Assembly (NCBI GenBank): GCA_017399175.1
Contig: JAFQEE010000055.1
Span: 1-36,738 of the forward strand
Origin: Clostridia bacterium
GTDB lineage: Bacteria > Bacillota > Clostridia > Oscillospirales > Acutalibacteraceae
Direction: 5' to 3'
DNA length: 36,738 nt
A program made the translations under genes and the position numbers. The notes beneath the pieces were generated by a model. It worked only from the letters and a program-made list of their open reading frames with translations, had not been told where the DNA came from and did not search any database. Below, piece by piece: positions 1 through 36,738 of this stretch. Every line of letters begins with the position of its first letter. Position 1 is the first letter of the stretch.

Positions 1-105
1 GATGTTGACTATGTTGTCAACCTCTTGAACAACCGACCAAGAAAATGTCTTGGTTGGCATACTCCTGCTGAAGTTTTTTATGGAAAAAGTGTTGCACTTG
101 CTTGA
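1..105 (+). mobile_element. IS30-family transposase, C-terminal fragment (cut by window edge)
   Basis: The first 35 codons are open from base 1 and end at TGA 103-105. The peptide contains NNRPRKCLGWHTPAEVFYG, the hallmark tail of IS30-family DDE transposases (NxRPRKxLGxxTPxEVF). The rest of the gene lies outside the window. The core TGTTGCACTT at 90-99 lies in the last codons and is the reverse complement of AAGTGCAACA at 36618-36627, which precedes the second transposase. It probably marks the right inverted repeat of the element. Confidence 0.85.
90..99. repeat. Probable right inverted-repeat core of the IS30-like element
   Basis: TGTTGCACTT matches, in reverse complement, AAGTGCAACA near the other end of the window. 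The pair is placed as expected for the right and left ends of two copies of one IS30-type element. The exact element boundary cannot be fixed from one end of each copy. Confidence 0.5.
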
Positions 106-200
106 CAATCCACCGGGGACCACCGAAGGTGGTGGAGGGATTCCCCCCACGCCTGCAAATGTCATTCCAAGCAACGCGAAGAATCTCTCAAATAATTAAA

Positions 201-228
201 ACAAAGGTGGGAACTTTCCCACCTTTGT
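201..228. terminator. Bidirectional hairpin terminator
   Basis: ACAAAGGTGGGAA-CT-TTCCCACCTTTGT is a perfect 13-bp stem followed by a T-rich run. It lies between the IS30 end and the first MITE copy. The gene-free stretch 106-478 otherwise holds only a REP-like GGTGG palindrome at about 112-147 and the MITE. Confidence 0.6.
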
Positions 229-241
229 TTGTGTGTAAATT

Positions 242-465
242 AAATTGGAGTTTGTAGGGAAAGTGCAAAATGCAAAGCGCAGAATGCAGAATGATGGGTC
301 TGCGACGCAATTATAAATATTAACCAAAGAGATTGGTTGTAGGGACGCTTCACGAAGCGTCCGAATGAGGTTTTCAGCACACTTTGGAGCGGTCGCGTCG
401 TGAAGCGACCCAACAAGGTGTTCATTCCTATTTTAATTCATATTCTTCCCTACAAATTATAATTT
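242..465. repeat. MITE-like repeat, copy 1 (short form)
   Basis: The element starts AAATTGGAGTTTGTAGGG and ends CCCTACAAATTATAATTT, giving imperfect 18-bp terminal inverted repeats. Inside are a run of GCAAAATGC/GCAGAATGC units, a GGGACGCTTCACGAAGCGTCC palindrome and a second CGTCGTGAAGCGACC palindrome. It lacks the central block of about 100 bases found in copies 2 and 3. It has no ORF of its own and ends a few bases after the glmS stop codon. Confidence 0.8.
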
Positions 466-478
466 GTAGTTGTAATTT

Positions 479-2296
479 TCATTCCACAGTAACACTTTTT
501 GCAAGGTTTCGTGGTTTGTCAACATCAAGCCCTTTTCTTACTGTTGTATGGTATGCAAGCAACTGTAAAGGGATAACAGTAAGTGACGGAGAAAGGTGTT
601 TTATGGTTTTCGGCACAAAGATTACTTCATCCGCAAATTCCTTTATGTTTTCGGCATCATCACATACTACTGCAATCACAAATGCACCGCGTGAACGAAC
701 CTCTTTGATATTAGAAACCATTTTGTTATAAAGTTTTTTGTCTGTTGCAACGGCAACCACAACCGTGCCGTCCTCAATAAGTGAGATTGTTCCGTGCTTT
801 AGTTCGCCTGCACCGTAGCCCTCACAATGAATATATGAAATTTCTTTAAGCTTCAAAGCACCCTCAAGGCAAAGGGGATAGTCAACTCCGCGACCGATAA
901 AGAAAACATTCTGCTTTTGACATATTATTTCTGCAAGATTTTTTGTAATAGTGTCACATTCAAGTGCAAACTGAATTTTTTGGGGTAGTGACAGAATTTC
1001 ATCAGTAAATTTTTTGATTTCAGTTTCATTCATAAGTCCTTTTTTCTGCGATAAAAATGCAGACAGCACATAAATAACACTTAACTGTGCAGAAAAAGCC
1101 TTTGTAGTAGCAACTGCAATTTCAGTACCCGCATTCGTATAAATGACACCGTCACTTTCCCTTGCGATAGTGCTGAATGGCACATTTACAACGGATAAAG
1201 TAAAAGCACCACGCTTTTTTGCTTCACGAAGTGATGCCAATGTGTCGGCAGTTTCACCTGATTGGCTTATGAAAATGCAAAGGTCATTTTTGTCGATAAT
1301 GGGATTTCGATACCTGAATTCACTTGCAATATCAACATTTACCGGGATTCGTGTCATTTCTTCAATAATATATTTCCCTGCAACACCAACATGAAAGGCA
1401 CTACCACAGGCAACAATGTTTATTCTGTTAAGATTTTCAATGAATTTTTCAGGAAATTCAAAGGGGAGAGTGATTTTACCGTTTGGAGTAAGTGGCAGAA
1501 TTGTATCCTTAACCGCTTTTGGTTGTTCAAAAATTTCCTTTTGCATAAAATAGTCATATCCGTTTTTTTGCGCAGAGTCAGAATGCAACTGAACCTTTTG
1601 AATTTCTATATTTTTTTCGTTACCATTTTCATCAAAAACCTTTATATTGTCTTTGCCCAGTTCAATAAATTCACCATCATTTACAATATAGCAATCATTT
1701 GTGTAGGGGAGAATTGCAGGAATGTCGGAGGCTAAATAATTCTCGTTGTCACCTTTGCCGATTATAAGGGGACTGTCCTTTTTCATAGCAAAAATTTTGT
1801 CATCATAATCTTTGATTATCATAGCAACAGCATATGAGCCCTCTAACTTTTTTGCAGTTTTAATAAGAGAAGTGATTGGATTGCCGTCATAAAGATAATC
1901 GAAAAGCTGTGCAATAACCTCGGTGTCTGTATGAGAAGTGAATTCGTAACTATTTTCTATAAGGTCATTTTTAAGCTCAATGTAATTCTCAATAATTCCG
2001 TTATGGACAAGTGTTACAATGCCATTCATTGAACTGTGAGGATGAGCGTTTGTCTTATCGGGAATACCATGAGTTGCCCATCTTGTGTGACCGATACCAA
2101 GAGTGCCCTGAGGATTGATTTTTTCAACCGACCTCGTAAGATTATCTATTCTGCCTTTTTCCTTTATAACAACAACCTTGTCATTTTTAACTGCAATACC
2201 TGCCGAATCATATCCGCGGTATTCAAGCCGTTTTAAACCCTCAATAAGAATCGGAGTTGCGTTGTTGTTTCCTGTATAACCGATAATTCCGCACAT
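479..2296 (-). CDS. glmS: Glutamine--fructose-6-phosphate aminotransferase (isomerizing)
   Basis: GlmS makes glucosamine-6-phosphate from fructose-6-phosphate and glutamine, the first step toward UDP-GlcNAc for peptidoglycan. The 605-residue protein has the usual family length. It starts MCGIIGYTG, placing the glutamine-hydrolysing nucleophile Cys at position 2 of a type-II amidotransferase domain (about 1-220). Two SIS sugar-isomerase domains follow (about 285-420 and 455-590), with CGSAFHVG, FISQSGETADT and a C-terminal DKPRNLAKSVTVE that carries the conserved ring-opening Lys. An AAGGAG site lies 7-8 bases before the ATG. The 64 bases between this gene and the divergent membrane-protein gene are too few for a glmS ribozyme, and no ribozyme-like sequence is seen, so control by that riboswitch is unlikely here. 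Confidence 0.97.
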   Translation of the reverse strand: MCGIIGYTGNNNATPILIEGLKRLEYRGYDSAGIAVKNDKVVVIKEKGRIDNLTRSVEKINPQGTLGIGHTRWATHGIPDKTNAHPHSSMNGIVTLVHNGIIENYIELKNDLIENSYEFTSHTDTEVIAQLFDYLYDGNPITSLIKTAKKLEGSYAVAMIIKDYDDKIFAMKKDSPLIIGKGDNENYLASDIPAILPYTNDCYIVNDGEFIELGKDNIKVFDENGNEKNIEIQKVQLHSDSAQKNGYDYFMQKEIFEQPKAVKDTILPLTPNGKITLPFEFPEKFIENLNRINIVACGSAFHVGVAGKYIIEEMTRIPVNVDIASEFRYRNPIIDKNDLCIFISQSGETADTLASLREAKKRGAFTLSVVNVPFSTIARESDGVIYTNAGTEIAVATTKAFSAQLSVIYVLSAFLSQKKGLMNETEIKKFTDEILSLPQKIQFALECDTITKNLAEIICQKQNVFFIGRGVDYPLCLEGALKLKEISYIHCEGYGAGELKHGTISLIEDGTVVVAVATDKKLYNKMVSNIKEVRSRGAFVIAVVCDDAENIKEFADEVIFVPKTIKHLSPSLTVIPLQLLAYHTTVRKGLDVDKPRNLAKSVTVE

Positions 2297-2360
2297 AAAA
2301 AATCTCCTTGTAAGTATGATAATAATTTTTATGCCAACAATAGTAAAAGGAGGCGATAAT

Positions 2361-3176
2361 ATGAGAAAATCTTATCTTAAACTTGTTGCAAAAAGGCGAA
2401 TGATGAGTAATACTCTGTCTTGTTTTGCAGTTTCCCTTTTACCGTATTTTGTGTTTTCTTTTCTTGTTGTTTTTAATTATTATTTACCGTTTTTCTTGAA
2501 AAAGACATTAACAGATTTTTTTCTTGTTGTTTTTATATCAGTAATAAGTATTGTATTTTCAATATTTCTGTGGTCGAGTATTCGTCTGATAAAAGAAAAA
2601 TACTTCCTTATGAAAGCCTGTGGCAAAAAAGTCAGATTTTTAAAATTAGTTAGAAGTATATCCCGAAAACAGTATGGTTTGTATATAAAGGTTTCTGTCT
2701 TGAAAATACTTCTGTCTTTAAGCTGGTCAGCAGTATATTTTTCACCTTGTGTTGTGGTTGCAGGACTACTTGCATATAGTTACAGATATGAAAATTATGG
2801 TAGAAATGTAAACCTTACCTTGGCTATATCATCTATTGTATTGTTTGTGATAGGGTTGATTCATTTTTTCGTCACAATAAAACGATATTCAATGTGTAAT
2901 GCCATTATACTAAAGGACAAACAGAAAAATCCCATTAAAATTATTGCAGAAAGCATAGGTATTATGGAAAACCATTCGGTCGAGTACGCTTTTTACTGTT
3001 TGTCATTTGCGGGTTGGCTTTGTGCTTGTGTTTTTGTGATTCCACTATTTTATGTCCTACCGTTTATAAATATGAGTAAATGGTGTTATATGACAAACAT
3101 CAAAAAAGAAGAAAAAACAGTACCCCAGAACGAAAAACCGATTATATTTTATATACAAAAAAGGAAAGAAGTGTAA
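2361..3176 (+). CDS. Multi-pass membrane protein, DUF975-like
   Basis: This is a 271-residue protein with about five or six hydrophobic segments and basic loops. The ATG at 2361 is chosen over an upstream ATG at 2316 because AGGAGG at 2348-2353 sits 7 bases before it. The C-terminal part (IAESIGIMENHSVEYAFYC, then LSFAGW, then a long hydrophobic segment and aromatic tail) resembles the DUF975 pattern of an SxxLMxGxK-type helix followed by LSFIGW and a final membrane pair. The function of that family is unknown. The gene diverges from glmS and its promoter must overlap the glmS start. A MITE copy begins 6 bases after its stop, and no terminator of its own is visible. Confidence 0.7.
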   Translation: MRKSYLKLVAKRRMMSNTLSCFAVSLLPYFVFSFLVVFNYYLPFFLKKTLTDFFLVVFISVISIVFSIFLWSSIRLIKEKYFLMKACGKKVRFLKLVRSISRKQYGLYIKVSVLKILLSLSWSAVYFSPCVVVAGLLAYSYRYENYGRNVNLTLAISSIVLFVIGLIHFFVTIKRYSMCNAIILKDKQKNPIKIIAESIGIMENHSVEYAFYCLSFAGWLCACVFVIPLFYVLPFINMSKWCYMTNIKKEEKTVPQNEKPIIFYIQKRKEV

Positions 3177-3181
3177 AGTGG

Positions 3182-3500
3182 AAATTGGAGTTTGTGGGGA
3201 AAGTGCAAAATGCAAAACGCAAAGTGCAAAATGTCGGAACTGCGTTGCGATTATAAAATAAAACCAATATGGTTGGAATGTAGGGGCGAGTCTCTGTGCT
3301 CGCCCGCAAGTGTATATTAAATGCTCGGGAGGGCACGGAGACCCTCCCCTACAACATAATTTAATTGGTTGCTTTGTAGGGACGCTTCACGAAGCGTCCG
3401 AATGAGGGTTTCAGCACACTTTGGAACGGTCGCTTCGTGAAGCGACCCTACAAGGTTTTTGTTTTGGTTTTAATTTTATCCTCCCGACAAATTATAATTT
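3182..3500. repeat. MITE-like repeat, copy 2 (long form)
   Basis: It begins AAATTGGAGTTTGTGGGG and ends CCCGACAAATTATAATTT, so both ends match copy 1. Between them are the GCAAAATGC-type run, a block of GGGGCGAG.../...CTCGCCC and GGGAGGGC.../...GCCCTCCC-style palindromes absent from copy 1, then GGGACGCTTCACGAAGCGTCC and GGTCGCTTCGTGAAGCGACC. It is nearly identical to inverted copy 3 at 32783-33104. It fills most of the gene-free stretch 3177-3568. Confidence 0.85.
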
Positions 3501-3523
3501 GAATATCTGATTGCAATAAAAAA

Positions 3524-3549
3524 TGGCACTCTCCGTAAGGAAAGTGCCA
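3524..3549 (-). terminator. Terminator of pduL
   Basis: TGGCACT and AGTGCCA form a stem extended by TCC/GGA around a GTAA loop. On the minus strand it is followed by TTTTTATTG. It lies 20 bases after the pduL stop codon. Confidence 0.75.
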
Positions 3550-3568
3550 TAACACTATGTACATTTTA

Positions 3569-4141
3569 TTAAAGAATAACACCCATTGTACCCGGTTTGC
3601 AAAGAGCAGCATTTGATTCGTCTGTATCAATATGCATTGCAAGAGCAAAGTTAGGATGAACACGAACTACAACATCACCGAAAGTGAGTGTTCTGTCGTC
3701 TGAAGAAACCTTAACTTCAACAACCTGCTTGTCAGAAAGACCGTACTTTTCAGCATCGTCAGGAGTCATATGGATATGTCTTTTTGCAACGATAACGCCG
3801 TTTTCAATTTCGATTTCGCCTTTAGGTCCTACGATTTTACAACCCGGAGTACCTGCGATATCGCCTGATTCTCTAACAACAGCAGGAACGCCGATTGAAC
3901 GAGCATCAGAAGCAGAAATTTCAACCTGAGTAGCAGGTCTTACAGGTCCAAGGATTGAAACACCGGGGAACTGACCTTTAGGGCCGATTACTGCGATTCT
4001 TTCTTCACAAGCATACTGACCCGGCTGTGAAAGGTCCTTTTTCTTTGTAAGCTCATAGCCTTCACCGAAAAGGATTTCAAGGTGTTCTTGTGAAATGTGA
4101 GCGTGTCTTGCACTTGTTTCAACTAAAACTGTCTTTTCCAT
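3569..4141 (-). CDS. pduL: PduL-type phosphate acyltransferase
   Basis: PduL enzymes exchange CoA for phosphate on acetyl- or propionyl-CoA, feeding acetate/propionate formation and ATP synthesis through a kinase. The 190 residues show both repeats of the fold and its zinc-binding histidines: SARHAHIS near the N-terminus, AKRHIHMTPDDAE in the middle and MHIDTDE near the end. The protein starts directly with the conserved domain and lacks the roughly 20-residue N-terminal extension that targets PduL to microcompartments. No shell-protein genes are nearby, so a cytosolic role is inferred. It has its own promoter at 4188-4216 and its own terminator, so it is probably monocistronic. Confidence 0.92.
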   Translation of the reverse strand: MEKTVLVETSARHAHISQEHLEILFGEGYELTKKKDLSQPGQYACEERIAVIGPKGQFPGVSILGPVRPATQVEISASDARSIGVPAVVRESGDIAGTPGCKIVGPKGEIEIENGVIVAKRHIHMTPDDAEKYGLSDKQVVEVKVSSDDRTLTFGDVVVRVHPNFALAMHIDTDESNAALCKPGTMGVIL

Positions 4142-4187
4142 TTATCATTCTTCTTTCTTAAAAATTTTTACATATTTCAATATCTAT

Positions 4188-4216
4188 ATAATAGAACAAT
4201 TTTACCATTTTGTAAA
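4188..4216 (-). promoter_or_regulatory. Predicted sigma-A promoter of pduL
   Basis: On the minus strand TTTACA (4211-4216) and TATTAT (4188-4193) are separated by 17 bases. They lie about 47 bases before the pduL start codon. Confidence 0.55.
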
Positions 4217-4233
4217 GTGTAAAAATGCATAGA

Positions 4234-4881
4234 TTAAAGGAGCTCTTCAAAAGATTTTATGTAATAATCAGCAATTCGTTTGATATTCTCCGTATCTCTG
4301 CGTGAATGCTTGTCATAAACACCGCAAACTGTAAAACCACCTTTAACAGCACCCTTAATTCCTGCCAACAAATCTTCAAAAACAATACATTCTTCAGGGG
4401 AAAGTCCCAATCTTTCACAAGCAAGGAAATAAACATCAGGGTCACTTTTGTCAGTAAGTGTTTCGTGAAGGTAAGCACCTGTGTCAAAATATTCGAAAAT
4501 GCCGTTGTTTTTAAGACAAACCTCGCTTAGTTCAGTTGTGTTTGCAGTTGCAAAAGCAATTTTAATGTTGTTCTCCTTTAAAAGGTCAAGAAATTCCTTT
4601 ACACCTTTTTTAAGTGGTACATCATTTGCATATTTATCATAACAGAGTTCGCACCATTCGTCCATAATGGATTCAATACTGCTTCGCATATGAAAACGCT
4701 CTTTTGTGTAAATTGCCATTGTCCTAAAGTGCATATCCTTGATTTTATCCTGATAATCCGACGGCATTCTCATTCCGTGGTTTTTAAAGAAAGCAATATC
4801 AACCTCTTTCCATATTCCCATTGAATCAAAAAGTGTACCGTCAAGGTCAAAGATAACACCCTTGAATTTATTTATATTCAT
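4234..4881 (-). CDS. HAD-IA hydrolase (phosphoglucomutase/phosphatase-like)
   Basis: This 215-residue haloacid-dehalogenase-fold protein probably dephosphorylates or isomerises a small phosphometabolite. Motif I is FDLDGTLFDS (catalytic Asp pair, residues about 10-19), followed by a helical cap of subclass I. Motif II is in FATANT, the conserved Lys in TDKSDPDVY, and the acidic motif IV in VFEDLLAG. The spacing fits the beta-phosphoglucomutase-like group, but the substrate cannot be read from sequence. It is the third gene of a minus-strand operon, starting 3 bases after the stop of the Cof-type HAD gene. Confidence 0.85.
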   Translation of the reverse strand: MNINKFKGVIFDLDGTLFDSMGIWKEVDIAFFKNHGMRMPSDYQDKIKDMHFRTMAIYTKERFHMRSSIESIMDEWCELCYDKYANDVPLKKGVKEFLDLLKENNIKIAFATANTTELSEVCLKNNGIFEYFDTGAYLHETLTDKSDPDVYFLACERLGLSPEECIVFEDLLAGIKGAVKGGFTVCGVYDKHSRRDTENIKRIADYYIKSFEELL

Positions 4882-4884
4882 AAA

Positions 4885-5736
4885 TTATTCTCCCGATTTG
4901 TTTAAAACATATTTTGCCACAGCCTTTGCAACACCACCGTTGTCGTTTGTGTCCGTTACATATTTCGCTGTGTTTTTCACAAGTTCAGTTCCGTTTGCCA
5001 TTGCAAATGAATATTCAGCGAACTCGAGCATTGAACAGTCATTTTCACCGTCACCGAAGCACATAATATTTTCTTTGCTGATTTCAAGAGCATCTGCAAG
5101 ACCTTTAACAGCAAAGCCCTTTGTGGCATTTACTCCCGTCATTTCAAGGTTTCCGTTTTTCCCCTTTGTAACAGGGAATGAAGACGCAAAGGCAACATCA
5201 CCTGTTTTACGCACTTTTTCTTCGATTTCAATTCTTTCTTCACCTGTAAGAGAAAGAATGTTAAGCTTTTCAATTCCCTCGTTACCAATAAATGTGGCAA
5301 GGTCAGGAACAGGCTTTATAAAATCCTTTAAAAGGTCGTGAATGTGAGGGGATACATGTTCTGTGTCAAACATACCGTAGCTTTTCTCATTCATATAGCA
5401 GTCGCCTTTGAAATAGATTTCATAAATGAGATTGTAGTCTTTTAAAATATCAAAAATTTTATTGGATTGACTGTTATCAAGGAGCGTACTGCAAACAACA
5501 TTTCCTGTTTTCATATCGTATGTAACAGCACCGTTTGAAGTGATAAGATAATCGAGAAACGGTAATTGCTCAACCACATTATCTGCAAGAATTTTGGTTC
5601 TGCCACTTGCCACAGCCACCTTAACACCCATTTCGTGAGCCTTTCGGAAAGCTTCAATATTCTCTTGTGGAATTGTAACATGGTTACTGTTCATAAATGT
5701 ACCGTCAAGGTCAGTAACAATAAGTTTGATTGACAT
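4885..5736 (-). CDS. Cof-type HAD-IIB phosphatase
   Basis: This is a 283-residue sugar-phosphate-type phosphatase. Motif I is LIVTDLDGTFMNS at the N-terminus, motif II is in SGRT and TSNGA, and the C-terminal motif IV is FGDGENDCSML, with a large alpha/beta IIB cap between them. The ATG at 5736 is preferred over one six codons upstream because AGGTGA sits 5-6 bases before it, and it leaves an 8-base gap to the preceding methyltransferase gene rather than an overlap. It belongs to a different HAD subclass from its downstream neighbour, so the two are not a recent duplication. The physiological substrate is unknown. Confidence 0.88.
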   Translation of the reverse strand: MSIKLIVTDLDGTFMNSNHVTIPQENIEAFRKAHEMGVKVAVASGRTKILADNVVEQLPFLDYLITSNGAVTYDMKTGNVVCSTLLDNSQSNKIFDILKDYNLIYEIYFKGDCYMNEKSYGMFDTEHVSPHIHDLLKDFIKPVPDLATFIGNEGIEKLNILSLTGEERIEIEEKVRKTGDVAFASSFPVTKGKNGNLEMTGVNATKGFAVKGLADALEISKENIMCFGDGENDCSMLEFAEYSFAMANGTELVKNTAKYVTDTNDNGGVAKAVAKYVLNKSGE

Positions 5737-5744
5737 AATTTCAC

Positions 5745-6800
5745 CTAAATACAATAAATGTTAGTGTCCCAGAATGATATATGGGGATGATGACGAAGAT
5801 ATATTTTATAGTCACCGTTTATTTCGTTAATCTGATTGACAAGAGCAAAAATATCTTCACTTCTGTGATAAACTGCCATACAGATTTTCGGTTTGTCCTG
5901 TTGTAAAGTGAGTGCAGAGCCCAAAAGCATTTCTTTTTCAGCACCTTCAACATCAACATTAAGATAAGTGAATGTACCGTATTTTTCTTTCAGTTCATCA
6001 ACTGTGACAGAAAACACACTTTCACCCTTGTCTTTTGCTGAACCGCCACGACCTTTGTTTCCGTCAAAGAAAAGTTCTGTGGATTTATTCCATACAGCAT
6101 TGTTGAGTGCTGTGCAGTTTTTAAGTTCTTCACAATAAGACTCTAATTTTCTGAATGTCCTTTTATCAGGCTCAACAGCAACTATCTTTTCATAATCATT
6201 TACATAGTGCAGAAACTCTTTTACCGTGTCACCACGATAAGCGCCAAGGTCAAGAAAACTTTCATTTGTACCTAAATTCAGTATTTCAAATGCTTCGTCT
6301 TTATCCGTTTCACAATTAAAACAGTAATCAAGATTACCTGTAATCTGAAAACGGATAATACTTTCAAAAACCTGCTTTGATTTTTCATCACCGAGTAATG
6401 AATATGCCTTTTCAAAAGCATCAAGATTGTTTTTGAGAAAGTCCTTATTAAAAATATTGTCACCGTAAACGGGGACAGAAGGCATAATCACCTTATGACG
6501 ATTTGACAAAGACTTTATGTTGTTTATAACTTCAGGCAGGGGACTTGCAAAGGCAAGGCAAATAACAAAATCGCCGATTTCGCTTTCAAGTTGTGGAATT
6601 CCTTTAACAGGAAAACCGTGAAAAGTACGCTGTCTTACAAAACCGTCACTTGCCACAACGAAGGAAACTGTAATTCCCAATTTTTCGAATTCCTCGAACA
6701 CTCTGTCAGCACCATTTCCTGTACCATAAACAGCTATTGGCAGGGGAGTTTCCTTTAAAAATTCCCAACTTGATTTTTCAATAAGTAAATTTTCAAACAT
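5745..6800 (-). CDS. FkbM-family methyltransferase with N-terminal Rossmann-like domain
   Basis: This 351-residue protein has an N-terminal nucleotide-binding-like segment (IAVYGTGNGADRVFEEF), of the sort found on glycan-modifying FkbM proteins. The C-terminal half is a SAM-dependent methyltransferase: FLDLGAYRGDTVKEF (about 182-196) is the SAM loop, IVAVEPD the acidic strand end, and LNVDVEGAEKEML the conserved FkbM signature. FkbM enzymes typically O-methylate sugars or antibiotics. The ATG at 6800 is used because AAAGGCGGTGGG precedes it; an in-frame start 17 codons upstream has no ribosome site. It is the first gene of an operon with two HAD phosphatases, which suggests work on a phosphorylated or activated sugar (inference). 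Confidence 0.85.
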   Translation of the reverse strand: MFENLLIEKSSWEFLKETPLPIAVYGTGNGADRVFEEFEKLGITVSFVVASDGFVRQRTFHGFPVKGIPQLESEIGDFVICLAFASPLPEVINNIKSLSNRHKVIMPSVPVYGDNIFNKDFLKNNLDAFEKAYSLLGDEKSKQVFESIIRFQITGNLDYCFNCETDKDEAFEILNLGTNESFLDLGAYRGDTVKEFLHYVNDYEKIVAVEPDKRTFRKLESYCEELKNCTALNNAVWNKSTELFFDGNKGRGGSAKDKGESVFSVTVDELKEKYGTFTYLNVDVEGAEKEMLLGSALTLQQDKPKICMAVYHRSEDIFALVNQINEINGDYKIYLRHHPHISFWDTNIYCI

Positions 6801-6831
6801 TTTCCCACCGCCTTTTGTCGCATTAAATAAA

Positions 6832-6860
6832 ATAATAACATATTTTATCATTCATTACAA
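6832..6860 (-). promoter_or_regulatory. Predicted promoter of the FkbM-HAD-HAD operon
   Basis: TTGTAA (6855-6860) and TATTAT (6832-6837) on the minus strand are 17 bases apart, about 31 bases before the FkbM start. It is back to back with the EamA promoter. Confidence 0.5.
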
Positions 6861-6868
6861 GAAAACTG

Positions 6869-6897
6869 TTGACGATATTTATATTTTGCAATAAAAT
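6869..6897 (+). promoter_or_regulatory. Predicted promoter of the EamA transporter gene
   Basis: TTGACG (6869-6874) and TAAAAT (6892-6897) are separated by 17 bases. The start codon is 30 bases further on, with GAGGCG as ribosome site. Confidence 0.65.
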
Positions 6898-6927
6898 GTT
6901 TTTAGTAATTTTTAATGAGGCGATTTT

Positions 6928-7809
6928 ATGAAAAAAGTTTTAAGTGCAAGAACAATGCTGATTGTTTCAATGACAATTTTTGGTACAATCGGACTTTTTG
7001 TGCGTAATATTCCGTTGCCGTCAAGTGAAATTGCCCTTTATCGTGCTGTGTTGGCGGCGATTTTAATCGGTGCATTTCTTCTTGTTACAAAACAGAAAAT
7101 TCCATTCACAAAAATCAAAAAGGAAATACCGTTACTTGTGCTGTCGGGTGTGGCTATGGGCTTTAACTGGATTTTACTTTTTGAAGCATATAAATACACA
7201 ACAGTTTCAGTTGCAACACTCAGCTATTATTTCGCACCTGTAATTGTGACAGTTGCTTGTCCTATTCTCTTTAAAGAAAAAATGGGAGCAAAACAGATTA
7301 TATGCTTTGTAATGTCAACTCTCGGTATCGTTCTTATTACGGGAATAGGTGACTTGTCCCAAGGCAGCAGTCATATAAAGGGAATTTTGTTCGGACTTGG
7401 TGCAGCCACATTATATGCAACCGTAATTCTCCTTAATAAATTCACAAAAACTGTTGATGGAATTCATCGCACATTTATGCAGTTCCTTTCTGCAATCGCA
7501 GTCCTTGTGCCTTATGTACTTTTGACAGACGGAGTAAATATAGGAACTTTAAATGGTAGAGGCTGGGTATTCTTACTTGTAATCGGTCTTGTTCATACGG
7601 GAATTACATATTGTCTTTACTTCTCATCACTTAAAGAGATGTCAGGACAAAAGGTTGCAATTTTAAGTTATATTGACCCACTTGTTGCAGTTCTTATTTC
7701 CGTTGTGGTGTTAAAAGAACCATTGACACCGTTACAGGCATTGGGCGGACTTATGATTTTAGGCTTTACACTCTGGAACGAAATTTCACCAAAAAAGACA
7801 AGTAAATAA
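6928..7809 (+). CDS. EamA/DMT-family permease
   Basis: This 293-residue protein has about ten hydrophobic helices arranged as two homologous EamA halves, the usual size for drug/metabolite transporter proteins such as RhaT- and YdcZ-like exporters. The first half has IFGTIGLFVRNIPLPSSEIA and the second ends in YIDPLVAVLISVVVLKEPLT, the typical repeat end with its conserved Pro and Glu. Such proteins export or exchange amino acids, sugars or nucleotide precursors; the substrate is not predictable. It is transcribed alone from its own promoter, and a hairpin array follows. Confidence 0.88.
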   Translation: MKKVLSARTMLIVSMTIFGTIGLFVRNIPLPSSEIALYRAVLAAILIGAFLLVTKQKIPFTKIKKEIPLLVLSGVAMGFNWILLFEAYKYTTVSVATLSYYFAPVIVTVACPILFKEKMGAKQIICFVMSTLGIVLITGIGDLSQGSSHIKGILFGLGAATLYATVILLNKFTKTVDGIHRTFMQFLSAIAVLVPYVLLTDGVNIGTLNGRGWVFLLVIGLVHTGITYCLYFSSLKEMSGQKVAILSYIDPLVAVLISVVVLKEPLTPLQALGGLMILGFTLWNEISPKKTSK

Positions 7810-7830
7810 AAAGATAAACCACAGTTTAGC

Positions 7831-8027
7831 GTGATACTCTTAATGGAGTATCACGCAACTCTATTCGCCTACGGCGAGTTATATTGCTTCGCAGTGATAT
7901 TATGCTACGCATAGTGATATTGTCCTGCAGACAGTTTATGGCGAATAGAATATCACGAAACCCGTAGGGTTCATATCACTTTCGCAAGGCGAAAATATCA
8001 CGCTGACGACTGTCAGCATATCACTTA
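7831..8027. repeat. Hairpin array A: different stems joined by a constant ATATCAC/GTGATAT linker
   Basis: Between the EamA and GH28 genes is a run of small palindromes with different stems: GTGATACTC/GAGTATCAC, CGCCtacGGCG, TGCttcGCA, TGCtacGCA, AACCCgtaGGGTT, TTCGCaagGCGAA and GCTGACgacTGTCAGC. They are separated by one constant heptamer, written GTGATAT in the left half and ATATCAC in the right half. Those linkers are complementary, as are CTATTCGCC (about 7861) and GGCGAATAG (about 7943). The whole region could fold as one multibranched cruciform. No ORF is present. Confidence 0.75.
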
Positions 8028-8037
8028 GCAGACAAAA

Positions 8038-8075
8038 AGAAAGAGAAGGCTCGTTAATATACGAATCTTCTCTTT
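8038..8075. terminator. Hairpin terminator downstream of GH28
   Basis: AGAGAAG and CTTCTCT pair around an 18-base loop that itself contains TCGT/ACGA. On the minus strand the stem is followed by TTCTTTTT, and on the plus strand by TTTTCTG, so it could stop transcription both ways. It is the likely end of the GH29-GH28 transcript. Confidence 0.55.
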
Positions 8076-8215
8076 TCTGTTGTTAGTGGGTTTGGGCTAC
8101 TGCCCAAGTGCGTTTGTACATACATATGCGATGCTGGTTCTTAACTGAAATTGAGTGCACTTTCAAACTCTCCGTTCAGAACAACACCAATTTCGCAACT
8201 GTGGTTTTTATATTA
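8040..8215 (-). ncRNA. Possible structured RNA or 3' untranslated element after GH28
   Basis: The 175 bases after the GH28 stop hold no credible gene but do contain structure: a TTGGGC-AGTA-GCCCAA tetraloop hairpin, complementary GTTCT/AGAAC arms around 8138-8180, and the terminator stem at the end. A 23-codon ORF (starts MYVQTHLG) crosses it without a ribosome site. I do not recognise an RNA family; it lacks the SRP RNA core. It could simply be the 3' UTR of GH28. Confidence 0.25.
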
Positions 8216-8223
8216 TATTAAAA

Positions 8224-9678
8224 CTATTCTTTTTCCCTAAAAATTTCAGGTCGTGTGTTTACACTTCTCGGTTTACAGGAGAAATTATCGAGAATAATGT
8301 TACCGCAATGACGAAGATAAAGTCCGTATGCAGGTAATTCCCAATAAGGTGACTCCTCGTGTGATGAAATATAGATGCTTGAAAGTCGTGTTATTTCAGG
8401 ATACTCAATCATAGCTTCATATCCTACGCCTTCAGGACGGGTATATATTTCTTCCTTGCTGTCGCGATATTTTATATCCACATTTTCAATAACAATATTT
8501 TCAGTTTCATATTCCTTGCCGTCAAATATTGTGCCTGAAACAGCAGAGGGGAGAGAAACATTCAGGGCAGTTATATCCTTAATCGTAACATTTTTAAGTT
8601 GACCGGGAGTACCCTCGTGTCTGTTACCCAGCCATACAACAAATGCAGATGTGATTCCGTCCATTTTAATGTTTTCACAAGTGATATTTTCTACTGTTGA
8701 GCCACGGTCAGACTCAATTGCAAGTCCCGCATATCCGCCTGTTGTGCCATCCATAAAGAATTCGCAATCCTTGATGGTAACATTTTTTACATTGTGATAA
8801 ACATTCGTGCCGATTTTAAAACAGTTTGCAAGGCTCATTGCTTTACAGTTTTTAATAAGCACATTCTCCACATCAAGACTTTCGTGAGCCTTTATGCAAA
8901 GTGCATCGTCACCCGTAGCAATATAACAATGGTCAATCACCACATTCTGTGAACTTGTAATATCAAAACCGTCGCTGTTTGCAACATGGTAATTACTGTT
9001 TATGACAACATCCTTGATGTCAACACCGTTACATTCCACAATGTTGCAAGTCCATCGTGCTGTTTCGTGCATTTCAATGTTGTGAATATCCACATTTTTG
9101 CATCTCTGGAATTCAACAAGGTTTACTCGGTAGCTTGGTTGCTTTCTGAAACGGATTCTGCCTCTGAATGCCATTATGTAGCTTTTAAGGTGAAATGTTT
9201 CAAGGGGAAGAAGTATCTTGTCACTTTTAGGTTCTTCACAGTATGTTGCACCGTTACCGCTTATGCGACCGCCACCGCAAAGCGTTATGTTTTCAGCATC
9301 TTCGCCGAAGATAAAACCATAGTAAAGTTTGTTTTCAGCATTAAGATTTTGCTCATATGTAACACAACGAAGCGTACCCTCAACAAAAAGTCGCACATTA
9401 CTTTTAATTCTGATTGTTGAGCAAAGAAATTCACCCTTTGGCACATAAACCGTACCGCCACCGTTTTCATTTACCTTTGTGATGGCATCGTTTATGGCAT
9501 TGGTGTTTGTGATAAAGTCAGCATTTTCATCTGCACCGAATGTACGGATATCAACAAAGTCGTCACCAAGTTCTTCCTTGTAAAGATATTCGTTAAAAGG
9601 GATGTTTTCGTCATAATCATGGACAAAACTGTCTTGTTTTATTTCGCAGAATTCAACTGCACCGTTTTTGAATTTCAT
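8224..9678 (-). CDS. GH28-like polygalacturonase-family glycosidase, cytoplasmic
   Basis: This 484-residue protein of the right-handed beta-helix fold is related to pectin-degrading GH28 enzymes. An N-terminal FGADENADFITNTNAINDAI segment is the typical pectate-lyase-like start, followed by GGGTVYVPKGEF. The acidic catalytic motifs are visible as NSDGFDI and TGDDALCIK at about residues 235-265. The usual downstream GHG and RIK motifs are not conserved (ANCFKIGT and AIESDRG stand there), so activity on plain polygalacturonate is uncertain and another uronide is possible. No signal peptide is seen. It follows the fucosidase gene after 5 bases and is surely co-transcribed, implying joint breakdown of an imported fucose- and uronic-acid-containing oligosaccharide (inference). 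Confidence 0.85.
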   Translation of the reverse strand: MKFKNGAVEFCEIKQDSFVHDYDENIPFNEYLYKEELGDDFVDIRTFGADENADFITNTNAINDAITKVNENGGGTVYVPKGEFLCSTIRIKSNVRLFVEGTLRCVTYEQNLNAENKLYYGFIFGEDAENITLCGGGRISGNGATYCEEPKSDKILLPLETFHLKSYIMAFRGRIRFRKQPSYRVNLVEFQRCKNVDIHNIEMHETARWTCNIVECNGVDIKDVVINSNYHVANSDGFDITSSQNVVIDHCYIATGDDALCIKAHESLDVENVLIKNCKAMSLANCFKIGTNVYHNVKNVTIKDCEFFMDGTTGGYAGLAIESDRGSTVENITCENIKMDGITSAFVVWLGNRHEGTPGQLKNVTIKDITALNVSLPSAVSGTIFDGKEYETENIVIENVDIKYRDSKEEIYTRPEGVGYEAMIEYPEITRLSSIYISSHEESPYWELPAYGLYLRHCGNIILDNFSCKPRSVNTRPEIFREKE

Positions 9679-9683
9679 AATTT

Positions 9684-11159
9684 TTATCCTATCGCAATTT
9701 TAAAACAGATTGGCAAATCGTTTTTGATTTTACCTTTAACCTTAATTGTAAGAGCTTTATCATCTCTTGTGTATTCTAATTTTTCATTACTACCAAGAAG
9801 TTCAACACTTTCGATTAAATAATCGTGCGGATTATGGATTTTAAGGGTTTTGATTTTTACTGTCTTTGAAGGACGCATCTGGAATACGTAAAGATAACCG
9901 TTTTTGTATGTGAATCTGAAATCCTTGTTTGTAAATTTCTTTTCGTCACCGTCCTGGAAAAATCCGTCTTTAGCGTTTACCTTGCCTTCACCAAACTGTT
10001 TCCAGAATGTTGTTCCGTAAATGCCTTCACCGTTGATATTAAGCCATTCACCCATGGTAAGAAGAACTTCAGTTTCTTCGTCAGTAATTGTTCCGTCAGG
10101 CTTAGGACCAATGTTTATAAGAAGATTACCGTTTTTAGAAACAATGTCAACAAGGTCGCAAATAACCTGTCTTGCACTCTTGTATTCGTTGTCTTTTCTG
10201 TAACCCCAAGAGTGTTTGCCGATTGCAGTATCTGTCTGCCAGTAAAGAGGCGAGATTCCGGTGAGAGCACCCCTCTCAACATCAAATGTGGCAACAGTAG
10301 GAGGAAATGCCTCATGCTTATAGTTGATTGTAACCTCCTTGCCCCATTCTTCTGCACGGTTATAATAGTACGCAGCAAGTTTTTTAAGATACGGTTTGAA
10401 TGAGTGATTGTGAATCCACCAGTCAAAATAAAGAACAGACGGCTGATACTTGTCGATAAGTTCACAGGTACGCACAAGCCAGTCCTCAAGCCATTCTTCA
10501 CTTGCACCGATTGTATGAGTATTTTCAGTTGTTTGACCAAGATGATGTGAGTCCCATTCCTTACAAAAAACTGCAGGGCCATAAAAATCGCGGTAATTGT
10601 CGTCGTTAACATCGCTGTCGAATGTTCTGCCAAGGTTCATAAAGAAATAATGCTCGGCACGGTGGGTTGAAGCACAAAGGGTCAGTCCCTGCTTTTCACA
10701 TTCAGCCTTTAATTCGCCAACAACATCGCGACAAGGTCCCATTTCCTTTGCATTCCAACGGTTGAATTCAGTTTCATACATAGCAAACCCGTCGTGATGC
10801 TCCGCCACAGGCATAACATATTTAATACCTGCCTTTTTAAAGAGGGAAACCCACTTTTCAGGGTCAAATTTTTCTGCCTTGAACATAGGAATAAAATCCT
10901 TATAGCCGAAATCCTTGTGTTCACCGTATGTTTTTCTGTGATGCTCAAACTCACGCACATTTTTGTCATACATACTTCTTGAATACCATTCACTGCCGAA
11001 AGCAGGAACAGAATAAATACCCCAATGGATAAAAATGCCTAATTTGTCGTGCATATACCATTCAGGCACCTTGTGATGAGAAAGGGACGTCCAGTCAGCC
11101 TTGTATCTTCCTTTTTCGTTAACTTCATCAATAAGCTTTAAGTATTCTTGTGTTGTCAT
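9684..11159 (-). CDS. GH29 alpha-L-fucosidase, cytoplasmic
   Basis: This 491-residue member of GH29 releases L-fucose from alpha-linked glycans by a retaining mechanism. The N-terminal signature LGIFIHWGIYSVPAFGSEWY is diagnostic, and the Asp of SVLYFDWW at about residue 245 matches the catalytic nucleophile position. A beta-sandwich C-terminal domain follows. There is no signal peptide. The ATG at 11159 is preferred over an in-frame GTG three codons earlier because GGGTGA lies 7 bases before it. It is the first gene of a two-gene operon with the GH28 enzyme and diverges from the SDR pair, so all four genes may share control. No sugar transporter is encoded nearby. Confidence 0.92.
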   Translation of the reverse strand: MTTQEYLKLIDEVNEKGRYKADWTSLSHHKVPEWYMHDKLGIFIHWGIYSVPAFGSEWYSRSMYDKNVREFEHHRKTYGEHKDFGYKDFIPMFKAEKFDPEKWVSLFKKAGIKYVMPVAEHHDGFAMYETEFNRWNAKEMGPCRDVVGELKAECEKQGLTLCASTHRAEHYFFMNLGRTFDSDVNDDNYRDFYGPAVFCKEWDSHHLGQTTENTHTIGASEEWLEDWLVRTCELIDKYQPSVLYFDWWIHNHSFKPYLKKLAAYYYNRAEEWGKEVTINYKHEAFPPTVATFDVERGALTGISPLYWQTDTAIGKHSWGYRKDNEYKSARQVICDLVDIVSKNGNLLINIGPKPDGTITDEETEVLLTMGEWLNINGEGIYGTTFWKQFGEGKVNAKDGFFQDGDEKKFTNKDFRFTYKNGYLYVFQMRPSKTVKIKTLKIHNPHDYLIESVELLGSNEKLEYTRDDKALTIKVKGKIKNDLPICFKIAIG

Positions 11160-11176
11160 TTTAATCACCCAAAGTG

Positions 11177-11182
11177 ATTATA
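11177..11182 (-). promoter_or_regulatory. Possible -10 box of the fucosidase operon
   Basis: TATAAT on the minus strand lies 17 bases before the fucosidase start; a clear -35 is lacking, so an activator may be needed. The 266 bases between the divergent genes hold this, the SDR promoter and A+T-rich DNA with no other gene. Confidence 0.35.
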
Positions 11183-11358
11183 CAGGAAAAGCGACAAAAA
11201 TGCACTATATTTTATAAAATAATTGATAATGTTAATTTGGCGTTATGATGTAATCAATCAACAGCTGAATAAATCATCATTATTTTTCCAATATGTTGAA
11301 AAACCCAAAAAGCGTTTTTATATGCTGTTAAAATATTGTCAATATACATATGTTTCTA

Positions 11359-11388
11359 TTGACAAAATATGCAATAAAAATGTATAAT
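11359..11388 (+). promoter_or_regulatory. Predicted promoter of the SDR operon
   Basis: Consensus TTGACA (11359-11364) and TATAAT (11383-11388) are separated by 18 bases. The first start codon is 37 bases downstream, with GATGGGGG as ribosome site. Its near-perfect match fits the strong codon bias of the two genes. Confidence 0.8.
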
Positions 11389-11425
11389 TATTTCGTATGA
11401 AATTATATAAGATGGGGGTATTCCT

Positions 11426-12937
11426 ATGCAGAAAAAGACCGTAGCTCTTACAGGCTCATCAGGTACTATGGGATGGGCAGGATTTAAAGAGTTATACGCA
11501 AAAAAAGATAAGTACAACATTGTTGTTCTCAACCGTGGCAGTAAGAAAAACCGTGAAAAGTTTGCTCCTTACGAAAATGACCCTGCTGTTAAGCTCGTTT
11601 GGGGTGACCTTACAAATTACGAAGATGTACTCGAAATGGTAAATGGTGCTGACTATGTTCTTCATGTTGGTGGTATGGTTTCTCCTGCTGCTGACTATTA
11701 TCCTGTTAAGACACAGAAGACTAACGTTGCTGCTGCACAGAACATTGTTAAGGCTGTTAAGGCACAGCCAAATCCTGATGCAGTTAAAGTTGTTTACATA
11801 GGTACAGTTGCCGAAACAGGTGACAGAAATGCTCCTATCCATTGGGGTAGAACAGGTGACCCGCTTAAAGTAAGTGTTTATGACCACTATGCAATCAGTA
11901 AGATTAAGGCTGAAGCAGTTTTTGCTGAATCAGGTCTTAAATACTGGGTATCACTTCGTCAGTCAGGTATTCTTTACCCTGCAATTCTTAAAAACCTTGA
12001 ACCAATTATGTACCATGTTCCGATTAACGGTATGCTTGAATGGGCAACTGTTGAGGATTCAGGTCGTCTTCTTGCAAATGTTTGCGGTGACGATATTCCT
12101 GAAGAATTCTGGAGAAACTTCTACAACATCGGTTCAGGTGAAGAATACAGAATTACAAACTTTGAATTTGAAGAACTCCTTCTCGGTACACTCGGACTTG
12201 GTTCACCAAAGAAACTCTTTGACCCACATTGGTTTACAACTCGTAACTTCCATGGTCAGTGGTATTATGATGGTGACAAGCTCGAAAAGTATTGCCATTT
12301 CCGTGCAAATATTCCTGTTAAACAGTATTTCAAGAGCATGATGAATCATGTTGAAGGCTATTATAAACTTGCTTTCCTTGCAAAACCATTTGCTCCAATC
12401 CTTAAGAATCTCTGGATGAAGAAGATTGCCGAAACTCCTGAATACGGTACACTCTGGTGGGCAGAAAACAAAGTTGATGTAAGAATGAAGGCATACTACG
12501 GCAGTATGGAAGAATACGAAAAGCTTCCAAGAAACTGGAATGACTTTGAAGTTGTTATTCCATCAAAGAAAACAACTGCAAGTGATGTGGTTGTTCTTGA
12601 CCACGGTTATGACGAAACAAAACCATTTGATACTCTCACTCTTGAAGATTTACAGAAAGCTGCTGAATTCAGAGGCGGTAAATGTCTTGCAACAGAAATC
12701 GTTGATATGTATACACCTGTTAAATGGGTAAGTGCAAGAGGTAACGAGTTCGAAATGTCACCAAACCTTGTACTCAAGGGTGGTCACTGGTGTCCAGCTG
12801 AACTTCCATGGCCTTGGAATTATGACGAAGAAGCAAGAATCAACCCATTCTTTGCTCAGGTTTGGGACCGTCAGGGTGAAAACAATGTATTTGGCCCTGA
12901 AATCTTTGATAACTTTAAGGAGAAGGTTACAGAATGA
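11426..12937 (+). CDS. Extended SDR (NAD-dependent epimerase/dehydratase) with C-terminal treble-clef-like domain
   Basis: This 503-residue protein begins with a Rossmann fold (VALTGSSGTMGWAGF), an acidic pocket WGDLTNYEDV and the active-site YxxxK as YAISK (about 154-158), so it should oxidise, reduce or epimerise a sugar-type substrate with NAD(P). It is about 170 residues longer than ordinary epimerases. The extra C-terminal part holds FRGGKCLATE (from 414), a KWVSARGNEFEMSP segment and KGGHWCPAE. This spacing resembles zinc treble-clef domains of the GGxCLS...CxxGHxW...GxWCPxC type, with some metal ligands lost. It overlaps the next SDR gene by 4 bases (ATGA). The genes lie opposite the fucosidase operon, but no exact pathway is evident. 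Confidence 0.82.
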   Translation: MQKKTVALTGSSGTMGWAGFKELYAKKDKYNIVVLNRGSKKNREKFAPYENDPAVKLVWGDLTNYEDVLEMVNGADYVLHVGGMVSPAADYYPVKTQKTNVAAAQNIVKAVKAQPNPDAVKVVYIGTVAETGDRNAPIHWGRTGDPLKVSVYDHYAISKIKAEAVFAESGLKYWVSLRQSGILYPAILKNLEPIMYHVPINGMLEWATVEDSGRLLANVCGDDIPEEFWRNFYNIGSGEEYRITNFEFEELLLGTLGLGSPKKLFDPHWFTTRNFHGQWYYDGDKLEKYCHFRANIPVKQYFKSMMNHVEGYYKLAFLAKPFAPILKNLWMKKIAETPEYGTLWWAENKVDVRMKAYYGSMEEYEKLPRNWNDFEVVIPSKKTTASDVVVLDHGYDETKPFDTLTLEDLQKAAEFRGGKCLATEIVDMYTPVKWVSARGNEFEMSPNLVLKGGHWCPAELPWPWNYDEEARINPFFAQVWDRQGENNVFGPEIFDNFKEKVTE

Positions 12938-13953
12938 AAGTATTTATGATTGGTGGCACAGGCCTTTTAGGCTGTGAAGCTGCAAGAATTTTTATTGAAA
13001 GAGGACACGAAGTAACAAGCGTTGCTCTTCCTCCATTACCGGAAGGAGCTCCAATTCCAAAGGAAATGAAATTGGAATTCTGCAATATCTATGAAAAATC
13101 AGATGACGAAATCCGTGAACTTCTTCGTGGTCAGGATTGTTTCGTATTTGCAGCAGGTATTGACGAGCGTGTTGAATTCCCTGCACCTGTTTATGACGCA
13201 TATTACAAATATAACATTCAGCCACTTGAAAGAATTCTTCCTCTTTGTAAAGAGGTTGGTGTTAAGAGTGCTGTTATTCTCGGTTCATACTTTGCATATC
13301 TTGCAAAGGAAAGACCTGATATGAAGCTTACTGAAAAACATCCATATATCAGAAGCCGTATTGACCAGGAAAATGTTGCATTCTCATTTGCTGATGAAAA
13401 CTTTGATGTATCAGTTCTTGAACTTCCATACATTTTCGGTACACAGCCGGGCAGAAAGCCTGTTTGGGTTATCCTTATTGAACAGATAAAGAGAATGGAT
13501 AAACTCCCATTCACAATGTATCCGGGTGGCGGTACAGCAATGCTTACAGTTCGTCAGGTTGGCGAAGTAATCGTTGGTGCTGCTGAAAAATCAAAGGGTG
13601 CAAAGGCTTGGCCTATCAGTATGTACAATCTTACTTGGAAAGAATTCCTTAAGATTGTTTATGCTGCAAGAGGAATGGGTGAAAATCGTAAGATTATCTC
13701 TGTTGCACCTTGGATGATGCGTATGGGACTTGGCGGAGTTAAGAAAGAATATGCTGAAAAGGGCATTGAAAGTGGTATTGACGTTGACGGACTTGCAGAT
13801 ATTATGGATGTAAATCTTTTCATCCCTGATAGTTACTCAAAGGAACTCGGTGCAACTCCTGACGACATCAAGTCAGCAATTTTTGATTCAATCAAAGTTT
13901 CACAGGCAGTTTATGACGGCACAGTTAAACTCCTTGGAATGAAAGGCGAATAA
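12934..13953 (+). CDS. Extended SDR-family NAD-dependent epimerase/dehydratase
   Basis: This 339-residue protein starts MKVFMIGGTGLLGCEAARIF, with the GxxGxxG dinucleotide loop at about residues 7-13. It continues with a typical extended-SDR middle section (VLELPYIFGTQPGRKPVW is the substrate-binding entrance). The usual YxxxK is not obvious: the place after VILGSYFAYLAKE suggests YLAK as a candidate. Its start codon overlaps the stop of the preceding SDR, so translation is coupled and the two may act in sequence or as a heteromer. Substrate unknown; the neighbouring glycosidases suggest a deoxy-sugar or uronate derivative (inference). Confidence 0.82.
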   Translation: MKVFMIGGTGLLGCEAARIFIERGHEVTSVALPPLPEGAPIPKEMKLEFCNIYEKSDDEIRELLRGQDCFVFAAGIDERVEFPAPVYDAYYKYNIQPLERILPLCKEVGVKSAVILGSYFAYLAKERPDMKLTEKHPYIRSRIDQENVAFSFADENFDVSVLELPYIFGTQPGRKPVWVILIEQIKRMDKLPFTMYPGGGTAMLTVRQVGEVIVGAAEKSKGAKAWPISMYNLTWKEFLKIVYAARGMGENRKIISVAPWMMRMGLGGVKKEYAEKGIESGIDVDGLADIMDVNLFIPDSYSKELGATPDDIKSAIFDSIKVSQAVYDGTVKLLGMKGE

Positions 13954-13965
13954 AAGCAAAATTAA

Positions 13966-13991
13966 AGAGGTGGTTCGTATGAATCACCTCT
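13966..13991. terminator. Bidirectional terminator between convergent SDR and lipoprotein genes
   Basis: AGAGGTG and CACCTCT, extended by GTTC/GAAT, form a stem around GTAT, followed by TAATTTTTTA on the plus strand and TTTAATTTTG on the minus strand. Confidence 0.8.
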
Positions 13992-14011
13992 AATTTTTTA
14001 TATGTCAGATT

Positions 14012-14410
14012 TTAAAAATCCATTTCGCCGTACCATTCGTCGCACATTCCGTCACAGAAGTCGCCAACGAGCATATCACCCTTGTATGAATCAGAAACTA
14101 CAACCTTTCCGCAGGTTTCACAGGTTACAGGCTCACTATTATTGTTAGTTGACGGTTCAGTCTTGTTTGTTGATGTTTCAGGAGTCTGTGTTTCGGTTGA
14201 TTGTGGTTCATCATTTTTGTCTGTTGAGTTTTCCACTTCGTCATTTTTATTAGCGTCATCAGAAACATTTTCGTCAGTTGACTCTACATTTTCTGTTGTC
14301 GGATTAGTTGTAGTAGGTGTTTCATCATCCTTGTTACAGCTTGTAATCACAACAGCAGAAACAATCAAAAGCATAACGGCAACAAGAATTGCAATAATTT
14401 TTTTGTTCAT
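14012..14410 (-). CDS. Small lipoprotein with Thr/Asn/Glu-rich stalk and C-terminal four-Cys domain
   Basis: This 132-residue protein has a basic start, a hydrophobic segment and a lipobox-like VITSC, with the lipidated Cys at 25. Residues about 27-95 are a low-complexity stalk of Thr, Asn, Glu, Asp and Ser. The last 36 residues carry two Cys pairs, C97-x2-C100 in TCETCGK and C119-x3-C123 in FCDGMCDEW, suggesting a small metal-binding knuckle or two disulfides displayed outside the membrane. The function is unknown. It is transcribed alone, converging on the SDR operon, with AGGAGT before the ATG. A gene of this make-up could be a surface adhesin or metal sensor, but nothing nearby supports either. 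Confidence 0.72.
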   Translation of the reverse strand: MNKKIIAILVAVMLLIVSAVVITSCNKDDETPTTTNPTTENVESTDENVSDDANKNDEVENSTDKNDEPQSTETQTPETSTNKTEPSTNNNSEPVTCETCGKVVVSDSYKGDMLVGDFCDGMCDEWYGEMDF

Positions 14411-14471
14411 AGATAATCACTCCTTAATGTGTTAATAAATTATATCATACTTTTTATTTATTTACAATAAA

Positions 14472-14496
14472 AAGAGCTTACTTTGTAGGTAAGCTC
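14472..14496 (-). terminator. Terminator of the anchored GH43-like gene
   Basis: GAGCTTAC and GTAAGCTC pair around a 7-base loop; on the minus strand CTTTTTATTG follows. It lies 12 bases after the stop codon. Confidence 0.75.
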
Positions 14497-14508
14497 CATA
14501 TTTTTACA

Positions 14509-15534
14509 TTATTTAATTGTCGGATTATCAGGAATTTTCTGAACACCAAATTCATTTTTAAGCGCTTTGTATTCCTTTGCTGTAATAGTAACAACTGAAC
14601 CGTGACGAGGTTTTAAATGGTCCATAGCAGTAATGTCACGATTAACTCGCTTGAAGTTTTCAAAGTCATTTGTCTGTTGTGTATAGAAATGACCTGTGCC
14701 GTATTCGTCCATAATCATAACCCAGGAGTCAGTACCGTTGATGTTGTACATTGTACTGCCTTCAACACCAAAATAACCGAGAGAAACGATTACGGGCTCC
14801 TCTATGTCATATGGCCCTGTAAGATTTTTTGACTTAACATAGGCTATTTTCTGTGTTTCGTCATACTTGAAATAGAGATAGTAGTAACCATTCTTTTCAT
14901 TGTAAACGATGTCAGCATCAATGCATTGAATACCTTCTTCCCAACGACCATAAAGTGGTTTTGGTTCAGTTTCAAATGTCTTGAAATCCTTTGTGTATGC
15001 GTAGTAGTGACCTGCAATATCGTTTTGGGCAGTTGAATGTGCCCAGTAAACCATATACATTTCTACTTGAGGGTCCCAAATCGCCTGTGGTGCCCATGCA
15101 CGGGTAGTGTTTGCAAATTCACCGCCAAGGTCACGGATATCAATAACGGTTTCGTCAGTCCAGTTAATAAGGTCCTCTGATTTCCATGTTACAAGAGCGT
15201 GATTTGATGTCCAACCAAGATTAGCGTCCATATCAGTTGCAATAATATAATAGCAACCGTCCTGACCTTTAAGTATATATGGGTCACGGCAACAGCCTGT
15301 GCCGAGTTTCTGCTCAATTATCGGCTTGTTGTCATTAAGCGCCTGAAATCTGTAACCGTCAGAGCTTATCGCCATATTGATTCTCTGTTCTTCAACAGAA
15401 TTACCTGTGAAATAAACGAAAAGATAAGCATCCTTTCTTGAAAGTGCAGGATAAGCATAATCATTAAAAAGGAAATTAAAAAGATTGAATGCCACCATAA
15501 CAATGGCAGTTATGTAACGAATAACAGCTAACAT
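14509..15534 (-). CDS. GH43-like five-bladed beta-propeller glycosidase with N-terminal membrane segment
   Basis: This 341-residue protein starts with an uncleaved-looking hydrophobic segment (about 1-22), so it is probably membrane-anchored or secreted. The rest is a propeller like GH43 arabinosidases and xylosidases. Candidate catalytic acids are the Asp of CCRDPYI, the Asp of IDADIVY and the Glu of GVEGSTMY, in the GH43 order base, pKa modulator, acid. WAPQAIWD and the final KPRHGSV are shared with the paralogue at 28859-29755, which lacks the N-terminal segment. This one may therefore act outside and the other inside the cell (inference). AAAGGAG precedes the ATG. Family assignment is by motif only; a related clan such as GH117 or GH130 is possible. 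Confidence 0.75.
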   Translation of the reverse strand: MLAVIRYITAIVMVAFNLFNFLFNDYAYPALSRKDAYLFVYFTGNSVEEQRINMAISSDGYRFQALNDNKPIIEQKLGTGCCRDPYILKGQDGCYYIIATDMDANLGWTSNHALVTWKSEDLINWTDETVIDIRDLGGEFANTTRAWAPQAIWDPQVEMYMVYWAHSTAQNDIAGHYYAYTKDFKTFETEPKPLYGRWEEGIQCIDADIVYNEKNGYYYLYFKYDETQKIAYVKSKNLTGPYDIEEPVIVSLGYFGVEGSTMYNINGTDSWVMIMDEYGTGHFYTQQTNDFENFKRVNRDITAMDHLKPRHGSVVTITAKEYKALKNEFGVQKIPDNPTIK

Positions 15535-15598
15535 AATTTTCTCCTTTGTATTGTTTTACATATTTTAACATAATTAAAAACAAAATGCAATCGCGTAG

Positions 15599-15620
15599 GG
15601 ACAGACATCCTTGTCTGTCC
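15599..15620. repeat. REP-like palindrome
   Basis: GGACAGAC-ATCCTT-GTCTGTCC is preceded by GTAG, so it reads TAGGGACAGAC..., the same style as the palindromes inside the MITE copies. It is a single unit in the 306-base gene-free stretch 15535-15840, which otherwise contains only the promoter below. Confidence 0.55.
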
Positions 15621-15729
15621 GTTAAAAGAAAATCACCTTAATGTTATTATAGATAATAAATAACAGTAGGTGAGAATCATCTCCCACACAATAATAATTT
15701 AAATTTTATCAAAAAAAGCAGTTATTTAC

Positions 15730-15758
15730 TTGACATTATAGAAGGATAGTTGTAAGAT
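15730..15758 (+). promoter_or_regulatory. Predicted promoter of the surface-protein/peptide operon
   Basis: TTGACA (15730-15735) and TAAGAT (15753-15758) are 17 bases apart, about 82 bases before the start codon. GAGGGGGAG is the ribosome site. No other good promoter is seen before 23921, so it probably drives all five genes. Confidence 0.7.
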
Positions 15759-15840
15759 GTATTTTGTATAAGTATTTCCAATAATAAATAATTCTCGCTA
15801 TGAGTTATGAACACATAGTAAAAGAGGGGGAGATTGTTTT

Positions 15841-18800
15841 ATGAAAAAACAAACGAGAACACGCTTGCAAAAGGCAATGGCGCTTGTGTTGTCAGCTATT
15901 ATTGTGCTGTCAGCATTTGCAGTTATGCCTGCCAATTTGTTCCTCAAGGCAGGTGCAGCGGAAGACTCAACAATTGAGGGGAGATATGATGCTGTAAAGA
16001 ATCAGATCGAGGGATTAACTCTCAATGCAGGTTCAGCAGCAACAGTTGATTACTATTCTTATCCTGCAACTCCTAATGGTACAGATGTTGCTAATGAAGA
16101 AACAATTATTCCTGATGGCGAGTATGTTGTTACCGGTGCAGATGGAAGTGTTATGACACATGGCTTACAGGCTATCGGTACTGCAACAGAAGCTTCAGAT
16201 ATATGGGTCTTTGAGCAGCAGTCAAGCGGTAAATACCATATTTACTATAATGACGGAAACGCTACAAAGCAATATCTTAATATCAACGGTTCAAATTTGA
16301 CAGTTGCAACAACTGCACAGGAAATTGTTGTACGAGCTACATTGGGTGGTGTATTAACCGTTGGTGACGGCAACGGTAACTACATCAATTTTTCGGATAA
16401 CGCTGTAGTTGCTAATGCAGATGCTACAAACCTTAATCTTTACAAGGTAATAAGAACAGAAGCAAATCCTAATCCAACACTGTTAAGTGACATTAATGAT
16501 ATTGAATCAGGTAAGGAATATATTATTGTAAACACCACAAACGACGGTGTAATGAATCCTGACCCTAACAACTTGACATTCAGTGGAGCAGTTTCTTCAG
16601 ATTCGCCAACATGGACTTTCGTTGCGAGTGGCGATGGATATAAGCTTAAATTTAACGACAACGGCACCGATAGGTACTTATACCTTTCTGACCCCGCAGG
16701 TGCAGCAGTATTGGCAACAGAATCAGAAGCTAAAGCATTTACGCTGGCGTTTGAGGCTCAAGGCGTGACCTTTTCACATTATGTTGCATTTACAAGCGAT
16801 TGTGACGCTGCTGTAGATACAAAGTTTTACATTCAAAAGGATCAGAACACCATCGCTGTAAGCGGAACAAGAGATAGTAACAGACGATATCACAGAATTT
16901 ACATGCCCCCAACAGAGGCTAGCGTAAAAATCACACCATTTATACCAACACCATCAAGTTATGATGAAGTTCCTCCTATTGAAGAGGGCGGTTATGTTGT
17001 ATATCATAACGGTGTAATTATGGGACGAGATGCAGTTACAGCTGATGCTACAGGTGTTAATGAAAAAGAGGTAACTGTTTCAAACAGTACAATTAACGCT
17101 CTCGTAATGGATCAGTATTATTTTGAACATGTTGAGGGTAGCCTTTACAATATTTCAGTAGCTAAAGCTGAAAGCAACGGAAGTATTATATATCAGTACT
17201 TACACTTTAACGGTGAAGAAGGATACCTTACATTTTCATCGGCAGAAGAAGCTGTTATAGTTTATGCTAACCCGGACGGTACGGTTCAAATTTTTGACCG
17301 GGATTCATCTCAGAAAATTAACCATTACTCAACAAATCTTTTCAGTTCTTATGGCAGAAACAATGCGGCTAATCCTGACGGCAACGAATCACTTACACTT
17401 TACAGAAACCCATCCGCAAGTAAAGGTATGGTTGATAAGACAGAGCTTTATAACGCACTTAACGAAGCTATTGAATATGCTCCTGATAACTATACAGAAG
17501 CAAGTTATAATAAGTTTTTACAGACATTAGAAGATAGTCTTGATATTTATTACGACGGAAGCGTAGTGGATGAAAAAATAGTTACTAAAACTGTTTATAA
17601 TATCAGAAACGCTATTGTTAATCTTGAAAAACAAAAAGACGAACCTGACTATCGTTCATTCCCTGCAACACTTTATAAGTATGGTTATAATCCATCTGCA
17701 ACAACCGCTAATGCAAAATATTCAGCCGGCGGTGCTTTGTTCAATGCTCAGACATATGCTTCAATGGAAGATATAATCAGAGCAGATGAAAATCTTATGA
17801 CACAAATTAAGGCTACAATCGGCTATCACACAAATGCATGGGCTGCTGGTGAGGCGGACATTGCTCTTGATAAAGCAATTACAGCTTATGCAGAAATCTA
17901 TTCTCTTGCATTCACCGGTAATACATTATCATCAGGCGGTACAAATGTTACTGATTTCCAGAACACTGCCTGGAATGTATGGACCAAATCAAATACAGGT
18001 TCCGATAGCGGTGGCGCTTCTGTTCAAGGTCTTTTCAGCGCACTTCTTAATGATGGTAATCCAGCAGACCACGCTCCATATAGCCAGTTGGCATATGGTA
18101 ATGTTTCAAATTATTTATCTGGTTATTATAATACTAACACCTTCTCACTTTCAATTACTGTAGGTGGTTCAGCACGAAATGTTACACTTGCTCCACTTCA
18201 AGGCATTAGTGTTCACGTTAACGATATTTTCACAAGAGAAAAAGTTCTTGTTGATGGTTCAACAACAGAGTATTCAAAATATTATTGGGATTTTGACTTC
18301 CCGTTCCAGAAAACAACTGTAAATGGTGTCAATACGTATAAATACTCAAGTAAAGATACATCATACTTATTCCAGGCTGAGTTTAATGATGCTGAACAGA
18401 CTGCGACAGCACAGTTGACTCCTGGGTCCGGAAGCACAGGTTTCTTCCCATTCAACAACCAGTTGAATTCTAACTCTAACCCAAGCGCCTCTGTTTACCA
18501 CTTTGGTATGAGCTTCTCAACAGACTTCTATATTCCTGTCACAGGTTACTATTTAGGCAATGAAGGTACAGATATTGTATTCAATTTCTCTGGTGACGAC
18601 GACGTTCTTGTTTATATTGACGATGTTCTCGTTCTTGATAACGGTGGTCTTCACGCTGCTCGTACAGCATCAATCAACTTTACAGATGAATCTGTAAGCT
18701 ATCAGTATGCTATGAACGTTGGTCCTGCAAACGCTACTGTAGAAAGTTCAACTGAAAATGCTGTAACATATAAATATGGAAACACAAGCGGTCTTACAGG

Positions 18801-20952
18801 TGACGAACTTGCAGCACTTGAAAAACTTCACGAAGTTCGTACAGACGGTGGATACCATACATTCACATTCTACTACCTTGAAAGAGGTTCAAACGAATCT
18901 AACTGTGAAATCGAATTCAATATCCAGCAGGCTTCTAACCACGTTCTTCTTAATGACGAAACATTAGTTGTTGACTACGGTCTTCCTGTTGAATATGACA
19001 TTAAGGCAAACGACAAAGTTGACGAAATCGAAGGTCTTGGTTATAACTACAAAGGTATAGTAGAGGGTAATAATGAAGTTCCTTCAGTTGTTATCTTCAA
19101 TGAACCTACTGACCTTGTTAGAACATTCGCTTCTAAAGACGATGTTCTTGATGTTCAGGGACTCAAGTACGGTACTGCAACAATGAGTGGCGACGGTCTC
19201 GTAACATATAATCCTAACACAATGAATATGACAGGCAGAGATTACTTCTATTCTTGTGCTGAGATTACAGGAGACCCTACTTACACAACAAACTATTATC
19301 AGTATGAACGTGCTATCTTTATTCCGGCAACTACAATCTACTACGAAGATAACTTCGGTGTAGACATAATCTTTAAGGATGGTTCAGGTAATGCTAAATG
19401 GACAACAGATGGCGATGTAAACGCATTTGCTGATGCTAAACAGGCTGCTGACCTTGTAGACGACGTTATGGCAAATCCATACGGATATGACCCGATTTAT
19501 TCAGGCGCAGACACAACTAAGGATTATACAATGTACAGCGGTTTCTCAGCACAGAAGGTAACTGTAGGTAAGAATCTCGCTACAAATCCGACAGTTGAAT
19601 TCACATTTACAGGTACAGGATTTGACATTATCAGTATGACTGATAGTACAACAGGCGCATTCTATGTTGACATCTTCGACACAAACAACAAACAGGTTGG
19701 CAAGAAGATGGTAGTTGATACATACTACGGTTGTTCATACGGTCAGCTTTATGCAGATGAAAACGGTGAAGCAACTCTTACTGAAACAGATACTCCACTT
19801 TATAGAAGTGCTGTAAATGAAGCAATAGCAAAAGAACCTACATATTTTGCTGTTGACGGTATGGGATATACAGAAACACCAACATATTATGATGCAAATT
19901 GTAATCTTACAGAAACAGAAACCGAAAATCCTGCATACGCTTATGCATACGGTTGGGTAACTACGGACAATGCTGAAGGTCTTTATCAGATTCCTGTAAT
20001 CAAGAAGACAGACCTTGCTTATGGTACATATAAAGTTGTAATTACTCCAATGTACTCAAGATTGTTTGATAATACAGGAAAAGGACAGTTTGATGTTTAT
20101 ATCGATGCTATCCGTATTTATAATCCTGCAGGTAAAGATGATAATATTGAATCATCAATTCTTACTGATTATAAGTACGATAATGAGTCTTATCCAAACT
20201 ATCTTACAATCAAGGATATTATTATCGGTGCTGACTCACTTTCAAAGGATTCAGCAACTCAGGGTGTTGTTTTCATCGACGGTATTGCCGCTCTTGACAA
20301 CGACCTTGAAAAACTTAAACTTGCAGGTCCTAACAACGAACTTTATCTTGCAAAAGGTCAGGCTGTTGCATTTGAAATTTGGGCAACCGCAATTCCTGAT
20401 GAAGTTCAGCTTGGTGTAAAGAGCGTCAAGGGCAAACCTACACTTGGTATCACATATAACGGAAATACAGTTGAAAAGGATATCAACACCGCAACTGAAA
20501 TGAATTACATTATTAACAACTTGCTTCCTGCAAATGGTAAACTTGAATGGTCAAAAGTTGTTGTAAACGGTGAACCATATTACAGAACTGATACTATTGT
20601 TATTCAGAATTTGTCTGATGACTCAAGCATTCTTTCTCTTACAAATATGAAGTGGACATTTACTGGTGTTGGCCAGCACGGTCACTATGAAACACAAGAT
20701 GCAGAACCTGTTATGATGTTTATGGCAAGAAGAACAACAGTAAGTGATGCTTATGCTATGATGTCAAACGATAATGTTCCGAATGATGGCGAAACAGATA
20801 ATAACGCAGGTTCAGAAATCATTCTTGGTGACAACAACAATACAAATGATACTAATGACACTAATGACGAAAATCAAGGAGTGCTTACATTCATTCAGAG
20901 AATTATCGAGGCAATTACAAACTTCTTTAAGAAGATTTTCGGATTAGTTTAA
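15841..20952 (+). CDS. Giant secreted surface protein with fibro-slime domain
   Basis: A 1703-residue protein begins with a signal peptide (residues 1-40, ending AGAA). Three modules of about 130-150 residues each start with an I-x-x-G-x-Y-x-V...G-x-M pattern near residues 90, 220 and 379. A FIVAR-like helical segment follows (about 530-598). The fibro-slime domain (about 870-1030) is marked by TGFFPFNNQ, FSGDDDVLVYIDDVLVLDNG and FYYLERGSNESNCEIEFNI, in the style of PA14-like cell-surface domains. A beta-rich part follows, then an Asn/Asp/Thr spacer and a C-terminal amphipathic stretch, LTFIQRIIEAITNFFKKIFG, that may bind membrane or wall. No LPXTG motif is present. It is the first gene of the peptide-modification operon; adhesion or matrix formation is inferred. 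Confidence 0.85.
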   Translation: MKKQTRTRLQKAMALVLSAIIVLSAFAVMPANLFLKAGAAEDSTIEGRYDAVKNQIEGLTLNAGSAATVDYYSYPATPNGTDVANEETIIPDGEYVVTGADGSVMTHGLQAIGTATEASDIWVFEQQSSGKYHIYYNDGNATKQYLNINGSNLTVATTAQEIVVRATLGGVLTVGDGNGNYINFSDNAVVANADATNLNLYKVIRTEANPNPTLLSDINDIESGKEYIIVNTTNDGVMNPDPNNLTFSGAVSSDSPTWTFVASGDGYKLKFNDNGTDRYLYLSDPAGAAVLATESEAKAFTLAFEAQGVTFSHYVAFTSDCDAAVDTKFYIQKDQNTIAVSGTRDSNRRYHRIYMPPTEASVKITPFIPTPSSYDEVPPIEEGGYVVYHNGVIMGRDAVTADATGVNEKEVTVSNSTINALVMDQYYFEHVEGSLYNISVAKAESNGSIIYQYLHFNGEEGYLTFSSAEEAVIVYANPDGTVQIFDRDSSQKINHYSTNLFSSYGRNNAANPDGNESLTLYRNPSASKGMVDKTELYNALNEAIEYAPDNYTEASYNKFLQTLEDSLDIYYDGSVVDEKIVTKTVYNIRNAIVNLEKQKDEPDYRSFPATLYKYGYNPSATTANAKYSAGGALFNAQTYASMEDIIRADENLMTQIKATIGYHTNAWAAGEADIALDKAITAYAEIYSLAFTGNTLSSGGTNVTDFQNTAWNVWTKSNTGSDSGGASVQGLFSALLNDGNPADHAPYSQLAYGNVSNYLSGYYNTNTFSLSITVGGSARNVTLAPLQGISVHVNDIFTREKVLVDGSTTEYSKYYWDFDFPFQKTTVNGVNTYKYSSKDTSYLFQAEFNDAEQTATAQLTPGSGSTGFFPFNNQLNSNSNPSASVYHFGMSFSTDFYIPVTGYYLGNEGTDIVFNFSGDDDVLVYIDDVLVLDNGGLHAARTASINFTDESVSYQYAMNVGPANATVESSTENAVTYKYGNTSGLTGDELAALEKLHEVRTDGGYHTFTFYYLERGSNESNCEIEFNIQQASNHVLLNDETLVVDYGLPVEYDIKANDKVDEIEGLGYNYKGIVEGNNEVPSVVIFNEPTDLVRTFASKDDVLDVQGLKYGTATMSGDGLVTYNPNTMNMTGRDYFYSCAEITGDPTYTTNYYQYERAIFIPATTIYYEDNFGVDIIFKDGSGNAKWTTDGDVNAFADAKQAADLVDDVMANPYGYDPIYSGADTTKDYTMYSGFSAQKVTVGKNLATNPTVEFTFTGTGFDIISMTDSTTGAFYVDIFDTNNKQVGKKMVVDTYYGCSYGQLYADENGEATLTETDTPLYRSAVNEAIAKEPTYFAVDGMGYTETPTYYDANCNLTETETENPAYAYAYGWVTTDNAEGLYQIPVIKKTDLAYGTYKVVITPMYSRLFDNTGKGQFDVYIDAIRIYNPAGKDDNIESSILTDYKYDNESYPNYLTIKDIIIGADSLSKDSATQGVVFIDGIAALDNDLEKLKLAGPNNELYLAKGQAVAFEIWATAIPDEVQLGVKSVKGKPTLGITYNGNTVEKDINTATEMNYIINNLLPANGKLEWSKVVVNGEPYYRTDTIVIQNLSDDSSILSLTNMKWTFTGVGQHGHYETQDAEPVMMFMARRTTVSDAYAMMSNDNVPNDGETDNNAGSEIILGDNNNTNDTNDTNDENQGVLTFIQRIIEAITNFFKKIFGLV

Positions 20953-20979
20953 AACAGTTGGAAGGAGGATAAATAAGAA

Positions 20980-21213
20980 ATGAAAAAGACTTATATTAAA
21001 CCGCAAATTGCATATGAATCATTCCAACTTTCAACAAGTATTGCTTCAAGTTGTGCACTGTTAGGTTCACAACAAGCTCAGTATGTTTGTCCTGTAACAG
21101 ACCCGGATACAGGGTTCTCCATCTTTACTGAACTTTGTGATGTTGTTCCGGCAAATGGAATGACACCTTGCTATGATGTTCCTTCAGAAAACTGGATGGT
21201 ATTCTCATCATAA
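20980..21213 (+). CDS. 77-residue four-Cys peptide, candidate RiPP precursor
   Basis: It begins MKKTYIKPQIAYESFQLSTS, an opening of the KKxYxKPxxxxExFxLSxSIA type that resembles leaders of small Clostridia peptides. The rest is a polar core with Cys at 25, 37, 53 and 64 and it ends in NWMVFSS. There is no signal peptide or membrane segment. It lies 27 bases after the giant surface gene, with AAGGAGG 11 bases before its ATG. A lipoprotein, an HPr-kinase-like protein and a radical SAM/SPASM enzyme follow, the partners expected for a ribosomally made, modified peptide. A strong hairpin after its stop could raise its expression over those enzymes. The leader/core boundary is not clear: no GG site, though ASSC at 22-25 may mark it. 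Confidence 0.65.
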   Translation: MKKTYIKPQIAYESFQLSTSIASSCALLGSQQAQYVCPVTDPDTGFSIFTELCDVVPANGMTPCYDVPSENWMVFSS

Positions 21214-21224
21214 ATAAATAATAT

Positions 21225-21258
21225 AACGGAGTTCGTCATAGCGATGGTGAACTCCGTT
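21225..21258 (+). terminator. Attenuator-like hairpin between peptide and modification genes
   Basis: AACGGAGTTC and GAACTCCGTT form a perfect 10-bp stem, extended by CAT/ATG around AGCG. Only a weak GCTTTTGGG follows, so it should act as a partial terminator or mRNA stabiliser. This arrangement is common after precursor-peptide genes. Confidence 0.6.
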
Positions 21259-21275
21259 GCTTTTGGGATTGAATT

Positions 21276-22034
21276 ATGAAACATTTAAAAAAGTTTTTTG
21301 TACTGCTTCTTTGTTTGATAACTCTTGCAGGGCTTTGTGCCTGTAATAAAGATGATGATACAAACAAAGGGAATGTTACAAATAAAGATGTTACTACAAC
21401 AGAAGATGTTGCTACAAAAGAAAATATAACAAATAAAATTCCTGTTATAACCGAAGAAGTCAAAGTTGAACAGGTTTCCGGTTTTGAGGCAAAAGAGTCA
21501 GACGGTTCTCAAATCGGTGTTATCGTTGATAGTTGGCTTAAAGTAATCGGTATAGGTGAAAAAAATGGTGTTTTAAGCGTTTTTGTGAGAAATATTTCTG
21601 ACGAGGATATTCAGTATGCTCTTTTAAGTGTTATGACAGGTGACGGTAGAGCTGAATTCCCGATTTCCACACTAACAGCAGGTGCAAGTGCAACTCTCCG
21701 TTGCACTAATGGTTATGTATTTGATGAAGAAGCAGTTTATCATAGCTGGAAAGTAAAAGACAAGGCAAATTTTAACAAAGCGCTTTCCTGTTATCCTGAT
21801 GTTTTTGAAATTGACGGTGCTGATGGCTTTATTTCAATAAAAAACATTTCCAAGAAGAATATAGAAGGAAAAATTTACATTTACTATAAAAATATAACTG
21901 ACGGAGTTTATGATGATGGTGTAACATACAGAGCGTATGTTGATGGTCTTAAAAAAGGTGAAAAGGTACAGGTTAGAACCCAACACTATTTAAAGGACTC
22001 AAGTCATATTTTGTTTGTGACCTATGCAGAGTAA
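21276..22034 (+). CDS. Lipoprotein of unknown function in the peptide operon
   Basis: This 252-residue protein has a signal sequence MKHLKKFFVLLLCLITLAG followed by LCAC, in which the last Cys is the likely lipidated residue. An Asn/Thr/Lys-rich tether (about 26-60) follows. The folded part has two beta-rich halves with similar phrases, VLSVFVRNISDEDIQYALL and FISIKNISKKNIEGKIYIYY, suggesting two FxxIxxxxN-type immunoglobulin-like repeats. It lies between the peptide and the kinase-like gene and overlaps the latter by 11 bases, so it belongs to the operon. It could be an immunity protein, a surface receptor or an assembly factor for the giant protein or peptide. No known family is recognised. 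Confidence 0.7.
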   Translation: MKHLKKFFVLLLCLITLAGLCACNKDDDTNKGNVTNKDVTTTEDVATKENITNKIPVITEEVKVEQVSGFEAKESDGSQIGVIVDSWLKVIGIGEKNGVLSVFVRNISDEDIQYALLSVMTGDGRAEFPISTLTAGASATLRCTNGYVFDEEAVYHSWKVKDKANFNKALSCYPDVFEIDGADGFISIKNISKKNIEGKIYIYYKNITDGVYDDGVTYRAYVDGLKKGEKVQVRTQHYLKDSSHILFVTYAE

Positions 22035-22860
22035 GAAATACAAGTTTTTTGATACAGTTATCCAGGTTCTGACTCCTGAAGAATTTGTTGATATAGAACC
22101 ATATATCAACTTTTTAAGCGATGAAGAACCTGATTGTACAGTTACATTTGAATATGTGAAACACCTGCCGGCATTGGCTGAAAACGTCACTACGGACAGT
22201 GAAATAAGTTTTAAGGTCGATGGTAATAAGAGTATGTGCTGGTACAGAAATCACGGTAAAGAAGGTTATTTTGCCTGTCGTATTTTCGATGGCGAAAGCT
22301 ATCGTGTTCAGGTGCTTGAGGAACATCGTGGTAAGCTGTGGAACGGTGTCATATTTAATCTGTTGGGCTTTGAAGAGATTATCGCAAAGCGTAATGGTGT
22401 TGTTTTGCATGCTTCTGTTGTATTGAAAAATGGCAAAATGATTCTTTTTACGGCTCCTTGCGGTACGGGCAAGTCAACTCAGGCTGACTTATGGGAAAAA
22501 TACGCAGATGCAGAAATTGTTAATGGTGATAAAGCCCTTGTCAGTCTGAAGGACGGGACAATTTTTGCGGGAGGTCTTCCTTTTTCAGGCTCGTCAGATA
22601 TCTGCAGGAACATTTATGCACCGTTAGCTGCTGTTGTTTGCCTTGGTCAGGCAAAAGAAAATTTAATCAGAAAAATAAGTGTGAGAGAGGCTCTTGTTGC
22701 GTTATTACAGGGGAATTATCGTTCAGGTATAACAGATGAGTCTTCTCAAAAAACAATAGATATATTGGAAAATCTTTGCAGTACAGTTCCTGTGTACAGA
22801 CTTGATTGTCTGCCGGATAAGACTGCAGTTGAATGTCTTGAAAAGGAGTTGAGATTATGA
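22024..22860 (+). CDS. HPr-kinase/phosphorylase-like P-loop protein
   Basis: This 278-residue protein has a Walker A loop TAPCGTGKST at about residues 142-151 and VLHASVVLKNGKMILF before it, the standard strand pair of the HprK-like C-terminal domain; VNGDKALVSL supplies the acidic partner. The N-terminal 120 residues are unlike the HprK N-domain. Similar stand-alone proteins occur in RiPP clusters, and in some lasso-peptide clusters they phosphorylate the C-terminal Ser of the precursor. The local peptide ends in two serines, which makes phosphorylation a testable idea. Its ATG lies inside the end of the lipoprotein gene, and its stop overlaps the radical SAM start (ATGA), so translation is coupled. 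It could instead act as a peptide carrier. Confidence 0.75.
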   Translation: MQSKKYKFFDTVIQVLTPEEFVDIEPYINFLSDEEPDCTVTFEYVKHLPALAENVTTDSEISFKVDGNKSMCWYRNHGKEGYFACRIFDGESYRVQVLEEHRGKLWNGVIFNLLGFEEIIAKRNGVVLHASVVLKNGKMILFTAPCGTGKSTQADLWEKYADAEIVNGDKALVSLKDGTIFAGGLPFSGSSDICRNIYAPLAAVVCLGQAKENLIRKISVREALVALLQGNYRSGITDESSQKTIDILENLCSTVPVYRLDCLPDKTAVECLEKELRL

Positions 22861-23921
22861 GCGCAGAACCAAGATTATCAGCATATCTCCACTCAAGGGC
22901 AGTAGAAAAAGGAATTCCTATTTCAGGTACTTTTGAATTGACATCCCGATGTAATTTCCGATGTGAAATGTGCTACGTTCATGATGAATGCCACAGCAGA
23001 GATAAGCTTTCAACAGAGCAGTGGTTAAGTCTTGCTGAGGATGCAAAAAAAGCAGGTACTCTTTTCCTTTTGCTTACAGGTGGCGAGCCTCTTTTGCGTG
23101 AAGATTTCCCATACTTGTATACAGAGTTAAAGAAAATGGGCTTTATGGTGTCAATTAACACTAACGGAAGCTTGTTGCATAAACATTTTGAGCTGTTTCA
23201 AAAAAATCCGCCGTCAAGAGTAAATATTTCTCTTTATGGTGCGGATAACGAAGCTTATGAAGGACTTTGTAAAATAAAAGCATTTTCGCAGGTGTTGGAT
23301 AATGTGAAAATGCTCAAGGAAATGGGAATTTCAGTTAAGTTTAACACGGTTTTTACAAATCGAAACAACCACCAGTATAAGGAAATTATAGATATTGCGG
23401 AATCGCTTGCTATTCCATTAAGTACAACCGCATATGCCTATCCTCAGGTGCGTCTTGACAAAGATTTTGGTGAAAATTCAGGCAGAATGTCACCTCTTGA
23501 AGCGGCTCAATGCACGATAAATTGCGAAAAATATCGTTTCCGTAACAGGGATTATTCAGAAAGGGCAAAAAAAATTCTTGAAGAACCCGATGATGAAAAA
23601 TGTGACAAAGTGTCTTGTCGTGCAGGCAGAGCAGCATATTGGATAACAAGTGAGGGATTAATGCAACCCTGTGGCTTATTACCAAATATTCAGATAAATG
23701 TGTTTGAAGAAGGCTTTGACAGTGCTTGGCAACAACTTGTAAAACGGGTTAAGGAAATCCGTCTGCCTAAAAAATGTGTAACCTGCCAATATTCAAAAAT
23801 TTGTAATGCTTGTGCCGCTATGTGCTTTGCTGAAACAGGACATTTCGATAAGGTTCCTGATTATATTTGTCAATTAAGCAAAGGTATTTACGAATTAACT
23901 GAAAAGGACTTAAAAGAGTAA
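22857..23921 (+). CDS. Radical SAM/SPASM peptide-modifying enzyme
   Basis: This 354-residue protein has the SAM [4Fe-4S] motif C32-x3-C36-x2-C39 in SRCNFRCEMCY, followed by the GGE motif LTGGEPLLREDF. The SPASM region begins near CRAGRAAYWITSEGLMQPCG and ends with KCVTCQYSKICNACAAMC and a final Cys in YICQLS, enough Cys for two auxiliary clusters. SPASM enzymes near small peptides typically make thioether or C-C crosslinks or epimerise residues. AAGGAG precedes the ATG, and the start overlaps the kinase-like gene by 4 bases. The likely substrate is the four-Cys peptide (inference). No separate PqqD/RRE protein is visible; the N-terminal 25 residues are too short for one. Confidence 0.88.
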   Translation: MSAEPRLSAYLHSRAVEKGIPISGTFELTSRCNFRCEMCYVHDECHSRDKLSTEQWLSLAEDAKKAGTLFLLLTGGEPLLREDFPYLYTELKKMGFMVSINTNGSLLHKHFELFQKNPPSRVNISLYGADNEAYEGLCKIKAFSQVLDNVKMLKEMGISVKFNTVFTNRNNHQYKEIIDIAESLAIPLSTTAYAYPQVRLDKDFGENSGRMSPLEAAQCTINCEKYRFRNRDYSERAKKILEEPDDEKCDKVSCRAGRAAYWITSEGLMQPCGLLPNIQINVFEEGFDSAWQQLVKRVKEIRLPKKCVTCQYSKICNACAAMCFAETGHFDKVPDYICQLSKGIYELTEKDLKE

Positions 23922-23951
23922 AGTGAAACAATACGAAAGTAAAAAGACAAT

Positions 23952-23980
23952 AAAAGCTCGGCAGAAATGCCGAGCTTTTT
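23952..23980. terminator. Bidirectional terminator between the radical SAM and ABC operons
   Basis: AAAGCTCGGC-AGAAAT-GCCGAGCTTT is a near-perfect stem with T-runs on both strands. It ends the peptide operon from the left and can end the ABC operon from the right. Confidence 0.85.
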
Positions 23981-23981
23981 T

Positions 23982-24041
23982 AGCGTACAAAGTACATTTA
24001 GCTTACCGCAAGGTGAATTTAGCTGACGAAGTCAATTTAAC
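23982..24041. repeat. Hairpin array B: three mini-hairpins with a constant ATTTAGC linker
   Basis: GTACaaaGTAC, TTACCgcaaGGTGA and TGACgaaGTCA follow one another, each followed by ATTTAGC or ATTTAAC. The stems differ but the linker is constant, as in array A. The last linker contains the stop codon of the ABC transporter gene, so the array reaches exactly to the end of a coding region. Confidence 0.65.
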
Positions 24042-25836
24042 TTTTATATTTCTCTGCCTGCAAATTGAACATATATGCATATGTGCCGCCAAGCTCCATT
24101 AATTCCTGATGGCTACCGCTTTCAATAATGCGACCTTTTTCCATAACATAAATTCTGTCCGCGTTAACTGTGGTTGAAAGTCGGTGAGAAATGAAAATAA
24201 CAGTTTTCTTGTCAGCAGCCTCAATCATTGCCTGATTAAGATTATATTCAGCAACAGGGTCAAGGTTTGCGCTTGGCTCGTCAAGAATAACATAAGGACA
24301 ATCCTTATAGAATGCTCTTGCAATAGCAGTTTTTTGTGCTTCACCGCCGGAGAACATAACACCCTCGTCGTCAAATTCTCTTAAAAGTTCGGATTTTATT
24401 CCGTTTTTAAGCTCCTTGTTAAATCCGCTGTGCTTTAAAGCATCCCATACCTTTTCTTCGTCGGGATTAATGTCAAGTGCCACATTTTCACCAAGACTGC
24501 ATGAAAATATCTGAAAATCTTGGAATACCGCTGCAAAGCGGTCACGGTGGGAGTCTGCAGTGGCATTTTTGATGTTTTCGCCGTCAATAAGTATTTCACC
24601 CTCAGTAGCATCATAAAGCCTTAATAACAGGTTTGTAAGGGTTGTTTTGCCTGCACCGTTGTAGCCCACAAGAGCAATCTTCTCATAAGGCTTGATTGTA
24701 AGGTTAATGTCCTCAAGAGTAGGCTTGTCGTTGTTAGGGTAGGTGAATGAAAGATTTTTAATGGTAATTTCTTTAGGTTCAGTTTTCTTTGCCTCTACTC
24801 CGCCGTTTTTAATCTTGAAATCAGCATTCAAAAATTCGCGGTACTTGTCAATCATTTTTCCCTGTTCCGAAAAACGAGCCAACGCCCATATTGTAAGGAA
24901 TTGGAAAGACATAGCAACAGCATGTGCACCATTAAAAGTTGCCACAAAATCACCTGCAGAAAGGTCGCCCTTAATCAGTACACAGTAACCGAGATAAAGA
25001 GGAAGAATGAACATAAATCCAAGTCCCTGAACACCAACCTTTTGTGTACAGTTAAGTGCCGAAATCTTGTTCCAGTACTTCTTCTGATTATTGATAACAT
25101 CATCAGCAGCATCATTGTATCTGTCAATGAGAAGTGGAGAAATGTTGTTCATTCTCACTTCCTTTGCATAGTCCTGCAAATAGAAAACACGCTGAAAATA
25201 GTCGGCGCGTCTGTGATATTTTGCATTGTCAACTCGTCTTTCCATCATAAGAGTACCAACACGCTTACTGATAGGAAGAAAAACGCAAATCACAACAAGG
25301 ATAATCACAAGACACCAAGGGTCAATGGTGAAAAGCACCGAAGAAACTGTCACAAGTGAAATAATGTGACCGATATACATTCTCACAAGTCCCAGAAGAT
25401 TTTGTATATTACCCGATGATGACTCAATGGTGAGAATGAAATTGTTATAGAATTCAGGATTGTCATATGACTCAAGGTCAAGACTTTTTGCCTTGTCATA
25501 AAGCTTCTGATTAAGACCGTAATAAAGTCTTTCTCTTTCCATATTCCAATAGAACTCTCTGAATAACCAGGAAATTACAGTTGAACCGATAAGTATAAGT
25601 GCAATAACACCTACTGCATAGAAAATTCTGTTAAGGTCAGTTCCCTCTGTAACAACATCAATGATATATTTAACACCGATAACACGGATAAGGTTGTTAG
25701 GTAATATCATCAGAAGTCCCCACATAAGCTCACCAAGGACAAGCAGGGGAGATACGCTGAACATAAGTCGTACAAAGAAGAAAATGTTAGAAGCCATTGA
25801 GTGATTAGTTTTTTCTTTTTCCTTTTTCTTAAACAT
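24037..25836 (-). CDS. ABC half-transporter (permease + ATPase), second of a pair
   Basis: This 599-residue exporter-type protein has an N-terminal six-helix membrane domain (about 30-310) and an ATPase domain. It shows Walker A LVGYNGAGKTTL, Q-loop in VFQDFQIF, a signature MFSGGEAQKTA, Walker B with the catalytic Glu in YVILDEPSANLDP, and the H-loop in FISHRLS. No C39 peptidase domain is present, so it would not process a double-glycine leader itself. The ATG at 25836 has AGGTGAG 5 bases before it; an in-frame GTG two codons earlier is less likely. It overlaps its upstream partner by 8 bases, so the two probably form a heterodimer. The signature begins FSGG rather than LSGG, so the two ATP sites differ slightly. 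Confidence 0.9.
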   Translation of the reverse strand: MFKKKEKEKTNHSMASNIFFFVRLMFSVSPLLVLGELMWGLLMILPNNLIRVIGVKYIIDVVTEGTDLNRIFYAVGVIALILIGSTVISWLFREFYWNMERERLYYGLNQKLYDKAKSLDLESYDNPEFYNNFILTIESSSGNIQNLLGLVRMYIGHIISLVTVSSVLFTIDPWCLVIILVVICVFLPISKRVGTLMMERRVDNAKYHRRADYFQRVFYLQDYAKEVRMNNISPLLIDRYNDAADDVINNQKKYWNKISALNCTQKVGVQGLGFMFILPLYLGYCVLIKGDLSAGDFVATFNGAHAVAMSFQFLTIWALARFSEQGKMIDKYREFLNADFKIKNGGVEAKKTEPKEITIKNLSFTYPNNDKPTLEDINLTIKPYEKIALVGYNGAGKTTLTNLLLRLYDATEGEILIDGENIKNATADSHRDRFAAVFQDFQIFSCSLGENVALDINPDEEKVWDALKHSGFNKELKNGIKSELLREFDDEGVMFSGGEAQKTAIARAFYKDCPYVILDEPSANLDPVAEYNLNQAMIEAADKKTVIFISHRLSTTVNADRIYVMEKGRIIESGSHQELMELGGTYAYMFNLQAEKYKS

Positions 25837-27655
25837 TTTCACTCACCTCGCTTTCGCCCTTATAGCTTGAAGCCTGTAAAGTGAACATTTTGCTGTATTC
25901 ACCATTCTGTGCCATAAGCTCTTGGTGTGAACCTGATTCAAGGATTGTTCCGTTACCTAAAACGAAAATTCTGTCAGAAAGAACAGCACTTGAAAGTCTG
26001 TGCGAAATATAGATAACAGTTTTGTTTTTAGTAACCTCAATCAGGTTTTCATACATCTTGTATTCAGCAATAGGGTCAAGTGCCGAGCTTGGCTCGTCAA
26101 GAATTGCGATTTCAAAATCCCGTGCAAAAAGTCGAGCAGCAGAAACCTTTTGATTTTCACCGCCTGAAAGACCTGCACCGTCAATTTCAAATTCGCGTGT
26201 AAGAACTGTGTCCGCACCGTTAGGAAGACTTTGAATTTTCTCCCATACACCGCTTTGACGAAGTGCCTTTTCAGCAATTTTCTTTTCCTCGTCACTACAT
26301 TCGTGACACATAATGTTTTCATTTACTGAAATTGCAAAGTTCTTATAATCCTGAAAAACAGTTGCAAAAGCATTACGAAGTGACGCAACATTATACTCTT
26401 TTATATTTATTCCGTTGTAAAGAACCTCGCCTTCTTGGGGGTCATAAAAACGCAAAAGCAGTTTAACGAGAGTCGATTTACCTGCACCGTTAATACCAAC
26501 AACAGCAATAGTTTCACCACGGTTAATTTTGAATGAAACATTTTTAAGGATTGTTTTGTTTGTATCGGGATAACCGAAAGTAACATTTCTAAATTCAATG
26601 CTTTCGAATTCTCCTGCGTCTTTTCCACCGTCTGTGATTTTTGGTTCATAGTCAAAGAAATCACGCAAATTCTGGAAAAAGAGTGCCATCTGTGAAAGCT
26701 CGTCAAAGCCCTCTGCAATACTCATCGTGGAGTCGCGGACAGAGTTTATTGACGAAAGCACAACGGAGAAAGAAGAAATTGAAAGTGCCTTTGTAAAAAT
26801 AAATTGATATCCTGCAAAGGCGTAAGTGCCGATAATCGGTATAAAATCGCTGAAAAGGGAACTGACCATACTGTAAAAGAAAAGCTTAGGTCCGTATTTT
26901 TTAAGTATTACAACATTAGCATCAATAGCAGCCTTGAATCGACCTATAAGCACTGCGAAAATGTTCGATGTTCTCATATCCTTTGAGTATTCTTTTAAGA
27001 ACATTGTACGCTGAATATATGCCTTGATTCTGTTGTTTGTTGTCATCTCAAGGTCACGCTTGTACACAGCCTTGCTCTTGTAAATTTCAATAACAAAAAC
27101 AAGTGTGACAGGTAACAGGAACAACAGATACATAGGGTTGATTACCGTAACAGTAGTAACAACGCAAATAAGTGCGATAATACCGCCGATAATCGCAGCA
27201 ACGTCCCAGCATATCAGGTCAAAATAACTTGATGAAAGCACAAGGGTGGCTCTTTGATACTTGTCATAAAATTCAGGGTTTTCATAACAGCTTACATCAA
27301 GCTGAACAGCCTTCTGGAATATCTTGTTATTAAGCTTTTTAAGTACAATTTTGGTTGAAATAAGCCTTGTTCTTTCCGCAAAAGCAGAAATAACATTCAC
27401 AAGAAAATATACACCAAAGAAAAGCAAAAGATATGTAAAATATGTTTTGAAGTCAGCATCGCCGTCAATGATGCTTAAAAGAACTTTTAAAAACAGAATA
27501 TTCTGGACATACATTGATAAAACCTTGTTGGAAATTTCCGTAACAAGATAGCCGATTAAAAGTCTTTTGTCAGCTTCCCATATGAGCTTGAGTGCAAATA
27601 TTGCGTTTTTGAAAATGGGAACTTTGACAGGCTCGTGAAGTTTAATCCACCTCAT
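25829..27655 (-). CDS. ABC half-transporter (permease + ATPase), first of a pair
   Basis: This 608-residue partner of the preceding transporter has membrane helices at about 35-300, then an ATPase with VVGINGAGKSTL (Walker A), VFQDYKNF (Q-loop), LSGGENQKVSAARLF (signature), IAILDEPSSALDP (Walker B and catalytic Glu) and YISHRLSS (H-loop). Both signature motifs of the heterodimer look functional. The pair faces the radical SAM operon tail to tail and lies downstream of a micro-gene (27963-28052), so export of one or both peptides is a reasonable idea, not shown. GGAGAA precedes the ATG. No strong promoter is seen between 27656 and 27900, so some readthrough from the micro-gene promoter may be needed. 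Confidence 0.9.
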   Translation of the reverse strand: MRWIKLHEPVKVPIFKNAIFALKLIWEADKRLLIGYLVTEISNKVLSMYVQNILFLKVLLSIIDGDADFKTYFTYLLLFFGVYFLVNVISAFAERTRLISTKIVLKKLNNKIFQKAVQLDVSCYENPEFYDKYQRATLVLSSSYFDLICWDVAAIIGGIIALICVVTTVTVINPMYLLFLLPVTLVFVIEIYKSKAVYKRDLEMTTNNRIKAYIQRTMFLKEYSKDMRTSNIFAVLIGRFKAAIDANVVILKKYGPKLFFYSMVSSLFSDFIPIIGTYAFAGYQFIFTKALSISSFSVVLSSINSVRDSTMSIAEGFDELSQMALFFQNLRDFFDYEPKITDGGKDAGEFESIEFRNVTFGYPDTNKTILKNVSFKINRGETIAVVGINGAGKSTLVKLLLRFYDPQEGEVLYNGINIKEYNVASLRNAFATVFQDYKNFAISVNENIMCHECSDEEKKIAEKALRQSGVWEKIQSLPNGADTVLTREFEIDGAGLSGGENQKVSAARLFARDFEIAILDEPSSALDPIAEYKMYENLIEVTKNKTVIYISHRLSSAVLSDRIFVLGNGTILESGSHQELMAQNGEYSKMFTLQASSYKGESEVSENV

Positions 27656-27704
27656 AAATTTTCTCCTTTTTATATAATGTAACTGAACACCTTAAGTAAC
27701 TGAC

Positions 27705-27885
27705 AAATCATAATTTATCGGGATGAATTATTCACGCGTAGTGGCAGGCTTCCACGTCTGCGTTTTCCCTCCCTCAACGAGGGAGGTGGCATTTTCGTAA
27801 GAAAATGCCGGAGGGAGTTACTCTCCCCAGTCACTCGCAAAGATGGGGCGGAATGGTGTTCTATTTATCCCTACAAACTCCAATT
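27705..27885. repeat. MITE-like repeat, copy 4 (divergent inside)
   Basis: The ends AAATCATAATTTATCGGG and CCCTACAAACTCCAATTT match the ends of copies 1-3 in the inverted orientation. The interior differs: it has CCTCCCTCaacGAGGGAGG and GGCATTTTCgtaaGAAAATGCC palindromes instead of the CTTCACGAAG type. Shared ends with swapped interiors suggest a non-autonomous mobile element. It separates the micro-gene terminator from the ABC operon. Confidence 0.65.
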
Positions 27886-27904
27886 TGTCCTACTTTCTGA
27901 AATA

Positions 27905-27932
27905 AAAAAGCCGTAGGTACTTTTACCCACGG
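27905..27932 (-). terminator. Terminator of the micro-gene
   Basis: CCGTaGGTA and TACCcACGG pair with one mismatch around CTTT. On the minus strand CTTTTTTATT follows. It lies 31 bases after the micro-gene stop codon. Confidence 0.75.
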
Positions 27933-27962
27933 TGACGAAATACAATATCCTAAATGATAAAA

Positions 27963-28052
27963 TCAATCGCAAGAACAGGAGTTGTACCGAAGATAGGGGC
28001 AGAAAGAGTTGAACGTATTGAGTTTTCTGTTGTCATACCAACGGTTTGTCAT
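27963..28052 (-). CDS. Micro-gene: 29-residue peptide upstream of the ABC pair
   Basis: An isolated transcription unit of about 200 bases has a near-consensus promoter (28105-28133), AAGGAGG at 28063-28069, an ATG 10 bases later, a short ORF and a terminator. This reading frame gives MTNRWYDNRKLNTF... and ends SCSCD, with Cys at 18, 26 and 28. A second ATG at 28036 opens another frame of 28 residues (27950-28036; begins MTTENSIRSTL, ends AIDFII). That frame has codons more like neighbouring genes (ACA, GAA, TCA, GTT, CTT) but lies 26 bases from the ribosome site. Which is translated cannot be settled here; a frameshift joining them is also possible. The place before two exporters suggests a secreted or modified peptide. 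Confidence 0.4.
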   Translation of the reverse strand: MTNRWYDNRKLNTFNSFCPYLRYNSCSCD

Positions 28053-28104
28053 TTGATTTCTGCCTCCTTGCTTAAAATAATATTTGTTGTGAGTAACTTT
28101 GTTT

Positions 28105-28133
28105 AGAATATCACAGTAGTATTTCGTTGTCAA
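28105..28133 (-). promoter_or_regulatory. Predicted promoter of the micro-gene
   Basis: TTGACA (28128-28133) and TATTCT (28105-28110) are 17 bases apart on the minus strand. Transcription would start about 46 bases before the micro-gene ATG. Confidence 0.7.
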
Positions 28134-28172
28134 GAAAATTATGGAAAAAAATAAGGCTTTAAGGCATAAAAA

Positions 28173-28190
28173 AATCGCTCCTGAAGAGCG
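28173..28190 (-). terminator. Small hairpin terminator upstream of the micro-gene promoter
   Basis: On the minus strand CGCTC-TTCAG-GAGCG is followed by ATTTTTTTA. It is a second stop for the transcript coming from 28.65 kb and insulates the micro-gene. Confidence 0.6.
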
Positions 28191-28227
28191 TAATAAACAG
28201 ATTATTTAAAAAATGATTATAAAAATG

Positions 28228-28288
28228 AAATAACCCTCGGAGCCGATGTTTCTTTACACACCTTTCACTGACTCGGAGGGTTATTTCT
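28228..28288 (-). terminator. Strong terminator of the candidate RNA
   Basis: GAAATAACCCTC and GAGGGTTATTTC form a perfect 12-bp stem, continued by GAG/CTC after one mismatch. On the minus strand ATTTTTATAATC and then TTTTTT follow. Confidence 0.75.
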
Positions 28289-28645
28289 GTTCACTCTTGA
28301 TATCTAACATCTTTTTATCTACCTCTCATTCTACAGATTTTTCTTTGTCTTCCTATACCTTGATTTTCAACTCCACTACACTCTTTACAGTCATCAATAT
28401 TCTCGAAAAGCGAGACCCTTTAATGCATCAGAACCTAATTTTCAATTTTTGGAAGACTTTCGACCGGTTCTTCATTTTAAAAACAAATTTTAGTTTACAA
28501 GCATTTATCTATATAAACTTTTAAATCATTTTCGTCTGTGCTGCTTGCTACACTTAATTTACTTCTTTAAAACTAAACTCTGTTTTCTTTTAAAGAACCT
28601 TTGTGATTTACCTGTACATTGGAATCACCGTTTCCTTTCTGTGTC
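28228..28645 (-). ncRNA. Candidate non-coding RNA of about 415 bases
   Basis: The minus strand between the promoter at 28649-28677 and the terminator at 28228-28288 has no reading frame with a plausible start, ribosome site and length. The longest conspicuous minus-strand frame (about 18 residues, VASSTDENDLKVY...) lacks a start codon. The 5' end carries an AAAGGAAACGG sequence followed by ATG-TAC-AGG-TAA, a three-codon ORF. I recognise no tmRNA, RNase P, SRP, 6S or OLE signature. It lies between the micro-gene and the GH43 operon. It may instead be a decayed gene. Confidence 0.4.
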
Positions 28646-28648
28646 TAT

Positions 28649-28677
28649 AATATAACACAGAAAAAAGAGTTTTTCAA
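28649..28677 (-). promoter_or_regulatory. Predicted promoter of the candidate RNA
   Basis: TTGAAA (28672-28677) and TATATT (28649-28654) on the minus strand are 17 bases apart, followed by ATAGACACAGAAAGG. Confidence 0.65.
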
Positions 28678-28763
28678 TATGTAATTTTGTACAAAGTTGA
28701 CACTTTTCTTTTATTTAATACGGAGATTTTGTATATTGTGCCAACAAAACTTTTAAAAATCTA

Positions 28764-28820
28764 TTGACTTTTAATAAAAAATTTGATATGCTAATTATGT
28801 TGGGCGTTTAAAAAACGCCC
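28764..28820 (+). promoter_or_regulatory. Promoter immediately followed by terminator
   Basis: On the plus strand TTGACT (28764-28769) and TATGCT (28787-28792), 17 bases apart, would start RNA near 28799. A GGGCGTTT-AAA-AAACGCCC hairpin (28802-28820) with TTATTTTT follows at once. Any transcript would be only about 30 bases, or would run antisense into the GH43 gene if termination failed. The stem alone may serve as a transcriptional barrier after that gene. Confidence 0.35.
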
Positions 28821-28858
28821 TTATTTTTATGTCACAAAATACAATATAATAATTAATT

Positions 28859-29755
28859 CTACATTCTGAATTCTGCATTCAGCATTCTCTCATATTCTTC
28901 ATCAGTTATGTGCATAACCGAACCATGACGCGGACGAAGATGGTCAAGAGAATGTTTTTCTTTATCTACTTTCGTAAAATGAATTAAGTCTTCGGATTTC
29001 TGCATGAAATATCCGCCTGATTTGAACTGGTCAGCAATAAGTACATAAGTTTCTGTTCCAAGTATTTTATATGTACAATGTCCTTCAAGTGCAGTATCAG
29101 CAACGGAAATTCTGTTGTTTTCAGGTTCAAGATATGGTCCTGAAAGTTTGTCAGATACAACATAACAAATTCCGTCTTGCTTTTCATCGGCAACAAAAAG
29201 ATAAAATTTTCCGTCTTTTTCAATTATATCACCGTCAATGGCAGCCATGCCACTTGTTGGATTATATAAAACCTTTGGTTCAGTAGTGAGAGTAACAAAA
29301 TCCTTTGTATAAGCATACCAGGGGATAGTGTGCCAACCTTCATTCTCATTGTTGTTACTCCAATAAATCATATATTCCTGCTTTTCTTTATCAAAAACAA
29401 CCTGTGGTGCCCACACACGATTTGCAGTTTTAGTTGACTCAAACTGTGAAAAGTCAATTATTCTTTCATTGTCCCAGTTGATAAGGTCAACGCTGTCCCA
29501 TACAACCATTGAGTTGTTACTTGCCCAACCGTCATAGCAACGCATATCAGTTGCTATTATATGAAAAACTCCGTCCTGACCACGAAAAATATACGGGTCA
29601 CGACAACATTTTTTACCAAGAGTCTGAATTATCACAGGCTCATTGTTATTTAACGCAGTAAAATTATATCCGTCCTCTGAAACTGCAAAATGTACAGATT
29701 CGTTTTCAGGCTCATTTCCTGTGAAATAACAGAAAAGGTATTTTGTCAGTTTCAT
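28859..29755 (-). CDS. GH43-like beta-propeller glycosidase, cytoplasmic paralogue
   Basis: This 298-residue protein is clearly related to the anchored protein at 14509-15534: both have CYFTGN/VYFTGN, CCRDPYI, IIATDM, WAPQ and PRHGSV in the same order. The candidate catalytic acids are the Asp of RDPYI, the Asp of AIDGDII and the Glu of LEGHCTY. No signal or anchor is present, so it should act on imported oligosaccharide. It is the last gene of the NhaC-MATE-GH43 run and its start overlaps the MATE stop (ATGA). Its last residues, MLNAEFRM, are encoded by a GCTGAATGCAGAAT sequence that belongs to the run inside the MITE copies, so its C-terminus appears to have been replaced or extended by repeat DNA. 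Confidence 0.75.
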   Translation of the reverse strand: MKLTKYLFCYFTGNEPENESVHFAVSEDGYNFTALNNNEPVIIQTLGKKCCRDPYIFRGQDGVFHIIATDMRCYDGWASNNSMVVWDSVDLINWDNERIIDFSQFESTKTANRVWAPQVVFDKEKQEYMIYWSNNNENEGWHTIPWYAYTKDFVTLTTEPKVLYNPTSGMAAIDGDIIEKDGKFYLFVADEKQDGICYVVSDKLSGPYLEPENNRISVADTALEGHCTYKILGTETYVLIADQFKSGGYFMQKSEDLIHFTKVDKEKHSLDHLRPRHGSVMHITDEEYERMLNAEFRM

Positions 29756-31110
29756 TTTGATACACTCCGCTTTTTCTTGTTATAAATTACAAAATATGCG
29801 ATTGTCTGTGCTATGAATGTGATTGCCCACGATATTGTGTATGAATGATACAGCCATTCAGGTGTGTGGAATTGTGGCAACTGGAAGATTGTGTAAATCC
29901 AGCCAATTCTAAAACCGCAAACACCAACAATAGAAATAACCATAGGTGCAAATGATACACCCATACCGCGAAGTCCGCCACCGGAAACATCCATTAGTCC
30001 CAATAAACAGAATGGAATGAAAAGACATCTCATTCTCATTAGTCCGCTTTCAATGGCTTCAGGAGAGTCGGTTATGTAAATTGAAAGTAATTTTGGACCA
30101 AACAGATATACAAGTGTTGATATTGTAATTCCGATTACAAACACACAGCCAAGGCATATAAGAAAGACTTTTTTTGCTCGTCTGTACTGATTTGCACCGA
30201 TATTCTGTCCTGTGAAATTGAGTGTTGTCTGGTGGAATGCGTTGAGAACAACATAAACAAAGCCTTCGATGTTAAGTGCCGCCGCATTACCCGACATAAC
30301 TACTGAACCGAAAGAGTTGATTGACGACTGAATTATAACATTTGAAATTGAGAAAAGTGAACCCTGAATACCTGCAGGAAGACCAACCTTTACAATCTGT
30401 AACAATTCGTCCTTATAAAATCTCAGTTGTGATAAATGAAGCTTGCAAGCATCATCACGCTTAATAAGAGCAAGCATAACAAGAATTGCCGAAACACCTT
30501 GTGAAATAGTGGTTGCCAAGGCAACACCTGCCACATTAAGGTGAAAAATAGTAACGAAAATTACATTAAGCACAACATTTATAATTCCTGCAATTGTAAG
30601 GAATACAAGAGGGGATTTTGTGTCGCCTGATGCACGAAGAATAGATGCACAGAAATTATAAATCATCATAAAGATAATTCCTGCAAAGTAAATCTTCATA
30701 TAAAGTGCAGAAAGAGGAAGTACATCGTCAGGTGTTTTCATCCATATAAGGAATGTTTCAGAAAGAAAAACACCAACAACCGTAAGAATAACACCACCGA
30801 GTAAAGCTGTTGGGATTGCAGTATGAACAACGCGATGAGTTTTACCTGTATCACCCGCACCGATAGCCTGTGCCACAGCAACACCTGTACCGACGGATAA
30901 GCCTATAAAAAGGTTAACGATAAGGTTAGTAATTGAACTTGTAGCACCGACAGCAGCAACGGAAATACTGCCACAGAACCGACCTACAATAACAAGGTCA
31001 GCCGCATTGAAAAGGAGCTGCAAAAGTCCCGTAAGAATTATTGGAATGGTGTATGCAATAACGTTTTTAAATAATGAACCGTTAAGCATATCAATGTTTC
31101 GTCTGCTCAT
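29752..31110 (-). CDS. MATE-family multidrug/metabolite exporter
   Basis: This 452-residue protein with twelve predicted helices has the usual MATE length. The N-terminal pattern (IILTGLLQLLFNAADLVIVGRF) and VGATSSITNLIVNLFIGLSVG are typical of the NorM/DinF-like group that exchanges Na+ or H+ for cationic drugs or metabolites. It follows the NhaC antiporter gene with a 47-base gap and overlaps the GH43-like gene by 4 bases. The pairing with a Na+/H+ antiporter may reflect a shared ion gradient, but is probably incidental. Substrate unknown. Confidence 0.9.
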   Translation of the reverse strand: MSRRNIDMLNGSLFKNVIAYTIPIILTGLLQLLFNAADLVIVGRFCGSISVAAVGATSSITNLIVNLFIGLSVGTGVAVAQAIGAGDTGKTHRVVHTAIPTALLGGVILTVVGVFLSETFLIWMKTPDDVLPLSALYMKIYFAGIIFMMIYNFCASILRASGDTKSPLVFLTIAGIINVVLNVIFVTIFHLNVAGVALATTISQGVSAILVMLALIKRDDACKLHLSQLRFYKDELLQIVKVGLPAGIQGSLFSISNVIIQSSINSFGSVVMSGNAAALNIEGFVYVVLNAFHQTTLNFTGQNIGANQYRRAKKVFLICLGCVFVIGITISTLVYLFGPKLLSIYITDSPEAIESGLMRMRCLFIPFCLLGLMDVSGGGLRGMGVSFAPMVISIVGVCGFRIGWIYTIFQLPQFHTPEWLYHSYTISWAITFIAQTIAYFVIYNKKKRSVSK

Positions 31111-31157
31111 AATATCGCCTGATTTTCTTAAAAATAAATTTCCGTTTTTTATGTTCC

Positions 31158-32468
31158 TTATTTCTTTTTTTCAGGAATAACAAATATGAATAAAAGTGAA
31201 CTTAAAAGAAGAAGCATAGGATAGAAAAGCTTTGAAATAATCTGGAATGCTGTCATTTCGTATCCTAATGTGTTTACAACTGAAAGTGCTACAAGAATTT
31301 GTGCACCGTAGGGGAGAATACCTTGGAAAATGCAAGAGAATGTATCAAGAATTGAAGCAGTTTTTCGTGGAGAAATATCAAAATCCTTTGCCATTTCACC
31401 GGCAATAGGGTTTGCCATAACAATAGCAACTGTGTTGTTTGCTGTGGCAATATCCATAAGACCGACTAAAAGACCAATTCCAAGCTGACCACTCTTTTTA
31501 CCCTTGAAAACTCGCTTTATACCATTAAGTAAAGCATCAAATCCACCGTTATATTTAATTAAACCGCAAAGTGCTGCTACAAGAATTGCAATCATTGATG
31601 TTTCAAACATACCTGACGCGCCTGTACCCATATTTGAAAGCAAATCTGAAAAAGCAATTGAGCCGCTTGAAAGCATTATAATACTGCCTGAAACAATGCC
31701 TATAAGCAATGTAAGGAAAACATTTATACCTATAATTCCGCTAATAAGCACAAGGACATAGGGGAGAATCTGAAGCATCTGGTAATCCTTATTGATATTT
31801 TCAGTAACATTTGAATTGAATGACAATGCAAGAATAATACCGATAGTCGCAATAGCAGCAGGAACAACTATCGCAAAGTTTGTACGGAATTTATCTTTCA
31901 TCTGACATCCCTGACCGTTACAAGCCGCAATGGTAGTGTCAGAAATAAATGAAAGGTTATCACCGAACATAGCACCGCCAACAACCGTGCCGACACAAAG
32001 AGGCATTGAAAAGCCTGAATTTTCTGAGATAGCAATTGCAATAGGAGTAATAAGTGTGATTGTGCCGACTGATGTACCCATAGCAGTAGAAACAAAACAA
32101 CTGATAACAAAAAGCACAACAACCGCGAGTCGTGGCGGAGTAATTGAAAGCATAAAATATGCAACGCTTTCAGCGGAATCTCTGCCTACAACACCAACGA
32201 AAATACCTGCAAGCATAAAAATTATAAGCATGGTGATAATGTTTTTGTCACCAACGCCTTGTCCCATAATCTCGAACTTTTTGTCAAGAGAAACACCCTT
32301 TGTCTGAAGCACAGCAACAAGTAGTGCTACAAGAAAAGCCACAACAACGGGCACGTTGTAAAATCCCATAGGAATTTTCATAACATATTCAAAAATAATT
32401 CCCAATGACAAATAAAAAACAACGAATACTCCAATAGGAATAAGTGCAAACGCATTAGATTTTTTCAT
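31158..32468 (-). CDS. NhaC-family Na+/H+ antiporter
   Basis: This 436-residue protein has about 11-12 hydrophobic helices. It carries the family's core GTSVGTITLITPIAIAI and GGAMFGDNLSFISDTTIAAC, with the conserved GDNLSxISDTT motif of NhaC ion-binding helices. It exchanges Na+ (or a related carboxylate-coupled ion) for H+ at the cytoplasmic membrane. The ATG at 32468 is preferred over an in-frame GTG four codons upstream, since GTGAG lies 7 bases before it. A good promoter (32517-32545) lies about 49 bases upstream, making this the first gene of a three-gene operon with the MATE exporter and GH43-like enzyme. NhaC-type proteins can also swap malate/lactate, so substrate is not certain. Confidence 0.88.
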   Translation of the reverse strand: MKKSNAFALIPIGVFVVFYLSLGIIFEYVMKIPMGFYNVPVVVAFLVALLVAVLQTKGVSLDKKFEIMGQGVGDKNIITMLIIFMLAGIFVGVVGRDSAESVAYFMLSITPPRLAVVVLFVISCFVSTAMGTSVGTITLITPIAIAISENSGFSMPLCVGTVVGGAMFGDNLSFISDTTIAACNGQGCQMKDKFRTNFAIVVPAAIATIGIILALSFNSNVTENINKDYQMLQILPYVLVLISGIIGINVFLTLLIGIVSGSIIMLSSGSIAFSDLLSNMGTGASGMFETSMIAILVAALCGLIKYNGGFDALLNGIKRVFKGKKSGQLGIGLLVGLMDIATANNTVAIVMANPIAGEMAKDFDISPRKTASILDTFSCIFQGILPYGAQILVALSVVNTLGYEMTAFQIISKLFYPMLLLLSSLLFIFVIPEKKK

Positions 32469-32516
32469 TATTAAACTCACTTTCTTATCTTATAATAACT
32501 AAATCAAACCTTTGGA

Positions 32517-32545
32517 ATTATATCACGCATTCATAAAAAGTACAA
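32517..32545 (-). promoter_or_regulatory. Predicted promoter of the NhaC operon
   Basis: TTGTAC (32540-32545) and TATAAT (32517-32522) on the minus strand are 17 bases apart. Confidence 0.7.
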
Positions 32546-32592
32546 TAAGTATATTAAATAAATATGTAAAATAAAGTTAAAAAAAGAAAATA

Positions 32593-32618
32593 GCAGTCCC
32601 GACATAAGTCGAAACTGC
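32593..32618 (-). terminator. Terminator of the tRNA-Pro gene
   Basis: On the minus strand GCAGT-TT-CGAC-TTAT-GTCG-GG-ACTGC is followed by TATTTTCTTTTTTT. It lies 6 bases after the encoded CCA. Confidence 0.85.
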
Positions 32619-32623
32619 CGTTT

Positions 32624-32699
32624 TGGTCGAGATGACAAGACTCGAACTTGCGGCATCCACGTCCCGAACGTGGCGCGCTACCACCTGCGCTACATCTCG
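32624..32699 (-). tRNA. tRNA-Pro (CGG anticodon)
   Basis: The minus strand folds as a full cloverleaf: acceptor CGAGATG/CATCTCG, D-arm GCGC...GCGC, anticodon stem CCACG/CGTGG around TTCGGGA (anticodon CGG, complement of 32664-32666), T-arm GCAAG-TTCGAGT-CTTGT, discriminator A and an encoded CCA (32624-32626). It reads proline CCG codons. It is a single-gene unit with its own promoter and terminator. No integrated element is seen at its 3' end. Confidence 0.95.
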
Positions 32700-32724
32700 A
32701 TATTTAATTTTTAAATGCCAAATT

Positions 32725-32753
32725 ATTATAATATGTTTTATTCAATAAATCAA
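32725..32753 (-). promoter_or_regulatory. Predicted promoter of tRNA-Pro
   Basis: TTGATT (32748-32753) and TATAAT (32725-32730) on the minus strand, 17 bases apart, about 26 bases before the mature tRNA. Confidence 0.7.
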
Positions 32754-32782
32754 GTGTTTTTTGTAGGATATTATATTCCAAT

Positions 32783-33104
32783 AAATTATAATTTGTCGGG
32801 GAGATAGTAAATTAAAATAGGAATAAAAACCTTGTAGGGTCGCTTCACGAAGCGACCGTTCCAAAGTGTGCTGAAACCCTCATTCGGACGCTTCGTGAAG
32901 CGTCCCTACAAAGTAACCAATTAAATTATCTTGTAGGGGAGGGTCTCCGTGCCCTCCCGAACTTTTAATATACCCTTGCGGGCGAGCACAGAGACTCGCC
33001 CCTACATTCCAACCATATTTGATATTATTATAATTTGCAACGCAGTTCCGACATTCTGCATTCAGCATTTTGCATTCTGCATTCACATCGACAAACTCCA
33101 ATTT
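32783..33104. repeat. MITE-like repeat, copy 3 (long form, inverted)
   Basis: It reads AAATTATAATTTGTCGGGG at the left and ACAAACTCCAATTT at the right, so it lies opposite in orientation to copies 1 and 2. The interior repeats copy 2 almost base for base in reverse complement: GGTCGCTTCACGAAGCGACC, GGACGCTTCGTGAAGCGTCC, the GGGAGGGT/GCCCTCCC and GGGCGAG/CTCGCCC blocks, then the GCATTCTGC-type run. It occupies the gap between tRNA-Pro and trpB. Confidence 0.85.
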
Positions 33105-33113
33105 ATCAAAAAA

Positions 33114-33139
33114 ACTCCCCACATCATATTGTGAGGAGT
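33114..33139 (-). terminator. Terminator of trpB
   Basis: ACTCC-C-CAC and GTG-A-GGAGT pair with one mismatch around an 8-base loop, and on the minus strand GTTTTTTTGAT follows, 18 bases after the trpB stop. Confidence 0.75.
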
Positions 33140-33157
33140 CGTTATGTCACTATAATT

Positions 33158-34378
33158 TTATCTTATTCCGTAATTTTCGATGACATAGTCCATATCCTTA
33201 TCGCCACGACCTGAAAGGTTAATAAGAACTGAACCCTGGTCCATCTGTTTAGCAAGTTTCATACCGAATGCAACAGCGTGTGAACTTTCAATAGCAGGAA
33301 TAATACCTTCAAGACGAGAAAGCTTGAAGAAAGCATCGATTGTTTCTTCGTCGTCGATTACATCGTATTTAACTCTGCCGATTTCCTGTAAGAATGCGTG
33401 TTCAGGACCTGAAGAAGGGTAGTCAAGACCGCTTGCAACTGAATAAACAGGAGCAGGTTCACCGTTTTCGTCTTTAAGCATAATGCTGTTGAAACCGTGC
33501 ATAACACCCTCTGTGCCGTATTTAAGGCTTGCAGCGTGGTCACCCATTTTAGGACCGCGACCAAGTGGCTCGATACCGTAAATATCAACAGGGTCATTTA
33601 AGAAACCTGAGAAAAGACCTGCCGCATTACTACCGCCACCAACACAAGCAACAACAGCGTTAGGAAGATGACCTGTCATTTCCATAAACTGCTCTCTTGC
33701 CTCAATACCGATAACACTCTGAAAATCACGAACCATCATCGGGAATGGGTGAGGGCCTAAAACTGAGCCGATACAGTAAATGCAATCGTTATATTCCTTG
33801 CTGTATGCATCAAATGCAGCGTCAACAGCTTCTTTAAGAGTCTGAAGACCGTGAGTAACCTCAACAACATTTGCACCTAAAATTTTCATTCTTGCAACAT
33901 TCGGAGCCTGTTTTTTGATGTCAACAGAGCCCATATAGATGTCGCATTCAAGTCCAAAGTATGCAGCCGCAGTAGCAAGAGCAACACCGTGCTGACCTGC
34001 ACCTGTTTCTGCGATAACCTTTTTCTTGCCCATATATTTTGCAAGGAGTGCTTCACCCATACAATGGTTGAGCTTGTGAGCACCTGAATGGTTCAAGTCT
34101 TCGCGCTTTGCATAAAGCTGAACTTTACCGCCAAGAGCATCTGAAAGTCTTTCAAGATGTGTAACGGGAGTAGGTCTGCCCTGAAATTCCTTACGAATTC
34201 TGCGAAGTTCTGCAATAAACTTTCTTGACTGACAGATTGAGTAATATGCTTCAGTAATTTCAGCCATAGCAGCCTTTAATTTGTCATCAATAAAAACGCC
34301 GCCGTATTTACCGAAATAACCATTCTTGTCAGGATAGTTGTTAAAATAAGTATCAAAATCAACATTGTTCAAAATCAT
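33158..34378 (-). CDS. trpB: Tryptophan synthase beta chain, orphan
   Basis: TrpB condenses indole with serine to make tryptophan, using pyridoxal phosphate. The 406 residues have the PLP lysine at position 102 in [16 protein letters not shown] (canonical form NHTGAHKINN), the Glu in [11 protein letters not shown], the phosphate-binding loop [10 protein letters not shown] and the final LSGRGDKD. The protein follows the TrpB1 length and start ([10 protein letters not shown]). No trpA or other trp gene is adjacent. With the Trp T-box upstream, the gene should be turned on by uncharged tRNA-Trp, perhaps to salvage indole. AGGAG precedes the ATG. Confidence 0.96.
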
Positions 34379-34415
34379 AGTAGTTTCTCCTGTAAATCAA
34401 TTTATATAGTTATTA

Positions 34416-34461
34416 GGCTCCACCCTTGAGGGGGAGTTGTCACGAAGTGACTGAGGGGGGT
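34416..34461. repeat. REP-like palindrome pair inside the trpB leader
   Basis: CTCCaCCCTtgAGGGgGAG is followed by GTCACgaaGTGAC and CTGAGGGGGG. This CTCCC...TCACGAAGTGA...GAGGG design recurs as single units near 27771 and 36582. Here it lies between the T-box terminator and the trpB ribosome site, so it will be present in the mRNA. Confidence 0.6.
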
Positions 34462-34523
34462 AGAAAATATTTTTATTTAGTTGTTCGTCGCCATCGTTTA
34501 GTTAAAAGTACCATAATATCACC

Positions 34524-35075
34524 TACAAAAAAATAAAAATCCATCCCACAAAACTATGGGACAGACTGAAAAATCTGCGGTACCACCCAAATTCGTACCA
34601 TTACGATACGCACTCACCGTGTACTTTCATACACATAGCACTATAACGGTTGCCCTCCGTCGCACCTATTAAGGCGAATAACGCCGAACACGATACGGTT
34701 CTTGTTAGCATATTTTCGCCTATTCTGCGTCTAAAATCTTGCAATACGACAGTATTGTTGCGATTTTATCCTTGCCTATACAAAAATCTGCTTAACAAGA
34801 ACTGCTCGCACCTAAAATGTTTGAAATTAAGATGAATTTTTGTTTTTTGAAAACGCAGGCTTGCTGACGCAAGTCAAGTTTGAAAAAGTAAAAATTCGGT
34901 TAAGGTCAACATTTTAGGCGTATTGTGCTCGACTTTATTCGCCTTTTTCGGATTGCCCTCAAAAGTCCATTCATTGAAACATTCATTACCGAACTCACAC
35001 CATCGTCGGCTCTCTATAAATGAAAAGAATCAATTACTATTCTTTCTCATCGGTTTAAAGGTTAAATATTAACTT
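34524..35075 (-). promoter_or_regulatory. Tryptophan T-box leader of trpB, unusually long
   Basis: On the minus strand the Stem I features are present: AGAGAGCC at 35008-35015 and a downstream AATGGACTTTTGAGGGC segment whose TGG (complement of 34967-34969) is the Trp specifier codon. The antiterminator T-box GGGTGGTACCGC (complement of 34577-34588) follows, then a terminator stem TCCCA...TGGGA (34544-34561) with a TTTTTATTTTTTT run. Unlike typical 200-300-base T-boxes, about 550 bases lie between the promoter and the terminator end, because two long hairpins at 34698-34918 sit between Stem I and the antiterminator. Confidence 0.9.
34698..34918 (-). repeat. Two adjacent long hairpins within the T-box
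   Basis: H1 (34811-34918) has CCTAAAATGTT/AACATTTTAGG ends and an internal GAATTTTTG.../...AAAAATTC and GCTTGC/GCAAG stem, so it folds back over its whole length. H2 (34698-34802) has GTTCTTGTTAGCA/TGCTTAACAAGAAC ends with an internal GATTTTA/TAAAATC stem. They are separated by 8 bases. They could be inserted palindromic elements or extended T-box stems. Confidence 0.55.
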
Positions 35076-35081
35076 ACAAGA

Positions 35082-35110
35082 ATTTTATCACCCAAACTGA
35101 ATAATGTCAA
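35082..35110 (-). promoter_or_regulatory. Predicted promoter of the T-box/trpB transcript
   Basis: Consensus TTGACA (35105-35110) and TAAAAT (35082-35087) on the minus strand are 17 bases apart, about 65-75 bases before the AGAGAGCC of Stem I. Confidence 0.8.
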
Positions 35111-35236
35111 TAGGAATTTTTACATCTATAACTCAACACATTTTTGAAATTGAGTGCATTATCGGTTAAACCCCTTGATTTTTAACCTTTTTTACTATAT
35201 ATTGAGTTTGTAAAAGTCAAAAAGGGGATGACATTT

Positions 35237-36472
35237 TTGAAAAAGTTAACAAAAATAATCTTATCACTGTCTTTAATTGTTCTTACATTGGTATTTGCCA
35301 ATATGACAGCAAGTGCAATCACGCTTGATGCTGATATGCAGTATCAGACAGAAAATAAGGTAACACTTTATTCTAAAAAGAATTACAAGGGTAAAAGTGT
35401 TGAATACGGAATAGGCGAATATGCCAAACTTGATATAAATTCTGACAGTATTTCCGTTCCGCAGGAATATGTGGTTTACGCTTATACAAAGAAGAATTTT
35501 AAGGGACAGGAATTTATTCTTAATGAAAGCGAAAAATCATATCTTCGTTATGACTTTGGCAAAGGACTTACAAAAATTTTCAGAATAAAAAGTATGAAGG
35601 TTGCTCTTATCGAAAGTGAAGCTGTTGATATCACTGAGCTTGACGACGCAAAGAAAAATCAGATTATGACAGAGTATGCACCGAGAATTCATATGGCACA
35701 GGGTGACCCTTATGAAGCAGTTTCAATGGACTGGACATTTGAAAAATTTACCCGTGTAATGGATTCAAACGGTGATTCCCGTATTGTGATGAACGAGCCT
35801 ATTGACGGACCACACGATATTTGTGAAACATTTTACGGTGACCAGGATTCTGCTGTGGCATACGGATTCTGGGTTGAAAAAGACAATAATTATATTGATT
35901 TCGTCTATTTCATTTATTGTCCTTATGACAGCGGAAAATTTATATGGCTTGTGAATAACAATGTGGGTGGACATCCGGGTGACTGGGAGCACTTTACATT
36001 AAGATTTTTAAAATATGAAAAGGATGGCAAGACATATCTTCGTCCTGTTAAAACAGCATTTGCTGCCCATACTTTTGCTGAAATCGAGTCATGGGAAGAC
36101 CTTGAAATGTATGACGATACTCATTGTATCATTTACTGTGCAGCAGGTACACACGGATTATACCCACACATAGGTACATATGTTTATATGAATTTTGTCG
36201 TGGTAAAACTCAAAGATGTGTGTTCGCAAGGTCAGGAATGGGATTTGTGGGAAGAAGGAAAGCTTGAAACTTTTGAACTTGTACCCGAAGAAAGTTGTCG
36301 TGCATTGGCAGGCTCAAAGTGGGCAGAGGCTTTCAGTTATGATTATGAAAATCCCGATAGTCTTGCAACACTCTATTGGGGTAATGAATCATCCTATCCA
36401 CCGTTTATGAACGGCGGACCGCAAGGACCACAGTTCAAAACAGAAATGACAAGCAAATCAAGTTTTAAATAA
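35237..36472 (+). CDS. Secreted protein with crystallin-like and Vps62-like domains
   Basis: This 411-residue protein begins with a signal peptide (KKLTKIILSLSLIVLTLVFA, ending near TASA). Residues about 38-110 contain VTLYSKKNYKGKSVEY and VVYAYTKKNFKGQEFIL, two Y/FxGxxxE-type motifs of beta/gamma-crystallin domains, which often bind Ca2+. Residues about 150-390 resemble Vps62/DUF946 proteins: PRIHMAQGDPYEAV, HPGDWEHFTLRF, AAGTHGLYPHIGTY and WAEAFSY. The TTG at 35237 is chosen because AAGGGG ends 9 bases before it, whereas the ATG at 35228 touches that site. The gene stands alone, divergent from the T-box promoter. Biological role unknown; perhaps glycan or membrane binding. Confidence 0.75.
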   Translation: MKKLTKIILSLSLIVLTLVFANMTASAITLDADMQYQTENKVTLYSKKNYKGKSVEYGIGEYAKLDINSDSISVPQEYVVYAYTKKNFKGQEFILNESEKSYLRYDFGKGLTKIFRIKSMKVALIESEAVDITELDDAKKNQIMTEYAPRIHMAQGDPYEAVSMDWTFEKFTRVMDSNGDSRIVMNEPIDGPHDICETFYGDQDSAVAYGFWVEKDNNYIDFVYFIYCPYDSGKFIWLVNNNVGGHPGDWEHFTLRFLKYEKDGKTYLRPVKTAFAAHTFAEIESWEDLEMYDDTHCIIYCAAGTHGLYPHIGTYVYMNFVVVKLKDVCSQGQEWDLWEEGKLETFELVPEESCRALAGSKWAEAFSYDYENPDSLATLYWGNESSYPPFMNGGPQGPQFKTEMTSKSSFK

Positions 36473-36487
36473 GAAATATTACAGTAT

Positions 36488-36507
36488 GGCGGGGTCTTGA
36501 CCCCGCC
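36488..36507 (+). terminator. Terminator of the secreted protein gene
   Basis: GGCGGGGTC-TT-GACCCCGCC followed by GTTGTTGTTTG; 15 bases after the stop codon. Confidence 0.7.
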
Positions 36508-36539
36508 GTTGTTGTTTGTAGAGTTATAACCAATTCGGT

Positions 36540-36610
36540 AAATTGGAGGTTGTCGAGATAAACTGATTGTGTGTTCTTGGCTCCCTCTGACGAGGGAGCT
36601 GGGTATATTA
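36540..36610. repeat. Possible truncated MITE end beside IS30
   Basis: AAATTGGAGGTTGTCGAG at about 36540 matches the MITE end AAATTGGAGTTTGTcGG with few changes, and a GCTCCCTCtgacGAGGGAGC palindrome follows. The second end is missing; the IS30-like element begins at about 36612 and may have interrupted it. Confidence 0.4.
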
Positions 36611-36611
36611 T

Positions 36612-36738
36612 CATTTGAAGTGCAACAGTAAAAAAAATAAAGACATCATAGTTTCTTTAGTGTAAAATGTAAAGTGACCAAACAAAACGTTTTACAGGAG
36701 GAAACTATGATGTCCTACACACATTTTACACTAAATGA
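36612..36738 (+). mobile_element. IS30-family element, left end and start of transposase (cut by window edge)
   Basis: The inverted-repeat core AAGTGCAACA (36618-36627) lies 80 bases before an ATG at 36707, which has AGGAGG at 36696-36701 five bases upstream. The readable start is MMSYTHFTLN, typical of IS30 transposases (YTHLTxxER). Two perfect inverted repeats overlap the control region: GACATCATAGTTTC (36642-36655) with GAAACTATGATGTC (36701-36714), and TTTAGTGTAAAATGT (36656-36670) with ACATTTTACACTAAA (36721-36735). In RNA read from upstream, these would cover the ribosome site and start codon. The orientation matches the copy at base 1. Confidence 0.8.

Follow-up and report, generated by a model that had tools for sequence, protein, structure and literature searches.

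The window, that is, the whole analyzed stretch of 36,738 nucleotides, harbors a cassette of five genes encoding a giant surface protein, a peptide with four cysteines, a lipoprotein-like protein, an HprK-like protein and a SPASM radical SAM enzyme, which a check of the open reading frames showed to be real. The initial annotation had linked the peptide, HprK-like, radical SAM and surface genes with one another, and in relatives these genes were indeed found to recur together. Judged from its sequence, the peptide is probably of the RiPP type and modified by the enzymes of the cassette. That it would be crosslinked by the radical SAM enzyme, phosphorylated and the dedicated partner of the giant, secreted surface protein is a proposal that we regard as evenly poised.

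The cassette and its surroundings

All gene positions given by the initial annotation held on re-examination of the window. The host bacterium is a relative of gut Clostridia. The first gene of the cassette (15841..20952, + strand) encodes a protein of 1703 amino acids with, as read by eye, a signal-peptide-like start and a C-terminal amphipathic tail (FIQRIIEAITNFFKKIFGLV; 20878..20949, +), which by eye resembles the tails of many relatives and which is a helix in a low-confidence model. A domain scan yielded a PA14/fibro-slime match in residues 876-949 (18466..18687, +), the score for PA14 (27.8 bits) being above the cut-off of 24 and that for Fibro_Slime (TIGR02148; 41.5 bits) being under the cut-off of 45. 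Among 22 cassette giants scanned, PA14 was matched in 5, others having GH2, GH88, VWA, pilin-type Ig or ricin-type lectin modules. Sequence comparison revealed that the cassette giants differ in their front parts and have further back a region in common that is without Pfam match, in the window at residues about 1040-1610 (18958..20670, +). The name fibro-slime, under which the protein had been annotated, fits a subset of the giants; the common part is this different region, and the fibro-slime domain was therefore rejected as the defining part. Structure prediction for the shared region, from 3 sequences, failed (pLDDT 34.6).

The second gene (20980..21213, +) encodes the candidate precursor peptide, recognized by profile and alignment and present as described before: 77 residues with the leader KKTYIKPQIAYESFQLS, four cysteines, a CY motif and a C-terminal F-x-S. 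Directly 3′ of its stop codon a strong RNA hairpin is predicted (21224..21259, +; −19.6 kcal/mol, z −3.84), and a hairpin at this place was found in all 11 cassettes folded (the window and 10 others). In L044, which is outside the folded set, only about 23 nucleotides separate the peptide gene from the lipoprotein gene, too short for such a hairpin. There follow the genes for the lipoprotein-like protein (252 amino acids; 21276..22034, +), which recurs in the cassette, has no Pfam match and owes its name to a reading of its start by eye, matches to lipoprotein families being sub-threshold, for the HprK-like protein (278 amino acids; 22024..22860, +) with the P-loop APCGTGKST and D169, and for the radical SAM/SPASM enzyme (354 amino acids; 22857..23921, +) with C32-x3-C36-x2-C39 and SPASM cysteines. 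The last three genes are coupled by the two overlaps noted before, of 11 nucleotides (lipoprotein-like/HprK-like) and 4 nucleotides (HprK-like/radical SAM).

Ahead of the cassette lies a promoter-like site, TTGACA-17-TAAGAT (15730..15758, +), which agrees with the consensus at 10 of 12 positions. The site that the initial annotation had taken as the one promoter is present, but such sites occur at chance frequency (29 in 8.5 kb versus 27.6 expected by shuffling), and that it drives the whole cassette is no more than plausible. A sequence scan placed a terminator-like hairpin (23952..23979, −) between the cassette and the convergent unit, which consists of two ABC genes (24037-25842 and 25829-27655, −) arranged tail to tail with the cassette. 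Beyond these is a micro-ORF of 29 amino acids (27963-28052, −), flanked by a promoter-like site at 28133-28105 (−) and, on the other side, by a terminator-like hairpin at 27932-27911 (−), both from sequence scans; terminator-like sites number 6 in 27600-28860, as compared with 0.5 expected.

The ABC pair had been thought to be the exporters of the system, fed by the micro-gene unit. Neither idea was borne out. At only one of the peptide loci inspected, L007, were two adjoining ABC genes found, and there ribosomal protein S9/L13 genes lie in between; L040 has a single ABC gene adjoining the giant gene and L121 one at 4.8 kb from the peptide gene, and across the peptide loci no transporter or exporter recurs near the peptide. 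In the other 149 genomes of the family nothing matches the micro-ORF at E below 1e-3, and within 1.5 kb of its 19 weak matches there are no relatives of the ABC genes of the window. Because the pair does not recur and the micro-ORF has only weak matches in the family, both were dropped as members of the system; they are probably unrelated to the cassette.

Recurrence and conserved residues

A search with a profile of the peptide gave 30 places, distributed over 20 of the 398 family genomes. At 19 of the 26 places with enough upstream DNA a related giant gene lies directly upstream of the peptide gene, and at 4 of the 26 it lies downstream in the cluster, one of these being L118, whose giant gene is truncated by the contig edge and only weakly matched. 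After removal of the 8 places that had seeded the profile, 11 upstream and 4 downstream cases of 18 were left. For peptides of a second class (class B) the giant gene is right upstream in 9 of 9 loci, 5 of which are profile seeds. In five loci (L047, L052, L110, L111, L123) the last 4 nucleotides of the giant gene are shared with the peptide gene. Three of the 26 loci have no giant gene nearby (L055, L120 and L125), L120 being scored as such since its 453-residue neighbor was not borne out as a giant. In L134 an antisense shadow ORF overlies the giant gene. A peptide and an enzyme gene without the surface gene in relatives would speak against the link drawn by the initial annotation; this is not so at 23 of the 26 places, and L055 and L125 are such cases. 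The converse, a pair of giant and peptide genes without the enzymes nearby, is seen in L112 and L119, the enzyme being encoded elsewhere in both genomes. Predicted start codons were sometimes mis-chosen (L062, L049).

The carriers span at least four families within one order. At the level of the order the shared region is encoded right upstream in 7 of 13 loci. Upstream in L137 and L140 there is a giant gene, but the match is weak and about 7 kb away; in L136 and L138 the match is 6.5-7.5 kb downstream, and L139 and L143 gave no giant match. The giant-match test, applied to 19 loci, used a comparison panel without the loci's own proteins.

Conserved across the peptides are YxKP, the four cysteines, CY and a C-terminal serine. 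In the alignment of the 42 class A peptides the leader tyrosine is present in 42, the proline in 40, CY in 40 and the four cysteines in turn in 42, 40, 41 and 40. Serine is the last residue of 48 of 49 peptides, as compared with 38 of 758 other proteins read and 10 of the 91 among these of under 120 amino acids. An artefact of the search profile was considered and rejected: among the nine complete matches that end short of the final position of the profile (L123, L136, L137, L138, L139, L140, L141, L142, L144), eight end in serine. Comparison of the peptide alignment with NCBIfam gave matches at chance level only. A small precursor whose leader is conserved, beside a modifying enzyme, as is general for RiPP cassettes, was thus found.

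The HprK-like protein has no match in Pfam and only weak ones to ScmC (23.7 bits, cut-off 125) and HprK_rel_A (22.3 bits, cut-off 200). H129 and D169 are kept in 28 of 28 HprK-like proteins, for which GK[ST] was the selection anchor, and the first glycine of the P-loop is replaced by glutamine in 8 of the 28. Foldseek returned PEPCK and HprK/P with E 2e-5 to 1e-3 from a poor query model (mean pLDDT 50.8); the alignment compared with the sequences of solved structures gave no meaningful match. An HprK-like gene lies near the peptide gene at 18 of 26 family places; L117, L118 and L126 have none there. In L055 the HprK-like and radical SAM parts are joined in one frame of 661 amino acids and in L076 the HprK-like and PqqD parts are in one frame. 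The cassette of the window contains no PqqD-like gene; a search with a small seed set found such a gene within 9.5 kb in 11 of 53 loci. Proteins of PF05402 are encoded in L039, which is on a different contig of the window genome, and in L045.

The radical SAM enzyme of the window matches Pfam Radical_SAM with 95.9 bits and stays below the cut-offs of the named maturase families AlbA (72 of 850 bits), SkfB (67.7 of 300), PapB (62.3 of 340) and StsB (66.3 of 625). SPASM cysteines are present in all 31 radical SAM proteins of cassettes, chosen by CxxxCxxC; L049, omitted for its mis-called start, has this motif too. The gene is near the peptide gene at 19 of 26 family places, and a close relative (E ≤ 1e-55) is encoded in all 20 peptide-bearing family genomes. 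The enzyme was found in 14 of 124 family genomes, 10 of which have a class A or class B peptide match and 4 no intact one. A supported branch of the tree (97/98) contains 24 radical SAM rows, 23 from class A peptide loci and one from L043, which lies at the beginning of a contig; the peptide of that genome is on a different contig. Six class A rows are outside this main branch (L062, L125, L136, L138, L142, L144).

Likeness to known systems

PadeK is the HprK-like kinase of paeninodin-type lasso clusters, which have a discrete RRE B1. These clusters share with the cassette an HprK-like kinase, a C-terminal serine on the precursor and a YxxP leader; the cassette of the window has a radical SAM/SPASM enzyme instead of the lasso enzymes and, in the same row, a giant surface gene. 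A scan of nine window proteins gave no macrolactam synthase or B2 protease. One paper describes the phosphorylation of the C-terminal serine of the paeninodin precursor by PadeK (PMC9266682), and another the kinship of PadeK with the HprK family and the Y-x-x-P in the paeninodin leader (PMC13381572). A precursor ending in serine together with an HprK-like kinase is also what the cassette contains.

In the LPP clusters, according to the available part of their description, an HprK-like kinase with an RRE acts on an internal core serine of a precursor with the motif YxxPxVLxHQxIxFETxxS (PMC13381572), which is close to the cassette motif YxKPxIxFESFxLS. A leader serine, that of the LS motif, was considered as an LPP-like kinase site, and is less likely since it is not kept, unlike the terminal serine, being replaced by A, V or T in L112, L117, L058, L111 and others. 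The same part of the source places LPP clusters in polysaccharide loci, counts a signal-peptidase-like gene, an NTP transferase and an MsbA-like exporter to the core set and describes no surface giant; the term radical SAM is absent from the main text (PMC13381572). By eye, L125 seemingly also lies in a polysaccharide locus. A signal-peptidase-like protein was recognized, by eye, in L125 only. The cassette of the window includes no peptidase, NTP transferase or RRE, and the MsbA-like ABC genes adjoining it do not recur.

Clusters of the sactipeptide/ranthipeptide type (AlbA, SkfB, PapB) have in common with the cassette a SPASM radical SAM enzyme and a four-cysteine peptide, whereas the family scores are far under cut-off; to our knowledge a kinase and a surface giant are no part of these systems. 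In the SynChlorMet cassette the HprK-related ScmC is found beside the radical SAM/SPASM proteins ScmE/ScmF. The window proteins are below the cut-offs here as well (TIGR04249, 23.7 of 125 bits; TIGR04250, 68.9 of 400; TIGR04251, 61.5 of 400), and we know of no surface giant in that system. The logic of kinase and YxxP leader matches paeninodin and LPP; the radical SAM enzyme and the giant do not. In the literature no paper on this cassette was found.

Proposed function and alternatives

From these results we propose that the giant would be a secreted, carbohydrate- or adhesion-directed surface protein made together with a RiPP-type peptide. A PqqD-like recognition protein from another locus of this genome would bind the YxKP leader, and the SPASM enzyme would crosslink the peptide via some of its conserved cysteines, four in all. 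Phosphorylation by the HprK-like kinase would fall on a serine, most probably that at the C-terminus. The gene linkage, the conserved residues, the predicted hairpins, the serine phosphorylation known from paeninodin and LPP and the single-frame fusions in L055 and L076 speak for this reading. The hairpin behind the peptide gene may lead to more surface protein and peptide than enzymes. Once freed of its leader and exported, the modified peptide would work together with the giant's shared region and with the lipoprotein, the giant thereby being fastened or matured at the cell surface. Against the proposal, the terminal serine appears to track the giant rather than the kinase, because L064, L071, L075 and L076, which have an HprK-like gene and no giant gene, have peptides without it, and the LPP kinase acts on an internal serine. 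The three family loci without a nearby giant gene, the 7 of 13 loci at order level, the six radical SAM rows outside the main branch, the four radical SAM genomes without an intact peptide match, the P-loop glycine replaced in 8 of 28 HprK-like proteins and the lack of a PqqD-like gene in the window cassette speak against it as well. More tentatively, the RiPP could be a structural part of the surface: the crosslinked, C-terminally phosphorylated peptide, produced in step with a modular glycan-binding or -cleaving giant, would be dedicated to fastening or maturing this protein through its shared region. Such a display system, with interchangeable N-terminal modules, would replace sortase or S-layer anchoring.

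SPASM radical SAM enzymes with cysteine-rich peptides commonly yield RiPPs of the sactipeptide/ranthipeptide type, and a lipoprotein beside a RiPP can be an immunity protein. With its four conserved cysteines the peptide could accordingly be an ordinary secreted antimicrobial of this type, the giant holding or digesting the target surface and the lipoprotein conferring immunity. We consider this unlikely: antimicrobial precursors are, as far as we know, not tied to a giant surface protein, as the peptide is at 23 of 26 family loci, giant-peptide pairs occur without nearby enzymes and no exporter recurs.

Linkage without joint function, a RiPP cassette merely lying among frequent large surface genes, would agree with the three family loci lacking a giant gene and with the shared region having been counted at peptide loci alone. 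It is quite improbable, since the giant gene is directly upstream on the same strand for two peptide classes and overlaps in five loci. Moreover, Fibro_Slime genes, above cut-off in 7 of the 20 peptide-bearing genomes, number 10 across the 20, at most one per genome, and in 8 of 9 cases (a contig-edge case left out) such a gene is the immediate predecessor of the peptide gene. Less probable still is that the enzymes modify the giant itself with the peptide as guide or chaperone bringing them to it: the shared region of the giants beside the peptide gene and the gene overlaps are consistent with this, but leader motif, four cysteines and terminal serine are on the peptide (motifs were scored in peptides alone) and the giants begin, by eye, with signal-peptide-like segments. 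An intercellular signal controlling expression of the surface protein, conceivable since the row also encodes a small cysteine-rich peptide resembling a RiPP, is the least probable, as by eye no recurring sensor or regulator gene was recognized in the gene rows.

RiPPs have mostly been studied as secreted antibiotics and cofactors. The recurrence of the set in many relatives suggests that modified peptides are put to a new use on the surface of the cell. The system would join HprK-like phosphorylation of YxxP-leader peptides with SPASM radical chemistry, and it brings to light a large protein region that no Pfam family covers. If the proposal is true, RiPP chemistry takes part in the construction of the cell surface.

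The cassette and its setting

The window's genome (2.1 Mb in 72 contigs) carries on the forward strand a cassette of five genes, which encode a protein of 1703 aa that begins with a signal-like segment (15841-20952; the giant), a 77-aa peptide with four Cys (20980-21213), and lipoprotein-like (21276-22034), HprK-like (22024-22860) and radical SAM/SPASM (22857-23921) proteins, the last three genes overlapping one another. Re-checking of these genes showed the coordinates in the initial annotation to be correct. To our knowledge, no known system has this gene combination or such a surface partner; the individual parts are of known kinds. In the open-licence literature we found no description of a fibro-slime or HPr kinase/HprK-like gene combined with a radical SAM cassette, and nothing for SPASM with HPr kinase or for SynChlorMet with radical SAM. 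The one paper naming both fibro-slime and radical SAM is, judged by its passages, unrelated; among the papers listed for HprK with radical SAM, leader peptide and PqqD, none names HprK; and a genome-mining study mentions an HPr kinase alongside lasso clusters.

Two related genes, 40% identical, at 14509-15534 (-) and 28859-29755 (-) flank the cassette and an ABC pair on either side; judged by eye they look GH43-like and may be duplicated glycosidases. The ABC pair is preceded by a 29-aa micro-ORF, MTNRWYDNRKLNTFNSFCPYLRYNSCSCD (27963-28052, -), with a strong Shine-Dalgarno sequence, a promoter-like site and its own terminator-like hairpin, which could encode an attenuator leader peptide or a tiny Cys-rich product; chance-level look-alikes with FCPYxxYN occur at loci L147 and L151. 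The window also contains an Rfam Gut-1 RNA (7856-7925, +; 55.4 bits, gathering threshold 50) and a tRNA (32627-32699, -).

Matches to the HprK-like protein occur in 117 of 250 family genomes, so that the gene alone is not specific. It is also present in L072 (7628-8893, same genus), by eye a lasso cluster-like locus with PqqD-like, 152-aa and ABC proteins and a 40-aa YKAP peptide. Unlike this gene, a profile built from nine peptides (class A, that of the window) is specific: in genome samples that overlap, it found 30 places in 20 of 398 family genomes (E <= 1e-3), 13 places beyond the window's own in 394 genomes of the order (E <= 1e-3) and one beyond the window's own in 391 of the class (E <= 1e-4). 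The surroundings of the matches were retrieved and then checked for the other cassette genes.

The giant gene as neighbor of the peptide gene

The co-occurrence of peptide and surface gene in relatives, which the initial annotation had put forward as a check of their link, was largely borne out within the family. Four family places (L058, L121, L122, L124) sit at the start of a contig, so only 26 of the 30 enter the upstream count. In 19 of these 26 the giant gene immediately precedes the peptide gene in the same orientation (window, L040, L044, L045, L047, L049, L052, L053, L056, L109, L110-L116, L119, L123), and all of these giants match that of the window directly. In four it lies downstream in the cluster (L062, L117, L118, L126; that of L118 is weakly matched and cut by the contig edge), and three places have none near the peptide (L055, L120, L125), the genome of L055 carrying a giant gene with no adjoining peptide on another contig (L177). 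Eight of the 26 places seeded the profile, and their linkage was known beforehand; the 18 others divide into 11 upstream, four downstream and three unlinked. Among the 13 places of the order, the shared region of the giant lies in the same orientation no more than 2.4 kb upstream in seven (L132, L133, L134, L135, L141, L142, L144); L137 and L140 have an upstream giant gene, but the match is weak and about 7 kb off, in L136 and L138 a match lies 6.5-7.5 kb downstream, and L139 and L143 have no giant match near the peptide.

A second peptide family (class B), with the same leader and last residue as class A, occurs on contig 25 of the window's genome and elsewhere. Its profile found 11 places, two of them class A; in the other nine, five of which are seeds of that profile, the giant gene directly precedes the peptide (9/9). 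Class B giants match the window's shared region more weakly; in L060 the match lies 2.8 kb ahead of the peptide.

Near relatives match the window's giant broadly, most others only at residues about 1040-1610, where all invariant columns of 22 giants fall except the first Met. (The giant set was grown by BLAST, and some of the sharing is therefore by construction; the location of the shared part is not.) This region has no Pfam match. Ahead of it, modules vary among the 22 giants scanned: GH2 (5), PA14 (5), pilin-type Ig (6), VWA (4), ricin-type lectin (4) and GH88 (1). The family is thus modular, its members having the rear in common and differing in their fronts. By eye, many giants end in an amphipathic helix-like tail.

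The enzymes and related cassettes

Of 26 family places with at least 3 kb of readable downstream DNA, 19 have a radical SAM gene and 18 an HprK-like gene near the peptide. Neither is near it in five (L112, L119, L120, L121, L124), among them the giant-peptide pairs L112 and L119; all five places are in genomes that encode the radical SAM enzyme elsewhere. A radical SAM relative (E <= 1e-55) is present in 20/20 peptide-bearing family genomes. Among 124 family genomes, 14 have the radical SAM enzyme; matched by genome identifier, 10 of these 14 contain a peptide found with the class A or B profile, and none of the set has a peptide match without the enzyme; the four with no intact match to either profile are G056, which contains a damaged peptide gene, G107, G112 and G123.

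A tree of 47 radical SAM rows has a supported branch (97/98) that unites 24 of them, 23 from class A loci; the 24th, L043, starts at a contig edge in genome G207, which carries its class A peptide on a different contig. Six class A rows fall outside (L062, L125, L136, L138, L142, L144), and another supported branch takes in five of seven class B rows. SPASM cysteines are present in all 31 cassette radical SAM proteins (selected by CxxxCxxC), and His129 and Asp169 in all 28 HprK-like proteins (selected by GK[ST]), eight of which have Gln for the first P-loop Gly. In a low-confidence structural model, the HprK-like protein resembles PEPCK and HprK/P in fold. One frame comprises HprK-like and radical SAM parts in L055, HprK-like and PqqD parts in L076.

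Contig 25 of the window's genome (L039, 8196-17656) carries two HprK/radical SAM cassettes, between which lie an ABC gene and genes for two ParA-matching proteins, one of which matches Wzz as well; the second cassette encodes another precursor-like peptide, the third, MKKTYEKPN...DPSWS, again with terminal Ser. Another recurring cassette consists of radical SAM, a KKxYxAP-type peptide of 89-94 aa not ending in Ser, and HprK-like genes (L064 6378-8726, L071 6555-8914, L075 8040-10164), with an ABC gene close by and a PqqD-like gene in L064 and L071. L125 (5022-7999), inside what appears to be a polysaccharide locus, has class A peptide, PqqD-like, HprK-like, radical SAM and lipoprotein-like genes, no giant gene, and a 139-aa protein adjoining the peptide that is signal-peptidase-like by eye; it possibly links the cassette system with LPPs.

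Peptide conservation and proposed mechanism

Conserved residues of the 42 class A peptides are Tyr (in all 42), Pro (40), the four Cys (42, 40, 41 and 40, respectively) and a Cys-Tyr pair close to the end (40). LPP precursors have a similar leader, YxxPxVLxHQxIxFETxxS (PMC13381572). Ser is the last residue of 48/49 complete peptides of both classes (omitting L109, a copy of L007, and the damaged or partial L040, L061 and L143), compared with 38/758 of the remaining proteins called in the loci examined and 10/91 of those below 120 aa.

In the paeninodin precursor, the residue phosphorylated by PadeK is the C-terminal Ser (PMC9266682); LppK phosphorylates an internal core Ser (PMC13381572). No other Ser of the cassette peptides is as well conserved as the last one, and we therefore propose that the HprK-like kinase would phosphorylate this residue. 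Against this stand the HprK-like cassettes without a giant (L064, L071, L075, L076), whose peptides do not end in Ser. The radical SAM enzyme would be expected to act on the Cys of the peptide. PqqD-like proteins are encoded near 11 of 53 loci (L040, L045, L047, L060 and L140 among them) and on contig 25 (L039), which makes recognition of the peptide by a PqqD-like protein in trans possible.

Between the peptide stop and the lipoprotein gene, a hairpin of varying sequence was found in the window and 10 other cassettes, in 11/11 folded (z-scores -1.5 to -6.3, <= -3.6 in nine); L044, whose two genes are separated by about 23 nt and leave no room for a hairpin, was omitted. The hairpin may act as a barrier that would keep giant and peptide abundant and the enzymes scarce. 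We read the cassette as encoding a RiPP-type peptide that would be modified by the radical SAM enzyme and the HprK-like kinase and would serve as partner of the giant surface protein.
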